Shown here in pieces: positions 1 to 64,000 of a stretch of 64,000 nucleotides of DNA. Within the stretch, counting starts at the first letter, position 1. Each line of letters starts with the position of its first letter. Under the pieces are notes generated by a model. It saw only the letters and a list, made by a program, of their open reading frames with translations, made no database searches and had not been told where the DNA came from. Source of the stretch: Desulfofustis sp. PB-SRB1 (GTDB taxonomy: Bacteria > Desulfobacterota > Desulfobulbia > Desulfobulbales > Desulfocapsaceae); the NCBI GenBank assembly GCA_016722945.1, contig JAEQMT010000038.1, forward strand, positions 434,001 to 498,000, given 5' to 3'. The translations under genes were made by a program, and so were the position numbers.

Positions 1-485
1 TTCACCTGTATCAGGTTCCACCTAGGTGGCGGGATAGCGCTCATGGCGCTGAATCCATTGGCTCGATAAATTTTTTTCGGCTGGCCGCGGCCCAGGTCCG
101 CTAGAAAGATCGGCAGAGTGACTTCAGCTTCGTCTAGAACAAGATGGTCAACCTCACCAAACTCCTCTGGTTCGGCCGAGAAAAGAGGCCCGCCGGCAAC
201 AACTGTTCGCTCCAGCACCCTGCAGCGGGCTATGGTTTGTTCGGCGGATGTTCGCTGGACAGCCATGCCGCTGATAAAGACCATGTCAGCCCACTGCACC
301 TCGCCATCCAGCAGATCCTGAACATTGAGATCCACCAGGCGCTTATTCCAGCCATCCGGCAACAGAGCGGCAACGGTGAGCAGGCCCAGGGGCGGAAAGG
401 CTGTTTTCTTGCCGATAAAACTAAGGGCATAGGTAAACGACCAGAAGGTCTCCGGAAATTTGGGATAGACAAGCAGAACGTTCAT
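1..485 (-). CDS. B12-binding-domain radical SAM protein, N-terminal part
   Basis: The minus frame is open from an ATG at 485 to the window edge, giving about 161 residues with no stop. It begins MNVLLVYPKFPETFWSF, followed by AFPPLGLLTVAALLP and later VVAGGPLFSAEPEEF. This is the usual opening of the cobalamin-binding Rossmann domain that precedes the radical SAM core in B12-dependent radical SAM enzymes. The CxxxCxxC cluster motif would lie beyond the window, so the enzymatic type (methylase or other) cannot be read. It follows the ABM-fold gene by 38 bases on the same strand and probably shares its transcript and the sigma-54 promoter at 1290-1305. The family call is fairly sure; the substrate is unknown. 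Confidence 0.82.
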   Translation of the reverse strand, partial: MNVLLVYPKFPETFWSFTYALSFIGKKTAFPPLGLLTVAALLPDGWNKRLVDLNVQDLLDGEVQWADMVFISGMAVQRTSAEQTIARCRVLERTVVAGGPLFSAEPEEFGEVDHLVLDEAEVTLPIFLADLGRGQPKKIYRANGFSAMSAIPPPRWNLIQV

Positions 486-523
486 TTTATCAGGTTCCAT
501 TGAAGCAGCGTTGTCCAAATGCA

Positions 524-853
524 TCAGGTTTTCTTCTTCCTGGCCACTTTGACGGCCTCCAGTCCCTCCACTGCCAGAATGGTGAGTATTTCAATTTCAA
601 TCGGGAGACGCAGCAGACTTTTGATACCGAGCAGCACGCCGAACTGTTCAGAATTCAGATGGTGGTTCAAATGATCACGGGTTTCCCATGACGAGATCAA
701 GTTGAATACGTTTTTATCCTCGATATCACGGTAGATGGCGTAGCTGATCAGCCCGCTGCCGCCTGGGGGCGGCTCCACCATCGAAAGAAGGGTTTGCAGG
801 ACTTCTTTCTGTTTCTCATGCAGGGAATTAAGATACGTTCGGGCGATGATCAT
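524..853 (-). CDS. ABM-fold (antibiotic biosynthesis monooxygenase-like) small protein
   Basis: A 109-residue protein starting MIIARTYLNSLHEKQKEVLQ, with the alternating strand/helix pattern of the dimeric alpha/beta barrel ABM family (about 95-110 residues). The stretch SYAIYRDIEDKNVFNLISSW followed by HLNSEQFGVLLG matches the typical EFYRDVEDPNRFLLVEEW / HLRSEHF layout. Family members act as small monooxygenases, haem-degrading enzymes or stress/quinone-related proteins; which applies here is not visible. The Lys-rich tail (ARKKKT) is unusual. A GGGAGA ribosome site sits upstream of the ATG. It lies between the coiled-coil gene (19 bases upstream) and the radical SAM gene in an apparent three-gene operon. 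Confidence 0.75.
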   Translation of the reverse strand: MIIARTYLNSLHEKQKEVLQTLLSMVEPPPGGSGLISYAIYRDIEDKNVFNLISSWETRDHLNHHLNSEQFGVLLGIKSLLRLPIEIEILTILAVEGLEAVKVARKKKT

Positions 854-872
854 GTTCTATTCTCCCGCCATG

Positions 873-1166
873 CTATTGAGATTTAAAACCCATGACTGCA
901 TCGTTTAGTGAAATCTGCAAGGCCGCCCAGGTTTCCTCTATCCCACCTCTGAGTCGCAGCCAAGCGCTCTCATGGATTCGATCGACCTCCCTCAACTGTG
1001 CTCTCATTTCATGAACCTTACACGCCAGTGCATCGATTTTTCTGGTGTTTTCATTTCGAAATTCTATCATCAGGCTCATGGTCAGAGCTTTGAGCATTGT
1101 TAATTTGACCTGCACAAGTTCAATCTCGATTTCCATTTCCTTCCTGTAGTCTTCCTTAGCGCTCAA
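873..1166 (-). CDS. Coiled-coil stress-type protein, hypothetical
   Basis: A 97-residue, mostly helical, charged protein without signal peptide or membrane segment. Residues 5-65 form a likely coiled coil (EMEIEIELVQVKLTMLKAL, then ALACKVHEMRAQLREVDRI), followed by WLRLRGGIEETWAALQISL. The layout resembles small soluble stress-associated coiled-coil proteins (Sll1863 type), a weak comparison. The start is TTG at 1166, chosen because AAGGAG lies 7 bases upstream and no ATG in frame is better placed. It is the first gene after the sigma-54 promoter at 1290-1305 and probably heads the operon with the ABM and radical SAM genes. No enzymatic motif is seen. Confidence 0.6.
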   Translation of the reverse strand: MSAKEDYRKEMEIEIELVQVKLTMLKALTMSLMIEFRNENTRKIDALACKVHEMRAQLREVDRIHESAWLRLRGGIEETWAALQISLNDAVMGFKSQ

Positions 1167-1289
1167 GGGAATCTCCTTCGCCTATGATTTGAAGACTTAG
1201 CGTTTGATCTCAGTGAAAAATCAGATCAACCCGAAAACATCCTCTAACAGCCTCTTCAAAGTGCTTGGCCATCCGACCTTGTCGCGTGC

Positions 1290-1305
1290 AGCAAGGCTAT
1301 CGCCA
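1290..1305 (-). promoter_or_regulatory. Candidate sigma-54 (-24/-12) promoter for the coiled-coil/ABM/radical SAM operon
   Basis: On the minus strand the sequence is TGGCGATAGCCTTGCT: the essential GG and GC pairs are in the right register (16-base motif). It matches TGGCAC-N5-TTGCW except at positions 5 and 6. Transcription would start near 1279, leaving a leader of about 110 bases to the TTG start at 1166. Two palindromic boxes lie 130-163 bp upstream, as expected for a sigma-54 activator. Confidence 0.55.
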
Positions 1306-1434
1306 TCTAATTAGATAGTGAGCAATTCCTGGGCCTGATTGTCAGTCTCAGAGAAAACTTCCTAACATGCTGTATTGAAATAACAATTTATCGTAAGCGG
1401 CCATTTTAGAGTAAACGTTTCCGGCTATATGAAG

Positions 1435-1468
1435 GGGTCATATTTGCCCATAAGGCTATATATGACCA
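1435..1468. promoter_or_regulatory. Tandem palindromic activator boxes (upstream activating sequence)
   Basis: Box A at 1435-1450 reads GGGTCATATTTGCCCA. Box B at 1453-1468 reads, on the minus strand, TGGTCATATATAGCCT. Both fit TGGTC-N6-GNCCA, and their starts are 18 bp apart, the same spacing as the pair at 9956-9989. Box A is almost identical to the groESL-side box at 9956-9971. Inferred binding site of a sigma-54 activator. No gene was found elsewhere in 1167-1592. Confidence 0.5.
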
Positions 1469-1592
1469 ACAGCTGCAGATGGCCGCTTTAGACTCCGGAC
1501 ATGAGAAAAAATTGGGGCAAAAGCCGGCGGGGCAGGAAAAACTCAACTAAGGAATAACTACATTATGCTGAGCACGGTGATATCATGAGAAG

Positions 1593-2939
1593 CTACAGAC
1601 TTTCAGGTCTCTTAGTTGGATTTTGCGGGGCGTACCCCGCAATACCGATCATGAATCGGACCATCCCGTAACTGAGCCAGTTCATCAGACGAATGCTAAA
1701 GGGCTGAGCCCTCAAGTCACTCTCAAATATCCTCCTTGCCTTCATGATGATCGCTTGGTTAAGATTACGCTTTAATTCTGCGGCAAATTTCCGATCATCG
1801 ACGACCACATTGGCCTCAAGCGCAAGCAGCAGGCTGAAAGGATCGAGATTTGAAGAACCTACCGTTGCCCAGTGTTCATCAATCACCGCAACTTTTGCGT
1901 GGAGAAGGCCGTGGTGATATTCATAGATCTCGATTCCGGCATCGAGAAAACTGCCATACAGGGCTCGGGAGGCCCTCTGGAACAAGCGCTTATCCATTTT
2001 TCCTTGCAACAGCAGAACCACACGAATTCCGCGCCCGGCCGCCACAAGAAGAGCCTGACGAAAAGTCAAACCAGGCAAGAAGTAGGCATTTACCAGTATG
2101 ATTTCGGTATTCGCCTGTCCTATTGCTTGTAAATAGGCATCTTCAATATCGCGGCGATGGCGGATATTGTTTCGTACAACAAAGGCTGATCGCATGCCGC
2201 CTTCTAATTCCTTCGAAGGAGGCGGTCTTTTGATGTTTTGATTCCGGAAAAACCGCAGGCGGCGATACCAGGCCACCCGCGACCACAAGTGGCGGGCTGA
2301 ATCATGAATTTCTTTTACCATCGGTCCTGCAATGCTTACGGCGAAATCATAGCGGCACAAGGTCTGGCCATCCTTCCCAGTATCATCGATGATGTTGATG
2401 CCGCCGACAAAGGCGATTTTCAGGTCGACGACAGCAATTTTACGGTGCAGACGGCGCAACCTCTGACGCTTCAGAGTCCAGGGCGAAACATTGGCTCGAA
2501 ACACCAGTACCATGACACCTGCCTCCTCAAGGTGATCACGCATGGTTTTCGGTAGGTCCTTGGAGCCGAATCCATCGATCAGCAGGTGGGTTTTTACGCC
2601 TCGTGCGGCCGCCCGTCTGAGTGCCTCGGCAATACGTTTTCCGGTCCGGTCATTGCTGAAAATGTAGCTTTCCAGAAATATTACCTTCGTTGCCTGGTCA
2701 AGCGCTGTTTCAAGCAATGGAAAGTACGCTTCGCCATTGTGAAGCAGGGCGATCTGATTTTGGCTAACTTTCTGGAACACGTTCAGTTCGATGTCCTTGT
2801 CTACGGATGGTCTGCTTGAAGATCCACGGTCTGCAAGATCATCTCCCCCCCTGGAGGTGGGTGTCATGCAGTGATGGAGGGCATTTGGTATCCTGTTCGT
2901 CTTTTCCTCACTTCTTGTTGGATAAAAATCATTCACCAT
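1593..2939 (-). CDS. clsB: Cardiolipin synthase B-like phospholipase D family protein
   Basis: A phospholipase D superfamily protein with two HKD motifs. The first is HRKIAVVDLKIAFVGG (about residue 165) and the second HAKVAVIDEHWATVGSSNLD (about residue 345). Two HKD motifs, no N-terminal membrane segments, and a typical domain opening (LLHNGEAYFPLLETALDQA) fit ClsB/YbhO rather than ClsA. ClsB makes cardiolipin by condensing phospholipids at the inner membrane. At 448 residues it is slightly longer than usual. The first 40-50 residues are poorly conserved and no ribosome site precedes the ATG at 2939, so the true start may be the ATG near residue 25. The SHOCT gene lies just upstream on the same strand. 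Confidence 0.82.
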   Translation of the reverse strand: MVNDFYPTRSEEKTNRIPNALHHCMTPTSRGGDDLADRGSSSRPSVDKDIELNVFQKVSQNQIALLHNGEAYFPLLETALDQATKVIFLESYIFSNDRTGKRIAEALRRAAARGVKTHLLIDGFGSKDLPKTMRDHLEEAGVMVLVFRANVSPWTLKRQRLRRLHRKIAVVDLKIAFVGGINIIDDTGKDGQTLCRYDFAVSIAGPMVKEIHDSARHLWSRVAWYRRLRFFRNQNIKRPPPSKELEGGMRSAFVVRNNIRHRRDIEDAYLQAIGQANTEIILVNAYFLPGLTFRQALLVAAGRGIRVVLLLQGKMDKRLFQRASRALYGSFLDAGIEIYEYHHGLLHAKVAVIDEHWATVGSSNLDPFSLLLALEANVVVDDRKFAAELKRNLNQAIIMKARRIFESDLRAQPFSIRLMNWLSYGMVRFMIGIAGYAPQNPTKRPESL

Positions 2940-2955
2940 ACAAATAATTAATGGG

Positions 2956-3138
2956 TCAGGATTCCAATTCCTTTTTCATTCGGTCGAATTCTTCCTTATC
3001 TAGTTCTCCTCCTGCACAACGCTTCTTCAAAATATCCAAGGGATTTTCACCTTGTGAACCATCGGAGCCGCTTTTCGTTGAAGCCTGCAGCAGGTAATGA
3101 AGTATGGCGCCGAGCAATACCAGGGCTATTATCCACAT
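2956..3138 (-). CDS. SHOCT-domain small membrane protein
   Basis: 60 residues: one N-terminal membrane helix (MWIIALVLLGAILHYLLQA), a short linker, then a C-terminal SHOCT motif (NPLDILKKRCAGGELDKEEF followed by DRMKKELES). SHOCT domains are short oligomerisation modules common at the C-terminus of small membrane proteins; function is generally unknown. The ATG at 3138 directly abuts the TAA of the upstream lipopeptide gene (TAA then ATG, no gap), so translational coupling is likely. It sits 16 bases before the cardiolipin synthase-like gene. Confidence 0.75.
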   Translation of the reverse strand: MWIIALVLLGAILHYLLQASTKSGSDGSQGENPLDILKKRCAGGELDKEEFDRMKKELES

Positions 3139-3270
3139 TTAAACTCCGCCATATCCGTATCCCATCATGTGCCCCCAGTTGCCCCCCGGACCATTTGGGT
3201 CTGGCGTGCAACCGAAGAATGTGAGTGGCGGCAATAAAATCACTAACGAGCGTATTCTTTGCACTATCAT
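3139..3270 (-). CDS. Small Gly/Tyr-rich lipopeptide, hypothetical
   Basis: A 43-residue reading frame from ATG 3270 to TAA 3139. It begins MIVQRIRSLVILLPPLTFFG, then a Cys that could be the lipidated residue (TFFGC), then a Pro/Gly-rich tail ending HMMGYGYGGV. The Met/Gly/Tyr-rich end is reminiscent of the start of many SHOCT proteins, so this and the next gene may derive from one protein or work as a pair. The stop codon is immediately followed by the SHOCT gene start. No strong ribosome site was seen, so confidence is moderate. Confidence 0.45.
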   Translation of the reverse strand: MIVQRIRSLVILLPPLTFFGCTPDPNGPGGNWGHMMGYGYGGV

Positions 3271-3510
3271 GATTTCTTGCTCTTCTTAGTGTTGAACTCA
3301 GAGCTTTTACACCATGCGTGCTCATATACCCAAATTTTCTCCTGCTACGCAGCGCCTGAAACCAGGGGCTTTTACGTATACCAAGCCAATTAAGAGAATT
3401 CCGAAAGACAAAATAGTTAAGCTGCAGAAGCTCATCACTTGTTTCCTGGCCTCCGTGGAGGATCAGCCAATCGCAATAGTCTTACAAACCGGCTGATCTG
3501 TTACCAATGT

Positions 3511-5436
3511 TTATTCTCGGGACAGTCGTTCCGATGATGACGCTTTCTCTGCAGGTTTGGCTGCCGCCAACATCTTTCTCAGCTCATCACCATGGATGCT
3601 TTCCTTTTCGGAGAGAAGCGCAGCCAGTTCATTCAATACTGTCCGCCGTTCGGAGAGTATTTTTTGCACCCGCTGGTGAGTCTCTTCGACTAATCGGGCA
3701 ATCTCCTCGTCAATTTCGGCGGCTTTCGCTTCGCTGTAGTTTTTACCGGGGCTGAAACCTTCCGGTAAAAACATCGCCTGGCGTTGGTGCTCATAGCTCA
3801 CCAATCCGAGGCGATCGCTCATACCGTACTGGGTGACCATGGAACGAGCGATATCCGAGGCCCGCTGCAGATCATTCTGGGCTCCGGTCGATATTTCGTG
3901 GAAAACCAACTCTTCCGCCACTCTGCCGCCCAAAAGAACGGCCAGCCGGTCCAGTAGCTCTGAACGAGTCATCAGGTAACGGTCCTCGGTTGGCTGCTGC
4001 TGGGTGTAGCCGAGGGCGGCGACGCCACGGGGAATAATGGAAATTTTATGCACCGGGTCGGCATGTTCGACAGACTCCGCCACGATCGCATGACCGGACT
4101 CATGATAGGTGACGATCTCTTTTTCCTGTGCATTCATCACTCGGTTCTTTTTTTGCAGGCCGGCAACAACTCGGTCGATGGCTTCATCGAAATCTGTCGG
4201 CTCCACCATCTCTTTATCGTTTCGCGCCGCCAGCAAAGCGGCTTCATTGACGATATTGGCCAGATCCGCCCCGACAAAGCCAGGGGTAAGGCCGGCTATT
4301 TTGCCGAGATCAACCTCGGGCCCCAGCCGGACATTTTGGGAATGAATTTCCAGGATGGCCTTGCGGCCATTGATATCAGGCCGGTCTACCAGAACCTGCC
4401 GGTCAAACCGCCCTGGCCGCAGCAAGGCGGGATCGAGAATTTCCGGGCGATTGGTGGCAGCCATGATAATGACGCCCTTATTCGTTTCGAAGCCATCCAT
4501 CTCCACCAGGAGTTGATTCAGGGTCTGCTCTCTTTCATCATGCCCCCCCATGGCGTTCATGCCGCGGGCCTTGCCCAGAGCATCCAGTTCATCGATGAAG
4601 ATGATGCAGGGCGCCTGAGCCGCAGCCTGGGAGAAAAGATCGCGAACCCGGGCCGCGCCCACACCGACAAACATCTCGACAAACTCAGAGCCGCTGATGC
4701 TGAAAAAAGGCACCTGGGCCTCTCCGGCAACGGCCCTGGCCAGCAAAGTTTTCCCGGTCCCCGGCGGACCGACCAGCAGCACTCCTTTGGGTATCCGGCC
4801 TCCCAGCTTCTGGGATTTTTCTGGCGTGCTCAAGAATTCAACCACCTCTTCAAGTTCTTCTTTCGCCTCATCGATTCCCGCAACATCCTCGAAAGTGACG
4901 TTGGTATCACTCTCGGCAAAAATCTTGGCCTTGCTTTTACTGAATGACATCACTCCCATCCCTGGACCCATCTTTCTCATGGCAAATCGCCAGATCAGGA
5001 AGAAAATAGTAAGGGGCAGAACCCAGGAGAGGACGGCACCAAAAAATTTGTTCTGGTATTGTCCCGAAAAGTTCACCTTGCTGTCGCTCAATTCCTTCAC
5101 CAGGTTGGGATCATCCACCCGGATGGTGGAGATATCCTGATCAGGAACACCTCGAAGCGTTCCGGTGATATGATCCGGTCCGATGGTCAATTCATCCAAT
5201 TTTCCGTCGCTAAGGTATTGTTTGAATTTGCTGTATGGAATTGTCTCCACCTTTGCAGAAAAGAATAGTGGCTGCAGGTAGGAAAAAAAAATCATGGCCA
5301 GAACAAAGTACCAGATGCTGAAGTGCGCCTTAGGTGGCAAGCCCTTCTCGTCTTTTTGAGGTTTGCCTATGCCGAACAGGGAAAGCAGCTTATCCTTAAA
5401 CATTCGCGGCGGCTTATTATTCGATTCAGATGCCAT
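3511..5436 (-). CDS. ftsH: ATP-dependent zinc metalloprotease FtsH
   Basis: Membrane-anchored AAA+ protease that degrades misassembled membrane proteins and unstable regulators. Visible in order: two membrane segments (near residues 40-60 and 135-155) flanking a periplasmic domain; AAA+ domain with Walker A GPPGTGKT (about 225), Walker [12 protein letters not shown] and the SRH region [20 protein letters not shown]; then the peptidase with zinc motif HESGH (about 444) and the later [11 protein letters not shown] segment. The ATG at 5436 (641 residues) is chosen because GGAGG lies just upstream; an ATG 19 codons earlier has no such site. A sigma-54-type promoter at 5531-5546 and a palindrome at 5650-5667 lie upstream, which is unusual for ftsH. 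The gene looks intact. Confidence 0.96.
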
Positions 5437-5530
5437 TTTCTCATTCCTCCATGAGCGGCCCGGAGTATCTGGGACCTTGTTGAAATGTTCCACCAGAAAC
5501 CCAAAAGCGTATCGATGTACCTCTTGTCAG

Positions 5531-5546
5531 TGCAATCTCTGCGCCA
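5531..5546 (-). promoter_or_regulatory. Candidate sigma-54 promoter of ftsH
   Basis: Minus-strand TGGCGCAGAGATTGCA, one mismatch to TGGCAC-N5-TTGCW with GG and GC 10 bases apart as required. The predicted start is near 5519, giving a leader of about 83 bases before the ftsH ATG at 5436. A palindrome lies about 105-120 bp upstream. Confidence 0.6.
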
Positions 5547-5649
5547 GCTCACAAAAACAACTCACCCAATGCTTACTATTTGTTTTCATTTGCCAAAATT
5601 GCTCGCTTAACCGTCAGAAAACCAAACCAGAAGGATTATATTGGTCGAT

Positions 5650-5667
5650 GTGGTCAGATAAGACCAC
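5650..5667. promoter_or_regulatory. Palindromic activator box upstream of ftsH
   Basis: GTGGTC-AGATAA-GACCAC, a perfect 6-bp inverted repeat with 6-bp spacer. Its core (5651-5666) matches the TGGTC-N6-GNCCA boxes found upstream of the groESL unit and of the 1.2-kb operon. The remaining intergenic DNA (5437-5981) shows no gene. Confidence 0.55.
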
Positions 5668-5981
5668 TTGTCCGAATTGTCTGCTCTGAGAGGATAGAAA
5701 AAACCATTGAACACTCGGCAATCGGGACCGCCGGTTCATCGCCGCCAGAGTGTCCGATTGTTCTCCAGTGGGATAAGAAACGCCTTTAAGTGCGGATTTA
5801 CAGGTGCCCTATAATCTTCGGGTGGACGGATCGCTGACGCACCGTTTATTCCTAATGCTGACAGTGATCTTCAGTTATTGGCGGTATAATTAGAGGACGA
5901 TTACGGCAGAATTGAGATCGGCACATTCCCATTCATGCTTCTCTCTTTATTACAGCTTCCGCTCATGGTTTAGCAGTAAAG

Positions 5982-6869
5982 TTAATTTGTCAAACTCTCT
6001 GCCTGATCTATCAACAGTTTGAGACTCGGAATCAGTTTTTCTCTGATTTCCGACCGTTCCAAGGCAAAAGCTATGTTGGCCAGCTGAAACCCAGCCTTGT
6101 CGCCACAGTCATATCTTGTGCCTTTGAATTTGTAACCAAATATCGGCTGTTCACTCAGCAGCGCTGACATCGAATCGGTTAGCTGGATTTCGTTGCCTGC
6201 TCCCTTCTGGTGCATTCCGAGATGTTTGAAAATTCGTGGCGTCAGTATGTATCTGCCGATCACCGCCAGATTTGACGGGGCATCCTCCGGCTTTGGTTTT
6301 TCTATCATTGATCGAACCTGCACAGCTCCGTTGAAGGCTTTATCCGCTTTGATAATTCCGTATTTTTCCGTTTCATCGGGGGGAACCTCTATGATCGCCA
6401 TCATCGATGCACGTAACCTGTCAAATACATCTATCATTTGGTGTAGCACCGGCACATCACTCTGAATCAGATCATCAGCGAGCAGAACGGCAAACGGTTC
6501 ATCGCCAACAATGTCCCTTGCACACCAGATTGCATGCCCCAGACCGAGTGGCTCACTCTGACGGGTATAGACGATTTGCGCTCTGCTGGGTACGATAGAC
6601 TCGACCGTGCGCAATAGTTCGGTTTTGCCCTTATCACGAAGTATTTTGTCCAGGTTCTGGTTATTATCGAAATGATCCTCGAGTGCCCCTTTGCCAGAAC
6701 CGGAAACGAAAATTATCTGCTCTATACCGGAAGCGAGTGCTTCTTCAACAGCGTACTGGATGATTGGCTTGTCAACCACCGGCAGCATTTCTTTAGGCAT
6801 CGCCTTCGTTGCTGGCAGGAACCTTGTACCAAGACCTGCGACTGGAAATACCGCTTTCCTGATTCTCAT
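5982..6869 (-). CDS. galU: UTP--glucose-1-phosphate uridylyltransferase
   Basis: Makes UDP-glucose from UTP and glucose-1-phosphate. The N-terminus MRIRKAVFPVAGLGTRFLPA carries the nucleotide-binding GxGTRFLPxTKxxPKEMLP signature; VDKPIIQYAVEEA, FAVLLADDLI and MIEKPKPEDAPSNLAVIGRY follow, all typical of GalU. The start at ATG 6869 (295 residues) has AGGGG 7 bases upstream; an in-frame ATG 11 codons earlier reads through that site. It stands alone between groEL and ftsH on the same strand. UDP-glucose is the donor used by the cyclic glucan synthase encoded at 12-21 kb, a plausible metabolic link. Intact. Confidence 0.95.
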   Translation of the reverse strand: MRIRKAVFPVAGLGTRFLPATKAMPKEMLPVVDKPIIQYAVEEALASGIEQIIFVSGSGKGALEDHFDNNQNLDKILRDKGKTELLRTVESIVPSRAQIVYTRQSEPLGLGHAIWCARDIVGDEPFAVLLADDLIQSDVPVLHQMIDVFDRLRASMMAIIEVPPDETEKYGIIKADKAFNGAVQVRSMIEKPKPEDAPSNLAVIGRYILTPRIFKHLGMHQKGAGNEIQLTDSMSALLSEQPIFGYKFKGTRYDCGDKAGFQLANIAFALERSEIREKLIPSLKLLIDQAESLTN

Positions 6870-7258
6870 AGAATACCCCTCAATAAAGCGAAGCAAAGCC
6901 ATAGGCTATGATTCCGTTTTGGCTCCATTAAATTGAAACCAATAGTGATGCAAAGACATATCCATATTGACATCTTCAAAAAAACATTTAATATCAATAC
7001 TATAAACCACCCTCAGTCCTGCTTGAGTATTGCTGGCCCATTATCTCCAACCAGTATTAAGCTGAATCACCCTCGGTTTGGCTGCTTTAGATTTTGGAAG
7101 ATATAGGGAGAAACCCCATCTTTAGTTCTGGTTTCATTTTTTAATCATCGATTGTCTGAGGCACTGACATTGCTCGCTGAGATTCGCCCAAAAGGACTTT
7201 TTCAAACATGTGATAACTCACATGGGCAGGGCAGATCTGACGAGGGAGAACTTCATAA
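6870..7258. other. Intergenic region between galU and groEL, nothing firm
   Basis: About 390 bases, A+T-rich, without a convincing reading frame, RNA gene or strong terminator. A weak hairpin (GAAACC near 7112 pairing with GGTTTC, followed by a T-run) points along the plus strand, where no gene ends, so I do not call it. The galU promoter must lie here or upstream. Confidence 0.4.
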
Positions 7259-8922
<1,664 letters not shown>

Positions 8923-8955
8923 TTATCACGGTTGAAATAACGGTTAAACCGACCG

Positions 8956-9246
8956 TTATTTCTTGATTACTCCAAGAACATCATCTTCACGCATGATCAG
9001 ATAATTTTCTCCGTCAATCTTGATATCGGTTCCACCATATTTCGAAAAGAGAACGGTATCGCCCTTTTTTACCTGCAGGGCAACGTGCTCTCCGGCATCA
9101 TTTAGTTTGCCGGGCCCTACCGCGATTATTTTACCTTCTGCCGGTTTCTCTTTAGCGCTGTCCGGAATAATAATACCGCCAGCTGTTTCCTTTTCCTCTT
9201 CAACCCTCTGAACGAGAATACGATCATTCAATGGACGGATTTTCAT
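8956..9246 (-). CDS. groES: Co-chaperonin GroES
   Basis: A 96-residue GroES, the heptameric lid of GroEL. It begins [20 protein letters not shown], carries the mobile loop [15 protein letters not shown], then [10 protein letters not shown] and the C-terminal strand [20 protein letters not shown]; length is standard. A GAGAAG ribosome site precedes the ATG. The gene follows a 54-residue Lys-rich gene by 85 bases and precedes groEL, so the three probably share the sigma-54-type promoter at 9840-9855. No CIRCE element (the HrcA operator) was seen upstream. Confidence 0.95.
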
Positions 9247-9331
9247 TTCACTTCTCCAATACGTTGACGTTCACCCCAAAACTGAACCAGGTGTTGCTTA
9301 GCATTCTTTTCCACAGCCTTTATAATCCAAG

Positions 9332-9496
9332 CTAATGGCTGCTTGGTCTCGTTCCTGCGTACTTGTTCATCAGTGAGGACAGTACAGGTGCATTTTTCTG
9401 TTGCTTTTCACGCTTTTCTTGTTTTTTTTGATGAAGTTTGTTGTCGCTTTGTCTCTGTTTCTTTTCCCTGTTCTTCTTGCCGCCTTTGTCTCCCAT
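9332..9496 (-). CDS. 54-residue lysine/glutamine-rich protein, hypothetical
   Basis: A short frame from ATG 9496 to TAG 9332. It begins MGDKGGKKNREKKQRQSDNK and continues with QKKQEKREKQQKNAPVLSSL before an uncharged end (MNKYAGTRPSSH). It is extremely basic, helical and without membrane segment, like small nucleic-acid or ribosome-associated peptides; I do not recognise a named family. GAGGAG lies about 7 bases before the ATG, supporting translation. It lies directly upstream of groES on the same strand and downstream of the sigma-54 promoter at 9840, which makes it a candidate member of the same stress transcript. A longer overlapping frame (from 9711) has a weaker start and biased composition. 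Confidence 0.55.
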   Translation of the reverse strand: MGDKGGKKNREKKQRQSDNKLHQKKQEKREKQQKNAPVLSSLMNKYAGTRPSSH

Positions 9497-9839
9497 GGTC
9501 GTGCTCCTCTATTGATGAGGATTTCAGAACAAATCAAACCAGTCGATTCTAGACGTACGGTATCGCCAGAATCATTTTTCGTGGTTGAAAAGTCATTGTC
9601 CTTTTGCCCAGGATACTGCCTGCCGCCTGCTCGCTTGTTCTTCCGGATTGCTGGGTTTTCTGTTCTTCTCAACAATTCGATTAAATAGAGCAGGACGATG
9701 GCTCCCACCATGGCCCTTCACCATGGAACTGATCACACCATTAATGCTCGTATCGTACAAACCAAACAGGTATCCACAGGTCACTCCACCGAAAGGCGTG
9801 CAACGGGACGTTGTGCCGATATGCTTTAACCATTTAACT
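9497..9839 (-). other. Long leader of the groESL transcript
   Basis: About 340 bases between the predicted transcription start (near 9828) and the 54-residue gene. One minus frame starting at 9711 (MVGAIVLLYLIELLRRTENP, 113 residues, overlapping the 54-residue gene) has a modest ribosome site, but its composition looks non-coding. I see no certain RNA structure. The region could be a regulatory leader. Confidence 0.3.
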
Positions 9840-9855
9840 AGCAAGGTTCATGCCA
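9840..9855 (-). promoter_or_regulatory. Candidate sigma-54 promoter of the 54-residue gene/groESL unit
   Basis: Minus-strand TGGCATGAACCTTGCT, one mismatch to TGGCAC-N5-TTGCW. It points toward the 54-residue gene, groES and groEL. Two activator boxes lie 100-134 bp upstream, and the activator gene itself lies just beyond them. Confidence 0.6.
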
Positions 9856-9955
9856 GGCTCGGCAGGTATAAGTAAACGTCTTAGGATCGGCTTGTTAACA
9901 GACAACAATTGCTCATGCTCAGTTGTCAGGGGGAGTCAGGCTTGCAACACATTCG

Positions 9956-9989
9956 CGGTCATATGTGCCCAAGTGGTCATATACAACCA
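9956..9989. promoter_or_regulatory. Tandem palindromic activator boxes upstream of groESL
   Basis: Box A at 9956-9971 is CGGTCATATGTGCCCA. Box B at 9974-9989 is TGGTCATATACAACCA, lying inside AGTGGT-N8-ACCACT. Starts are 18 bp apart, exactly as at 1435/1453. These are the best-conserved examples of the shared operator. Confidence 0.55.
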
Positions 9990-10170
9990 CTGTCAAGCGT
10001 TGCAGTCATTTTGTCTCTTTGAGGAAATGCTCGGTGTGTGTACTGGAATTATTGTGGTGTAAGGCAATGAGGTTTGATTCTTATCCCGAAGACCTCAGGT
10101 TTTCAGGTCTGCGATAGCGGCCTGCGAAACGCTTCTGGAACCCGGATGTTAAAGGACAGGAAGCTTCTTC

Positions 10171-11649
10171 TTATTTTCGAATATTGAGTTTGCGCATACG
10201 GGCACGCAAAGTGCTGCGGTTAAGCCCTAGAATTTCAGCTGCGCTGTCTTTCCCGCTTACCTTCCATTGGGTCTGTTCAAGCACCCTGAGAATGTGCTCC
10301 CGTTCCACCGTTTCCAGGGTTTTGGGGGGAGCCGCTGAATCCTTGAACGGTTTTCTGAGTTCATCAACCAGGTGAAGCTTTGGGCCGGACGAATTGATCA
10401 CCGCCCGTTCGAGGACATTTTTAAGCTCTCGAACATTGCCTGGCCAATGATATCTCTGCAGCGCTTCCATGACTCCAGTGGGTATGACTTCAATTGTCTT
10501 GCCCAGCCGCTTGGTTATCTTCTCGACAAAAAATGTGAGAAGAAGCGCTATGTCTTCCGGTCGAGCCCTCAGCGGCGGCATGGTAATTGGAAAAATGTTC
10601 AGTCGATACCAGAGATCCTCCCGGAACCGCCCCTGGCGCACCTCCTCTTCGAGGTTACGATTGGTCGCGGCAATGATACGTGCATCGCTGTTCATCGTCA
10701 TGGAGCTGCCCAACCGTTCAAACCTGCCGCTCTCGATAACTTGCAGCAATTTCGGTTGCAGTTCCAGCGGCAGCTCGCCAATTTCATCGAGAAACAGCGT
10801 GGTGCCGTTGGCAACCTCAAACCGCCCGATTCTTTTGGCCTGAGCTCCACTAAAAGCACCTCTCTCATGGCCGAACAGCTCACTTTCAATCAGCGTGGCG
10901 GGCAACGCCGCACAGTTCATTTTAACCAGGGCCCGATCTTTTCTCCCGCTCATGCCATGAATAGCCCTGGCAACCAGCTCCTTGCCAGTGCCAGTCTCAC
11001 CGAGCACCAGGACGGTGGTGTTTGTTTCCGCAATCTGCTCCATCTTATAAAAAACGTATTTAATCGCATCACTTCTGCCAACAATGTTGTCATGGCTGAA
11101 CTCCAGTTTTATCTCTTCCTGGAGGTAGGCTCTCTCGGCCTCAAGCTGGTCCTTGAGTTGTTTGATTTCCATCAGAGCGTTTTCCGCCACCTTTCTATTC
11201 GCTTCTGCCATCTCACGTGCCGTGCTGAGCTCGGCCGTTCGTTCGGCGACAAGTTCCTCAAGATGTCGTTTGTAATATTCGCGTTCGGTCACATCTTCAA
11301 TGGCCAGGAGAACAAATCTGGTCTGGTCTTTTTGCCGATAGATGCGTCTGGCGTTCAAATGCATAATTTTTAGGCCGATATTCTCGAATGTATGTTCCAC
11401 CTCAAAATCGTTGAGCACCGTATTCTGTGGCAGGATTGTCTCGAGCAATTCCCTGAGTCTGGGAATGTCCCACTGCCGATTACCGAGATCGTAAATCACC
11501 TTGCCTTCAGTATCCCCAGGCTTGACCCCAAAGGTCCGGTAAAAAGCCCCGTTGGCCTTCACCACTTTGAAGTCGTTATCGAGCAGCACCAGCGGCTCAC
11601 GAAGCGAACCAAAAACATCATCAAAATATTTCAAAAAGACTTTTTCCAT
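10171..11649 (-). CDS. PAS-domain sigma-54-dependent transcriptional activator
   Basis: 492 residues. The N-terminal PAS domain (residues 15-125; [40 protein letters not shown]) is a cytoplasmic sensor. A coiled coil (130-190) links it to the AAA+ domain with Walker A GETGTGKE (about 215), sigma-54 contact loop GAFSGA and Walker [13 protein letters not shown]-terminal Fis-type helix-turn-helix ends [20 protein letters not shown]. It drives open-complex formation by sigma-54 polymerase. The canonical loop is GAFTGA; Ser for Thr is a rare variant that may change activity. There is no receiver domain, so the signal is probably a ligand or redox state felt by the PAS domain. It lies upstream of the groESL boxes on the same strand and is the obvious candidate to bind them. 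Confidence 0.88.
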
Positions 11650-12210
11650 CCACCCACCTCAGCAGGTTATGAGCCTGCGTAAAATTGGCAATCGCTCTGG
11701 CGTCGGGGCTATCCCCAAATTGCGAGCTATCAACAATTCAATCAAGAAAGGTACAAGACTCCACCAGATCATTGATTTACCGATGAACGTTTGTCAACGT
11801 CTCCGGAATCGGCCCCGGCGTGGGCGAACTTCTGGTATCTTGTTGATATTCAGCGAGCTTTACCCAGAGCTTCGCCTCCGACTACCAGGCCTCAATGTCT
11901 TCTTAATCTAGGTTTTGTCAAAAAATACTAGAGCTCCAAGGGCACATCAAGACGTAAATTCCATAAACCGGTGAATTTCGCATCGGACTGATAGATGGGC
12001 ACATCGGCCAATTCTCTGACTGCGAGATAAAATCAACCAGAGCGATGCGTCAAGAAGGTTCGCAGCTGGCTGAGGCTGAAACTCGATGTGCATGGTGCAG
12101 AATGCTACGCAATATATGAGTCAGGAACCGTTTTTACCTGCGGGCCATGAGCTCGAAGCAAGGCTTGACATTGGAGATTCGGAAGCTGCTCCCCCTTCGG
12201 CATCTACTGG
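11650..12210. other. Intergenic region, nothing recognised
   Basis: About 560 bases between the activator start and the glucan synthase stop. No conserved reading frame on either strand, no RNA gene and no matching activator box was seen. The activator gene's own promoter and the glucan synthase terminator must be here but are not obvious. Confidence 0.4.
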
Positions 12211-15200
12211 CTACATTCCCATCCTGACGACAACCCGGTGTTTCACCAATTCCCGCTCAAGCTGTATCACCTTACCGCCCAGACGTCTGCCATCCATCTC
12301 CACCCAGTCAACCCCGCGCTCACAGTGGTGCGGATTTTCCACCTGAATCTCATAAATCGTCTGGCCATGCCGGTAGCGGAGGCTATAGCCCGGCCAGGCT
12401 GCGGGGATTACCGGATCAATCCAGAGCTGGTCACCTCTCACTTTGAGACCCAGGACCTCCTCGGTCCAGGCCCGGTACATCCAGGCCGCGGCCCCGGTAT
12501 ACCAGGACCAGCCCCCCTGGCCAATCCGGCCGGGCAGACGATAGACATCTCCGGCGACCACGTAGGGCTCAACCCCATAATGCCAGACCTCTGCCGCATC
12601 ACGAGCGTGCTCAATCGGGTTGAGCAGGCGGAGCAGTTTGACCGCCCGCTCCCCATCTCCCTTGCGGGCGAGGGCCATGGCCATCCACAGTGCGGCGTGG
12701 GTGTACTGGCCGCCGTTCTCTCGCACACCGGGGGGATATCCCTTGATATACCCAGGAGAAGGTTCGGACTTCTCAAAAGGGGGCGTAAAGAGCAGGGCCA
12801 GGCCCTCATCCTCGCGAACGAGATGGTGCCAGGCTGACTCGATGGCCTTTTCGGCCCGCACGGATTCAGCGGCACCCGAGAGCCAGGCCCACGATTGAGG
12901 CAGTGAGTCGATCCTTGCCTCAGTGCTTGTCGCCGATCCAAGCGGCGTGCCGTCATCGAATGTCCCGCGCAGATACCACTCACCGTCCCACCCGGCCCCT
13001 TCGATCCGCTCGATCAGGCCGATTTTTTCACTCAGATAGTGTTGGCTCAGTTCCGGCTCTCCCACAAGCGTCGCCATTTCGACCATTCCTTGCAAAACAT
13101 CACACAGGAACCAGCCGAGCCAGACACTCTCTCCCTTCCCTTTGGCACCTACGAGGTTCATGCCGTCGTTCCAGTCACCCGTGCCCATTAAAGGCAGGCC
13201 ATGGGGGCCAGCCGTCAAGCCGCAACTGACGGCCCGCCGGCAATGTTCGAAAAGGGTGGCCCGTTCAACAGTGATTTCAGGGATAAATAGCTGCTCATGC
13301 TGATCTTCTGCCAGAAGTGCGCCGCTGAGGAAGGGAATCTCCACCTTGAGAATGTTGGAATCACCGGTTGTACGGACGTATTGCGCTGCCACGTAAGGCA
13401 GCCAGAGCAGATCATCGGAGATGCGGGAGCGAATCCCGGCCCCGGCCGGTTCATGCCACCAGTGCTGGACATCCCCTTCCAGAAACTGCCGACTTGCTGC
13501 CCGCAGAATCTGGCCGTGGGCAATTTGGGGCCTGGTGTAAAGAAAGGCCATGACATCCTGCAGCTGGTCGCGAAAGCCGAAAGCGCCGCCAGACTGGTAG
13601 AAAGCGGAACGCCCCCATATCCGGCAGCTGAGCGACTGGTATTGGAGCCAGCGGTTGAGCAGCAGATCAACGGCCAGCTCAGGGGTATGAACCTCAACAG
13701 TACCGAGCAGTTCATCCCACCAGCCCCTGGTCTCGTCAAAAGCATCTTCAAATGCCCGTTTTTCTCGGTAGCGCTGCACCAGTGCACGGGCCTCATCCAC
13801 CGTCTCGGCCTGGCCGAGCATGCAGATTATATCCCGCCGTTCGCCAGGCGCCATATCGAAACTGACCCGGAGTGCCGCGCATGGGTCCAGTCCTGCCCCG
13901 GTGCGCTCTGACAGCTGGAGCAATTCCATCGCGGCGGGACTTGCCAGCGAACGGTTGCGGCCAATGAAGGCCGTACGGTCGCCGCTGTAGCTGTCAGCAT
14001 CCGGCGTAATGGCGGCAAAGGTGACTCGCCCGTTGTAGTCGGGGTGGTAATGGTTTTCTGCCAGTATGGCCTGGGTCTTTTCATCCCAGCGGGTTTTGAC
14101 ATGCATCTGGGATGTTTCCCGGTTCTCTCCGAGTGTGAGTTCACTATAATAGGTTATTGATAACCTGCGGTTTTTTGAGGATGCATTGGTGAGTTGCAGG
14201 CGCTGTAGTTTGATCGGTGCACCGCCATTCTCGTCAACCGGCACAAAGACGGTCAGCTCCTGCTCGATACCGCTGCTGTTATGCTCAAAGACCGTGTATC
14301 CAGCTCCATGTCGGGCCCGATAGGCGGTTTGCTCGCGGATTGGTGAGGCGGTCGGCGACCAGTAGACGCCGCTCTCTTCATCACGGATATAGATCGCCTC
14401 GGTTGCAGGATCAAGCACTGGATCGTTCGACCAGCCGGTCACGCGATTGCGCTGGCTGTTGCCGTACCAGGTGAAGCCGGACCCCGTTTCGCTGACCATG
14501 GTCCCAAAGGTAGGCCCGGCAATAACGTTGACCCAGGGTGCCGGCGTATTGATGCCTGGGCCGAGATAAATCACATATTCCCGACCATCCAGGGTAAAGC
14601 CGCCGAGGCTATTGAAATAATTCAACTCCATGAAAGGAAGCGGTGCTGAGGGTTCCGGGCGACTGTGTTTGGGGATAAGGCGTTCAAGCGGTTCGGACAC
14701 TTCCACCGGAACTCTCAATTGCTGGGGTAGGTTGCCGCGAGCCGCCACGAGAACGACAGCGGCTATTGCTTTGAGAAGTTTTTGATCCTCTTCCGGGACC
14801 TGGGCGATGTTTTTGAGAAAGATTGCCCCCTGTTTTTCAACAGTTGCCGAAATACTATGATGGTGAATCAGCTGTTCGAGCCTTTCCTGCAGGGGTCTTT
14901 CATAGCTCTCCGCCTCCTCGTTTAAAATCACCAGATCGATCGACAAACCATGCATCCGCAGATAGGTGTGGGCCTTAAGCATCTGCCGAACCAGGTTGAG
15001 ATCGCGTTCCTCAACGATACTAATGAGGATTATCGGCAAATCTCCCGAAATGCCGTACGGCCAAAGTCCGGATTGTCCCTTGCGGTTTTCCACGAGGTTC
15101 TTGGCAGAGGCACGCAGGAGCATGTTGGGAAACAGCAGATGACTTGCCAGTTGCTGAAAACGGCGGGCTTCGTCCGGCTGGATGCGCAACATCTGCAATT

Positions 15201-18200
15201 GTTGCTGGGCTGAGTGCCAGGTAAAATCCATGGCCCGCTTAGTGGCATGAGCATCACTGTACTTATCAAGCAGCAGCAGGACCTGTTCCCGGCTTGCTCC
15301 CGCAGCGAGTATCAGGCACACTTGGAGGCGCCCACCCGATTCAATGGTGATACTCTGACGCAGACTGAGAATCGGGTCAAGCACAAAGCCCTGACTGTTG
15401 CCAAGTGCTTGCATGGCTCCCATTGGCCGGTCAAGAGTTCGGCCGCGGCCGATGAAACGTCCCCTATCGGTTTCAAACTGCCAGCCTTTTACCTCGCGGG
15501 TTGCCGTTGCACTTTCTTGCAGCGTCAGGCAGTGGGCGACATAGAGGGGCTGATCATTTTCGCTTCTGGCGCGCCGATAAGCAAGCAATGCCTCCTGCTG
15601 CGGAAGTGCTTCGGTCTGGATGAAGAGTTTATTGAAGGCCGGGTGCTGGCGATCAGCGTTATGCGGGGTCAGCGACAGCTCGACATAGCTGGTAAGGTTA
15701 AGGCGACGTGCATGGGTGGAATGATTTACCAGGGTTATCCGCCGAAGTTCCACATCATCCTCCGGGGAAACGATGACCTCGGTTTCACAGGAAATGGAAT
15801 TATCCGTGCGCTTAAACAGAGCTCGATCGAGGTCAAACTCGACGGAATAGGCATCAGGATTCCCGCCGACCGGATGATAGGTGGTCGACCAGAGCCGGTC
15901 CGGTTCGACCTCATGGATATAGCAGAAGATGCCCTGCCTATCACAGGTTGGATCGGAACGCCAGCGGCTCAGTTCCCGGTCACCCCACTGACTGTAGCCG
16001 GCACCGCTGTTAGTGATCATCAGACCGTACCTGCCGTTGCTGAGTAACAGGCTCCTGGGCCTTCGCGTATGGGGTGTGGTGAAGACGCTGCCTGCTGGAG
16101 AGACAAGGTCGTGGTCAATGAGTTCAGCTTCTTTGGGCCGTGTCGAGATGAGATGCAGCGGCGGCAGGACCGGGATGCGCTCCTGCAGCAGAGCCTCAAA
16201 GGCCCGGACCCGCGAGTCACTATGAAAACGGCGCGGGAACGGATTGTCGTGGAGAAAATTGGTAAGAGCCAGGAAGGCCATGCCCTGGTGATGAGCCATG
16301 TAGGCTTCGATAACTACCCCGCGTTTGCGAGCTTTTCCAACAACATCACGCTGCGGTCGACGGCTGAAATCCAGCGCTTCGAAATAGCCGTAATCGCCAA
16401 GCAAATCAAAGTCGATCAGTCTTTTCAGATTTTGCAGTACCGCCTTGGGCGCCAGGTTGAGTGCCAGCAGCGTGGCATAGGGGGCAATGACCGGTTGTTC
16501 ATCCATCCCCCTTTTCAACCCCAGTGCCGGTACGCCAAAGGCCTTGTATTGATAAGTCTTGTCCTGGTCGAGATCGGCAAAGGCCGACTCGGAAATTCCC
16601 CACGGCACTTCATGGGTTTGGCCATAGTCAATCTGCACCGCCACCGCTTCTCTCGCCGCCTTGTCGAGAAGCGAATGGGGATAGGAGTGCTGGAACAGCA
16701 GAGGCATCAGATATTCGAACATGGTCCCGGTCCAACTGAGCAACACCCGCTTTCTGCCGATTGCCCCATATGGGCGGTTCAAGGAGAACCAATGCTCCAG
16801 CGGCACATCGTTTCTGGCAATAGCTATGAAACTTCCCAGACGCGATTCGCTGGCCAGCAGGTCGTAATTTGAATCATCCAGGCGGTTGGTCGAGACGTTA
16901 TAGCCGATGGCAAACAGTTTGCGTTTGTGGTTGTAAAGAAAACGCATATCCACCGCCGCGGCCAATCCATGGATATCAGCGATCAATCGCTCTGCAACCG
17001 CCAAGGTTTCTCCGGCAAACCATTGCGCCATGGCAAAGGCGGCAAGAAGACGGTCGAGCCAGGCGCTCAGTGTTGGGGAAGTAGCAGGAGACTTTTGCTG
17101 AATCACTTGGAGGCGCAGAATCGACTCAATTCTACCTTCGGCGAGTATGCTGAGTGATGGCACACGGGCCAGGTCTTTGCGAATGGCCCGCACCACAGGC
17201 TCACCAAATGGTGCAAGCTCTTCTTCAGATTTTTCAGCAAGGATTCGGGCCCAAGTGAGATAGCGCTCAGCCATCTCTGCCAAGGCTGCTGCCTGTTTGT
17301 TCAGTTCCTTTGCCCAGGTCGTGTTAGTTGCGTCAGCAACGACCGAGGTGAGGTCGATCATCGTCCGCTCCTGCAGATGAAGCATTTCGGTGACGGCGGA
17401 CGGAGCAGCAAGCCAGTCGGCCAGGAGGGCATCAAGGGTCTGATGGCAAAAGCTGGCTATATTTTTCTGGGTTGCAACCTGTTTTAGTATTTCTCCGGTA
17501 TCGGCAAGCCCGGCAAAAGTTTTTCCGTCAAGCAGAGGGGCCCGGACCAGCTCTTTAACCCCCTGTTCCAGGGTCCAGAGGGCACCAAGCAGATTGCCGC
17601 TGTCAACAGTGGACACGTAGCGAGGCTCTAGGGGGGCCAAGGTATGGATGTCGTACCAGTTATAAAGATGCCCTTGATAGCGATTAAGACGCCCCAGGGT
17701 TGTAATGGTTTTTGTCAATCGGTCAAAGACCTGGTCAGTCGTCAGGTAGCCTGCATCGTGGGCCCCCAGAGCGCTGGTCAACCAGAGACCAATATTGGTT
17801 GGGCTGGTTCGCATGGCCAGGCGGTCCTGATGGGCTACCTGGTAATTGTCAGGGGGGAGCCACGACGTATCTTCGTTAACGAATGTGGCAAAATAGTGCC
17901 ACGTCCTACGGGCAACTTGCCGGAGCAGGCGATAATCCGCTTCTGGAAGCGGGCTGCTGCTCTTTTGTGTGACAGGACGCAGGTTTAAAAGCCAGCCGAT
18001 CAGTGGAGAAAAGAGCCAGAGAGTAAGCCAGGGAATGGCCAGAAGAAGTATTTCTGGTTTAACGAAATAAAGTGTTACCCCAAGAGCAATACTCAAAAGA
18101 CTTACGGAAGTCAGGCCGGCGACAAAAAATGACTGGCGCCGGGAACTGCTCCAATGGGTCGCCTGCGCCGTCCACTCAAGCAATAGCCGTTTTGAAATCA

Positions 18201-21200
18201 TCCGCCGGTAACACACGCGGGCGATGGCATCGAGCGCTACGGCCGCCTGGTGCGGCAGCATGGCGGCATCAGCCAAGGCCCGGAGCACATCGTGGATTAT
18301 CTTTTTGAATTCGAAATGCTTCAGACCGTTATGGGTGGTGGCCATGGTGAAGGGTTGGGCAAGCGGATGAAAGATCAGCTGAATGCCGACCAGCACTAGT
18401 GCACAGGCGCCCATCCGCTCGGAAATAAACCATGAGGCTATCAGCAGTGCCACGCTGGCAGCCGGAAGCAGGCTGCGACGTAGATTATCGACAATTTTCC
18501 AGCGATTGAGCGGTGACAAAGGATTTGGCCCCCGACCACCATCCGCCAGAGGAACGCGAGAAAAAATCCAATCGGCAATCTGCCAGTCTCCGCGAATCCA
18601 GCGGTGGGCTCGATTGGTATAACTTTGGTAGCCGTGGGGAAAGTCGTCGAAAAGCTCGATATCGCTGGCCAGTCCTACGCCCGCATATGCACCTTCGATC
18701 AGATCATGGCTCAGCACCAATTCTTCAGGGAACCGCCCCGACAGGATGCGGCTGAAGGACTTTACATCATAAATGCCTTTTCCCTGATACGATCCCTCGC
18801 CACTGAGATCCTGATAGACATTGGAGATAGCTGCGGTGTAGGGATCGATTCCAATTGCATCGGCAAAAAGGCGGCTAAATACCGAGGAACTGGTGCTCGC
18901 CAGGGTCGGGCTTATACGCGGTTGGATAATGGTATATGAACCGGCAATAATTCGACCTGCCTCGTCGAAGCGCGGCTGATTGAGAGGGTGAGCCAGGGTT
19001 TCGACCATCCTTCGGGCCGTCGTGTGCGGCAATTGGGTGTCACTGTCGAGGGTGATGATGAAACGAACATTGGTCAGATGGTCCGGATTTCCAACATAAA
19101 CCAGGGGCGGTGCAGCCTCGACCCGGGTGCCGTCGATCAGGCGGTTCAGTTCCTCAAGTTTACCTCGTTTGCGCTCCCAGCCGATGAATTTTTGCTCGGA
19201 TTCGCTCCACATGCGCTCGCGATGAAGAAGAAAAAAGCGCTCACCGCCGTGACGCTGGTTGAGGGCGTCAAGACTATGCTGGGCTGTGTGTAGCAGAGAG
19301 CTGTCATCCTCAGAGGAAAGGGTAGTTGCATCGGTGTAGTCCGAAAACAAACTAAATAGCAAATTTGTTTCTTTGTTTGCTAAATATCGGATCTCTAATT
19401 TCTCAACCTCGTCAATTATCGTCTCCCTGTTGACCAGCATCATCGGGACGACCACCAGAGTGCGAAAATCGTCGGGGATTCCCGAAGCAGCGAAATCCAT
19501 TTTTGCCAAGGGCCTGGGTGGTAAAATGCGCATGATCAGATAATTGACTACTTCAATCGCCAGCTGACTGACTGGAATCAGCAGGAGCAACAGCAATCCA
19601 AGATATGTTGCTGAAGACCATCCGACCAAACCTATACTTGGGGGAGGAACGAAGAAAGTGAACAAAAGCATGAACGAAATGAAAAATAAACCAATCCCGA
19701 GAAAGTACGCACAAGTATGCCGGGCTGAAATCCATACCAGAATACGTTGACGGAATGCTTCGCGAAAGGTAAGCAATTGCGCCAGTTCCAACCGCCCCTC
19801 CCCGACAAGCCAGGTGCCGACATGGCGGCGGCGTTCATCTCTTCTATTTTCTCTTCCTGCCTGCTTCGCCAAATCAATGACCTGCTCAGCAATTTCATCC
19901 TCACTCTTGCCGGCCGCAAGAGCGATTTCTTCAATTGCCCCACGACAGGAATCCCGGGTCGCAAAATCCACGCCGGGATAAATACCAGACGGATCAAGAC
20001 GTAAAATCTGTTCCACCCGGCTGATTTGTTCGAAAATTTCACGCCAGTCAAACAAGGAAAGATTACGCAGGCTATTGAAAGCATTCCCGCAAGCCAGCTG
20101 TTCACTGGTTTGGCGATTGAGTTCGCGAAGATTGAGATCATGGTGAGGGGTGTTGAGGGAGCGTTCGAGCCAGTTCTGGACCGGCGACAAGACGGCGGCT
20201 TCATCATAAAGAAGGCCAAGCAACTGCACACCGAAATAAGGGCTTGGATTCGGTACCGATATGGAAAGGTCGGAGAGAAGGGCAAAAAGCTGGTTGGCAT
20301 CGCAGCGATTGGCAGCAATCAGCCGGTTCGCCCAGAAGTCAGCCAGCTGGCGATCGCAGAGATCGTCCAAGGCTGTAACAGCCAGACTTTGAATACTTTC
20401 AAGAAGAGCGATTCGTAACATCTGAGGTATTGCCCAGAGTTCACCGATGGTCAGATTCTGCTCCGATTGGTAGGCATCGAGATAGGCGATGATATTCTCC
20501 CGGTCCAGATGCAATTCCATATGGGCAACAAGATTTTTGGCAACAACGTAGACACGTGGCAGACCTTGATAAGGAGCAGAGGCCAGGCTCGGCAGTTGCT
20601 GATAAAATCGACGGGGTAGATTGAGCAGCACATCACGAGCATTTCCCTCCAGAATGTATTCGTTATCAATTATCCAGTCGGCGGCAGGGGTCGCTTTCTG
20701 TTCCAGGCGGCTTGCAGCAACGAGATCGGCGCAGACCAGGCGCAGCCTTTTGCGTGCCTGCTTGAGACGCTTTAGCAAATTAGTGGAAGAGGATGGTCGT
20801 TGCTCCACTTGCTGCTCGCTGGCCTGCTGCCTGGCGCGTTGGTGGACCTGGATGGGGGAAAGTTTTTCCTCTGTCCCTCGAGCTTCCAGGTGCTCCTCAC
20901 GATTTGTATGCAGGACAAAAAGCGCTGGAGGGGTATCGCAGTTTTCCCGCAAAATCTTCATCGGCAGGGGCAGCATGTCAAGCTGGGCGCCAAGGATCAG
21001 GACGGATTCTCCAGGTACAAGCCAGCGACTATGGTTATTTATTGCACTGAGCTTTACGCCATACCGTTCGCGTCGAAATATTGCGATAACGATGGCTACA
21101 CCGAGCGTCCCACAGGCCAATATAGCGGCTAGCGGATAGGCGATTGCCCCGCCAGGGAGCAACTGCAGCCAGAGCAGACAATGAGCTGTAATTCCCCCAA

Positions 21201-21396
21201 TTCCTCCAGCCAGAATGGCTGCAGTAATTGCCCAAAAAGAGCGACGCCAGGTAAACTGATCAACTGTCTGAGCAACTCCATCCGGGCCTTTCTGTATCAG
21301 AACCGCTGACCTGAGTCCTTGTCGTGCCAGATACTTCAGGGCTTTTCGTGCTTCATCCTTGCTGGAAAAATAACCGATAATAGTAGTTAGGCTCAA
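12211..21396 (-). CDS. ndvB: Cyclic beta-1,2-glucan synthase (NdvB/Cgs type)
   Basis: A 3061-residue inner-membrane enzyme that polymerises glucose from UDP-glucose into cyclic beta-1,2-glucans, periplasmic osmoprotectants. Visible in order: an N-terminal membrane region (residues 50-120); a GT84 glycosyltransferase with IITLDSDTQLP (about 785), LSHDLIEGAYAG and HRWIRGDWQ (about 935); further membrane helices (960-1140); a glycoamylase-like domain (about 1165-1700) with HEVPWGISESAFADL; and two GH94-phosphorylase-like halves, the last with GTGDWNDGMNLVG (about 2740). The length suits the family (about 2800-3000). The start at 21396 is TTG; only a weak GGACGGA precedes it, so the start is tentative. 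No break was found in 9.2 kb. Confidence 0.92.
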   Translation of the reverse strand: MSLTTIIGYFSSKDEARKALKYLARQGLRSAVLIQKGPDGVAQTVDQFTWRRSFWAITAAILAGGIGGITAHCLLWLQLLPGGAIAYPLAAILACGTLGVAIVIAIFRRERYGVKLSAINNHSRWLVPGESVLILGAQLDMLPLPMKILRENCDTPPALFVLHTNREEHLEARGTEEKLSPIQVHQRARQQASEQQVEQRPSSSTNLLKRLKQARKRLRLVCADLVAASRLEQKATPAADWIIDNEYILEGNARDVLLNLPRRFYQQLPSLASAPYQGLPRVYVVAKNLVAHMELHLDRENIIAYLDAYQSEQNLTIGELWAIPQMLRIALLESIQSLAVTALDDLCDRQLADFWANRLIAANRCDANQLFALLSDLSISVPNPSPYFGVQLLGLLYDEAAVLSPVQNWLERSLNTPHHDLNLRELNRQTSEQLACGNAFNSLRNLSLFDWREIFEQISRVEQILRLDPSGIYPGVDFATRDSCRGAIEEIALAAGKSEDEIAEQVIDLAKQAGRENRRDERRRHVGTWLVGEGRLELAQLLTFREAFRQRILVWISARHTCAYFLGIGLFFISFMLLFTFFVPPPSIGLVGWSSATYLGLLLLLLIPVSQLAIEVVNYLIMRILPPRPLAKMDFAASGIPDDFRTLVVVPMMLVNRETIIDEVEKLEIRYLANKETNLLFSLFSDYTDATTLSSEDDSSLLHTAQHSLDALNQRHGGERFFLLHRERMWSESEQKFIGWERKRGKLEELNRLIDGTRVEAAPPLVYVGNPDHLTNVRFIITLDSDTQLPHTTARRMVETLAHPLNQPRFDEAGRIIAGSYTIIQPRISPTLASTSSSVFSRLFADAIGIDPYTAAISNVYQDLSGEGSYQGKGIYDVKSFSRILSGRFPEELVLSHDLIEGAYAGVGLASDIELFDDFPHGYQSYTNRAHRWIRGDWQIADWIFSRVPLADGGRGPNPLSPLNRWKIVDNLRRSLLPAASVALLIASWFISERMGACALVLVGIQLIFHPLAQPFTMATTHNGLKHFEFKKIIHDVLRALADAAMLPHQAAVALDAIARVCYRRMISKRLLLEWTAQATHWSSSRRQSFFVAGLTSVSLLSIALGVTLYFVKPEILLLAIPWLTLWLFSPLIGWLLNLRPVTQKSSSPLPEADYRLLRQVARRTWHYFATFVNEDTSWLPPDNYQVAHQDRLAMRTSPTNIGLWLTSALGAHDAGYLTTDQVFDRLTKTITTLGRLNRYQGHLYNWYDIHTLAPLEPRYVSTVDSGNLLGALWTLEQGVKELVRAPLLDGKTFAGLADTGEILKQVATQKNIASFCHQTLDALLADWLAAPSAVTEMLHLQERTMIDLTSVVADATNTTWAKELNKQAAALAEMAERYLTWARILAEKSEEELAPFGEPVVRAIRKDLARVPSLSILAEGRIESILRLQVIQQKSPATSPTLSAWLDRLLAAFAMAQWFAGETLAVAERLIADIHGLAAAVDMRFLYNHKRKLFAIGYNVSTNRLDDSNYDLLASESRLGSFIAIARNDVPLEHWFSLNRPYGAIGRKRVLLSWTGTMFEYLMPLLFQHSYPHSLLDKAAREAVAVQIDYGQTHEVPWGISESAFADLDQDKTYQYKAFGVPALGLKRGMDEQPVIAPYATLLALNLAPKAVLQNLKRLIDFDLLGDYGYFEALDFSRRPQRDVVGKARKRGVVIEAYMAHHQGMAFLALTNFLHDNPFPRRFHSDSRVRAFEALLQERIPVLPPLHLISTRPKEAELIDHDLVSPAGSVFTTPHTRRPRSLLLSNGRYGLMITNSGAGYSQWGDRELSRWRSDPTCDRQGIFCYIHEVEPDRLWSTTYHPVGGNPDAYSVEFDLDRALFKRTDNSISCETEVIVSPEDDVELRRITLVNHSTHARRLNLTSYVELSLTPHNADRQHPAFNKLFIQTEALPQQEALLAYRRARSENDQPLYVAHCLTLQESATATREVKGWQFETDRGRFIGRGRTLDRPMGAMQALGNSQGFVLDPILSLRQSITIESGGRLQVCLILAAGASREQVLLLLDKYSDAHATKRAMDFTWHSAQQQLQMLRIQPDEARRFQQLASHLLFPNMLLRASAKNLVENRKGQSGLWPYGISGDLPIILISIVEERDLNLVRQMLKAHTYLRMHGLSIDLVILNEEAESYERPLQERLEQLIHHHSISATVEKQGAIFLKNIAQVPEEDQKLLKAIAAVVLVAARGNLPQQLRVPVEVSEPLERLIPKHSRPEPSAPLPFMELNYFNSLGGFTLDGREYVIYLGPGINTPAPWVNVIAGPTFGTMVSETGSGFTWYGNSQRNRVTGWSNDPVLDPATEAIYIRDEESGVYWSPTASPIREQTAYRARHGAGYTVFEHNSSGIEQELTVFVPVDENGGAPIKLQRLQLTNASSKNRRLSITYYSELTLGENRETSQMHVKTRWDEKTQAILAENHYHPDYNGRVTFAAITPDADSYSGDRTAFIGRNRSLASPAAMELLQLSERTGAGLDPCAALRVSFDMAPGERRDIICMLGQAETVDEARALVQRYREKRAFEDAFDETRGWWDELLGTVEVHTPELAVDLLLNRWLQYQSLSCRIWGRSAFYQSGGAFGFRDQLQDVMAFLYTRPQIAHGQILRAASRQFLEGDVQHWWHEPAGAGIRSRISDDLLWLPYVAAQYVRTTGDSNILKVEIPFLSGALLAEDQHEQLFIPEITVERATLFEHCRRAVSCGLTAGPHGLPLMGTGDWNDGMNLVGAKGKGESVWLGWFLCDVLQGMVEMATLVGEPELSQHYLSEKIGLIERIEGAGWDGEWYLRGTFDDGTPLGSATSTEARIDSLPQSWAWLSGAAESVRAEKAIESAWHHLVREDEGLALLFTPPFEKSEPSPGYIKGYPPGVRENGGQYTHAALWMAMALARKGDGERAVKLLRLLNPIEHARDAAEVWHYGVEPYVVAGDVYRLPGRIGQGGWSWYTGAAAWMYRAWTEEVLGLKVRGDQLWIDPVIPAAWPGYSLRYRHGQTIYEIQVENPHHCERGVDWVEMDGRRLGGKVIQLERELVKHRVVVRMGM

Positions 21397-21760
21397 ATTT
21401 TATCCGTCCGTGTAGTGCCTATTCTGGGTTTCCGTTCAACGTAAAAGATTTTACGTAATGGAAATGCTCAGAGTGGAACAGTGAAAATGTCCCGATGGAT
21501 GTGGAAAAGAGGTGAAGAGGGTATTAATGCAATGTTTAGATAGTTGCGATACCATCAAGTGTAAAAACAGGGACCCCTAAGAATTAACCTATACAGTAAG
21601 TATTTTAGGGAATAATGCCACTACTGTCCGGGTGTTTTTCTCTGAGCACAGTATAACCTTTTAATATTACATGCTATACGCGTCAAAATGGCCATAATCG
21701 ACTTGAAATCACATCCTTTTCTGAGGATGATCCCCGGTAAAACCCTGGGGGGGGACACAG
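21397..21760. other. Intergenic region between glucan synthase gene and IS cluster
   Basis: About 360 bases holding the divergent space before the glucan synthase and the left end of the first IS4-type copy. Terminal repeats of that copy could not be fixed. The palindrome ACGTAAAAGATTTTACGT (21440-21457) is a candidate operator or structure upstream of the glucan synthase. No gene seen. Confidence 0.35.
21440..21457. promoter_or_regulatory. Perfect palindrome upstream of the cyclic glucan synthase gene
   Basis: ACGTAAAA-GA-TTTTACGT: 8-bp perfect arms around 2 bases, about 45-60 bases upstream of the TTG start on the minus strand. The position suits an operator overlapping a promoter. No binding protein can be named from the sequence. 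Confidence 0.35.
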
Positions 21761-22546
21761 ATGTTTACCGGTCGATTGATTTTCAAGCAGGTTATGGACT
21801 TCATACCGCTGTCAACCTTTCATCGTTGCGTTACAAAGTACCAGGGCAACTCCAACGTAAAAACATTTACGTGTCTCGATCAGTTTCTCTGCATGGCGTT
21901 TGCCCAGATCACCCACCGGGAAAGTCTGCGAGATATCGAGATTTGCCTTCGCTCCCAAAACAAGAAACTCTACCACATGGGTATACGCGGACGAGTCTCC
22001 AGATCAACGCTCGCCGATGCCAACGAAAAGCGCGATTGGCGCATCTATGCCGAGCTTGCTCAACACCTCATCGTTATTGCCAGAGACCTCTACCGGGAAG
22101 ATCAGTTTCTCGAAGAGTTAGACGAAACGGTATATGCTCTGGATTCAACCACCATCGATCTGTGCTTGTCAGTGTTTCCCTGGGCGGTTTTCCGCAAGAA
22201 AAAAGGTGCTGTCAAACTGCACACGTTGTTGGATCTACGGGGAAACATACCCACATTTATCCATATTTCCGACGGCAAACTGCACGATGTCAACGCGCTC
22301 GATTTGTTACCGTTGGAAACAGGCGCATATTATGTCATGGATCGAGGTTACCTGGATTTCCAACGACTCTACACCTTCAACCGAGTGCCTGCTTTTTTCG
22401 TGACTCGCGCCAAAGCAAATACGCAATACAAAAGGCGATATTCACATACGGTCGACAAAACAACAGGCCTCCGTTGCGATCAAACAATCACACTGAGTGG
22501 TTATTATACCAGCAAGTATTATCCACTGAAGTTTCCTAGAAATTGA
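21761..22546 (+). pseudogene. IS4-type transposase, 3' truncated
   Basis: 261 residues starting MFTGRLIFKQVMDFIPLSTF, with the DUF4372-like N-terminal domain (CLDQFLCMAFAQITHRESLR) and the start of the DDE catalytic domain (VYALDSTTIDLCLSVFPWA; YYVMDRGYLDFQRL). Relatives are about 370-390 residues. The frame ends just after SGYYTSKYYPLK, where the glutamate-bearing C-terminus should follow, so the last third is missing. The break coincides with the end of the next, oppositely oriented IS remnant, indicating that one element inserted into the other. Not expected to be active. Confidence 0.85.
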
Positions 22547-22558
22547 CCGTTCATCATC

Positions 22559-23651
22559 CTACGCCACCATGCGCAGCAGTGTTTTGACGAAAGATTTTTG
22601 TGGTGTTTTCGCTGGCGCCGGGCAAACCGTATGAAAATCCGGTCTCAATGCTGCTTCCGTAATTATCCTGCGCACATCCGAAAACGCAAATCCGGCTCGC
22701 CCTCTAATTTTATGCCTGCGATCCGGGACGTTTTTTAACCGGTCGGCATAGATCCATGTCAAGGTTGTGGCCATCATACAGAAGTTGAGATGATTACTTA
22801 CTGAATCAGCATTCCGCACTTGAGATTGTGAGCTGCCGATCTCCTGCTTGATCTCCTTGAATCCCGCTTCAATCTTCCATCGTGCCCCGTAATACTCAAT
22901 AATCTGCTCAACAGAAAGCGTCATGTCGGTGGTCATCAAAGCAACATATCGAGTTTTTCGATACACCCACACAACTCGGATCGGGCACTTCATCGTTTTG
23001 ACCATAACGGCCTGTGAATATGCCTGCACATGCCTTGTTTTGCCGTATAGGAAAACCGTATAGGTCTGGGCCTTGTCCTTCCACCTAACTGCACAGTCAC
23101 CCACTGAACCCAAGCAGGCACCATATTTTCGTGGACGACCAGCCGGACGCTTTGCGGTAGACAAAGGTGGAAAGCCATACAACATACTATTGGTACGCAT
23201 GCGAGAAAGCAGATCGACACACCCCTCACCACCACGATCTATCCTTGACCAGAGCCCATTGTTTCCAAACCAGCTATCAGTCACAACCAGTATCGATTGC
23301 TGAAAGTACTCTCGAATACCTGCTATCATCGTGGCAGCCTGTGACATCTTGTTTTCAAAGGGAAGAACCTTCCCTTGTCGTTTGGCTGTAACAGATTGTG
23401 CCTTAATGTCCTTTTGCATCATATAGAATCGGAAATCCAGGGGCAAGCAGGCCCATCGTGACTTCACTTGTTTTAACAACCCTATTGCCACAATGCACTG
23501 TGACCACGGATACGAACTCCGGTTTGTCTTTGCTGCATGATCGTGAAAATGGCCACAGCCAAATATTTTCCTGCCACTTTTGGGATTGATGGAATCATCC
23601 AGCGCCACAATCATTCGTCCTTGTGTGGCAGGTGATGGAATCATTGCTGGT
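22559..23651 (-). pseudogene. IS4-family (DDE) transposase, N-terminally truncated by IS21
   Basis: The surviving part reads MIVALDDSINPKSGRKIFGC (first catalytic Asp region), VVTDSWFGNNGLW (second Asp) and YGARWKIEAGFKEIK, which fits the IS4 signature Y-(2)-R-(3)-E-(6)-K exactly. The C-terminus (KTLLRMVA) is intact. The N-terminal 70-100 residues are missing: homology stops at about 23651, exactly where the IS21 end begins, and the frame only continues by chance into that end. The missing 5' part is not present on the far side of the IS21 element, so more than simple insertion happened. Confidence 0.85.
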
Positions 23652-23778
23652 TGTGCTAACCTAAAATTGACCATCAAAACAGGGTAGTGATTACCGAAAA
23701 CTGACCACCCTGAGCAATCAATTTTCTGCTAGAATGGCATTTTTAGTCATTCAAGCAGGAGGTGAGGAGTTGCTCAAA

Positions 23779-25272
23779 ATGGATCAATACGAATACATCA
23801 GGACGGCCCAAAGGGTCTACGGCAAGAACATCAGTGAGCTGGCAAGACAGACAGGCCATTCTCGAAACACCATCAGAAAGGCCCTTCGCGGTGAATCGTG
23901 GGGATACCGTGCGCGTGAACAGCAATCGTTTCCTGTCCTGGGGCCATATCGTTCACTGATCGAAGCATGGTTGAGAGCGGACAAAGAAGTGCCGAAGAAA
24001 CAGCGCCATACTGCCCGACGTGTCTACAACCGTCTCCGCACAGAGCATGGATATCAGGGCAGTGAATCGAATGTTCGCCGCTATGTGCGGCTGGTACGAA
24101 TGGAATTGGGCAGTGACCCTGGCCGGGAGGTTTTCATAGCATGTGAAGCTGATGCGGGAGAGGAAGCGGAGATCGACTGGGGCACTGCAACGGCAGTTGT
24201 GGGCGGAGAGAAAGTCCGGTTGAAGTTTTTTTGCATGCGAAGCAAATATTCCGGCAAACACTTTGTCCGTTGTTATCCCTGTGAACGGCAGCAGGCTTTC
24301 TTTGACGCCCATATCAAGGCCTTCGATTTTTTTGGGGGGATTTTTCCGGTTCTGATCTACGACAACCTGACTACCGCGGTACGCAAAGTTCTCCAGGGTA
24401 AAAAGCGTATTGAACAGGAGAGTTTCAGTCGATTCAAAGGGTATTACAGTTTTACCGCACGATTTTGCAACCGGGATAGCGGCAATGAGAAAGGAGGAGT
24501 TGAAGGCTTGGTGGGATTTGCTCGCCGGAATTATATGGTTCCCGTGCCGGTGGCGGAAAGCTTTGAAGAGCTCAATGAAAAGATTCTGGCAGACTGTCTG
24601 GCGTATGGTTCACACAAGATGGCTGGTCACTCAGAGAGCGTAAATGAGCGCTTTGAGGCAGAGAAGCAACATCTTCTTGCTCACCCGGAAACAGCGTTTA
24701 GCACTACCCTTCCCGGTGATGCCCGGGTCGACAAATACGCCACGGTGATGATTGACAAGAACCGTTACTCAGTGCCCTGGCAGTACGCGGGGCGGCGGTT
24801 GAAAACACTGGTGTATGTGGACCAGGTGGAGATTTTTGCGGACGGCGCCAAACTGGCTGTCCATGAACGATTGTTCGCCAACAACAAGTGGAGTCTTAAT
24901 CCCGCCCATTATCTGGAACTGATCCAACAACGCCCGATGTCGTTTTCCAGTGCTCGAGTAATTCGGCAATGGCGGGAACAGTGGCCCCAATCGCTGCATC
25001 AATTGCTTGCAAATTTCTGCCGTATCCAGGGAGAAACCAAAGGGATCAAGGATTTTATTTCAGTATTGATGCTGTACAGCCACTATGGAGTCGACGAGGT
25101 TGAGACTGCGGTGAAGCGTGCCCTGGAGAGCAATCTTAACGGTAGTGAAGGGGTACGGCATGTGTTGATATCTTCACGAGAGAAGGACACCATGAGTGCC
25201 CCACTGCCAGACTGGCCGAGTCTGCCATCTCCTGATGTAAGCGTCTATGGAGTATTGGGAGGTGTGCAATGA
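23779..25272 (+). CDS. istA: IS21-family transposase IstA
   Basis: A 497-residue DDE transposase. It has an N-terminal helix-turn-helix (NISELARQTGHSRNTIRKAL), an integrase core with AEIDWGTATAV (first Asp), VLIYDNLTTAV (second Asp) and GNEKGGVEGLVGFARRNYMV (the Glu), then a C-terminal domain. The start at ATG 23779 is preferred because GAGGTGAGGAG precedes it; an ATG 15 codons upstream lacks a ribosome site. Its TGA overlaps the istB ATG by 4 bases, the normal coupling in IS21 elements. Catalytic residues look intact, so the element may be mobile. Confidence 0.93.
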   Translation: MDQYEYIRTAQRVYGKNISELARQTGHSRNTIRKALRGESWGYRAREQQSFPVLGPYRSLIEAWLRADKEVPKKQRHTARRVYNRLRTEHGYQGSESNVRRYVRLVRMELGSDPGREVFIACEADAGEEAEIDWGTATAVVGGEKVRLKFFCMRSKYSGKHFVRCYPCERQQAFFDAHIKAFDFFGGIFPVLIYDNLTTAVRKVLQGKKRIEQESFSRFKGYYSFTARFCNRDSGNEKGGVEGLVGFARRNYMVPVPVAESFEELNEKILADCLAYGSHKMAGHSESVNERFEAEKQHLLAHPETAFSTTLPGDARVDKYATVMIDKNRYSVPWQYAGRRLKTLVYVDQVEIFADGAKLAVHERLFANNKWSLNPAHYLELIQQRPMSFSSARVIRQWREQWPQSLHQLLANFCRIQGETKGIKDFISVLMLYSHYGVDEVETAVKRALESNLNGSEGVRHVLISSREKDTMSAPLPDWPSLPSPDVSVYGVLGGVQ

Positions 25273-26036
25273 GCAGCGCACTCATGGTCGAATTGCGTGA
25301 AAATCTGAAGGCGCTGAATCTTGCAGCCACGGCCCGGGGTCTGGAAACCAGCATTCGTCAGGCAAAAGAGAGCGGTCCAGGCTACGATGAGTTTTTACTG
25401 GATCTGACGATAACCGAGCTTGCAACCAAAGCGGAACAGAGACTCACCCGCCGAGTGCGCGAGGCGAAGTTTCCTTTGCTCAAGACCCTGGAAGGGTTTG
25501 ATTTTGCCGCGGCACCCGAGCTCGACATCAGGGTTATACGAGAGTTGGCGGGATGCGACTATATTACAGAGCGTGGCAATGTTATGTTTCTTGGCCGTAG
25601 TGGTACCGGCAAGACTCATCTTGCAACGGCACTGGGCATTGAGGCCTGCAGGAACAATTACCGGACCAGGTTCGTCAGTTGTTATGGGTTGGTAAACGAA
25701 CTTATAGAAGCCCGGCAGGAAAGAGAGCTTCGCCGTCTTATTGGACGTTACGCTCGCTACGATCTGTTGATTCTCGATGAGCTGGGCTATATCCCGTTTT
25801 CCAAGGAAGGCGGGGAATTGCTCTTTCAGGTTCTTGCCGAACGTCAGGAAAAAGGGTCGGTCATCATTACCACGAACCTTGGATTTGCCGACTGGACACA
25901 GGTGTTTGGTGATCCGGTGATGACCGCGGCCCTTCTTGATCGCCTGACGCATCGAGCCCATATCATCACCTGTCAGTGGGATAGCTTTCGTCTAAAACAA
26001 AGTCTCAGGGGGAGACCATCAAAGACAGAGCAATGA
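25269..26036 (+). CDS. istB: IS21-family helper ATPase IstB
   Basis: A 255-residue AAA+ ATPase that assists IstA in target choice and strand transfer. Walker A is GRSGTGKTHLATAL (about residue 115), Walker B LLILDELGYIPFS, then SVIITTNLGFADWTQVFGDP and DRLTHRAHII, all characteristic of IstB. It is full length and translationally coupled to istA. The IstA C-terminus, intact Walker motifs and complete ends together suggest a functional element. Confidence 0.94.
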   Translation: MSSALMVELRENLKALNLAATARGLETSIRQAKESGPGYDEFLLDLTITELATKAEQRLTRRVREAKFPLLKTLEGFDFAAAPELDIRVIRELAGCDYITERGNVMFLGRSGTGKTHLATALGIEACRNNYRTRFVSCYGLVNELIEARQERELRRLIGRYARYDLLILDELGYIPFSKEGGELLFQVLAERQEKGSVIITTNLGFADWTQVFGDPVMTAALLDRLTHRAHIITCQWDSFRLKQSLRGRPSKTEQ

Positions 26037-26253
26037 AGGACGATATCAGCACCATAGTGAGACCCTCCGGGATCTCTGCACGTGTCCCTATGGCCACTAA
26101 TCTTAACGCGTGCCGGCAGATCTTGCTCGACGCAAGGGGGGCGGCGTATTTGTTGATGATGTCTCAAGAAAGGGCATAGTGCAGCCGTAAAAAGCGGGAG
26201 AAATTATGAAAGCAGGCTCTATTGCGACATTGAATCGGTACCAGAGGACACCT

Positions 26254-26312
26254 CCGGGGGGCAGGAGAAACTCCGGTCGCCTACGGCTCCCTCCGTTTCT
26301 CCTGCCCCCCGG
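26254..26312. repeat. 18-bp perfect inverted repeat (GC-rich hairpin) inside the IS21 element
   Basis: Left arm 26254-26271 (CCGGGGGGCAGGAGAAAC) pairs perfectly with right arm 26295-26312 around a 23-base loop. A further outer pair, GGTACCA near 26237 with TGGTACC near 26330, extends the fold. It lies between istB and the right terminal repeats. There is no T-run, so it is not a typical terminator. It could block read-through or be a passenger sequence. Confidence 0.7.
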
Positions 26313-26409
26313 AAACAACCACACTGGGGTGGTACCCAACACCCTTCTTTTTGTTTAATTCAGGGTGGTCAGTTTTAGGTAATCACAAGTGGTCAATTTT
26401 CGGTTGTCA

Positions 26410-26480
26410 TTCGCATTGGCAACGCCACACACCATGCAATGCTTGGAAATATGTTGAGAGGCGATAATTTTATGCTTCAT
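26410..26480 (-). pseudogene. N-terminal stub of a PaaI-type thioesterase cut by IS21
   Basis: From ATG 26480 the minus frame reads MKHKIIASQHISKHCMVCGV and then ANAN before running into the IS21 end. A start MKHK..AKQ...S..C.VCG..N is typical of PaaI-family hotdog thioesterases found in many Proteobacteria. Only about 23 residues remain. The rest of the gene is not on the left side of the IS, so it was lost by deletion. The family call rests on a short stretch. Confidence 0.45.
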
Positions 26481-26506
26481 CTTTATACCGATAATTTGTC
26501 TGGAGA

Positions 26507-27139
26507 CTATAAATGCACTACAATACACCTGATAACATCGTTTTCCACCGCGATATGATACCGATTATCTTTTTCTTGAATAGAGGCGGTTAATGATTCA
26601 ATGGTCGGATAGTCCCCCTCGCCGTTAAAGCATCTGGCATCATCGATCAGGATTATGTGGTCAAGTGGTTTTCCTGAAAAAATGGCGTCGATTTCTTCAA
26701 GGATCGGGCACTCTTTGTCCCCTTTTGCCGTTTGGCCAGCTGAATAGTGACCATCAAGCCAGAAAATGGCCGGTGAATCAAGTTTTGCAATTATACTGGG
26801 TAAAACAACACTACTGTCGCCAAACAGTAAGTGGATATGAGGGATGCCCTTGAACCGCTCTACGGCTCTCTCATAATAGTATTGACTGAGCTCGATTGAA
26901 TATATCGTATCAAATTGTCTTTTCTGGGCCTCAACCATATCCCCCCTGAATGTTCCTGTCTCAACAAACGTTGTGTAATTTGATCGACGCTGAAATTTCT
27001 GGATAATTTCTTGTTTTACTCGATGGGGAGGCGGATTTGGCCTGCCTTTTCTCAGCCATCTTTTGTAATCTCTTCGTTCTTTACGTACATGATTAATCGC
27101 TCTTAATTGAGCACGTATTTTTGTCAAAAAATTGGCCAT
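26507..27139 (-). CDS. Class I SAM-dependent methyltransferase-like protein
   Basis: 210 residues: a basic N-terminus (KERRDYKRWLRKGRPNPPPH), then VETGTFRGDMVEAQ (glycine motif I), IYSIELSQYYYERA (acidic end of strand 2), LLFGDSS, IFWLDGHYSAGQ and a closing strand. This is the class I methyltransferase fold seen in genes of sugar or polysaccharide loci; the acceptor is unknown. It lies 61 bases after the fucosyltransferase gene on the same strand, suggesting a shared surface-glycan job. Both are unusually A+T-rich against the right half of the window, in keeping with transferred glycan genes. Confidence 0.72.
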   Translation of the reverse strand: MANFLTKIRAQLRAINHVRKERRDYKRWLRKGRPNPPPHRVKQEIIQKFQRRSNYTTFVETGTFRGDMVEAQKRQFDTIYSIELSQYYYERAVERFKGIPHIHLLFGDSSVVLPSIIAKLDSPAIFWLDGHYSAGQTAKGDKECPILEEIDAIFSGKPLDHIILIDDARCFNGEGDYPTIESLTASIQEKDNRYHIAVENDVIRCIVVHL

Positions 27140-27199
27140 AAGATGGTGGTAATATAGTGATATTTTATGGTGCTATGGTGAACCGATACTATGCCCCCA

Positions 27200-28069
27200 C
27201 TATCCGCTTTCTATACATTTCCATTCCTTGAGCCATAGATCTTTATTTAAATGGTTCAGAGCGGATTGTGGAAAAAGCACGATTTTCGATGTGCCGGGAT
27301 TCAGATAGGCGCCCCACCAGCTAAAGGTACTGTTGGCACAAATATGATGTGCGCAGCGGCTCATCAGAACCATCTCCTGACAATCAGTCAATGAGTGTTG
27401 GTCAATAAATCTATACGTTTTGCTACCGGAAACATTCTGTTTGCACCACGAAATATCATCTGAGAATACATAGAAAACAGCCTCAGGTACAATCTTCACC
27501 ATATATTCAATTGCCCTGTCATAATATTTCATTGGCAGGTGCCTGTCCATGTCCACATAGTCACCACGTCGGATATGCACCGAAACGGAGTTCGGATTTT
27601 CCGTTATCTCCGACCAGATAGCATGCCGGGGCTGTTCGACAAGGGTAATTTCCTTTCGTATTGTCGGCTCGATGGCCTGAAAATAGCGCAGATCCTGCCA
27701 ATAGCCATCCAGCACAAAATCACCCACGGCCTGGTGGGCCTTACTGAAATACACCCCTTTGTTTTCCCGGACAATCGGACGCCTGTGCCGAGCTCTGAAA
27801 TAGTGGCGTGGTGAGTTGCGATCACAATTATCAGAGCCGGTTATCCGTCGACAATCGTGGGAATCGGCAAAGCCCTCAAAACAGATGTTGAACTCGTCTA
27901 ACTGAAACCTGCGAAGACGCTGGACCTGATAAAAACCCACATCAAGCTTTAGGGGTGCCTGGAGGCTCAGGGCCATCTTCCGGGCAAAGCTATACTGAAA
28001 CAACTGGTTACCCAGGCCACCATATATTTTTGCTATTATCACCTCTTCCCTCAGAATACACCGATGCAA
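27200..28069 (-). CDS. Alpha-1,2-fucosyltransferase (GT11)
   Basis: 289 residues at most. IAKIYGGLGNQLFQYSFARK (N-terminal GT11 motif), VSVHIRRGDYV (the HxRRxDY donor-binding motif, about residue 165), VFYVFSDDISWCK and FSWWGAYLNPG are diagnostic of bacterial alpha-1,2-fucosyltransferases, which move fucose from GDP-fucose to a galactose in surface glycans. The start is uncertain: the listed ATG (28069) gives nine extra residues, and a GTG nine codons later (VIIAKIYGG) lies nearer the conserved fold. No GDP-fucose synthesis genes are in the window. Probably part of a small, transferred glycan-modifying pair with the methyltransferase-like gene. Confidence 0.88.
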   Translation of the reverse strand: MHRCILREEVIIAKIYGGLGNQLFQYSFARKMALSLQAPLKLDVGFYQVQRLRRFQLDEFNICFEGFADSHDCRRITGSDNCDRNSPRHYFRARHRRPIVRENKGVYFSKAHQAVGDFVLDGYWQDLRYFQAIEPTIRKEITLVEQPRHAIWSEITENPNSVSVHIRRGDYVDMDRHLPMKYYDRAIEYMVKIVPEAVFYVFSDDISWCKQNVSGSKTYRFIDQHSLTDCQEMVLMSRCAHHICANSTFSWWGAYLNPGTSKIVLFPQSALNHLNKDLWLKEWKCIESG

Positions 28070-28510
28070 AACAATATAACGGGTATCGGTTATGAACCCG
28101 CAAAAAGTCTGCTTAGCAGTCTAAGATGGCTGGATAAAAACACAGTGTTCCCAGGGGTTAGGGTCTTTTCTGGTTCGAAGTAGTACATGTGGTAGATCGA
28201 TGATCAGAAAAGGCACCATGACGACGGAGAGCGAAGCTTTTACGACGCCATCACCGGTATCGTCGAAGAAATATTCAGCCCGCGGAAAAATGTCCCGTGC
28301 CTCAATCTTGAACGAAAAAACGTATTTTTCAAGATTTCTTTTACTTGACTGTTTCTCCGTGCATCCGGGGAGGGCGGATCAGATGTAATCAAACAAGCAT
28401 TGCGGTAAAACAGGATTGTCAGGGTTTCTGGTATGATTGCTAACGGACCTGAACGTTACCCATTTTCTTGTGTGAAGAGAACTGGGAACCCTAATTCTAT
28501 AGATTCCCAG
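28070..28510. other. Intergenic region with a startless open stretch
   Basis: About 440 bases. On the minus strand (about 28120-28385) a frame stays open for some 85 codons, reading ALPGCTEKQSSKRNLEKY ... KIEARDIFPRAEYFFDD, ending at a TAG. It has no usable start codon and a TGA just upstream, so it may be the remains of a lipoprotein-like gene or chance. Nothing else was recognised. Confidence 0.3.
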
Positions 28511-29107
28511 TTAATTAGAGGTCTTGGTTAGCATAGTAAAATGATCAAAAATCGCCTCTTCACTGATACTTTTGTCATGAAACTTCTTCTCATTTACGGT
28601 GAGCTGCAGCACCAGATTATCAAGTGAGGCCATTTTCTCGACATGCCTGAGCATTTTGGCCAGGGACTGATTATTTCTTTGCAACGCTTCATTTCTGCCG
28701 GTTAATACAGCGGACTGCTGCTTCATGGAAACTCGAAGAGTATAATCCTCCACCGCTGTCCGTATTACCCGCCTCAGTTCCGCCTCCTCCCAGGGTTTGT
28801 AGATAAGATTGCTAACCCGCCCCATGTTGATGGCCATAAGGGCGATATCAAGTTCCTGGTAGGCCGTCATCATGATGCGCTCGGTTTCCGGCCATCTGGA
28901 CTTGACCTCCGCCAAAAAGTCAGCCCCGTTCATACCCGGCATTCGCTGATCCGACACCACCACGGCAACATCGGTTTCACTCATTATCTCCAGTGCGTGA
29001 AACGGGTCCTGGCAGGTAATGCACCTATATGGCTCGTCGGCGAAGGTCCATTCCAACGCCTCGAGCACACTGGGCTCGTCATCTATGAACAGAATCGTGT
29101 TTTGCAT
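28511..29107 (-). CDS. Response regulator, receiver plus helical C-terminus
   Basis: 198 residues. The receiver domain (1-125) has ILFIDDEPSVLEALEW (acidic pocket), VVSDQRMPGMNGADFL (phospho-Asp D in VVSDQ), MMTAYQ and YKPW (the conserved Lys). The sequence style VVSDQRMPGMNGxxFL...PETxRIMMTAY is that of RpfG-like receivers, but no HD-GYP or other output domain follows; instead there is a helical, probably coiled-coil tail (residues 130-170). It may work by protein contact. Twenty-five bases downstream of another single-domain regulator gene on the same strand, so the two likely form a unit. No kinase gene is adjacent. Confidence 0.85.
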   Translation of the reverse strand: MQNTILFIDDEPSVLEALEWTFADEPYRCITCQDPFHALEIMSETDVAVVVSDQRMPGMNGADFLAEVKSRWPETERIMMTAYQELDIALMAINMGRVSNLIYKPWEEAELRRVIRTAVEDYTLRVSMKQQSAVLTGRNEALQRNNQSLAKMLRHVEKMASLDNLVLQLTVNEKKFHDKSISEEAIFDHFTMLTKTSN

Positions 29108-29132
29108 GGATCCGTATTGTCCCGGCGATCGA

Positions 29133-29492
29133 TCAATGCATAATCTCGGTCGTAATGCCCTCTACTTCGTCCACGTCCAGGGGCTTGCGCAGGTATCTGC
29201 ATACCCCGTAATGAAACGCCTGCTCTTCCAGTTCATCCTGCGGCATGGCGGTGACCACAACAATCTTGGTTGCAAGATGTTTCCTAGCCATTCTTTCCAA
29301 AAGCTCCATGCCGTTCATACGTGGCATCTTGAGATCTAAAAACATCAGACTGGGGTGGTGGCGCTCGAGCAAGGCAAGCGCGTCAACGCCGTTGGTAATC
29401 ATCTGCAGGGGATAGTCCTCACCCAGCATGGCATCAAACGAATCGAGAATACCCTGGTCGTCATCGACAATAAATATCGGCTCTGTATGCAT
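29133..29492 (-). CDS. Single-domain response regulator
   Basis: 119 residues comprising one receiver domain: FIVDDDQGILDSFDAML, LMFLDLKMPRMNGMELLERM (phospho-Asp in FLDLK), IVVVTAMP and YLRKPLDVDE (conserved Lys). There is no output domain, so it acts as a CheY/Spo0F-like relay or contact protein. The ATG at 29492 is chosen for the AGGAG just upstream; an in-frame start 47 codons earlier gives an unconserved extension. It precedes the second response regulator on the same strand. The input kinase is not in the window, unless it was the broken kinase at 32 kb. Confidence 0.87.
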   Translation of the reverse strand: MHTEPIFIVDDDQGILDSFDAMLGEDYPLQMITNGVDALALLERHHPSLMFLDLKMPRMNGMELLERMARKHLATKIVVVTAMPQDELEEQAFHYGVCRYLRKPLDVDEVEGITTEIMH

Positions 29493-30006
29493 AGTTACTC
29501 CTTTTTTGGTGAACCAATCAGACACTTCCAATGTGACGCAGAATCCGTGCCACAATAACCGCAGTCTCTTTTCACCAGCACTTCTTCTGTCGGCGCCAAC
29601 TCTGGATTGTATTGAAGGCAAAAATGATGCCAAAAGCCGTTAAGCAGAAAGACCTATTTCACCGCCATGGGAAGAGAGGTTGCGAATTTTTCAGTAATGT
29701 TCCGGCCTAAGCTCCCCTATCAGGTTGTGGTAACTACCCACGGGTGATGCCGAAATACGTGGCGACTCTATACCATACCAGCTGATTTCAGGGAATTGCC
29801 ATGGAATCCGTGCACAATTTTTTGTGCACCGTCAGGCTTTATGTGCAATAGGATTTTTTCATTTCTGTTCATATAGTTGCGTGTAACATGCTTCATGTTT
29901 TGAAAAATCGCTATGCAGTTCAGCGGATATTCTTCCTTGCCGATCATTTTCACTTTATTGCAGTAATCCTCAGCGTCTAAGCCTTATTTTCGCAATCATT
30001 GATAAT
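29493..30006. other. Intergenic control region before the micropeptide gene
   Basis: About 510 bases between the divergent regulator gene and the sigma-54 promoter at 30007. It holds the inverted repeat at 29885-29899. A 61-codon minus frame (29768-29953) has no family resemblance or convincing ribosome site, and I do not call it. Confidence 0.35.
29885..29899. promoter_or_regulatory. Inverted repeat, candidate activator site for the micropeptide promoter
   Basis: AACATG-CTT-CATGTT, perfect 6-bp arms, 107-122 bp upstream of the sigma-54 promoter at 30007. The position suits a sigma-54 activator site, but the sequence differs from the TGGTC-N6-GNCCA boxes, so a different activator is implied. 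Confidence 0.4.
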
Positions 30007-30022
30007 TGGCACTCACCTTGCA
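30007..30022 (+). promoter_or_regulatory. Strong sigma-54 promoter of the micropeptide gene
   Basis: TGGCACTCACCTTGCA is a full match to TGGCAC-N5-TTGCW. Transcription would begin near 30033, about 85 bases before the ATG at 30118, and end at the terminator at 30273-30305, giving an RNA of about 270 bases. Confidence 0.72.
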
Positions 30023-30117
30023 TCTTCCAGTCGCGTTATCTGAGCATCGTATGCATCGCAGTACGAACCAGAAGAGAGGATGTGTCATTTAATAACAAAA
30101 TCTATGTGGAGGAAAAC

Positions 30118-30210
30118 ATGAAAAAGGTAATGGTTCAACTCTTTGTCGCAAGCATGGTTATTGCCGGTTCTGTTCTGCCCGTATTAGCTGCTGCCGGAGG
30201 TGGCTGGTAA
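30118..30210 (+). CDS. 30-residue secreted micropeptide (signal peptide plus AAGGGW)
   Basis: A complete tiny gene: GGAGG ribosome site 6 bases before ATG 30118, stop TAA at 30208-30210. The product starts MKKVMVQLFVASMVIAGSVL and ends PVLAAAGGGW. Lys-Lys, a hydrophobic core and an A-x-A-like end (VLA) make a textbook Sec signal peptide. Cleavage after VLA would leave about six residues, AAGGGW. An own sigma-54 promoter and an own terminator show a dedicated transcript. I do not recognise the family. Possible roles: secreted peptide signal, small membrane peptide, or precursor of a modified peptide. The oligopeptide-binding lipoprotein and sensor kinase genes lie downstream. Confidence 0.68.
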   Translation: MKKVMVQLFVASMVIAGSVLPVLAAAGGGW

Positions 30211-30272
30211 GCCGATCTCAATTTTATTGATCTGAGTTACATACTTCGATCTCCACAATGGGGTCGAAGATC

Positions 30273-30305
30273 AAAACACGAACCTGCTGGTTCGTGTTTT
30301 TTTTT
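30273..30305 (+). terminator. Intrinsic terminator after the micropeptide gene
   Basis: AAAACACGAACC-TGCT-GGTTCGTGTTTT: a perfect 12-bp stem with a 4-base loop running into nine T's. It closes the short micropeptide transcript and separates it from the binding-protein gene. Confidence 0.92.
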
Positions 30306-30449
30306 GCCGTTCTGCTGCTTTTTTTATTGGTTTCAATGTCTCGCCTAATAAGATAGAGTTTTATGCCCGCTGAAAATAGCGGCGACGTTATTGCTTTTCC
30401 TTGTTGTGCCATACACGTTAGCGAACCTCCAAAAAGTAGGAGCTTGGCA

Positions 30450-32108
30450 ATGATTCACCGCCGCTCGTCCCTGAAACTTTTGGCTTGGGCCGGTTTATTC
30501 TTAACACTGCTTCTTTGCTCGTGTGAACAACCAGAACGACCAGCGGAACAAGCCGCCACGGGCACAACAGCAAAAGAACAGCGCAGGGCTGGCGGCATCT
30601 ATCGCACTCCTCTGCTGAACAACCCCGCCACCCTTGACCCCGCTTATGTGCTGGATGAATATAGCGCCGCCGTGGTTCAGCAGCTTTTTGACGGTCTCGT
30701 CCGCTTCGACCCGTATCTGCTGGTGCTGCCGGCCCTGGCTGAAAGCTGGCGGATTGAAGACAACGGCAGGAGGTATCGGTTCGTCCTTCAGGAGGGCGCC
30801 CGTTTTCACAACGGTGCTCCGGTCACCGCCGAGGACGTGGTATTCTCGCTGAGTCGTTTGCTGCGCATTGACCCCTCACCGCCAGCACTGCCCCATCTGC
30901 TGAAAATAACCGGCGCTCGTGCGTATCGGGAACAGACAAGTGAAACGGTAGCCGGGTTACGCGCATTGGATAAAGGGGTAGTGCTTGTGGAATTGGATGA
31001 ACCGCATGCGCCCTTTCTCACCGCTCTGGGCATGTATCAGGCAAAAATCGTCCCGGAAACGGAAGTGATCAGTCTGGGGGATGATTTTGGCCGCAATCCG
31101 GTGGGCAGCGGCCCGTTTCGTTTTGTCTCCTGGGAGGCCAACACACGGATCACGCTTGCCCGCAATCCCGAATATTTTGGCGCATCTTCCTACCTTGACG
31201 AGGTTGAGTATGCTATTTTCCCGGGAGTTGGTGTTGACCAACTATTAGCTGATTTCGAGGGTGGTGGTCTTGACGAGATGCCGGTTTTAGGAGGGGTTAG
31301 ACAGGAACTGAGCGGGGTCGAGGGCTTGCAGTGGTTTCATCGCCCCGCCTTATGGCTGATGTTTTATGGGATTCGGGGGGATCACCCGCCCCTTGATGAT
31401 CCGGGGTTTCGCCGGCGACTATCCGCGACCCTGGATCGAGAAAGAATTATCGACCAGGTCTATAGTGGGCAGTTTGATCCGGCCACCAGAATCCTACCCC
31501 CCGGTATGCCGGGCGTCAGCCAGAAAAACTTCCATGAATACGAAGAGACTAGACATCTGCAAAACGACACCGACGATTCTCCAACAATGGCGGCCCCAAA
31601 ACGAATTTCACTTGAGATCGTTTCCACCTCCAACTCTTCCTTCGCTCAGACCGAGCTGAGCCTTGTCCGCGAGGCATGGGCGGAAATCGGAGTTGATCTG
31701 AGTATTAAATATATCACCGACTGGTCCGAATTTGAGGCCTATATCAATTCTGACTCCGTTCAGCTTTATCGCTTATCCTGGTCCGCCGAAATGCCCGACC
31801 CTGATGGCTTTTTGGATCCACTCTTCGGCTCAGAAGGCCTAGTCAATTTCATGCGCTTTGAGGATCAGAGGATCGATGATCTGCTTCAATCCGCACGTGG
31901 AGAAACCGATCCAGGCAAGCGCGCGGCGATGTATGGTGAGATCGAAGCGGCAATAATGGCCGAAACCCCCATCATCCCCCTGATATTCAACAGTGTAGAT
32001 CGAGTCTACAAGCCTTACGTGCGGGACGCACAACCCAGTGCCCTGGGGGCACACTATATGTCCCTGCATCAGGTCTGGTTCGACCTGGACGCCCAAAAAT
32101 CCAGGTAA
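30450..32108 (+). CDS. Oligopeptide-type ABC substrate-binding lipoprotein (SBP family 5)
   Basis: 552 residues. The lipoprotein signal MIHRRSSLKLLAWAGLFLTL ends in LLCSC, placing the mature protein on the membrane. The SBP_bac_5 fold is clear: YRTPLLNNPATLDPAYV, LFDGLVRFDP, PALAESWRIEDNGRRYRFVL, ARFHNGAPVTAEDVVFSLSR, GSGPFRFVSWEANTRITLARN and LDRERIIDQVYSGQ. Family members bind oligopeptides or similar for import or sensing. No permease or ATPase gene is adjacent; instead a sensor kinase gene follows 24 bases later, so it probably served as a ligand-sensing partner of the kinase. The start at ATG 30450 is set by GGAG upstream and the signal peptide. Confidence 0.88.
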   Translation: MIHRRSSLKLLAWAGLFLTLLLCSCEQPERPAEQAATGTTAKEQRRAGGIYRTPLLNNPATLDPAYVLDEYSAAVVQQLFDGLVRFDPYLLVLPALAESWRIEDNGRRYRFVLQEGARFHNGAPVTAEDVVFSLSRLLRIDPSPPALPHLLKITGARAYREQTSETVAGLRALDKGVVLVELDEPHAPFLTALGMYQAKIVPETEVISLGDDFGRNPVGSGPFRFVSWEANTRITLARNPEYFGASSYLDEVEYAIFPGVGVDQLLADFEGGGLDEMPVLGGVRQELSGVEGLQWFHRPALWLMFYGIRGDHPPLDDPGFRRRLSATLDRERIIDQVYSGQFDPATRILPPGMPGVSQKNFHEYEETRHLQNDTDDSPTMAAPKRISLEIVSTSNSSFAQTELSLVREAWAEIGVDLSIKYITDWSEFEAYINSDSVQLYRLSWSAEMPDPDGFLDPLFGSEGLVNFMRFEDQRIDDLLQSARGETDPGKRAAMYGEIEAAIMAETPIIPLIFNSVDRVYKPYVRDAQPSALGAHYMSLHQVWFDLDAQKSR

Positions 32109-32132
32109 ATTGAAACTCCCCCCCCGGCAGCT

Positions 32133-33545
32133 ATGAACAGATGGGCAGCCAGGCCAAACATATTGAAAAGCCCTCGATTCATTCCGCTTCGCTACCGACT
32201 GGTGCTGGCAAACGGCGCCATGCTCATTGTCTTGCTGGGAGTGCTGGCGCTTACCCTGGTATGGTTTCAGAGCCGCACGAGCAGAGAACAGCTTGAACAG
32301 CGTGGTGAGGCAATCGGTCGGAGTATTGCGGCAACCTCCATCAAGGCCCTGCTCGGTTATGACTACATTTCCCTGGAGCAGTTTGCCAATCAGGCCGCGC
32401 AAGACCCAAATATTCTCTATGTCGTTGTTCATGACAAAGAAGACTACGTAGCGGGCTTCAGTAACCGGCCTGACCTGCAGGGTCAAAAGCTGTCTGATGA
32501 GATAAGCCGGAAGGCAACCGCAAGCACCGGGCCACTGGTGCAAAAGGCGACAACAGGCCCTGACGGGCCACCCGGCCTGGAGGTGGTTATACCCGTTTTG
32601 CTGCCCGATTCCACCGAGCGATGGGGAACCGTCCGGGTCTGCCTCTCTCTTGCCCCGCTGTATCTGCAATTACGCCAGACTATCTGGATTGTGATTGTTA
32701 TCGGGGGTGCGGCACTATGTTTCGGTACCATGTTTTCCATTTTAGGGGCAAAGCGGATTACCCGCCCGCTGGGTGATCTGGTACGGGCATCAGAGGATGT
32801 GGCGAGGGGCAATTACCAGCAGGACATCAGGGTGAAGACCGGCGATGAGGTGGAGGTACTTGCCGAGAGCTTTTCTACGATGACCCGGGAAATCCTCGCC
32901 CACCAGAGGCGCCGGCAACAGCAATTGGAAGAGATACAACGTCTGCGGGACTACACCGACAAATTAATGACCACCATGGCCGATGGGTTGCTTTCTGTAG
33001 ATGTGAGCGGAACGGTAGCAGCGATTAACCCGGCGGCCTGCCGGCTGCTTACTCTTCCCTCGCCTGCCACGGTTACCGGACAAACCATTGCGACCGTGTG
33101 TGCGGATTCACCAGAACTTCTTGGTCTGATTGACACAATCATTACAGGCTCTGAGCCGGTCGACCAGCAGGAACTCGACCTTGAGCGTGGTGCGAGTGGC
33201 CAGACCCTGCTGATCAGCTCAAGCATCTTATAAAACAGTGAAAAAAAGCCCCAGGAGATCATCTTAAACCTTCATGACATTACCGAATTAAAGCGGCTGG
33301 AGGCGCGAATTCGGCAATCGGAAAGACTGGCGGCACTGGGCACTCTGGCGGCGGGCATGGCCCATGAAATACGCAATCCCCTTTCGGCAATCAAAACCTT
33401 CGTGCAGCTTTTGCCTCGAAAGATCGATACCCCCGGCTTTCTTGAAAAATTCAACCGGACGGTGCCACGAGAAACCCAGCGCATCAATCTTCTGGTGGAA
33501 GAGTTACTGGAATTGTCCAGGGCACCGAAATACAAATTCAAATTT
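32133..33545 (+). pseudogene. Sensor histidine kinase, broken by an in-frame stop and a 3' deletion
   Basis: Membrane kinase of the NtrB/ZraS style. TM1 (about residues 25-48), periplasmic sensor (SIKALLGYDYISLEQFANQA, typical of such sensors), TM2 (about 185-208), HAMP (AKRITRPLGDLVRASEDVA), PAS (about 275-365), then a TAA stop at 33231-33233. The same frame goes on at once with LHDITELKRLEARIRQSERL and the phospho-acceptor MAHEIRNPLSAIKTFVQLLP. After [11 protein letters not shown] homology ends: the frame runs into the antisense strand of the adjacent regulator gene, so the ATPase domain is gone. It cannot be a working kinase. Confidence 0.88.
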
Positions 33546-34250
33546 TCCCGGGGCACGGATATGAGCGCCGGTGAACGCGCCTTTTTCATGGCCGAACAGC
33601 TCGCTTTCGATGAGCTCGGAGGGGATCGAGGCACAGTTTATCGCCACAAAGGGTTTATGATGCCGATCGCTGGCCGCATGAATGGCACGGGCGATCAGTT
33701 CCTTGCCGGTACCGCTCTCTCCGGTTATCAAAACACTGCTGGGGGTACCGGCCAGCTTATCGATAAGCTGAGAGATATCACGCATCTGGCGTGACTGGCT
33801 GATGATCTGGCCCTGTTGCGACTGGTGGGCCACCTCCGAGCGCAGGAACGATACCTCTTTTTCCAGATGCCGCTTCTGGATGGCACGCTCCACCCGGGTC
33901 AAAATTGTTTCCGGATCGAACGGTTTGGTTATATAGTCATAGGCGCCATGCTGAATTGCGGTTGTTGCCTCCAGGGCCCGGTCAATTGCCGACACGATGA
34001 TGATATCGAGGTCTTTGTCGCGCCTCCTGATCTGCTCGAGGGCCTCCATTCCGCCCATTTCAGGCATTGATAGATCAAGCAGGACAAGATCGAACTCCTC
34101 TTTTTCAACGGCGCTGACAGCGTGGTTGCCATTGACGGCAAAGGCCACCTCATACTCATCTTCAAGGATTGCCTCCAGGGATTCCCTGGCGCCGGCCTCA
34201 TCGTCTACCACCAGCAGCTTGGCTTTTCTCGGTGTTTCGGTCAATTTCAT
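33504..34250 (-). pseudogene. NtrC-family sigma-54 response regulator, C-terminally truncated
   Basis: The receiver domain (residues 8-125) has [34 protein letters not shown] (phospho-Asp) and YITKPFDP. The AAA+ domain starts with [20 protein letters not shown], Walker [16 protein letters not shown] (about 175) and GAFTGA (about 227). It then ends at PGKFEF, running 10 residues into antisense kinase DNA. Walker B, the rest of the ATPase and the DNA-binding helix-turn-helix are missing, so it cannot activate transcription. It faces the kinase gene tail to tail; a single deletion between them explains both truncations. It may once have controlled the sigma-54 promoter at 30007. Confidence 0.9.
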
Positions 34251-34504
34251 GCTGGACTCAACTCGATGGTCAGATGCAAAGAAAATTCCCCAGGTGTCGC
34301 TTATTCGAACATAACTCCGAGCTTATTTATTTGATATATACGCAAGAACCTCAAAATCGCGTGCCACCGCCACTGCCGGCCTCGATTTTGCCACCGACAA
34401 CCAGAATTCAGCGGGAACCTTGTAATTTCAACTTGTTCTCAGTGGCCAATCAGGCCATCTGCACCGCATATTGAGTTTTTTTAGATCATTACCCGCTAAT
34501 TATA

Positions 34505-35239
34505 TCACAAATACAGCAGGACTATAACCATAGAAATTACCGATGATACAAGCACCCAGCCATCGGCCACCCCGAAGCGCAAGGGTGGGGGTGTTCGGTT
34601 ATCACTGAAACATCTGCTTTGCAGGGCATCGCTCAACTCATCGGCACGGGCAAAAACGCGGCGAAACAGCACACCGGTAAAATAGATGGGACGGATAAAC
34701 GGATTGCGGCGCTGCTCAATGTTTCGGCTTTTCAAGGCCTCACCGGTCTGCGCGGCTTCATCCAGAATCAGGGGGAGAAATCGCACCAGCAGGGCCAGCA
34801 TGGCCGCCGCCCTCACCCCGCTAATAAACGGAATCGGGGCCAGAAGCCAGACCAGGGCGCCGCGCAGGGCGGCGGTGGAGGTTGCGATAATCAATGCGGC
34901 ACCGCCCAGCACCACAATCAATAAACGCCAGCAGAACAGCGCCGCGGGGGCAGCGGTGGATATATCTAATTGCGGCAGCCACCCGGAACCTTCGCCAAAC
35001 AGCCGGATGATAAATATTCCACTCAACAGATAAAGAAAATATCTGATTGCCCCAAACACACCGCGCATAGAGACCCTCATGTCGGCAAAGGCGGCAACGA
35101 GCAGGGCGGTCAATGCCAGTAAAACCGGGAACTTCCCCTGCATCGATACAACACTCAGCAGGGCCAGAAGACCAAGTTTGGTGCGAGGGTCTAAGCGGTG
35201 CAAAAACGAATCACCGGGAATATAGCCGAGCCTCTCCAT
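34505..35239 (-). CDS. bioN: ECF transporter T component (BioN-like)
   Basis: A 244-residue CbiQ/EcfT-family transmembrane coupling protein. It starts MERLGYIPGDSFLHRLDPRT (typical PGxSxLHRLDPRTKL opening), has four to five membrane helices, and two cytoplasmic Ala-Arg coupling segments near the C-terminus (EALKSRNIEQRRNP and DALQSRCFSDNR) that contact the ATPase. With the ATPase (1-base overlap upstream) and BioY it forms an ECF biotin importer. The dedicated setting with bioY and birA supports the BioN name over the general EcfT. Confidence 0.9.
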   Translation of the reverse strand: MERLGYIPGDSFLHRLDPRTKLGLLALLSVVSMQGKFPVLLALTALLVAAFADMRVSMRGVFGAIRYFLYLLSGIFIIRLFGEGSGWLPQLDISTAAPAALFCWRLLIVVLGGAALIIATSTAALRGALVWLLAPIPFISGVRAAAMLALLVRFLPLILDEAAQTGEALKSRNIEQRRNPFIRPIYFTGVLFRRVFARADELSDALQSRCFSDNRTPPPLRFGVADGWVLVSSVISMVIVLLYL

Positions 35240-35997
35240 CAGTTCCAGGGAACAATAGTTCCACCATGCACCACCGAGCAGGGCGGACGCACGCCGTGGC
35301 GACCCAGGAGGGGAGCAATCTCGGCCGGATTCCCATCGGCGACAAGACGGCCGTGATCAAGTACAAGCAGGCGCTGGGCAAGACTGATCACCTTTTCCAC
35401 CTCATGGGTGGCCACCAGAATCGTCTTGCCTTCCCGGTGCAACAGTTTCAGATGATCGAGCAATAAGATAGTAGCCGGATAATCGAGCCCGGCAAAGGGT
35501 TCGTCGAGGGCGACAACGGCAGGCTGCATGGCCAGTGCCCCGGCAATAGCGAGGCGGCGTTTTTCGCCGCCGGAGAGCTGGTGGGTCAGCCGCTGTTCAA
35601 AACCGGTGAGCGCCACCGCCGCCAGCGCCCGCCGGGCACGGCCGGCAATCTCGGTCGGCGGCAAGCCAAGATTTTCCGGGCCAAACACAACGTCCTCCCA
35701 GACCGTCTCACCGACAATCTGGCTGTCGGCATCCTGGAATACCAGACCGACCCGGCGCCGGACGCCACCGACATCCTCCACGGTGCTCAGCCCATCGATG
35801 CGCACAGCGCCGCGGCTGGGCGCCAGCAACCCATTGAGATGGCGCAGCAAGGTGGTCTTACCCGAACCGTTGGCCCCGGCTAAAAGCACAAATTGACCGG
35901 CACCGACAGCAAAAGACACATTGTACAGACTACGGTCGCCACCAGCAAAGTGATGAGACACCCCCTCAATCTCGATAAGCTGCCGCACCGCTCTCAT
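35239..35997 (-). CDS. bioM: ECF transporter ATPase (BioM-like)
   Basis: ABC ATPase energising biotin uptake. Walker A is GANGSGKTT, the Q-loop is VGLVFQDADSQIVG (the Q-D-x-x-Q signature of ECF ATPases), the signature HQLSGGEKRRLAIAGALAMQ, Walker B VVALDEPFAGLD and the switch His in VATHEVEKV. About 252 residues from ATG 35997 (MRAVRQLIEIEGVSHHFAGG); an in-frame ATG 20 codons upstream lies further inside bioY and is less likely. The gene overlaps the bioY end and shares one base with bioN. Confidence 0.9.
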   Translation of the reverse strand: MRAVRQLIEIEGVSHHFAGGDRSLYNVSFAVGAGQFVLLAGANGSGKTTLLRHLNGLLAPSRGAVRIDGLSTVEDVGGVRRRVGLVFQDADSQIVGETVWEDVVFGPENLGLPPTEIAGRARRALAAVALTGFEQRLTHQLSGGEKRRLAIAGALAMQPAVVALDEPFAGLDYPATILLLDHLKLLHREGKTILVATHEVEKVISLAQRLLVLDHGRLVADGNPAEIAPLLGRHGVRPPCSVVHGGTIVPWN

Positions 35998-36571
35998 CCG
36001 AGGCTGAAGGAAACAAACCGATACGAAAACGCAATTTACGGGCAATGATGGCGGCAATGATAATCTTTACCGCATCGCCGGGCAGAAACGGAACCATTCC
36101 CACCAGCAGCGCAGACTTCGGGGAAAGATCGGCCACCACGCCGAGCCAGGTTACGCCGATGGCATAGATTATGGCAGTACCCACCACCATGGCCGCCACA
36201 TCAACTATAAACCGTCCACCACCGCGCCCGCTGAGCCAGCCGATAACCAGAGCAGCCGGCGCAAACCCTATCAGGTAACCGCCGGTAGGCCCCACCAGTC
36301 GGGCAATTCCACCGGAACCACCGGCAAAAACCGGCAACCCCAGGGCGCCCGCCAGCAGATAGATAGCAACGCTGATACATCCCCAGCGCCCGCCCAGCAG
36401 CAGGCCGGCCAACATAACAAAGAGATTTTGCAGAACAATGGGCACCGGTCCAATGGGAACGGCAATAAAGGCGCCGACCGCAATAAGCGCCGCCATCAGT
36501 GAGCCATACACCATTTTTCTGATAACCAGCGAATCGATCTCACCGCCTTTGTTACTAGACTCAGGATTCAT
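35966..36571 (-). CDS. bioY: Biotin-specific ECF substrate component BioY
   Basis: 201 residues with about six membrane helices: VYGSLMAALIAVGAFIAVPI, GPVPIVLQNLFVMLAGLLLG, RWGCISVAIYLLAGALGLPV, the GGIARLVGPTGGYLIGF motif strongly conserved in BioY, and FLPGDAVKIIIAAIIARKLR near the end. It binds biotin with high affinity and works with BioM and BioN. The start overlaps the birA end by 11 bases. The operon order birA-bioY-bioM-bioN joins uptake and its regulator in one transcript. Confidence 0.94.
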   Translation of the reverse strand: MNPESSNKGGEIDSLVIRKMVYGSLMAALIAVGAFIAVPIGPVPIVLQNLFVMLAGLLLGGRWGCISVAIYLLAGALGLPVFAGGSGGIARLVGPTGGYLIGFAPAALVIGWLSGRGGGRFIVDVAAMVVGTAIIYAIGVTWLGVVADLSPKSALLVGMVPFLPGDAVKIIIAAIIARKLRFRIGLFPSASDESGAAAYRD

Positions 36572-37484
36572 GAAAACAGTCTCCGTGAGTAACGGTCATC
36601 AGGCGTTGATCATCACCGCGCAGGATCAGCCCGCCATATTCGTCCAGATCTTCGGCAACCCCCTGATACTCATCGCCTACGGTGGCAACCCGGACCCGGC
36701 GGCCAAGGGTGTGGTTGATCGATTTCCAGCGCCGGTGGACCGTTGCCGGATCAAAACCATCGACACAGGCGGAAAAACGGTTGATAAATTCGATGAGAAT
36801 CGGCCTCCGCGCCACGGCCTTCCCGCCCAATTGTTTCAACGAAACCGCCGATCCGTTCACCGTAGTAACCGGGTTGTTCACATTGAGGCCGATCCCGATG
36901 CAGAGATGACGTATCTGTTCCGCCTCGGCCTCTACCCGCGAGAGAATGCCGCACAGCTTTTTACCCTGAACCAGAATATCGTTTGGCCATTTCACCAGTG
37001 CATCAACCCCATGACGCTCACGCACCAACTGAGCCATCTCCACCGCCGCCGCCAGGTTAAACAACCCACCGTAAGATGTCGGCGCCTCGGGGCGGATGAC
37101 AATGGTGAAATAAAGCCCTCCCGCGGCCGACTCCCACACCCGCGAAAGCCGCCCCCGGCCCCCACTCTGATGCTCCGCCACCGCCACGGTAAAGGCGGGG
37201 CATCCATCCCGTGCCAGTTGCGCGGCCTCATCCATGGTTGAACCGGTGAGTGGAAAATGGTGAATTAACGACGCCTTCTCCCTGAACCGAAAAGGGCGCA
37301 GATCATCGGGGTCATCATCAAGGCGATAACCGGTAGGCCCGGCGGAAATGGGAATACCGTCGGCGATCATCGCCTGGATGTGCTTCCAGACCGCCACCCG
37401 GCTGATGCCGAGAACGCGGCTCATGGCCTCGCCGGAAACATATGTTTGCGGATCGCTGAGCAAGGCAAGTATGTGATCTTTCAT
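36561..37484 (-). CDS. birA: Bifunctional biotin ligase / biotin operon repressor BirA
   Basis: About 307 residues. The N-terminal winged helix (residues 1-60; SGEAMSRVLGISRVAVWKHI) marks a repressor-type (class II) BirA. The ligase domain has HFPLTGSTMDEA, GGRGRLSRVWES (biotinyl-AMP loop), GGLYFTIVIRPE, LVKWPNDILV and KLCGILSRVEAE, then a small C-terminal SH3-like domain. It attaches biotin to carboxylase domains and represses when loaded. An ATG at 37502 lies inside the operator palindrome and has no ribosome site, so the ATG at 37484 is preferred. First gene of the biotin uptake operon, autoregulated if the operator is real. Confidence 0.92.
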   Translation of the reverse strand: MKDHILALLSDPQTYVSGEAMSRVLGISRVAVWKHIQAMIADGIPISAGPTGYRLDDDPDDLRPFRFREKASLIHHFPLTGSTMDEAAQLARDGCPAFTVAVAEHQSGGRGRLSRVWESAAGGLYFTIVIRPEAPTSYGGLFNLAAAVEMAQLVRERHGVDALVKWPNDILVQGKKLCGILSRVEAEAEQIRHLCIGIGLNVNNPVTTVNGSAVSLKQLGGKAVARRPILIEFINRFSACVDGFDPATVHRRWKSINHTLGRRVRVATVGDEYQGVAEDLDEYGGLILRGDDQRLMTVTHGDCFHES

Positions 37485-37492
37485 AGTCAATC

Positions 37493-37523
37493 CGTTAACC
37501 ATATTTTAGATGACATGTTAACG
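37493..37523. promoter_or_regulatory. BirA operator
   Basis: CGTTAAC-N17-GTTAACG, equivalent to GTTAACC-N15-TGTTAAC, one base off the bacterial BirA consensus GTTAACC-N15-GGTTAAC. It lies directly upstream of the preferred birA start, where it would cover the promoter of birA-bioY-bioM-bioN. Confidence 0.72.
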
Positions 37524-37615
37524 AAAAAGTTTCTTTCTCGAAGCCATGCAATAAGATATAGTTGATTGCTCATGCCGCCTGCCCCGATAATTTCATCTCA
37601 ATGGGATAGATCCCC

Positions 37616-37693
37616 GTGAAAACCCTTCTTGCCGATCCCGGTGGTTTCCGTGCCGGGGTAAAACGCGCCATCGCCGTCGTTGAACAGGCAGAT
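37616..37693 (+). pseudogene. Remnant of ispH (lytB), N-terminal 25 codons
   Basis: From a GTG at 37616 the frame reads VKTLLADPGGFRAGVKRAIA then VVEQA, clearly like the IspH start ([22 protein letters not shown]). The iron-sulfur Cys of GFCAGV is Arg here, and homology stops after about 25 residues. Only a fragment is left; a functional copy of this essential isoprenoid gene should be elsewhere. Confidence 0.6.
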
Positions 37694-38157
37694 CGCCGTA
37701 CGCCGGCTGGCTCAACAGGTAGATTTTTCTCGTGGTGGGATCAACTTAGGTCGCTAGCTGGCTACAAGGCAAGGGATATGGCGCATTCCAGGAAACCAGC
37801 GACGTGGCTGAGAACCTGCACTATAATATCCCCGATTTTCCGGAATTTGATTAAGAGGAAGAAAAAACCATTTCTCTGCCCGGACGTCGAAGGGGTGCAT
37901 TGCGCCCTGGAAAGGATGATTGACGCATTCAGGCACGATGTCTGTTCTGCCGAATATGCGTAACCGGTGAGCGAAGGAAAACAGGGAAAATATTACATTT
38001 TTGCAACATTCAGTAATGCGGCCAATTAACTTTTCCATTTTTATCATTTCCCCGTATCATTCTTGTGGCACCACGCCCCGTGATATCGTATGGTGGCGGT
38101 GAGGTGATCGTCCCAATACGGTGCACCCGCTGTATATAGTTTTTTCCCGAGGTACTC
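37694..38157. other. Decayed intergenic region before gltB
   Basis: Follows the ispH remnant. A plus-strand stretch near 37768-37851 reads GYGAFQETSDVAENLHYNIP before a TAA and looks like the tail of some lost gene, not identified. The gltB leader is at the right end. No promoter could be fixed; a TGGCAC at 38068 lacks a -12 partner. Confidence 0.3.
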
Positions 38158-41100
38158 ATGTCTTTGTATAATCCACAGGATATTCACGATAATTGCGGTT
38201 TCGGTCTTATCGCCCATATGGATGGTGATGCCAGCCATCGGCTGGTGCGCACCGCAATCATCGCTCTGGACCGCATGGATCATCGCGGTGCAATTGGCGC
38301 CGACGGCAAGACCGGTGATGGCTGCGGGCTGCTTATGCGGAAACCGGACGGCTTCTTTCGTGCCGTCGCCGCCGATGCCGGATGGAATCTGGCCAGCAGA
38401 TACGGAGTCGGGATGGTATTCACCGGCCACGAATCACACCACATAGAAGCGGTAAAGAACGCCTTTGCCGCCGAATGCGCACGGGAAACAATGTCCATCG
38501 CCGGCTGGCGCGAGGTACCCATCAACCCAACGGTCCTTGGCGACATCGCGCGTAGCTGCCTGCCCAACATTGTTCAGATATTCATCAATGCCCCCTTTGG
38601 CTGGGGCCCACGTGATTTCGAGCGGCGGTTGTTCATGGTACGGCGCCGGGTGGAGAAACAGATCACCGCCGACCCAGATTTTTACGTCGCCTGTCTCTCC
38701 AACCTGATCACCGTCTACAAGGGGTTGTGCCGGCCCGGCGATCTGCCGCGCTTTTATCAGGATCTGGGTGATTTACGCATGCAGTCGGCCATCTGTCTGT
38801 TTCACCAGCGATTTTCCACCAACACCCTGCCGCGCTGGCCGCTGGCCCAGCCCTTTCGCTATCTTGCCCATAACGGCGAAATCAACACCATCTCCGGCAA
38901 CCGGAAGTGGGCCGCCAACCGTACCTACAAACTGCGCTCGCCGCTGCTGCCCGACCTGCAGGAGGCGGCACCATTCGTGCTGAGCAGCGGCTCTGACTCC
39001 GCCTCTCTGGACAACATGCTGGAGGCCTTTCTCGCCGGCGGTATGGATCTGTTTCGCGCCTTTCGGCTGCTCATCCCGCCGGCCTGGCAGAACCACCCGG
39101 AAATGGATGAGGATTTGCGTTCGTTTTACGATTTCAACTCCATGCACATGGAGCCATGGGACGGCCCCGCCGGCATCGTTATGAGTGATGGCCGTTTTGC
39201 CGCCTGTGGCCTGGATCGTAACGGACTGCGCCCGGCCCGCTACGTGATCACCCGTGATCGCCTCATCACCCTGGCCTCGGAAGTGGGTATCTGGGATTAC
39301 ACCCCCGATGAAGTGGTTGAAAAAGGCAGGGTCGGGCCCGGCGAACTGCTGGTGGTGGATACCGGCACCGGTAAGCTCTGGCGCTCATGGGAAATCGACA
39401 ACGAGCTCAAGTCCCGCCACCCCTATCGCAGCTGGCTGCAGCACAACTGCCGCTGCCTCATCCCCACCGAACAACTAGACGAGGAGAAGTCCGGCGCCCG
39501 GGCCTTGTCCGATGCGCAGTTACTTACCTATCGTAAACTTTTTGGCTATGCCCCGGACGAAGTGGATCAGGTCGTCAGGGTATTGGGGGAAACCGGGCGC
39601 GAGGCGGTGGCCTCCATGGGAGACGACAGTCCCATTGCGGTGCTTTCCAGCCAGCCCCGGCTGCTCTTTGATTATTTCCGTCAGCAGTTTGCTCAGGTCA
39701 CCAATCCGCCCATAGATCCGCTGCGAGAAAAACACGTCATGTCTCTGGCCACCTGCATCGGCCGGGAGCACAACGTATTTGACGAAACCATGGGCCATGC
39801 CAACCGAGTCCTGTTTCAGTCGCCGGTGCTGGTCTATAGTGATATCGAGCAACTCAAGCAGCTCGATGAAGAACATTACGGTCACGCCGTCTTTGATCTC
39901 AACTATGCGCCGGAAGAGGGACTGGCCGCGGCTATCGCCAGGTTAAAGCAGCAGAGCGTCGACGCCGTCCGAAACGGCACCGTGCTGGTTATCCTTTCTG
40001 ATCGCGCCATTGACCGGCAGCGCCTGCCGATTCCTTCGGCGCTGGCGGTGGGTGCGGTGCAGGCGGCACTTGCTGAAAACAATCTGCGCTGCGATGCCAA
40101 CATAATCATCGAGACCGCCGAGACCCGTGACCCACATCACTTCGCGGTGCTGCTGGGCCTCGGCGCCACCGCCGTTTATCCCTATCTGGCCTATGAGATG
40201 CTTGCCAAGATGGTGGATGACAAGACCATCAAACTGCCGCAACGCGAGGTGATGGTCAACTATCGGGCCGGCATCAACAAGGGGCTGCTCAAGATCCTCT
40301 CGAAGATGGGCATCTCCACCATCGCTTCCTATCGATGTGCCCAGTTGTTCGAAGCGGTGGGACTGGCCGAACCGGTTATCGAGTGCTGTTTCAGCGGTGT
40401 TGCCAGCCGCATGGGCGGGGCCGATTTCAACCATCTCGAACAAGCCGTCAAGAAACGGGCACGACTCGCCTGGCAACCGCACAAGCCACTCCGTCCACAG
40501 GGCTTGTTCAAGTATGTCCACGGCGGCGAGCGCCACGGATTCAACCCCGGTGTGGTCACTGCCCTGCAAAAGGCGGTGGCCGGCGGTCGCTGGGAAGATT
40601 ATCTGGATTTCACGGCCCAGGTGAATGAACGTGCCACCTTGAGCCTGCGTGATCTGTTTTCCCTCAATGCCCCCGATACCGGCATCGATCTAGCCGAGGT
40701 TGAACCGGAGGAAAAACTCTACCCCCGTTTTGACACCGCCGCCATGTCCATCGGCGCCTTGAGCCCGGAGGCGCACGAGGCGCTGGCCATCGCCATGAAC
40801 CGGCTGGGCGGCTTTTCCAACAGCGGTGAAGGTGGTGAGGATGAGGCGCGTTACCGCACCGAGAAAGTATCACGCATCAAGCAGGTTGCCTCCGGGCGCT
40901 TCGGGGTAACGACAAGTTATCTCATGAGTGCCGATGTAATCCAGATCAAGATCGCCCAGGGCGCCAAACCCGGCGAAGGCGGTCAGTTGCCGGGGTACAA
41001 GGTATCGTCGATGATCGCCGGGCTGCGCTATTGCCTGCCCGGGGTCACCCTGATTTCACCACCGCCGCACCACGACATCTATTCCATCGAGGATCTGGCG

Positions 41101-42615
41101 CAGCTGATTTTTGATCTCAAGCAGGTCAATCCCCGCGCCCTGATCTCGGTAAAGCTGGTGTCCGGTCCCGGGGTCGGGACCATTGCCGTGGGTGTTGCCA
41201 AGGGATATGCGGATATGATTACCATCTCAGGTCATGACGGCGGCACCGGCGCCAGCCCGCTTACCTCGGTACTCTACGCCGGCAGTCCGTGGGAACTGGG
41301 ACTGGCCGAGACCCATGCCGCCCTGGTGGAAAACGGGCTGCGCCATAAAATCCGGTTGCAAGTGGATGGTGGTCTGAAGACCGGTCTTGATATCGTCAAG
41401 GCTGCAATCCTCGGGGCCGAGAGCTTCGGCTTCGGCACCGCCCCGCTCATTGCCCTGGGCTGCAAATTCCTGCGCATCTGTCACCTCAACAACTGCGCCA
41501 CCGGGGTGGCCACCCAGGATGAGACACTGCGGCGGGATTACTACAACGGTCCGCCGGAACGGGCGATGAACTATTTCCGTTTTCTCGCCAAGGAGACCAG
41601 ATTGCTGATGGCCGGCCTGGGAGTCTCCACCATAACCGGTCTCGTCGGCCGAACTGATCTGCTGGCCATGAGTGATGCTCGCCCCGATGAACCCGATTTG
41701 CGACTGGCGCCGCTGCTTCACAGCCCGGAACCGCCGGCGGGCTCGGATCGGATCAACCGGCGGCGCAACGACCCGCATGATCCGGGCAGGCTCAATCTGG
41801 AGCTGGTTGAACGCTTCGCCAAAGCCGCTCTCAACCGGGCCGGCGGCATCGGCTCCTACCCCATCCGCAACACCGATCGCTCCGTGGGGGCACGGCTTGC
41901 CGGGCTGATCGCCGAGCATCACGGCAACAAGGCCATGGCCGACCATCCCATTACCATCAATTTCACCGGCACCGCCGGGCAGAGTTTCGGAGTATTCAAT
42001 GTCTCCGGGCTCAATCTCATTCTTACCGGCGATGCCAACGATTATGTGGGCAAAGGCATGGCCGGCGGTATGCTGGTGGTGCGCCCGCCGTACGGGGTCA
42101 GTTATCTGAGCCATGAGGCGGCGATCATCGGCAATACCTGTCTCTATGGGGCCACCGGTGGCCGTCTCTTTGCCGCCGGCACCGCCGGTGAGCGTTTCGC
42201 GGTACGTAATTCGGGGGCCAAGGCGGTGATCGAGGGCATCGGCGATAACGGTTGTGAATATATGACCGGCGGCGTCGTCACCATCCTGGGTCGTACCGGC
42301 ATCAATTTCGGAGCCGGGATGACCGGCGGATTTGCCTACGTCCTGGACGAGGATGAAAAGTTCTCCGTACGGGTCAACCAGGAGCTGGTGGAGGTGCTGC
42401 CGATGGCCGATTACGGCATGCTCAAGGAGCACCTGCGCGGCATTATCAGCGAGCATTACGAGCACACCGGCAGCAGCCGGGCGGAACAGATTCTTGAAGA
42501 TTTCGGCAGTTTCTGCAACCGCTTCAAACTGGTAAAACCGCGCGGCATGCAGGTTGAGGATCTGCTTGGCCGGCGCGGCCGTTCGGCTTCGGAGCTGCTT
42601 TTGACTACCCAGTAG
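38158..42615 (+). CDS. gltB: Glutamate synthase large subunit
   Basis: A 1485-residue iron-sulfur flavoprotein making glutamate from glutamine and 2-oxoglutarate. An N-terminal propeptide MSLYNPQDIHDN precedes Cys13 (CGFGLIAHMDG), the Ntn-type glutaminase nucleophile. The glutaminase domain continues with HQRFSTNTLPRWPLAQPFR, followed by the central domain, the FMN-binding barrel with GEGGEDEARYRTEK, KPGEGGQLPGYKV, SGHDGGTGASPLTS and the 3Fe-4S Cys cluster CKFLRICHLNNCATGVAT, and the C-terminal beta-helix (GGVVTILGRTGINFGAGMTG). Length is normal for the bacterial alpha subunit and no break is seen. gltD follows after 6 bases. Acts in the cytoplasm in ammonia assimilation. Confidence 0.97.
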   Translation: MSLYNPQDIHDNCGFGLIAHMDGDASHRLVRTAIIALDRMDHRGAIGADGKTGDGCGLLMRKPDGFFRAVAADAGWNLASRYGVGMVFTGHESHHIEAVKNAFAAECARETMSIAGWREVPINPTVLGDIARSCLPNIVQIFINAPFGWGPRDFERRLFMVRRRVEKQITADPDFYVACLSNLITVYKGLCRPGDLPRFYQDLGDLRMQSAICLFHQRFSTNTLPRWPLAQPFRYLAHNGEINTISGNRKWAANRTYKLRSPLLPDLQEAAPFVLSSGSDSASLDNMLEAFLAGGMDLFRAFRLLIPPAWQNHPEMDEDLRSFYDFNSMHMEPWDGPAGIVMSDGRFAACGLDRNGLRPARYVITRDRLITLASEVGIWDYTPDEVVEKGRVGPGELLVVDTGTGKLWRSWEIDNELKSRHPYRSWLQHNCRCLIPTEQLDEEKSGARALSDAQLLTYRKLFGYAPDEVDQVVRVLGETGREAVASMGDDSPIAVLSSQPRLLFDYFRQQFAQVTNPPIDPLREKHVMSLATCIGREHNVFDETMGHANRVLFQSPVLVYSDIEQLKQLDEEHYGHAVFDLNYAPEEGLAAAIARLKQQSVDAVRNGTVLVILSDRAIDRQRLPIPSALAVGAVQAALAENNLRCDANIIIETAETRDPHHFAVLLGLGATAVYPYLAYEMLAKMVDDKTIKLPQREVMVNYRAGINKGLLKILSKMGISTIASYRCAQLFEAVGLAEPVIECCFSGVASRMGGADFNHLEQAVKKRARLAWQPHKPLRPQGLFKYVHGGERHGFNPGVVTALQKAVAGGRWEDYLDFTAQVNERATLSLRDLFSLNAPDTGIDLAEVEPEEKLYPRFDTAAMSIGALSPEAHEALAIAMNRLGGFSNSGEGGEDEARYRTEKVSRIKQVASGRFGVTTSYLMSADVIQIKIAQGAKPGEGGQLPGYKVSSMIAGLRYCLPGVTLISPPPHHDIYSIEDLAQLIFDLKQVNPRALISVKLVSGPGVGTIAVGVAKGYADMITISGHDGGTGASPLTSVLYAGSPWELGLAETHAALVENGLRHKIRLQVDGGLKTGLDIVKAAILGAESFGFGTAPLIALGCKFLRICHLNNCATGVATQDETLRRDYYNGPPERAMNYFRFLAKETRLLMAGLGVSTITGLVGRTDLLAMSDARPDEPDLRLAPLLHSPEPPAGSDRINRRRNDPHDPGRLNLELVERFAKAALNRAGGIGSYPIRNTDRSVGARLAGLIAEHHGNKAMADHPITINFTGTAGQSFGVFNVSGLNLILTGDANDYVGKGMAGGMLVVRPPYGVSYLSHEAAIIGNTCLYGATGGRLFAAGTAGERFAVRNSGAKAVIEGIGDNGCEYMTGGVVTILGRTGINFGAGMTGGFAYVLDEDEKFSVRVNQELVEVLPMADYGMLKEHLRGIISEHYEHTGSSRAEQILEDFGSFCNRFKLVKPRGMQVEDLLGRRGRSASELLLTTQ

Positions 42616-44037
<1,422 letters not shown>

Positions 44038-44044
44038 CGAAAAA

Positions 44045-44081
44045 GAAAGCCGCATCATACCAACGGCATGCTGCGGCTTTC
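44045..44081. terminator. Hairpin terminator between gltD and the Cys-rich gene
   Basis: GAAAGCCGCA (44045-44054) pairs with TGCGGCTTTC (44072-44081). Read on the minus strand it is followed by TTTT, so it best ends the convergent Cys-rich gene. On the plus strand the U-run is short, so it is a weaker stop for gltBD. Confidence 0.65.
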
Positions 44082-44109
44082 CGAATGGTTGAGCTAAAAC
44101 GCAGCCTCT

Positions 44110-44271
44110 CTATCTTTTTTTCATCTCCTGACCACAGCACTGCAACGGAACCGTGCAGGTGTTGCTGTCGCTTCCCGGCGTGCAGGTGCAGGCTTTGGCC
44201 ACCGAGAGTTCCAGGCCACAGACGTCACAATAAAAAATATCCCCTTCCTTCATGTCGCAGCAGTCAGCCAT
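44110..44271 (-). CDS. Desulforedoxin-like Cys-rich metal-binding peptide
   Basis: 53 residues starting MADCCDMKEGDIFYCDVCGL and ending VPLQCCGQEMKKR. The order K-E-G-D-x-[FY]-x-C-x-x-C-G ... L-x-C-C-G-x-x-M is that of desulforedoxin or the desulfoferrodoxin N-terminal rubredoxin-like iron site (C-x2-C and CC). An insert (ACTCTPGSDSNTC) adds three further cysteines, which is odd. GGAG lies before ATG 44271; an upstream in-frame extension has no homology. It may hold an iron or zinc ion in oxidative-stress defence. Convergent with gltD. Confidence 0.7.
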   Translation of the reverse strand: MADCCDMKEGDIFYCDVCGLELSVAKACTCTPGSDSNTCTVPLQCCGQEMKKR

Positions 44272-44540
44272 CTTGTTCTCCTTGTTTAATTTGTCAGCAC
44301 TGCTATGTATGCAAGCAGTCGTGCATAACCTATCCACTTGAATATTGGCGCGGGCAATGGCGCCCGGGTGCATATTTGTACGCTGTTCGTGATTTTCTGT
44401 CAAGCTTCGCGAAATTCGACAGCCGGGAGTTCAACAGAATAAAAATCGGTGCGACTGATGAACTATAGCCTTGTAACCGGCCGTAAAACAATCATCCGCC
44501 GACATGTTTAGCTCAATGCTCACCCACGGAGGAACCACAC

Positions 44541-44886
44541 ATGGCATATATCGATGGATTTGTCGCCGCGGTACCCACAAACAATAAAGAGGCGTATATC
44601 GCCCACGTCAATGAAGCCGCTGTCTTCTTGAAAAAATATGGCGCTGATAGACTCGTTGAGTGCTGGGGCGATGACATACAAGAGGGCTCCCACCTCTTTT
44701 CCGCGGGCAGTGCAGTGCACCGACGAGGAAACCGTAGTCCTGTCCTGGGTGATGTGGCCATCGAAAAAAGCATGGGATAGAGGAATGAAAGGGCTTTTTG
44801 AAGACCCTGAGGTACCAGCGATGGAGATGCCCTTTGACACGAGTCGGTTGATATATGGTGGTTTTGAAATAATACTTGATGAGTAG
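44541..44886 (+). pseudogene. DUF1428-family protein gene with a one-base frameshift
   Basis: Starts MAYIDGFVAAVPTNNKEAYI (GGAGG upstream) and runs to VECWGDDIQEG in one frame. The rest, TSFPRAVQCTDEETVVLSWV ... MPFDTSRLIYGGFEIILDE, is in another frame. The two parts together give the whole of a DUF1428 protein (about 115 residues, ferredoxin-like fold, unknown function). The shift lies at about 44680-44695. A sequencing slip and real decay cannot be told apart here; both halves are well conserved, favouring a recent event or error. Confidence 0.8.
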
Positions 44887-44935
44887 GCGTACCGGAGCAA
44901 ACACACTCAAGCGGGTAGCGTCTGGAACAAAACCC

Positions 44936-45649
44936 ATGAATAATCCTATTTTTTTCATCCTGCCGATTTTCTGTCTGCTCTGTATCTGCCGCACCGCGCT
45001 AGCCAATGAGTGCGTAATCTTACTGCACGGGCTGGCGCGGACTGAAAAGTCTATGAACAAGATGGCGGACGCCTTGACGGAGGAAGGGTACAGCGTTGTC
45101 AATTTTTCCTACCCATCACGTAAACATACCATCGAAACCCTTGCCGAACGCTATATCCCGCGGGCCTTGGCACGATGCGGCGAGCATGAAACGGTGAGCT
45201 TTGTCACCCATTCACTGGGCGGTATCGTCCTCAGGCAATACCAGCAGACCCGGGAGATTGAACATCTGCATCGGGTGGTCATGCTGGGGCCGCCCAACAG
45301 GGGCAGTCAGGTGGTGGACGCCATGCGCGATGTGCCGGGATTTAAGCTCTTGAACGGGCCGGCCGGTCTTCAACTCGGCACCGGGCCCGACAGCGTTCCC
45401 CTCGCACTGGGTCCAGCCCAAGGGGAAGTTGGGGTGATCGCCGGTTCCAGATCGATCAACCTCATTCTTTCACTCTACCTACCCAATCCCGATGACGGCA
45501 AGGTCTCGGTGGAGAACACCAAATTTGATGGGATTGCCGACCATCTGATTGTACACGTCTCGCACCCGTTTCTGATGAAAGACAAAGAGGTCATCAGGCA
45601 GACAATCTATTTTCTGGCCAACGGAGGTTTTGATCACAGCGCAGCGTGA
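44936..45649 (+). CDS. Secreted alpha/beta-hydrolase (lipase/esterase-like)
   Basis: 237 residues with a signal peptide (MNNPIFFILPIFCLLCICRT then ALANE). CVILLHGLARTEKSM forms the oxyanion-loop region, FVTHSLGGIVLRQY the nucleophile elbow (Ser in THSLGG, about residue 90), VVMLGPPNRGSQVVD a typical PGAP1/DUF676-type motif, and HLIVHVSHPFLMKD probably supplies the catalytic His. The likely substrate is a lipid or ester outside the cytoplasm; it cannot be defined. The start at 44936 is preferred for the signal peptide; an upstream frame adds 20 unconserved residues overlapping the DUF1428 gene. Confidence 0.82.
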   Translation: MNNPIFFILPIFCLLCICRTALANECVILLHGLARTEKSMNKMADALTEEGYSVVNFSYPSRKHTIETLAERYIPRALARCGEHETVSFVTHSLGGIVLRQYQQTREIEHLHRVVMLGPPNRGSQVVDAMRDVPGFKLLNGPAGLQLGTGPDSVPLALGPAQGEVGVIAGSRSINLILSLYLPNPDDGKVSVENTKFDGIADHLIVHVSHPFLMKDKEVIRQTIYFLANGGFDHSAA

Positions 45650-45739
45650 CGGGTGCGGCAAAGCACTTGGTAGACGATGAGACCCTACTCCGGCTGATCT
45701 GCTCTAACAAAGCCGGTATTAGGTCTTGGAGTCATTCCA

Positions 45740-46399
45740 TCATTGGTGGTTGATAACGATGGTGCGTCCGTAGAAATCGTTAATGGAAACTTCCACCGCA
45801 TCAAAGGTGCGGGTAATAATTTCATCGCCGATTTTGGTGCGTACCTCCGCCCGTTTTATGTTTTCGGCCCGGCGTGATTTCTTTTCGTTATCGGTGAGCA
45901 TTGTTTTTATTTCTTCGAGCAGCAGTGTTTTCTGGCCTTCGCTGGTGGCGTTCTGTGCATAAATCTCGGTGAGTTGCTCCAGTTTAAAGAGACGCTGGAT
46001 GGAGCCGATTATATAAAACGTTTCGGCGCCCGGCGGCGGCACAAAGGAAAAATAACCTTCACCGGGAGGAATAAAATTTGGCCCACGGGTAAATCCATAG
46101 CTGTAATAACCCTCCGCCGGCGGATACATGGGCAGCAGTTCACCACTTGAGTCATATAGAAACACATAAACATGAGCGTTTGATAAGTGCTCCACGTAGA
46201 ACTGCATGGGGGTTCCAGTCCGCACCACCGGGCTCGAGACTACGGCTAGCGCCTCGATAGCGGCCCCCGGCTCGGGTTCCACCAGAATCGCCCAGCGAAA
46301 GACCATTTTTTCGGCATGAACCGGCGCTACCGGGAGTACCACACTCGCCACAATAAAGACCAGCGTCACTAGCCAACCACGCAAGGTTTTACTCATCAT
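45740..46399 (-). CDS. DUF4384-domain exported protein
   Basis: About 219 residues. The signal peptide (LRGWLVTLVFIVASVVLPVA then PVHAEK) is followed by a DUF4384 domain: PMQFYVEHLSNAHVYVFLYD, ELLPMYPPAEGYYSYGFTRG and a C-terminal charged helical region (TDNEKKSRRAENIKRAEVRT). The domain occurs in secreted or periplasmic proteins, often with kinases or secretion machinery, and its function is poorly known. The first frame codon is TTG (46408); the ATG at 46399 is preferred. It is the last gene of a long minus-strand run, 24 bases after the UspA gene. Confidence 0.75.
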   Translation of the reverse strand: MMSKTLRGWLVTLVFIVASVVLPVAPVHAEKMVFRWAILVEPEPGAAIEALAVVSSPVVRTGTPMQFYVEHLSNAHVYVFLYDSSGELLPMYPPAEGYYSYGFTRGPNFIPPGEGYFSFVPPPGAETFYIIGSIQRLFKLEQLTEIYAQNATSEGQKTLLLEEIKTMLTDNEKKSRRAENIKRAEVRTKIGDEIITRTFDAVEVSINDFYGRTIVINHQ

Positions 46400-46423
46400 C
46401 TCGCCCAATTGTTCTACCCATTC

Positions 46424-47413
46424 TTAACTTGCCAGCACCAGGGTGCGTTCCCGGCAACTCTGTATGATGTCGAGGCACACTGAGCCGAGAAAGGTCTGAG
46501 CCAGTCGGGATCGATCTCTTCGCCCGATGAATATGGAGGTCGCCTGGCAGGCCAGCGCCTCCTCGGCCAGTACCGTTCCGGGGCGACCGAAATGAATGAC
46601 CGCGGTGATTTTCCCAGACGGGATGCCCATGTCGATCAACCGGTTGCCCGCCTCCTCCAATGCCTTCTGGCCGGCCACGCTGGTCTGCATGCAACTTTTA
46701 CCATCCTCCTCGTAATAACAGGATTGATCCAGTACATGCACCAGGTTTAGGGTGTCAATGGCATCGAGGTTTTTACTGAGCAGGGTGCCCGCCTCGATAA
46801 CCGCGTTCCTGCTGGCGGAAGAATCATCCACCCCAATGAGGCAGCGGGCGAACATATCATCATCGGCCCGACGATCGCCGGCCAGATAAAAGGTGGAACC
46901 GGCGTAGCGATGCAGCAATCCGGCGGTGACACTGCCGGTCAGTTTTCCGCCGCGCTCAGCTTCATTCTGCCGACTCATCACTACCGTTGAAAAGCTGCCC
47001 TCCCGGCACACTTCACCGATCACCTTAATGGGGTCGCCATGCTCAATGATGGTGGCCGCCTGCTCGATACCGCTGGTTTTGTGAAGCAGCACCCCTGCCT
47101 GACGCATTAAAGGTTTCACTACGTTTTCTTCATGGCGGCGCCGCAGCTGTTTCATCTGCTCGGTATCGGGCAGATCACCTCTGTCGACGCTGATTCCCTC
47201 CATATAGTCACGTAGATAGGATCCCGACACCACATGCAAAAGGGCAACCTTCTTTCTTTCCACCGCCATGGCACGAATCAAAACTTCGGCCAGCGGCAGG
47301 GTGCGCTCAAAAGCGGCCAGCGAGTCCACCGGCAACAGCAGTCGGCTTAACTGCTCTGAGCCGGAACCCGCTTGTCCTGAATTTGTCTCTATAGTCATAT
47401 CTTTTGCAATCAT
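46424..47413 (-). CDS. Tandem-domain universal stress protein
   Basis: 329 residues with two UspA domains. Domain 1 (about 20-175) has LSRLLLPVDSLAAFERTLPL and STVVMSRQNEAERGGKLTGS. Domain 2 (about 190-325) has CLIGVDDSSASRNAVIEAGT and the end SIFIGRRDRSRLAQTFLGSV, a variant of the ATP-binding G-x2-G-x9-GS motif. The ATG overlaps the ABC ATPase stop (ATGA), showing co-transcription with the nucleoside-type transporter. Probably an adenine-nucleotide-binding stress protein; its location in this operon hints at a link to nucleobase uptake. Confidence 0.88.
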   Translation of the reverse strand: MIAKDMTIETNSGQAGSGSEQLSRLLLPVDSLAAFERTLPLAEVLIRAMAVERKKVALLHVVSGSYLRDYMEGISVDRGDLPDTEQMKQLRRRHEENVVKPLMRQAGVLLHKTSGIEQAATIIEHGDPIKVIGEVCREGSFSTVVMSRQNEAERGGKLTGSVTAGLLHRYAGSTFYLAGDRRADDDMFARCLIGVDDSSASRNAVIEAGTLLSKNLDAIDTLNLVHVLDQSCYYEEDGKSCMQTSVAGQKALEEAGNRLIDMGIPSGKITAVIHFGRPGTVLAEEALACQATSIFIGRRDRSRLAQTFLGSVCLDIIQSCRERTLVLAS

Positions 47414-48933
47414 GCGGTGGCCATCCTGGTCAGCTCGTCTGATTTGGGTGGCCAGAGTCCCGCCATCATCTGAGGAATCTGTTCTACCTTATAATCATCA
47501 TGACGGCTGAAGGTGTCCACCACCAGGCCACCATACATCACCGCAACCCGGTCAGCCAGGCTCAGGGCCTCGCCGAGATCGCTGGTTATCAGCAGGATTC
47601 CGGCCTGTTCACGGGCCATAAGCAGCAGCTTCCACACTTCTTCGATAGCACCAATGTCAAGCCCCTGGGTAGGCTGTTCAGCGACGATGAGCAGCGGTTT
47701 CCGGTAGAACTCCCGGCTCAGCACCATTTTCTGCAGGTTCCCGCCGGAAAGCTGCCACGCCTGGGCCTGGGGATCCGGTGGCGTTACGCCAAATTCCTCC
47801 AGCAGACCACTGATAGTGCGGCGGGCCCGCTGTTTCAGTAAAAAGGGACCGGAACAGAAATCAAAACGGGTGGTCAGTAAAAAGTTGTCAAGCAAATCAA
47901 GCTCCTGACAACTTGCCAGCCCCTGCCGATCCTCGGAAATATAGCTGAGGATATTGTCCTGGCAATACCTGGAGAAAAACTCACGCCATGGCTTGCCGAA
48001 CAGTTCAAGATCACCCGAATCCGGCCTGCGCAGTCCGCATATGGCCTCGATCAGCGGTTTCTGGCCATTGCCGGCAACCCCGACGATGGCAACGATTTCT
48101 CCCTGGCGCACCTGCAGGTCGACATTACGTGCAACATCGGCACTCAACCCGCTGGCCCTGAGGAGCAGCTGTCTGGTCGGCATCGGTTGCCGCTCAACGG
48201 TAAGCAGTACCTCGCGGCCCACCATCAAAGAGGCAAGCTCAGCGGTTGAACTCACCTGTAGCGCCGGCCGCACATCGACGATCCGGCCGCGCCGCAACAC
48301 GGCGATATCATCGGCTATGGCCATCACCTCGTCCAGTTTGTGAGAGATAAAGACAATGGCCTTTCCTGCTTTTTTGAGCATGCCGATGGTGGTAAACAAC
48401 CCCTCAACCTCCAGCGGGGTCAACACCGCGGTGGGCTCATCAAAGATCAACACATCAGCATCACGGCTGAGCAGTTTGAGAATCTCTACCTGCTGTTTTT
48501 CGCCCATGGAGAGATCCGCTATACGTGCCGCCGGGTTAATGTCCATTGCATATGCTTCAGCCAGTTCCCGTACCCGTTTCTCCAGGGTGCGACGACGGTG
48601 AAACAAAGGCGCCCGGTGTCCCAGGAAGATGTTCTCCGCCACACTCATGGCCGCCACCAGGGTAAAATGCTGGTACACCATACCGATACCGGCCTCGATG
48701 GCCTTGTCGGTGGATGAAATGTTGAGCGGTTTCTCGTGTAGATAGATGACGCCCTCATCGGGCTGTAGCTGACCTGCCAGAATGGACATCAGGGTGGATT
48801 TACCGGCGCCGTTTTCACCCAACAGGGCCAGCACCCTTCCCTGGTGCAGACTCAGGGAAATATCTCCGTTGGCCTTGAGCTCGGCGAAGGATTTGCTGAT
48901 TCCTTCGAGCCGGATGATCGGCGCCCCGTCCAT
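47410..48933 (-). CDS. Nucleoside/simple-sugar ABC transporter, double ATPase
   Basis: About 507 residues with two ABC modules, as in RbsA/NupA-type transporters. Module 1: GENGAGKST, LSMGEKQQVEILKLL, VLIFDEPTAVL. Module 2: GVAGNGQKPLIEAICGL (a degenerate Walker A, usual in this family), LSGGNLQKMVLSREF, LLIVAEQPTQGLD. With the two permeases and BmpA-like binding protein upstream it forms a purine-nucleoside type importer. The ATG at 48933 follows the gpt stop directly; an ATG 13 codons earlier overlaps gpt. Ends 4 bases into the UspA gene. Confidence 0.9.
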   Translation of the reverse strand: MDGAPIIRLEGISKSFAELKANGDISLSLHQGRVLALLGENGAGKSTLMSILAGQLQPDEGVIYLHEKPLNISSTDKAIEAGIGMVYQHFTLVAAMSVAENIFLGHRAPLFHRRRTLEKRVRELAEAYAMDINPAARIADLSMGEKQQVEILKLLSRDADVLIFDEPTAVLTPLEVEGLFTTIGMLKKAGKAIVFISHKLDEVMAIADDIAVLRRGRIVDVRPALQVSSTAELASLMVGREVLLTVERQPMPTRQLLLRASGLSADVARNVDLQVRQGEIVAIVGVAGNGQKPLIEAICGLRRPDSGDLELFGKPWREFFSRYCQDNILSYISEDRQGLASCQELDLLDNFLLTTRFDFCSGPFLLKQRARRTISGLLEEFGVTPPDPQAQAWQLSGGNLQKMVLSREFYRKPLLIVAEQPTQGLDIGAIEEVWKLLLMAREQAGILLITSDLGEALSLADRVAVMYGGLVVDTFSRHDDYKVEQIPQMMAGLWPPKSDELTRMATA

Positions 48934-48937
48934 CGAC

Positions 48938-49417
48938 TCAGCTTCGCTGTGGATCAGCCAGAGGTTGGACAAATTGTGACTCGGTATCCCATGGAAAGAG
49001 AATCCAGGTATCCTGGCTTACCTCGGTGATGAAGGTATCCACCAGGGGGCGGCCGGCAGGTTTGGCGTAGACGGTGGCAAAATGGGCCTTGCTCACCGTC
49101 TCCCGTACCAGTGACGCGGTGCGACCGGTATCCACCAGATCATCGATGAGCAGCCACCCCTCACCATCGCCGGAAAACCCCTTGATGACCTCAGCTTCTG
49201 ATTTCTTGTCCTGCCAGTCGTAGCTGGATATGCAGATGGTCTCAACCAGATGAATGCCCAGCTCGCGGGCAACCACCGCGGCCGGGACCAGGCCGCCACG
49301 GGTAATGGCGATGATGCCGGTAAAGTAGTGCATATCCAAGAGCCGCCAGGCCAGGGCCTTGGAGTCGCGATGCATCTGTTCCCAGGAAACGGGATAGGTG
49401 CGGCGATAATCATTCAT
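48938..49417 (-). CDS. gpt: Xanthine-guanine phosphoribosyltransferase
   Basis: A 159-residue purine salvage enzyme converting guanine or xanthine plus PRPP to the nucleotide. It has the E. coli Gpt-like start [40 protein letters not shown], the PRPP loop [20 protein letters not shown] and WILFPWDTE near the end. Full length. The gene is embedded between permease and ATPase genes of the nucleoside-type transporter, 17 bases after the first, so uptake and salvage are made together. This supports purine bases or nucleosides as the cargo. Confidence 0.95.
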
Positions 49418-49434
49418 ACCTCTCTCCTTATCGA

Positions 49435-50355
49435 TTATTGACGTGGTTCGATAGTGGTACCGAGCGCCGCCGGCTCACCCGTCGAGCCCCGGCGCCAGGA
49501 GGAAAAAACAAGAACCGCAATGGTCAGCGTATAGGGCAGCATGAGCAGGAGCGAAGATGGAATGGTGGTGCCGGAGGCCTGCAACCTGAGCTGCACCGCC
49601 ATGATGCCGCCGAACAGATAGGCGCCGAACACGGCCCGCTGTGGCCGCCAGAACGAAAAGATGACCAGCGCCACGGCGATCCAGCCGCGACCGCCGGTGA
49701 GATTGTTGGTCCACAGATGGGTGTAAGCCAGCGACAGATAGGCGCCGCCGCAGCCCATGCAAAACCCACCCATAATGATGCCCAGCCAGCGGTAGGCAAC
49801 CACCCCGATACCGGCTGCCCGGGCCGCCACCGGGGCTTCTCCGGTGGCACGCAGATTGAGACCGATCCTGGTGACATAAAGAAACAGCCAGATAGCCAGC
49901 GGCAGAAGATAGCTGATATAGACCAGTACGTCATGGCGAAAAAAAATCTCGCCGAGCGCCGGAATATTACCTAAAATAGGCAGTGCAAACGGATCGAAGC
50001 CGGGCGCCGCCTGGCCGACAAAGGGCGTCCCAAAATAGTTGGCGAGACCAAGCCCGAAAATCGTAATGGCGAGCCCGGAAACCACCTGATTGCCGAGAAA
50101 CAGCAGCACCACCACACCATGTACGGCAGCCATCAGGCACCCGGCCGCACCTGCCGCGAAAAAGGCGAGCCAGGGGTTGCCGGTGGTGAGTGAAACGACA
50201 AAACCGGTAAGGGCACCAACGATCATGATCCCCTCTACTCCAAGATTCAACACCCCGGATCGCTCGGTGATGATCTCACCCAGGGTGGCATAGAGAATCG
50301 GGGTACCCGACTGCACCGTCGCCGCCAGCAGCGGTATCAGTATGGCAATGTCCAT
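49435..50355 (-). CDS. Nucleoside-type ABC transporter permease (second)
   Basis: 306 residues with eight to nine membrane helices. It opens with [20 protein letters not shown] and [20 protein letters not shown], the hallmark of BPD_transp_2 permeases of the NupQ/YufQ type, and has [20 protein letters not shown] as a coupling loop. It overlaps the other permease by 1 base. The pair forms the membrane channel for BmpA-delivered nucleosides or bases. Confidence 0.9.
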
Positions 50356-51410
50356 CAGCGCCGGGTGACCCGATATGTAGTGAAGAAGCCGCCGGCCAGC
50401 ACGCTGAGCAGTACCAGCCCTTCGATAATCAAGCCAAAGGCGGCCGGCACCTGCATATCAAGCTGGAGCGATTCCACCCCCACCCGCAGACCGGCCAGCA
50501 GAAATGAGGCAACGGCGATATAAAAGGGATTGAGCCTGGCCAGCCAGGCCACCACGATGGCGGTGTATCCGTAGTTCGCCATGATGCTCGGCTGCAGCCG
50601 GTTCAGTGTTGACGAGGCCTCGAGAAACCCGGCCCAACCGGCCAGGGCGCCGCTGAGAAACATCACCCCGATGACCAGCCGGTCATAAGGGATACCGGCA
50701 TACCGCGCCGCCCGGACATTGGCCCCGCCCACCTTTATTTCATAGCCGAGCCGGGTGTAGGTGGTAAATACCCAGATCAACACGGCCAAAACAAACGCAT
50801 GCACCAACCCCCAGCTATAGGCGGTTGTGCCGATTTTACCGACCACGGCGGCGGGAGGAAAGGTCGCCGTCATGGGAAAGCCGTAACTGGCCGGATCCTT
50901 CCACGGCCCGTAGACCATATAGTCGAGCAGGGAAATAGCGATGTAATTCATCATCAGGGTGACGATGATCTCGTTGGTGCGCATCTTCTGACGAAAAAAC
51001 GCCGGAATGGCGCCCCACATGCCCCCGGCAACAACTGCCATAGTGATCATCGACGGCAGCAGCAGATAGGCGGGAAGATCAGGCATGGCAACCGGCAGCC
51101 AGCTTGCCCCGATGGCGCCCAGCGCATACTGGCCCTCCGCCCCGATATTCCAGACCCGCAGGCGAAACGCCAGGGCAACGCCTAATGAGCACAAAAATAT
51201 GGGAATCGCCTTCAGGGCCGAGTCCTCGATACCGTAGCGCGAGCCGAACGCACCGACAAACAGGGTGCCCATGGCAGCCACCGGATCGACGCCGCGCACC
51301 AGCAACAACCCCCCGCCCAGGGCCAGTGAGAAACCGATGGCCACCAATAAGACAAGGCAGGAACGCCAGCCGAGGGGCTCCTGCCTTTTGATTATCCGCA
51401 TACCCGGCAT
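50355..51410 (-). CDS. Nucleoside-type ABC transporter permease (first)
   Basis: A 351-residue BPD_transp_2 permease of the NupP/YufP type. ALAFRLRVWNIGAEGQYALG (characteristic N-x-G-x-EGQ), TNEIIVTLMMNYIAISLLDY and YEIKVGGANVRAARYAGIPY (coupling loop) are visible, with eight or more membrane helices. It lies 65 bases after bmpA and shares one base with the next permease. Intact. Confidence 0.9.
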   Translation of the reverse strand: MPGMRIIKRQEPLGWRSCLVLLVAIGFSLALGGGLLLVRGVDPVAAMGTLFVGAFGSRYGIEDSALKAIPIFLCSLGVALAFRLRVWNIGAEGQYALGAIGASWLPVAMPDLPAYLLLPSMITMAVVAGGMWGAIPAFFRQKMRTNEIIVTLMMNYIAISLLDYMVYGPWKDPASYGFPMTATFPPAAVVGKIGTTAYSWGLVHAFVLAVLIWVFTTYTRLGYEIKVGGANVRAARYAGIPYDRLVIGVMFLSGALAGWAGFLEASSTLNRLQPSIMANYGYTAIVVAWLARLNPFYIAVASFLLAGLRVGVESLQLDMQVPAAFGLIIEGLVLLSVLAGGFFTTYRVTRR

Positions 51411-51474
51411 GATCGCCCGTCGTCATCCGGCCTAGCAGGAGGCCGGACAAGACAGCGGGTGACGGTACGAATTG

Positions 51475-52533
51475 CTATTGCGTGGTACCGATAACCCCTT
51501 CCACGAACCACGTCATTCCCAACAGCTCCTCATCGGACATGGTCTCGCCCTCAGCCACTTTGAGTACGCCGTCCTGATCATTGATGGGACCGACAAACAC
51601 CCGCTCACCACCTTTGATCGCACCCATTTTTGCCATTACCTGATCCTTGACCTCTTGGGGCACCATGTCGCCGATAGGAGCGAGATCGACAATACCTTCC
51701 GCCAGACCGGGCCAGGTGGCCTCCGCCTGCCACTCGCCGCTACGAACTTTCTCCACGGTGGCCACATAAAACGGCCCCCAGTTCCAGATCGGCGCGGTCA
51801 GGTGCGCCTCGGGGGCGAACTGGCTCATATCGGAGTTGTAGCCAACCGAATAGACGCCGCGTTCCTGGGCCGCTTCCTGCGGTCCGGCTGAATCCTGGTG
51901 CTGGGCTATGACATCCGCTCCCACATCGAGCAGCGACTTGGCCGCCTCTTTTTCGGTGGCCGGGTCATACCAGGTTTTCGTCCACACCACCCGCACGGTG
52001 GCCTCGGGGTTCATCGCCCGCACTCCTAGCGTAAAGGCATTGATGCCACGGATCACTTCGGGGATGGGAAAGGCGGCAACATAGCCCAGGGTATTTGATT
52101 CGGTCATCGCCCCGGCCACCATGCCGGAGAGATACCTGGCCTGGTACATGCGGCCGAAATAATTGCCCATGTTGTCGGCCAGCTTAAAACCAGAACAATG
52201 CATAAATACAGTGTCAGGGAATTGACCGGCAACCTTGAGCATGGGATCCATATAGCCGAAACTGGTGGCAAAAATGACGTCATACCCCTTGCGCGCCATG
52301 TTGAGAATGACCCGTTCCGAATCCGGTCCCTCGGCCACCGCCTCGACGAAGGAGGTGGACACTCCGTCCATTGCCTCCACCGCCAGCCGCCCCTGATCAT
52401 GGGCGTATGACCAACCGGCGTCGCCAACCGGGGATACGTAGACAAAACCTACCTGCAAATCCTCGGCAACGGCCTGGCCCATGAACAGACACACGGCCAG
52501 CGCCGCAACGATACCTGTGCAAACTCTGCGCAT
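51475..52533 (-). CDS. BmpA/PnrA-type nucleoside-binding protein
   Basis: 352 residues with a Sec signal (MRRVCTGIVAALAVCLFMGQ then AVAEDL); there is no lipobox Cys, so it is probably soluble in the periplasm. The Bmp fold is shown by VGFVYVSPVGDAGWSYAHDQ, GYDVIFATSFGYMDPML, VFMHCSGFK, GAMTESNTLGYVAAFPIPEV and DVIAQHQDSAGPQEAAQERG. It delivers purine nucleosides or related bases to the permeases. AGGAG precedes ATG 52533, and the long frame upstream of it is spurious. It follows glnQ by 55 bases on the same strand, joining amino-acid and nucleoside import in one run. Confidence 0.92.
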   Translation of the reverse strand: MRRVCTGIVAALAVCLFMGQAVAEDLQVGFVYVSPVGDAGWSYAHDQGRLAVEAMDGVSTSFVEAVAEGPDSERVILNMARKGYDVIFATSFGYMDPMLKVAGQFPDTVFMHCSGFKLADNMGNYFGRMYQARYLSGMVAGAMTESNTLGYVAAFPIPEVIRGINAFTLGVRAMNPEATVRVVWTKTWYDPATEKEAAKSLLDVGADVIAQHQDSAGPQEAAQERGVYSVGYNSDMSQFAPEAHLTAPIWNWGPFYVATVEKVRSGEWQAEATWPGLAEGIVDLAPIGDMVPQEVKDQVMAKMGAIKGGERVFVGPINDQDGVLKVAEGETMSDEELLGMTWFVEGVIGTTQ

Positions 52534-52588
52534 AGTTACTCTCCTGCTTGTTAAAAGATTACTGAGACGAATCAACCAAAGGCCATCA

Positions 52589-53344
52589 CTACAAGACCTG
52601 CTTGAGGAAGAGCTTGGTGCGCTCTTCCTGGGGGTTGGTGAAGAAATGCTCCGGGGTGCCGATTTCAACGATCTTGCCCTGATCCATGAACAGCACCCGG
52701 TCGGCAACCTCGCGGGCAAAGCCCATCTCATGGGTTACCACCATCATGGTCATACCCTCTTTGGCCAGCTGCTTCATAACATCGAGCACCTCGCCCACCA
52801 TCTCGGGATCGAGAGCGGAAGTGGGCTCATCAAAAAGCATCACCTTGGGATCCATGGCCAGCGCCCGGGCAATGGCAACCCGTTGCTGCTGCCCGCCAGA
52901 CAGCCGGGAAGGATACTCCTGCTCCTTCTCAGGTATCCCCACTTTTTTCAGCAGCATCCGAGCCTTTTCCTCGGCCTCGGCAGTATTGCGCTTACGCACC
53001 CGCATCTGGGCCAGAGTAAGATTGCCCAGCACGGTTTTGTGGGGAAAGAGGTTGAACTGCTGAAACACCATGCCGACCTCGGCACGAATCTTGTTAATAT
53101 TTGTTTTACGATCGGCGATATCCACCCCGTCGATGTAAACATGGCCCTTTTCGAACATCTCCAGGGCGTTGACACAGCGAATCAGCGTCGATTTACCCGA
53201 ACCCGACGGGCCGATCACCACCACCACCTCACCTTTATCGACGGTGGTGGAGACATCGTCTACGGCCCGCACCACGGCGCCGCGGCTTTTAAAAACCTTA
53301 CTGACGTTCTCCACTCTAATCACTGGCCCTGGCCCTCCGTTCAA
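52589..53344 (-). CDS. glnQ: Polar amino-acid ABC transporter ATPase (GlnQ type)
   Basis: 251 residues: Walker [20 protein letters not shown]-loop [19 protein letters not shown], signature [20 protein letters not shown], Walker [21 protein letters not shown] and the switch His of [15 protein letters not shown]. All are typical of the PAAT-type ATPase for glutamine, glutamate or basic amino acids. It overlaps the permease end by about 29 bases. The gene symbol is by family; the true substrate is not readable. Confidence 0.92.
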
Positions 53345-54276
53345 GATAGAACACGAACTGAGAAAGCACCGACGTAATTATCAGATACATGGCGGCCGCC
53401 ACCAGCCACAGCTCGAAGGTCAGAAAGGAACTGGAAACGGCCTCCTTGGTTCTCTTGGTCAACTCGGTAATGGCAATCACCGAAACCAATGACGAGTCTT
53501 TGATGAGACTGATAAACTGGCCGGACAGGGGCGGCAGGATGCGCCTGAACGCCTGAGGCAAAATGATCTCGGTCATCGCCTGCGGCATACTCATGCCAAG
53601 TGATCTCGCCGCCTCCATCTGGCCGCGCGGGATGGCCTGAATGCCGGCGCGGATAATCTCCGCCACGTAGGCCCCGGCAAACAGGGCCAGGGCACCGATG
53701 CCGCAGACATTGCGATGCAGATCGAAAACCGCGCCGATAAAAAAATAGGCGATGTAAATCTGCACCAGCAGCGGGGTACCGCGGATAAGTTCGATGTATA
53801 TGGTGGAGAGATTTCGCACCGCAAAGTTCTTGGAAATTTTCATCAAGCCGGCAATCAGGCCGATGATCAACCCCAGAACACTCGCCACCACCGATATCCA
53901 GATGGTCGTAAAAAACCCGTCGAGCAGCGGCCCCATCCGCCATGAGGCGACAAATCCCAGGGCATCGCCATCAAAGAGCAGCTCATTCTCGCTCACCCGA
54001 ACCGTACCGGTATCGACCTTAAAGTCGAGCACCTCACCAGCGTCTGACTGCAGTGTAACGGTTGTGGTGGAGCCACTCTCGGCGATCGCGGTAACGGTTC
54101 CGTCAAACGGCGCCTTGATCACATCTTCGGCCTCATAGGCGAAGTACTGCGGCACCCCGGTACCATTTCCAGGTGTAATCGTGAGCCTGAGTGGCCCCGT
54201 ACATCCCGGCCGCCATAAGAAGCAGAATAACGGCCAGAAGCAACTGCCAGGGCCAGACTCGTTCGGTGGTTTGCAT
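53316..54276 (-). CDS. glnP: Polar amino-acid ABC permease, one-base frameshift near residue 40
   Basis: Expected start is ATG 54276: [20 protein letters not shown], a first membrane helix, then HDYTWKWYR. At a CCCC run (plus strand 54154-54157) the frame shifts by one base; [20 protein letters not shown] continues in the next frame, followed by a periplasmic beta-rich insert and the permease core ([20 protein letters not shown], the EAA-like loop [40 protein letters not shown]). A GTG at the shift could start a shorter product lacking the first helix. The conserved flanks suggest a base-calling slip. Partner of glnQ and glnH. Confidence 0.85.
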
Positions 54277-54291
54277 GGACGGATACGCGGC

Positions 54292-55092
54292 TTATTGGAT
54301 TTCTTTCAGCCAGGCATCATCACGGAACCACTTGTTGAAGATCCGCTCGTAGGTACCATCGTTTTTCACCTGGAACATGAAATTATCGAGCCAGTTGAGA
54401 AAATCCACATCACCCTGGCGGATGGCCCAGGCCAGCGGTTCGTAGGTAAAGGGTTCACTCAGATGAAAGATTTTCCCTTCGCCTCGCTCGACGAAAGCGA
54501 TGGCATTGTAGGGCAGATCGTAGACGAAGGCGTCTATTTTGCCGTTGATCAACTCGAGTACGCCTTCCTGCTCGGTCTCATACGATACGTAGGTGGCGTT
54601 GCGAATTTTGCTTTTAACCGCCTGCTCGCCGGTGGTGCCGAGTTTGGAGCCCACCGAGTACTTGGGGTCATTGAGATCGCTGTAGCTGTTGATGGTGCCC
54701 TCATGCCTCTTATCCACCAGGATCGATTGACCGATAATGATGTAGGGCTGGGCAAAGTTGATGCTCAGGTTACGCTCCTGGGTAAGGGTCATGCCTGACA
54801 TGATAATATCAAATTTATCGGTCAGAAGGCCGGCGATAATACCGTCCCAGGCAATCGATACCAGTTCCAGTTCAACGCCCATGGAAGCGGCCATGCGCTT
54901 TGCCATATCCACGTCAAAACCGATGATTTCACCCTTCTGATTGGTCAACTCAAAGGGCATGTAACCCGGCTCCATACCGACCCGCAGGGTGCCGCGTTTT
55001 TGAATTTCTTCCAGGGTACTGGCCGAAACGGTTCCCGCCATGGCAACCATGGTCGCCAATACAAAAGCACACAGTACGGCTAACTTTTTCAT
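54292..55092 (-). CDS. glnH: Polar amino-acid ABC substrate-binding protein (GlnH type)
   Basis: 266 residues. The signal peptide MKKLAVLCAFVLATMVAMAG (then TVSAS) is followed by TLRVGMEPGYMPFELTNQKG, IIGFDVDMAKRMAASMGVEL, DIIMSGMTLTQERNLSINFA and GSKLGTTGEQAVKSK, the SBP_bac_3 fold for polar amino acids. The ATG at 55092 has GGAGGA upstream; an ATG four codons earlier would put that site inside the frame. First gene of the long minus-strand run ending at 45740, 15 bases before the permease. Confidence 0.93.
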   Translation of the reverse strand: MKKLAVLCAFVLATMVAMAGTVSASTLEEIQKRGTLRVGMEPGYMPFELTNQKGEIIGFDVDMAKRMAASMGVELELVSIAWDGIIAGLLTDKFDIIMSGMTLTQERNLSINFAQPYIIIGQSILVDKRHEGTINSYSDLNDPKYSVGSKLGTTGEQAVKSKIRNATYVSYETEQEGVLELINGKIDAFVYDLPYNAIAFVERGEGKIFHLSEPFTYEPLAWAIRQGDVDFLNWLDNFMFQVKNDGTYERIFNKWFRDDAWLKEIQ

Positions 55093-55392
55093 TGCTTCCT
55101 CCATTTACTTTGATGTTGTTGCAGCCTCGTGGCAAGATTTCAACGTGGCCGCCGTCTCTTCTCTCTCCCGCGCCCCGAAAACCGTTCTACGCATTTTTTT
55201 GCAGCAAGACACAAAAGCTGCGTAGCCGGATCCGAAAACATGGCGGAGGGTTATAACACAGGGGTAACTCAAGAACAACCGGGTTTTATCAAAAACCCCA
55301 CGCATTCATATAATGTCACGATTGCCAAATGGCAAATAGATGGCCGCGGGCAAGACACCAGCCGCATGCACCAGAGATGCAATCAACCCTGC
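55093..55392. other. Intergenic region upstream of the amino-acid transporter operon
   Basis: About 300 bases. A small hairpin (GGGTTTT-ATCA-AAAACCC, 55281-55298) lies midway and could serve the end of the glycosyltransferase transcript or as an operator. No sigma-54 motif and no gene were found. The operon promoter is presumably here. Confidence 0.35.
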
Positions 55393-56406
55393 TTATCCGG
55401 GAAACGGTGTCTGGCTAAACTCAAGATTGGCGAGAAACTGCTCGGTGCTGGCCTGCCACGAAAACTTCTCGGCACATGCCCGGCACCGGCTCCGATCGAT
55501 ATCAAGACATTTCAGTACGGCAGTACGCAGATCCTCATCCATCCAGCCGTTCACCCCGTTTTCGATCAACTCCCTGGGGCCACTGGCAGGATATGCGGCC
55601 ACCGGCACGCCGCAGGCCATGGCCTCGAGCTGCACCACCCCGAATGTATCGGTGCGGCTGGGAAAGACGAAGACGGCGGAAGCTGCCAGCAGCCTGGCAA
55701 GCTCCTTACCCTGCCGATAACCGGCGAAGTGTGCATCGGGATACATCCGACGCAGCTCAGCACGGGCCGGTCCGTCACCGATCACACACTTGCGGCCCGG
55801 CAGGTCGAGCTGTAAAAAAGCCTCGATGTTTTTTTCCGGGGCAACCCTGCCCATATAGGTGAATATCGGCTCTTCGTTTTGTACATCAGGTGACCGGCAT
55901 GGCCGAAACATTTCGGTATCGACCCCGCGCGCCCACGGGACGACGTTTTTAAAGCCGCGGCTGTTCAACTCCTCGCGAAGCTCGGAGGTTGCCGCCATGG
56001 TTCGGGTGGCGCCGTTGTGAAACGTACGCACCACCCAGTAAGTAAATGAAAGCGGGATAGGGAAACGTACCCTGATATACTCGGGGAAACGGGTGTGATA
56101 CGTTGTGGTAAAGCCAAAACCGACTTTTCTGCATGCTCCTCTTGCGGCCCACCCGAGCGGTCCTTCGGTGGCCAGATGCACGGCATGAGGGGCGGCTGCG
56201 GCAAGCAGGGTAAAAAGGCGGCGCGGAGAGGTGAAAGAGAGTTTTATTTCCGGGTAGGTGGGGCAGGGGATGGTGGAAAACTGGTTCGGGGTGATGAGGG
56301 TAACCTCGTACCCCCGCCGACGGAGCTGTTCAGCAGTGTGCAGGTAGGTGTTTACGACCCCGTTAATTTGTGGGCGCCAGGCATCGGTCACGATAACGAT
56401 CTTCAT
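55393..56406 (-). CDS. GT4-family glycosyltransferase
   Basis: A 337-residue GT-B glycosyltransferase. The N-terminal MKIVIVTDAWRPQINGVVNT is the usual acceptor-domain start (glycine/Asn loop INGVVNT). VDTEMFRPC, IFTYMGRVAPEKNIEAFLQL and the donor site RTDTFGVVQLEAMACGVPVA place it with GT4 enzymes such as mannosyl- or diacylglycerol glucosyltransferases. It overlaps the phosphoesterase gene by 44 bases; this pair is often seen together and suggests a lipid or glycolipid task at the membrane. Sugar and acceptor are not readable. Confidence 0.88.
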   Translation of the reverse strand: MKIVIVTDAWRPQINGVVNTYLHTAEQLRRRGYEVTLITPNQFSTIPCPTYPEIKLSFTSPRRLFTLLAAAAPHAVHLATEGPLGWAARGACRKVGFGFTTTYHTRFPEYIRVRFPIPLSFTYWVVRTFHNGATRTMAATSELREELNSRGFKNVVPWARGVDTEMFRPCRSPDVQNEEPIFTYMGRVAPEKNIEAFLQLDLPGRKCVIGDGPARAELRRMYPDAHFAGYRQGKELARLLAASAVFVFPSRTDTFGVVQLEAMACGVPVAAYPASGPRELIENGVNGWMDEDLRTAVLKCLDIDRSRCRACAEKFSWQASTEQFLANLEFSQTPFPG

Positions 56407-57181
56407 GATACGCTTCGGTCGATACCAGTTCTTGAGTTGAGGATGCGTCGTGCCAATTGATGATGCCTAAGGTACCGTTGTTGTTTTCCACCAGGGCCGT
56501 GCAACTCTCCACCCAGTCCCCGGCGTTGCTGTAGAGAACCCCGTCGATATAGCGGATGGCGGCATGATGGATGTGTCCGCAGATGAGCCCGTCCACGTGT
56601 TTTGCACGGGCTTCGTCCACCACCGTCTGCTCGAAGTTGCCGATATAGTTGACCGCCTTTTTCACCCGATGCTTGATATCCGCTGATATCGAGTAATAGG
56701 GGCGACCCAGCCCACCGCTTATTTTATTGTACCAGCGGTTTATCACCAGAAGCGAATCGTACAGGACACTGCCCAGATCAGCGAGCCATTTTTTCTTTTG
56801 AATCACGCAATCAAATCTATCACCGTGCAGCACCAGATAGCGCGACCCGTCAGCGGCACGATGCACCAGTTCCTCAACCACCTTCACCCCGTTGATGTTC
56901 GAGCCGCAGTAGGGACGGATCATCTCGTCATGGTTGCCGGGCAGATAATAGACCTTGGTGCCGGCGGCTGCTTTTTTGAGAATCGTTGCGATAATCCGGT
57001 CGTTGATGGCCGGCCAGTGCCAGTCCCGCCGCAGTTTCCACAAATCCAGGATATCGCCCACCAGATAGAGACTTTCCGACTCGGTGGCCTGGAGAAAGTT
57101 GAGCAATTTCTTACTCTGCAGGTTGCGTCCACCCAGGTGGGTATCGGAAATCCAGATGGCTCGAAAGTGTACCGGCTGCAT
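56363..57181 (-). CDS. LpxH-like metallophosphoesterase
   Basis: 272 residues of the calcineurin-like superfamily with all metal-ligand motifs: ISDTHLGG, LVGDILDLW, LPGNHDEMI, LVLHGDRFD and CGHIHHAA. The spacing resembles UDP-2,3-diacylglucosamine pyrophosphatases, but the C-terminal part (SISADIKHRVKKAVNYIGNF) is that of the related UDP-diacylglucosamine-hydrolase-like group commonly paired with a GT4 enzyme, so I do not call it LpxH outright. Membrane-associated phosphate ester hydrolysis is likely. Overlaps the glycosyltransferase start. Confidence 0.85.
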   Translation of the reverse strand: MQPVHFRAIWISDTHLGGRNLQSKKLLNFLQATESESLYLVGDILDLWKLRRDWHWPAINDRIIATILKKAAAGTKVYYLPGNHDEMIRPYCGSNINGVKVVEELVHRAADGSRYLVLHGDRFDCVIQKKKWLADLGSVLYDSLLVINRWYNKISGGLGRPYYSISADIKHRVKKAVNYIGNFEQTVVDEARAKHVDGLICGHIHHAAIRYIDGVLYSNAGDWVESCTALVENNNGTLGIINWHDASSTQELVSTEAYHEDRYRDRCLAPTN

Positions 57182-57370
57182 GGTTCTCCCCTGTTTTAGA
57201 AATATCGCATGCGCGGCACGTTAGACCCAAAATATTATGGTCAAATAAATTGTCGGTTAGAATTGTGTAAGGAAAGACAAAAAACCAGTGCTAGGGGGAT
57301 GATCGATCTGAAATAAACGATCTGATTACTCTACGGCACGGTCCTGCCGGGAAGAGGCCTGGCTATGCAG

Positions 57371-57622
57371 CTATTCTTCGCGACCACTACTTTCTTGCTC
57401 TTCGCCGTTACTTTCTTGCTCTGCTTGAGCCTCATCGGCTTCGCGTTCGGCGGCTGATTTTCCCCAAATGGTTAATTCCCCGTCTTCACCCGACAGAAGG
57501 CCACGCCCCGGCATCAACTCCCGGTTTGTTTCCGGGGTGAATTCTTCACCGCCACAGCCACAAAATAACAATGGGCAGGCCAGCAACAGGCCTGCCCAGA
57601 AAACAGCATTAAATAATCTCAC
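57371..57622 (-). CDS. Small lipoprotein, hypothetical
   Basis: 83 residues. The lipoprotein signal MRLFNAVFWAGLLLACPLLF ends in CGCGG (lipidated Cys near residue 21-23). The mature part is short and acidic, ending in Glu/Ser/Gln-rich repeats (EADEAQAEQESNGEEQESSG), probably disordered. The start is GTG, whose first base is the last base of the porin stop (TAGTG), so it is coupled to the porin gene and may serve the outer membrane with it. No family recognised. Confidence 0.7.
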   Translation of the reverse strand: MRLFNAVFWAGLLLACPLLFCGCGGEEFTPETNRELMPGRGLLSGEDGELTIWGKSAAEREADEAQAEQESNGEEQESSGREE

Positions 57623-58938
57623 TAGAATTTAATTCGGGCGCCCGCCATCACGGCATTGATATTATCATAGTCAACATTGGTACGATCAAGCTTGTGGAAA
57701 CGGTAGGCCGCGTAAAATTCGGTTGCCCAGTCGTCAATTTTATGAACCGCCGCCAAGCTCCAGGTTTGGAACTTATCGTCATTGGCTTGCAGATCCTTGG
57801 TCTGAGCGTAGTCAACGGAGAACGAGGTGGTGGCGGCATCATAGAACTTGGTCTGGTAGCCGAGCTTACCATACCAGGTAACCGGATTATCCCGACCGGA
57901 GGTGTCCAAATCCTGGCTGCCACCCGCGAAGGTAGCATTCAGCCCCATGGGAAGCATTACTGAAATTGAGCCGCTGTAGCGGTTGTTATACGAGGCGGTG
58001 CTACCCGGATCGGCATAGCCGAAAGCAGCCGCCACTTTGGTTCCAGAGAAGATTCGGCTGTAGCGCAGTGCCCCGTCATAAGCCGAGCCGTCGTTGGCGC
58101 TGGCGGCCCCCGTGAAGCCGGCAAAGGAGGGCGTATCGTAGCGAATCCGATCCGTCCGGCTCAACCCGTCAAAGTTGCTGGAAACATTACCGATAGCGAT
58201 ATCGCTGACCTCGTTGGCGGTTTTGTCATTCCATAAAATGTTGCCCGCCATGTCGCTGATGCTTGAGTAGGTGACTACGTCGGTGCCGGATAAATCAACT
58301 TCGGCCACACTATTGGAGGCGCTGTCGCCCTTACCAAGCGAAAACTTACCGAATGTGTCATTAGCAAAGTTTATTTCCGCCCAGCGCAGTTTGAAGTTGT
58401 CGGAAGTGGCGTTGTTATTGTCAAACTGATTAACGTCATCAGAGGCGCTGGAAACGATACCGTATTCAAAGCGGGTGCCGATCTTCCAGCCACCCACCTC
58501 ACCACCGGCCCGCAAGCCGAGACGAGAATTTGAGTTGGTATTATCGACAAAGTAAACATCACTTGAATCACCGTTGTCGGCAAACAGTACAGCGCGGTTC
58601 AACTGGCCGTAGAGATTCACATCGATATTTGAATTGCTGGAGACGACCATCTTGTCAACTCCAAGATCTTCAACGGCACTTTTATCGGCCTTCTCTTCCT
58701 CCAATTTAGCGACGTCAGCCTGAAGAGCGGCCGCACTACCGGATAGTTGCTCTTTTAAAGCGGCAATCTCTGCCGCCTGCTGGTCGATCTGGGCCTGTTG
58801 CTGCTGGATCATACGCTTGAGTTCGGCCAGCATATCCGCCTCACTCATCGGCCCGGTCCCACCGGCAAACGCCTGACCGGCAATGCATAGAGCCGTGATG
58901 GCGCCGGTGGAGATAGGTATGTACCGCTTTGTTCTCAT
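57622..58938 (-). CDS. Outer-membrane porin with N-terminal coiled coil
   Basis: 438 residues. The signal peptide RYIPISTGAITALCIAGQAF (cleaved after FAGG) is followed by a coiled coil (residues 35-85: LAELKRMIQQQQAQIDQQAA, IAALKEQLSG), then a beta-rich barrel starting IDVNLYGQLNRAVLFADNGD with many alternating strands (SRLGLRAGGEVGGWKIGTRF) and a C-terminal Phe (MAGARIKF), as needed for BAM insertion. It is a general Gram-negative porin (Porin_4-like). The ATG at 58938 has GGAGGG 6 bases upstream. The leader contains a duplicated ribosome site and a 5-codon upstream frame. Confidence 0.9.
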   Translation of the reverse strand: MRTKRYIPISTGAITALCIAGQAFAGGTGPMSEADMLAELKRMIQQQQAQIDQQAAEIAALKEQLSGSAAALQADVAKLEEEKADKSAVEDLGVDKMVVSSNSNIDVNLYGQLNRAVLFADNGDSSDVYFVDNTNSNSRLGLRAGGEVGGWKIGTRFEYGIVSSASDDVNQFDNNNATSDNFKLRWAEINFANDTFGKFSLGKGDSASNSVAEVDLSGTDVVTYSSISDMAGNILWNDKTANEVSDIAIGNVSSNFDGLSRTDRIRYDTPSFAGFTGAASANDGSAYDGALRYSRIFSGTKVAAAFGYADPGSTASYNNRYSGSISVMLPMGLNATFAGGSQDLDTSGRDNPVTWYGKLGYQTKFYDAATTSFSVDYAQTKDLQANDDKFQTWSLAAVHKIDDWATEFYAAYRFHKLDRTNVDYDNINAVMAGARIKF

Positions 58939-58971
58939 AACAAACCCTCCATAGTAAAAACCCTCCGTAGT
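58935..58971 (-). promoter_or_regulatory. Duplicated ribosome-binding leader with a 5-codon upstream frame before the porin
   Basis: A 14-base unit, ACTAYGGAGGGTTT in mRNA sense, occurs twice (58958-58971 and 58942-58955). The first GGAGGG is correctly spaced for an ATG at 58952 that starts a frame of Met-Glu-Gly-Leu-Leu, whose TGA overlaps the porin ATG (ATGA). The second GGAGGG serves the porin itself. It may tune or couple porin translation. Confidence 0.5.
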
Positions 58972-59104
58972 AAAAAAAACTGTACTGCATAGTACCCGCA
59001 TAGAACCAGGAGGCTGCCCACTTCGTCAAGTTTTTTTTACGGTAAATATGTTTGGATTTGGTTAAATATTCAGGGAACCTTTCACCATCACCGCCTCTAC
59101 TTCC

Positions 59105-60034
59105 ATGAAACGTCTGCACGCCAACGGACTTCTTGTCCTCACCGCCTTTATCTGGGGAACCACCTTTGTCGTGCAGCAGGTAGGCACCGGCGGACTGCAG
59201 GCCATCAGTTTTACCGGCGCCCGGATGCTGGCCGGCGGTTTTTTCGTGCTGCCGTTCGCCCTGCACCAATACTTCGCCCTGAAAAAATCGGGATCCTCCA
59301 TCTCTTCCGCCGACTGGTACGGCATTGCGGCAACCGGGCTTGTCCTGCTCAGCGCCGGCGCCTTGCAGCAATTTGGGATATTTCACACCACCGTGACCAA
59401 TGCCGGATTCCTTACCGCCCTCTATGTGCCGCTGGTGCCGGTAATCTCTTTTTTTGTCCTGCGCCGCACCATTCACTGGGTGGTGTGGCCGGCCGCGTTG
59501 TGCTGCGTGGGCGGAACCTATATCATGAGCGGCACGACCGGGTTGTCACTGCAATTTGGTGATAGCTGGGTGGTCGGCTCCAGCTTTTTCTGGGCCATTC
59601 ACGTTATCCTGGTGGGAACCATGGCAGGCCGGACAAGGGCGCCACTGGTGGTTGCCTGTGGCCAGTTCATGGTGTGCGGGATAGGCGGACTAGTTCTCGG
59701 AGCCATTGTTGAGCATCCCAGAGCAGCAGATTTTCACTCAGCATGGTTTGGCATTCTCTACGCCGGTCTATTTTCCACCGGCATCGCCTTCACCCTGCAG
59801 GTCATCGGCCAGCGCTATACCCACGAGGCAGACGCGGCCATCATCTTGAGCCTGGAGACGGTGTTTGCCGCCATGGCCGGTTTCATCATTCTCGGCGAGC
59901 GCTTGAGCGCCGTGCGCACCGCAGGCGCCGTTATCATCCTGGCGGCGGTGCTGGCGGTGCAACTGGTGCCGTACGCACAGCGCCGCTCACGAATTTTACA
60001 TGACGCGAAACGGAGCCGGCAAGGCGACAATTGA
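59105..60034 (+). CDS. EamA-family (DMT) transporter
   Basis: 309 residues with ten predicted membrane helices in two EamA repeats. It begins MKRLHANGLLVLTAFIWGTT and FVVQQVGTGGLQAISFTGAR; the second repeat has ALVVACGQF- and SLETVFAAMAGFIILGERLS, the usual end of EamA repeats. Such proteins export metabolites such as amino acids or purines; the substrate is unknown. No strong ribosome site precedes the ATG. Transcribed away from the porin gene, and independent of upp 125 bases downstream. Confidence 0.88.
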   Translation: MKRLHANGLLVLTAFIWGTTFVVQQVGTGGLQAISFTGARMLAGGFFVLPFALHQYFALKKSGSSISSADWYGIAATGLVLLSAGALQQFGIFHTTVTNAGFLTALYVPLVPVISFFVLRRTIHWVVWPAALCCVGGTYIMSGTTGLSLQFGDSWVVGSSFFWAIHVILVGTMAGRTRAPLVVACGQFMVCGIGGLVLGAIVEHPRAADFHSAWFGILYAGLFSTGIAFTLQVIGQRYTHEADAAIILSLETVFAAMAGFIILGERLSAVRTAGAVIILAAVLAVQLVPYAQRRSRILHDAKRSRQGDN

Positions 60035-60158
60035 TCTTGCCTTTTGAGCCGATTTTCTTTAACAAGATAGGCGTTTCCCATTATCCGAATATCGCGGCGG
60101 CTTGTTATCCGCAACTGGCCGCCATCCACCGACTATTGTACTGTCCCAAGGAGCCGTC

Positions 60159-60785
60159 ATGTCAATTCACCACGCCGATCACCCCCTGATCAGACACAAA
60201 CTCGGCCTGATGCGGGTAAAAGACATCACTACCAAAGACTTTCGTGATCTCGCCTCGGAGGTTGCCAGCCTACTCACCTATGAGGCCACCAAGGACTTGA
60301 TTACCCAGAAAAAAACGATCCAGGGGTGGGCCGGTGACGTGGAGGTTGATGAAATACGGGGAAAAAAAATCACCATCGTCCCGATTCTGCGGGCCGGTCT
60401 GGGGATGATGAACGGAGTGTTGGATATGATCCCCAGTGCCAAGGTGAGTGTTGTCGGCTACTATCGCAATGAAGAGACCCTGGAGCCGGTGGAGTATTAC
60501 GTGAAAACCGCCAGCGAAATGGAAAAACGCATTGCCCTTATTCTTGATCCCATGCTGGCCACCGGCGGCACCCTGCTGGCCACTATTGATACCCTGAAGA
60601 AAGCCGGTTGCCAATCCATCAAAGGGCTGTTTCTGGTGGCCGCCCCGGAGGGTTTAAAAAGGGTGACCGAGGCGCATCCCGATGTGGAAATTTACGTGGC
60701 CGCCATTGACGAGCGTCTCAACGATATCGGCTATATCCTGCCGGGACTGGGTGATGCCGGCGACAAAATTTTTGGAACCAAATAG
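60159..60785 (+). CDS. upp: Uracil phosphoribosyltransferase
   Basis: 208 residues converting uracil plus PRPP to UMP. The start [20 protein letters not shown] has AGGAG just upstream; an earlier in-frame ATG lacks one. Conserved parts: [20 protein letters not shown], the PRPP loop [20 protein letters not shown], and the C-terminal uracil site [20 protein letters not shown]. Full length. It is followed by the uracil permease gene after 166 bases, a common salvage pairing. Confidence 0.96.
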
Positions 60786-60951
60786 TATGGACATACGCGT
60801 AAAGAGCCGATACTCATCAGACTGCCGCTACAGCATACAATGAGCCGAATGGTGATCACACCAACTTCAGATTTTTCCCGGAACCATCAGCCGGCAACAA
60901 CAACCGATATCCTTCAGCCTGCCCTCTCGCCACTTTATAAGGAGACTATTC

Positions 60952-62286
60952 ATGCCCGATGACACTGCCAACACCACCTACCGGTTTCGCCTCGCCGACA
61001 GTCTACTCGGCGCCCAGATGCTCTTCGTCGCTTTCGGCGCGTTGGTTCTGGTACCGCTTTTGACCGGTCTGGACGCCAATGTGGCTCTGTTTACCGCCGG
61101 TGCCGGTACCTTGCTGTTTCAGATCATCACCCGCGGCAAGGTGCCGGTGTTTCTGGCCTCATCGTTCGCCTTTATCGCACCGATCATCTACGGCGTGCAG
61201 ACCCTGGGCATCCCGGCCACCATGTGCGGACTGGCCGCGGCAGGACTGCTCTACGTGGTACTGAGCCTGCTGATCCGGGCGTTCGGCACCGAAATTCTGC
61301 ACCGGGTGTTGCCGCCTATCGTAACCGGTCCGGTGATCATGGTAATTGGTCTGGTTCTGGCCCCGGTAGCGGTACATATGGCCATGGGCCGTACCGGCGA
61401 TGGCGCCGCCTGGCTGGTACCGGAGCCCACCGCCATCATCCTGGCGGCCATCGCCCTGACAACCACGGTAATCGTCGCCCTGCTCGGACGCGGCTGGTTC
61501 AAATTGATACCTATCTTGTGCGGCATCGGCGCCGGGTATGTGGCGGCGCTGCTCTTTGACCTCACCGGATTGAGCGGTTCCCTCCAGTCATCCTTCGATC
61601 CGGGTTCACTCCAGAACTGGACGGCGGCCAGCCTGATATCGATGGCGCCGGTGGGCGAAAAGGCGTGGTTCGCCCTGCCGAATTTCGTCTTTCCCGAGTG
61701 GAGTTGGGCCGCCATTTTATTCATCGTACCAGTGGCCATCGCCCCGGCCATCGAGCATTTTGGCGATGTGCTGGCCATCGGTTCGATCACCGGCAAGGAT
61801 TACCTGAAAGATCCGGGCATACAAAACACCATGCTAGGTGACGGACTGGCGACATCGCTGGCCTCGATGCTGGGTGGGCCGCCAAACACCACCTACTCCG
61901 AGGTGAGCGGCGCCGTCGCCCTGACCAAGGCGTTCAACCCGGCCATCATGACGTGGGCGGCAATTACCGCCATTGTCCTTTCCTTTGTCGGCAAAATCGG
62001 CGCCTTGCTGGCCACCATACCGGTGCCGGTCATGGGCGGTATTATGATCATGCTCTTTGGCATGATTACCGTTATCGGCATCAATACGCTGGTTAAATCG
62101 GGCCAGGACCTTACCAGGCCGCGCAACCTGATTATCATTTCGGTTATTCTGGTTTGCGGGATCGGCGGCATGAAATTCACCGCCGGAGATAGTTTCGTCA
62201 TCGAGAAGATCGGCCTGGCCGCCATTTTGGGACTTGTTCTCAACCTTATTCTTCCAGCCGAAAAGAGTGAGCCCGAGCAGCAATAA
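60952..62286 (+). CDS. uraA: Uracil/xanthine permease (NCS2/NAT family)
   Basis: 444 residues with 12-14 membrane segments. GAQMLFVAFGALVLVPLLTG opens the transporter; VAIAPAIEHFGDVLAIG carries the substrate-binding Glu of TM8 and GGPPNTTYSEVSGAVALTKA the NAT signature loop; VPVPVMGGIMIMLFGMITVI is the TM11-12 region. This is the UraA style of uracil:proton symporter. A good ribosome site (AAGGAG) precedes the ATG. Position after upp supports uracil as cargo. Confidence 0.93.
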   Translation: MPDDTANTTYRFRLADSLLGAQMLFVAFGALVLVPLLTGLDANVALFTAGAGTLLFQIITRGKVPVFLASSFAFIAPIIYGVQTLGIPATMCGLAAAGLLYVVLSLLIRAFGTEILHRVLPPIVTGPVIMVIGLVLAPVAVHMAMGRTGDGAAWLVPEPTAIILAAIALTTTVIVALLGRGWFKLIPILCGIGAGYVAALLFDLTGLSGSLQSSFDPGSLQNWTAASLISMAPVGEKAWFALPNFVFPEWSWAAILFIVPVAIAPAIEHFGDVLAIGSITGKDYLKDPGIQNTMLGDGLATSLASMLGGPPNTTYSEVSGAVALTKAFNPAIMTWAAITAIVLSFVGKIGALLATIPVPVMGGIMIMLFGMITVIGINTLVKSGQDLTRPRNLIIISVILVCGIGGMKFTAGDSFVIEKIGLAAILGLVLNLILPAEKSEPEQQ

Positions 62287-62342
62287 CAGAGCCGAAAACA
62301 CTGGCCTACGTCATATCCGATACGGTACACACCATCTGGGAG

Positions 62343-62473
62343 CCTTGAAAAATGAGAATTTTCGTTCAAGATCAAGGCGCGAGAAAAATTTTACCGCAGG
62401 CATATGGCTGATATACCGAGGATAAAATTTTTTGAGCAACGCGGAGATTGGGCGAAAAGGCCATTTTTCAAGG
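62343..62473. repeat. 131-bp inverted-repeat element, MITE/REP-like
   Basis: Outer arms CCTTGAAAAATG (62343-62354) and CATTTTTCAAGG (62462-62473) are exact complements. Inside are a second A/T-rich pair (AAAATTTTA near 62396 and TAAAATTTT near 62422) and a GC core. The nested, symmetric form without a gene suggests a dispersed repeat lying between uraA and acnA. Other copies are not in this window. Confidence 0.5.
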
Positions 62474-62545
62474 TTACCATGAATCGCACTGGGCCTATAT
62501 TGAATAGTTAATCATTAAGAAATCACAGATCGTCACCAAACATCA

Positions 62546-64000
62546 TGAACCGACAAGATTACATTAAACATCTAGACCTCGACCAAACCAATCTGAGCTA
62601 CGTTGCCATCGGTGAATGCGCCCGGCAGTTGGATGTCGAGATCACCACCCTGCCCTACTCCATCCGCATCCTGGTTGAAAATCTACTCAGGAAACTGGAC
62701 GGCGCCATTGTCACAGCCGATGATCTGCGTGCCATTGCCACCTGGCAGCCGAGCTACGAGACACCGGTGGAGATACCCTATCACCCGGCCCGGGTACTCA
62801 TGCAGGATTTTACCGGGGTACCGGCGGTGGTTGATCTTGCCGCCATGCGCGATGCGGTTGCAGAACTGGGCGGCAATCCGGAAAAGGTCAACCCCACCGT
62901 GCCGGTGGAACTGGTGGTGGACCATTCGGTGCAGGTTGACTATTCCGGCACCGTCGGCAGCCTGGAGCACAACGTCGCCAAAGAGTATGAACGAAATACG
63001 GAACGGTACGGTCTGCTCAAATGGGCCCAGCAGAGTTTTACCAATTTTCAGGTGGTACCCCCCAATTCCGGCATCTGCCACCAGGTAAATCTGGAACACC
63101 TGGGCCGAGTCGTCATCGAGGATAACGATGCACAGGGCACCATGGCCTACCCCGATACGGTGGTCGGACTCGATTCCCACACCCCGATGATCAATGGTAT
63201 CGGGGTGATGGGCTGGGGCGTGGGCGGCATCGAGGCTGAGGCGGTCATGCTGGGGCAGCCCTACTATATGTCCATTCCCCAGGTTATCGGGGTTAATCTC
63301 ACCGGCTCACTGAACCAGGGCGTTACCGCCACCGATCTGGTGCTCTACATCACCCAGATCCTGCGTGCCCGCAATGTGGTGGAAAAATTCGTCGAATATC
63401 ACGGCCCGGGGCTGGCTGCCTTGTCGATTCCCGATCGCGCCACCATTGCCAATATGACGCCTGAATATGGCGCCACTCTGGGGTTTTTTCCGGTTGACCG
63501 GGCGACCCTAGATTATCTGCGGTTGACCGGTCGGAAACGCCAGGCGGCACTGGCTGAGGCCTATTGCACCGCCAACCATCTCTTTTATAACGATGGTGAT
63601 AACATCCAGTACACCGACACAGTCACCATTGATCTTGCCGCGGTGGAGCCCTCACTGGCCGGTCCCGCCCGGCCGCAGGATCGCATTAGTCTTTCACAGA
63701 TGAAAAAGTCGTTTGGCGACCTGCTCGACTGCGTGTATGAGCGTGAAACCGATCCAGCCAAGCTGGCAACATTCGTGGAGGAGTCCGGTCACCCCGATGA
63801 ACCGAACAAAGATTGTGAGGCTGTGGCCAAACGTGATATCGAGATCAACCTCAACGGACAGACGGAAAAAATCGGCGACGGCAGCGTGGTGATCGCCGCC
63901 ATTACCTCCTGTACCAACACCTCCAACCCATCCGTGCTCATCGGCGCCGGTCTTATCGCCAAACAAGCGGTGCGCCGTGGCCTGCGCGTACCGGCGTACG
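62546..64000 (+). CDS. acnA: Aconitate hydratase, N-terminal part
   Basis: Open from ATG 62546 to the window edge (485 codons, no stop). The beginning MNRQDYIKHLDLDQTNLSYV has an AcnA/IRP-type N-terminus (LPYSIRILVENLLRKLDG), then GVPAVVDLAAMRDAV, VVDHSVQVDYSG, FQVVPPNSGICHQVNLEHLG, VVGLDSHTPMINGIGVMGWG and the cluster-binding VIAAITSCTNTSNPSVLIGA (first 4Fe-4S Cys). It converts citrate to isocitrate. Family length is about 890, so roughly 45 percent lies outside. No strong ribosome site is seen before the ATG. Confidence 0.95.

Follow-up and report, generated by a model that had tools for sequence, protein, structure and literature searches.

We found that a 30-codon gene in the window analyzed here, a 64,000-nucleotide stretch of the Desulfofustis sp. 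PB-SRB1 genome, belongs to a real and previously unnamed gene family. The unit likely encodes the pre-peptide of a linear, autoinducing peptide signal that would be sensed by a peptide-binding protein of the SBP_bac_5 type (here SBP), a histidine kinase and a sigma-54 response regulator. The genes, their conservation, their linkage and their cis-elements are established, and the OppA/DppA fold of the SBP rests on a structure model.

The peptide gene forms a compact unit on the forward strand. Its sigma-54 promoter, TGGCAC-N5-TTGCA (positions 30007 to 30022), is a perfect site and the sole strict sigma-54 match on either strand of the 64 kb, where about 0.06 would be expected. A GGAGG ribosome binding site, read from the sequence (30108 to 30112) and matched by AGGAG/GGAGG-type sites in nearly all relatives, is followed by the frame MKKVMVQLFVASMVIAGSVLPVLAAAGGGW (30118 to 30210), which runs for 30 codons plus TAA from the ATG at 30118 to the stop at 30208 to 30210. 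Sequence and folding identified an intrinsic terminator with a 12-bp perfect stem and a T-run (30273 to 30300); folding of this region gave z = -5.2, with no shuffled sequence equally stable, and similar hairpins also lie 3′ of the peptide gene in relatives. The original prediction had proposed this promoter, ribosome site, frame and perfect terminator, and all four were confirmed. Its claim that such a gene escapes annotation also held, the frame being unannotated and too short for annotation, but it had overlooked a palindrome upstream of the promoter (29811 to 29828).

The frame encodes MKKVMVQLFVASMVIAGSVLPVLA|AAGGGW (the bar marks the predicted cleavage). Residues 24 to 26 are AAA, and the cleavage point is therefore ambiguous in the window copy. 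Aligned relatives place it after residue 24, directly behind LPVLA, which would yield the predicted mature peptide AAGGGW (30190 to 30207); this assignment is inferred from sequence alone.

A single-sequence search of relatives returned only one clear homolog, in genome G012; the others were recovered with a two-row profile and then with the SBP as bait. Profile matches to the peptide in relatives had E values of 1e-13 to 1e-20. Family members have 29 to 36 codons, a signal sequence ending in PVLA and a Gly-rich tail of 5 to 8 residues, for example CGGGGP, SGGAGP or EGGGW; in Desulfogranum marinum, a relative whose system is intact, the tail reads RGGAGF. The peptide had no match in Pfam, and in NCBIfam only sub-threshold matches of its signal part. 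Two to four tandem peptide copies are present at four loci (L138, L059, L062 and L063). Some of these copies encode an identical protein and differ at synonymous sites.

Synonymous change greatly exceeded replacement change, indicating selection on the protein and hence translation of the gene. In nearest pairs, pS/pN was 0.64/0.03 (L044/L045) and 0.56/0.07 (L007/L043), with 0.57/0.07 and 0.70/0.09 in two further pairs, and tandem copies in L059 gave 0.33/0.00. Within the tail, Gly codons vary at the third base while Gly is kept. All 24 members compared have G29, and conservation reaches 90% or more at P21, A24, G26 and G27. The tail can open with C, S, R, G, N, E, A, T, V or Q, a freedom that speaks against an obligatory lipid anchor, and it ends in a clade-specific residue (P, W, Y, F, N, D or A). 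Together, the profile matches, the sigma-54-type site present at every one of 23 loci and the strong purifying selection acting on the protein place the peptide unit far beyond chance. The original prediction would have been refuted had the C-terminal residues been unconserved and only hydrophobicity kept; this was tested and was not the case, since the Gly-rich tail is conserved. A GGGW ending, for which it had suggested searching relatives, is not general, because the terminal residue differs by clade. A Mantel test comparing distances between tails with distances between SBPs gave r = 0.61 (0 of 2000 permutations); we discarded it as evidence for tail-SBP co-evolution because shared descent alone would yield such a value.

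The gene downstream of the terminator (30450 to 32108, forward strand) encodes an SBP_bac_5 peptide-binding protein (PF00496, E 3e-68, 231 bits against a gathering cut-off of 32.4), a predicted lipoprotein and the candidate receptor. Among 93 genomes of the taxonomic family, a close SBP homolog occurred in four, and exactly these four have a peptide gene adjacent to it. An SBP profile led to 24 named loci in Desulfogranum, Desulfobacula, Desulforhabdus, Syntrophobacteraceae and other Desulfobacterota, and the small gene lay just upstream of the SBP gene at 24 of 24 loci with upstream DNA (22 plus the window and G012). Partner SBPs of peptide genes form one clade of SBP_bac_5. Across 395 genomes of the phylum, the peptide was found in 14, the SBP in 14 and both in 12 (Fisher p 3e-19). 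The two genomes with an SBP only (G154 and G287) carry the most distant SBPs, without peptide, kinase or regulator, and served as natural negative controls; by eye, their SBP genes are preceded by an apparent HD-GYP-type gene. Peptide matches in two other genomes (G229 and G246) were partial, weak and within long frames, and we took them as chance.

The phylum search added a further family, f22, with the pentapeptides EGGGW, EGGGY, ESGGW, TGGGW and EGSGY, which resemble the GGGW ending of the window's peptide. Peptide and SBP lie side by side in at least 32 genomes in total, all of sulfate-reducer type; in the window's class the system is rare (5 of 258 genomes). No SBP relatives were found in viral contigs. 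At one locus (L060:8167-15180), four tandem SBP genes stand behind one divergent peptide gene (tail SASGSSYP) and before a single kinase gene, an arrangement that may reflect receptor diversification.

The structure model of the SBP (mean pLDDT 76.5) has an OppA/DppA fold (Z 28-34), with matches to MppA (Z 33.9) and DppA (Z 32.4) over 464 to 487 residues. Its structural neighbors include Bacillus subtilis OppA with the PhrE pentapeptide (8are) and AapF with a signaling molecule (7kz9). An Asp/Glu of the SBPs (residue 447 in the window) aligns with the Asp of the DppA-type motif WSGDNGDPDNF; in DppA and OppA this Asp binds the free amino end of the peptide. No permease or ATPase linked to the SBP was seen among the conserved neighbors of 26 loci, which comprise only a hybrid kinase, the SBP, the kinase and the regulator; a distant permease is not excluded.

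Wherever the contig reaches, the SBP gene is followed by a gene for a histidine kinase with sCache_3, HAMP and PAS domains, which is intact in relatives (606 to 657 aa). Contigs long enough to show it also carry a sigma-54 response regulator gene, positioned beyond either the kinase or the peptide gene; only at L138 did the stretch examined hold no regulator. The regulator of the intact relative has receiver, Sigma54_activat and HTH_8 domains.

The cis-elements of the loci are conserved in position. The palindrome that precedes the peptide promoter, TGCACAATTTTTTGTGCA (29811 to 29828), has the form TGCACA-N6-TGTGCA (18 bp) and is a candidate site for the sigma-54 response regulator; that the regulator binds it is inferred from its position, with nothing but the DNA sequence to go on. 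The perfect form occurs once in the 4.69-Mb genome of the window, and in 10 of 20 genomes searched, this one included, the copy at the peptide locus is the only one. A perfect palindrome stands about 200 or about 300 bp before the peptide ATG at 21 of 23 loci, and a sigma-54-type site 81 to 117 bp before it at all 23; the perfect palindrome is absent from the other two, and the f22 family shows a different upstream pattern. The loci thus have both elements of an NtrC/sigma-54 regulon, a -24/-12 promoter and an upstream activator site, in the absence of binding data. In the window, the palindrome lies midway between the peptide promoter and a divergent sigma-54-like site, TGGCATCATTTTTGC (29618 to 29632, reverse strand), a pattern match that faces the divergent response-regulator genes, including the one at 29133 to 29495. 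Divergent sites are also present at L004, L043, L045 and Desulfobacula-type loci. At six f22-family loci, a separate TTGACA-N17-TATAxx promoter lies between the peptide terminator and the SBP-kinase operon, so that production of the sensor would not depend on the signal.

Additional palindrome copies with sigma-54-type sites precede genes for giant FG-GAP and RHS/teneurin-like secreted proteins in two genomes (G116 and G117; loci L089, L090, L093 and L094), and these genes are possible members of a regulon of the peptide system. A radical-SAM gene behind a palindrome and a sigma-54-type site in G128, a member of the Desulfobacteraceae (L095:3982-4888, reverse strand; the frame stops early), could be a further target.

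We propose the following mechanism, in which cleavage, export or release, binding, phosphotransfer and feedback are all inferred. Signal peptidase would cut after PVLA and free a Gly-rich peptide of 5 to 8 residues in the periplasm, from where it would leak to the outside. The peptide would bind the SBP lipoprotein, and the loaded SBP would alter the activity of the kinase, which would phosphorylate the sigma-54 regulator. The regulator would then bind TGCACA-N6-TGTGCA and fire the peptide promoter, and in some species also genes for large secreted proteins. The secreted signal would thus come under positive feedback, and the combination of a short exported peptide, an extracytoplasmic peptide-binding lipoprotein, a kinase, a sigma-54 activator and an activator site ahead of the promoter of the peptide gene itself is the design of an autoinducer. 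The nearly one-to-one occurrence of SBP and peptide and the fixed kinase and sigma-54 regulator make a signaling role probable, in the absence of transcript, peptide, binding or response data. Gene adjacency of an SBP and a kinase does not prove their coupling, and our confidence is limited accordingly: in Pseudomonas aeruginosa, no evidence was found that three kinase-adjacent SBPs activate AgtS/AruS (PMC11113362). The proposal that a dedicated sigma-54 gene yields an exported hexapeptide, possibly a signal, is supported, with export remaining an inference; between a signal and a membrane micropeptide, both offered by the original prediction, the family, the Gly-rich tail and the fixed partners strongly favor the signal.

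The alternative that survives best is periplasmic self-monitoring, in which the peptide would never pass between cells and would instead inform the SBP and kinase about the state of Sec export, signal-peptide cleavage or envelope proteolysis in the cell that made it. Genes and chemistry would be identical to those of an autoinducer, and the SBP, a predicted periplasmic lipoprotein, would meet the peptide before it leaves the cell. However, a reporter needs no dedicated inducible promoter, no tandem copies and no clade-specific tails. The sequence does not exclude this alternative, which we consider unlikely.

A regulatory leader or arrest peptide that controls the downstream SBP gene, either a glycine attenuator or a SecM-like peptide with a Gly-Pro end, is suggested by the short frame before an operon, the Gly run, the GGAGP/GGGGP endings and the intervening terminator. 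Several observations speak strongly against it. A 30-residue chain cannot exit the ribosome tunnel while arrested, and all members, at 29 to 36 residues, are too short to expose their signal sequence during arrest as a SecM-like peptide would. Moreover, the tail can end in P, W, Y, F, N, D or A, as many as four copies can stand in tandem, conservation extends to the signal-peptidase motif, and the f22 SBP gene has its own sigma-70-like promoter past the terminator.

We also regard a hydrophobic membrane micropeptide, such as a type I toxin, as very improbable. The MKK start and hydrophobic core of the peptide, its length of 30 residues, and the tandem copies and strong terminators of the family are all features also seen at type I toxin loci. 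Against this stand the conserved PVLA cleavage motif and Gly-rich tail, the sigma-54/activator control and the fixed SBP, kinase and regulator partners, and we did not notice a conserved antisense RNA gene. Finally, the SBP might sense dietary peptides while the product of the small gene is secreted for some other purpose, such as serving as a metal or redox ligand, since OppA/DppA-type SBPs mostly bind nutrients and many tails start with Cys; this is hardly tenable, as relatives replace the Cys by S, R, G, N, E, A, T, Q or V, peptide and SBP occur nearly one to one, and no permease accompanies the SBP.

The autoinducer reading can be compared with four known systems. Like Phr, PapR and NprX of Bacillus (RRNPP), the family has a short pre-peptide with a Sec signal; by analogy, its 5 to 7 C-terminal residues would constitute the signal and an OppA-family SBP would handle the peptide. 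The features of a Sec-type pre-peptide with a short C-terminal mature part (MKK, hydrophobic core, PVLA and a tail of 5 to 8 residues) are met at the sequence level only. The Bacillus peptides, however, are imported by Opp and bind a cytosolic regulator, whereas the system described here has a kinase and a sigma-54 regulator and no linked permease or RRNPP gene, and the two are unrelated in phylum and sequence. The Phr family model TIGR04429 scored 12.1 bits (cut-off 25) over the N-terminus only, and no TPR-type RRNPP receptor was present among the conserved neighbors of the 26 loci, a search confined to the locus.

At the receiver end, the proposed feed from a periplasmic binding protein and a membrane histidine kinase into a sigma-54 response regulator has its counterpart in LuxPQ-LuxU-LuxO of Vibrio, and such a regulator at the end of the relay is present in the intact relative. 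There, however, the ligand is AI-2, LuxP is of the sugar type and the relay is phosphatase-driven; here the binding protein is of the peptide type (SBP_bac_5 and not the LuxP-type sugar family) and the ligand would be a ribosomal peptide. The LuxO model gave the regulator 357.5 of 800 bits, and the regulator is thus not LuxO itself.

Enterococcal pheromones (PMC7117660 treats the pheromone/PrgZ system) are likewise peptides of at most 8 residues from signal-bearing precursors. They are bound by the SBP_bac_5 lipoprotein PrgZ/TraC. In contrast to the dedicated mini-gene and two-component system described here, they stem from the signal peptides of ordinary lipoproteins and, once imported, target PrgX/TraA; in our family the conserved tail lies after the cleavage motif, and the conserved neighbors include no PrgX/TraA-like regulator. 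AgrD/AgrC shares a dedicated peptide gene beside a kinase and a regulator, as well as the autoinduction that is inferred here, but its peptide is cyclized by AgrB and sensed directly by the kinase, whereas here a peptide-binding protein would stand between peptide and kinase; no AgrB-type protease was found among the conserved neighbors of the 26 loci. The system probably works like Phr/PapR where the peptide is concerned and like LuxPQ-LuxO on the sensing side, and belongs to neither.

Short linear peptide pheromones are a specialty of Gram-positive bacteria. A 2026 review presents peptide signals as a Gram-positive paradigm and uses neither “Desulf...” nor “Deltaproteobacteria” (PMC13220807), and we found no description of this peptide system in the literature searched, which was limited to open-licence papers and leaves its absence unproven. 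We think it likely that the peptide is a signal of a kind not previously described in these Gram-negative bacteria, with signaling itself being inferred. A bolder reading, which we hold to be as apt to fail as to succeed, is a new class of cell-to-cell signaling in Gram-negative Desulfobacterota: an unmodified ribosomal 5- to 8-mer, autoinduced and with clade-specific tails, would be detected in the extracytoplasmic space by an orphan OppA-type lipoprotein, which in turn would drive a histidine kinase and a sigma-54 regulator; in some species the signal would also control giant FG-GAP or RHS/teneurin-like secreted proteins. If true, sulfate reducers and syntrophs have a peptide signal of their own, whose ligand, receptor, kinase, regulator and target promoter can all be named from sequence; signals of such size hide in frames too short for annotation.

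In the window's own genome the relay is broken, which the original prediction could not see. The kinase gene (32133 to 33539, forward strand), recognized by domain matches to sCache_3, HAMP, PAS and the start of HisKA, has an in-frame TAA at 33231 to 33233 and a deleted C-terminus, and ends at 33539 by running into the regulator gene. The latter (33534 to 34250, reverse strand) encodes a receiver and part of an AAA+ domain with 76% identity to the intact G012 protein over residues 5 to 240; it is cut at residue 239 of 465 and lacks the DNA-binding domain. The matches of these convergent genes have six bases in common, which points to a simple deletion. In the divergent operon on the reverse strand, a single-domain response regulator (29133 to 29495; Pfam Response_reg, synteny with G012) is accompanied by a soluble receiver/histidine-kinase hybrid whose kinase part has been lost (28511 to 29107; 171 of 407 residues match).

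The kinase and regulator lesions may represent pseudogenes or an assembly fault; an assembly error could explain the kinase-regulator junction but is unlikely to account for all three lesions. No intact paralogue of the broken kinase or regulator exceeded 51% identity in this genome. With kinase and regulator broken, the signaling loop is probably dead here, although peptide and SBP are intact; production or sensing of the peptide may persist in this strain independently of the relay. The terminal Trp of the window's peptide, in place of Pro or Phe in its nearest relatives, could reflect loss of the relay. A few kilobases upstream of the system lies a cluster of transposase-like genes that includes an apparent IS21 istA/istB pair (21761 to 26036), and beyond it a 3061-residue frame on the reverse strand (12211 to 21396) that by eye resembles a cyclic beta-glucan synthase.
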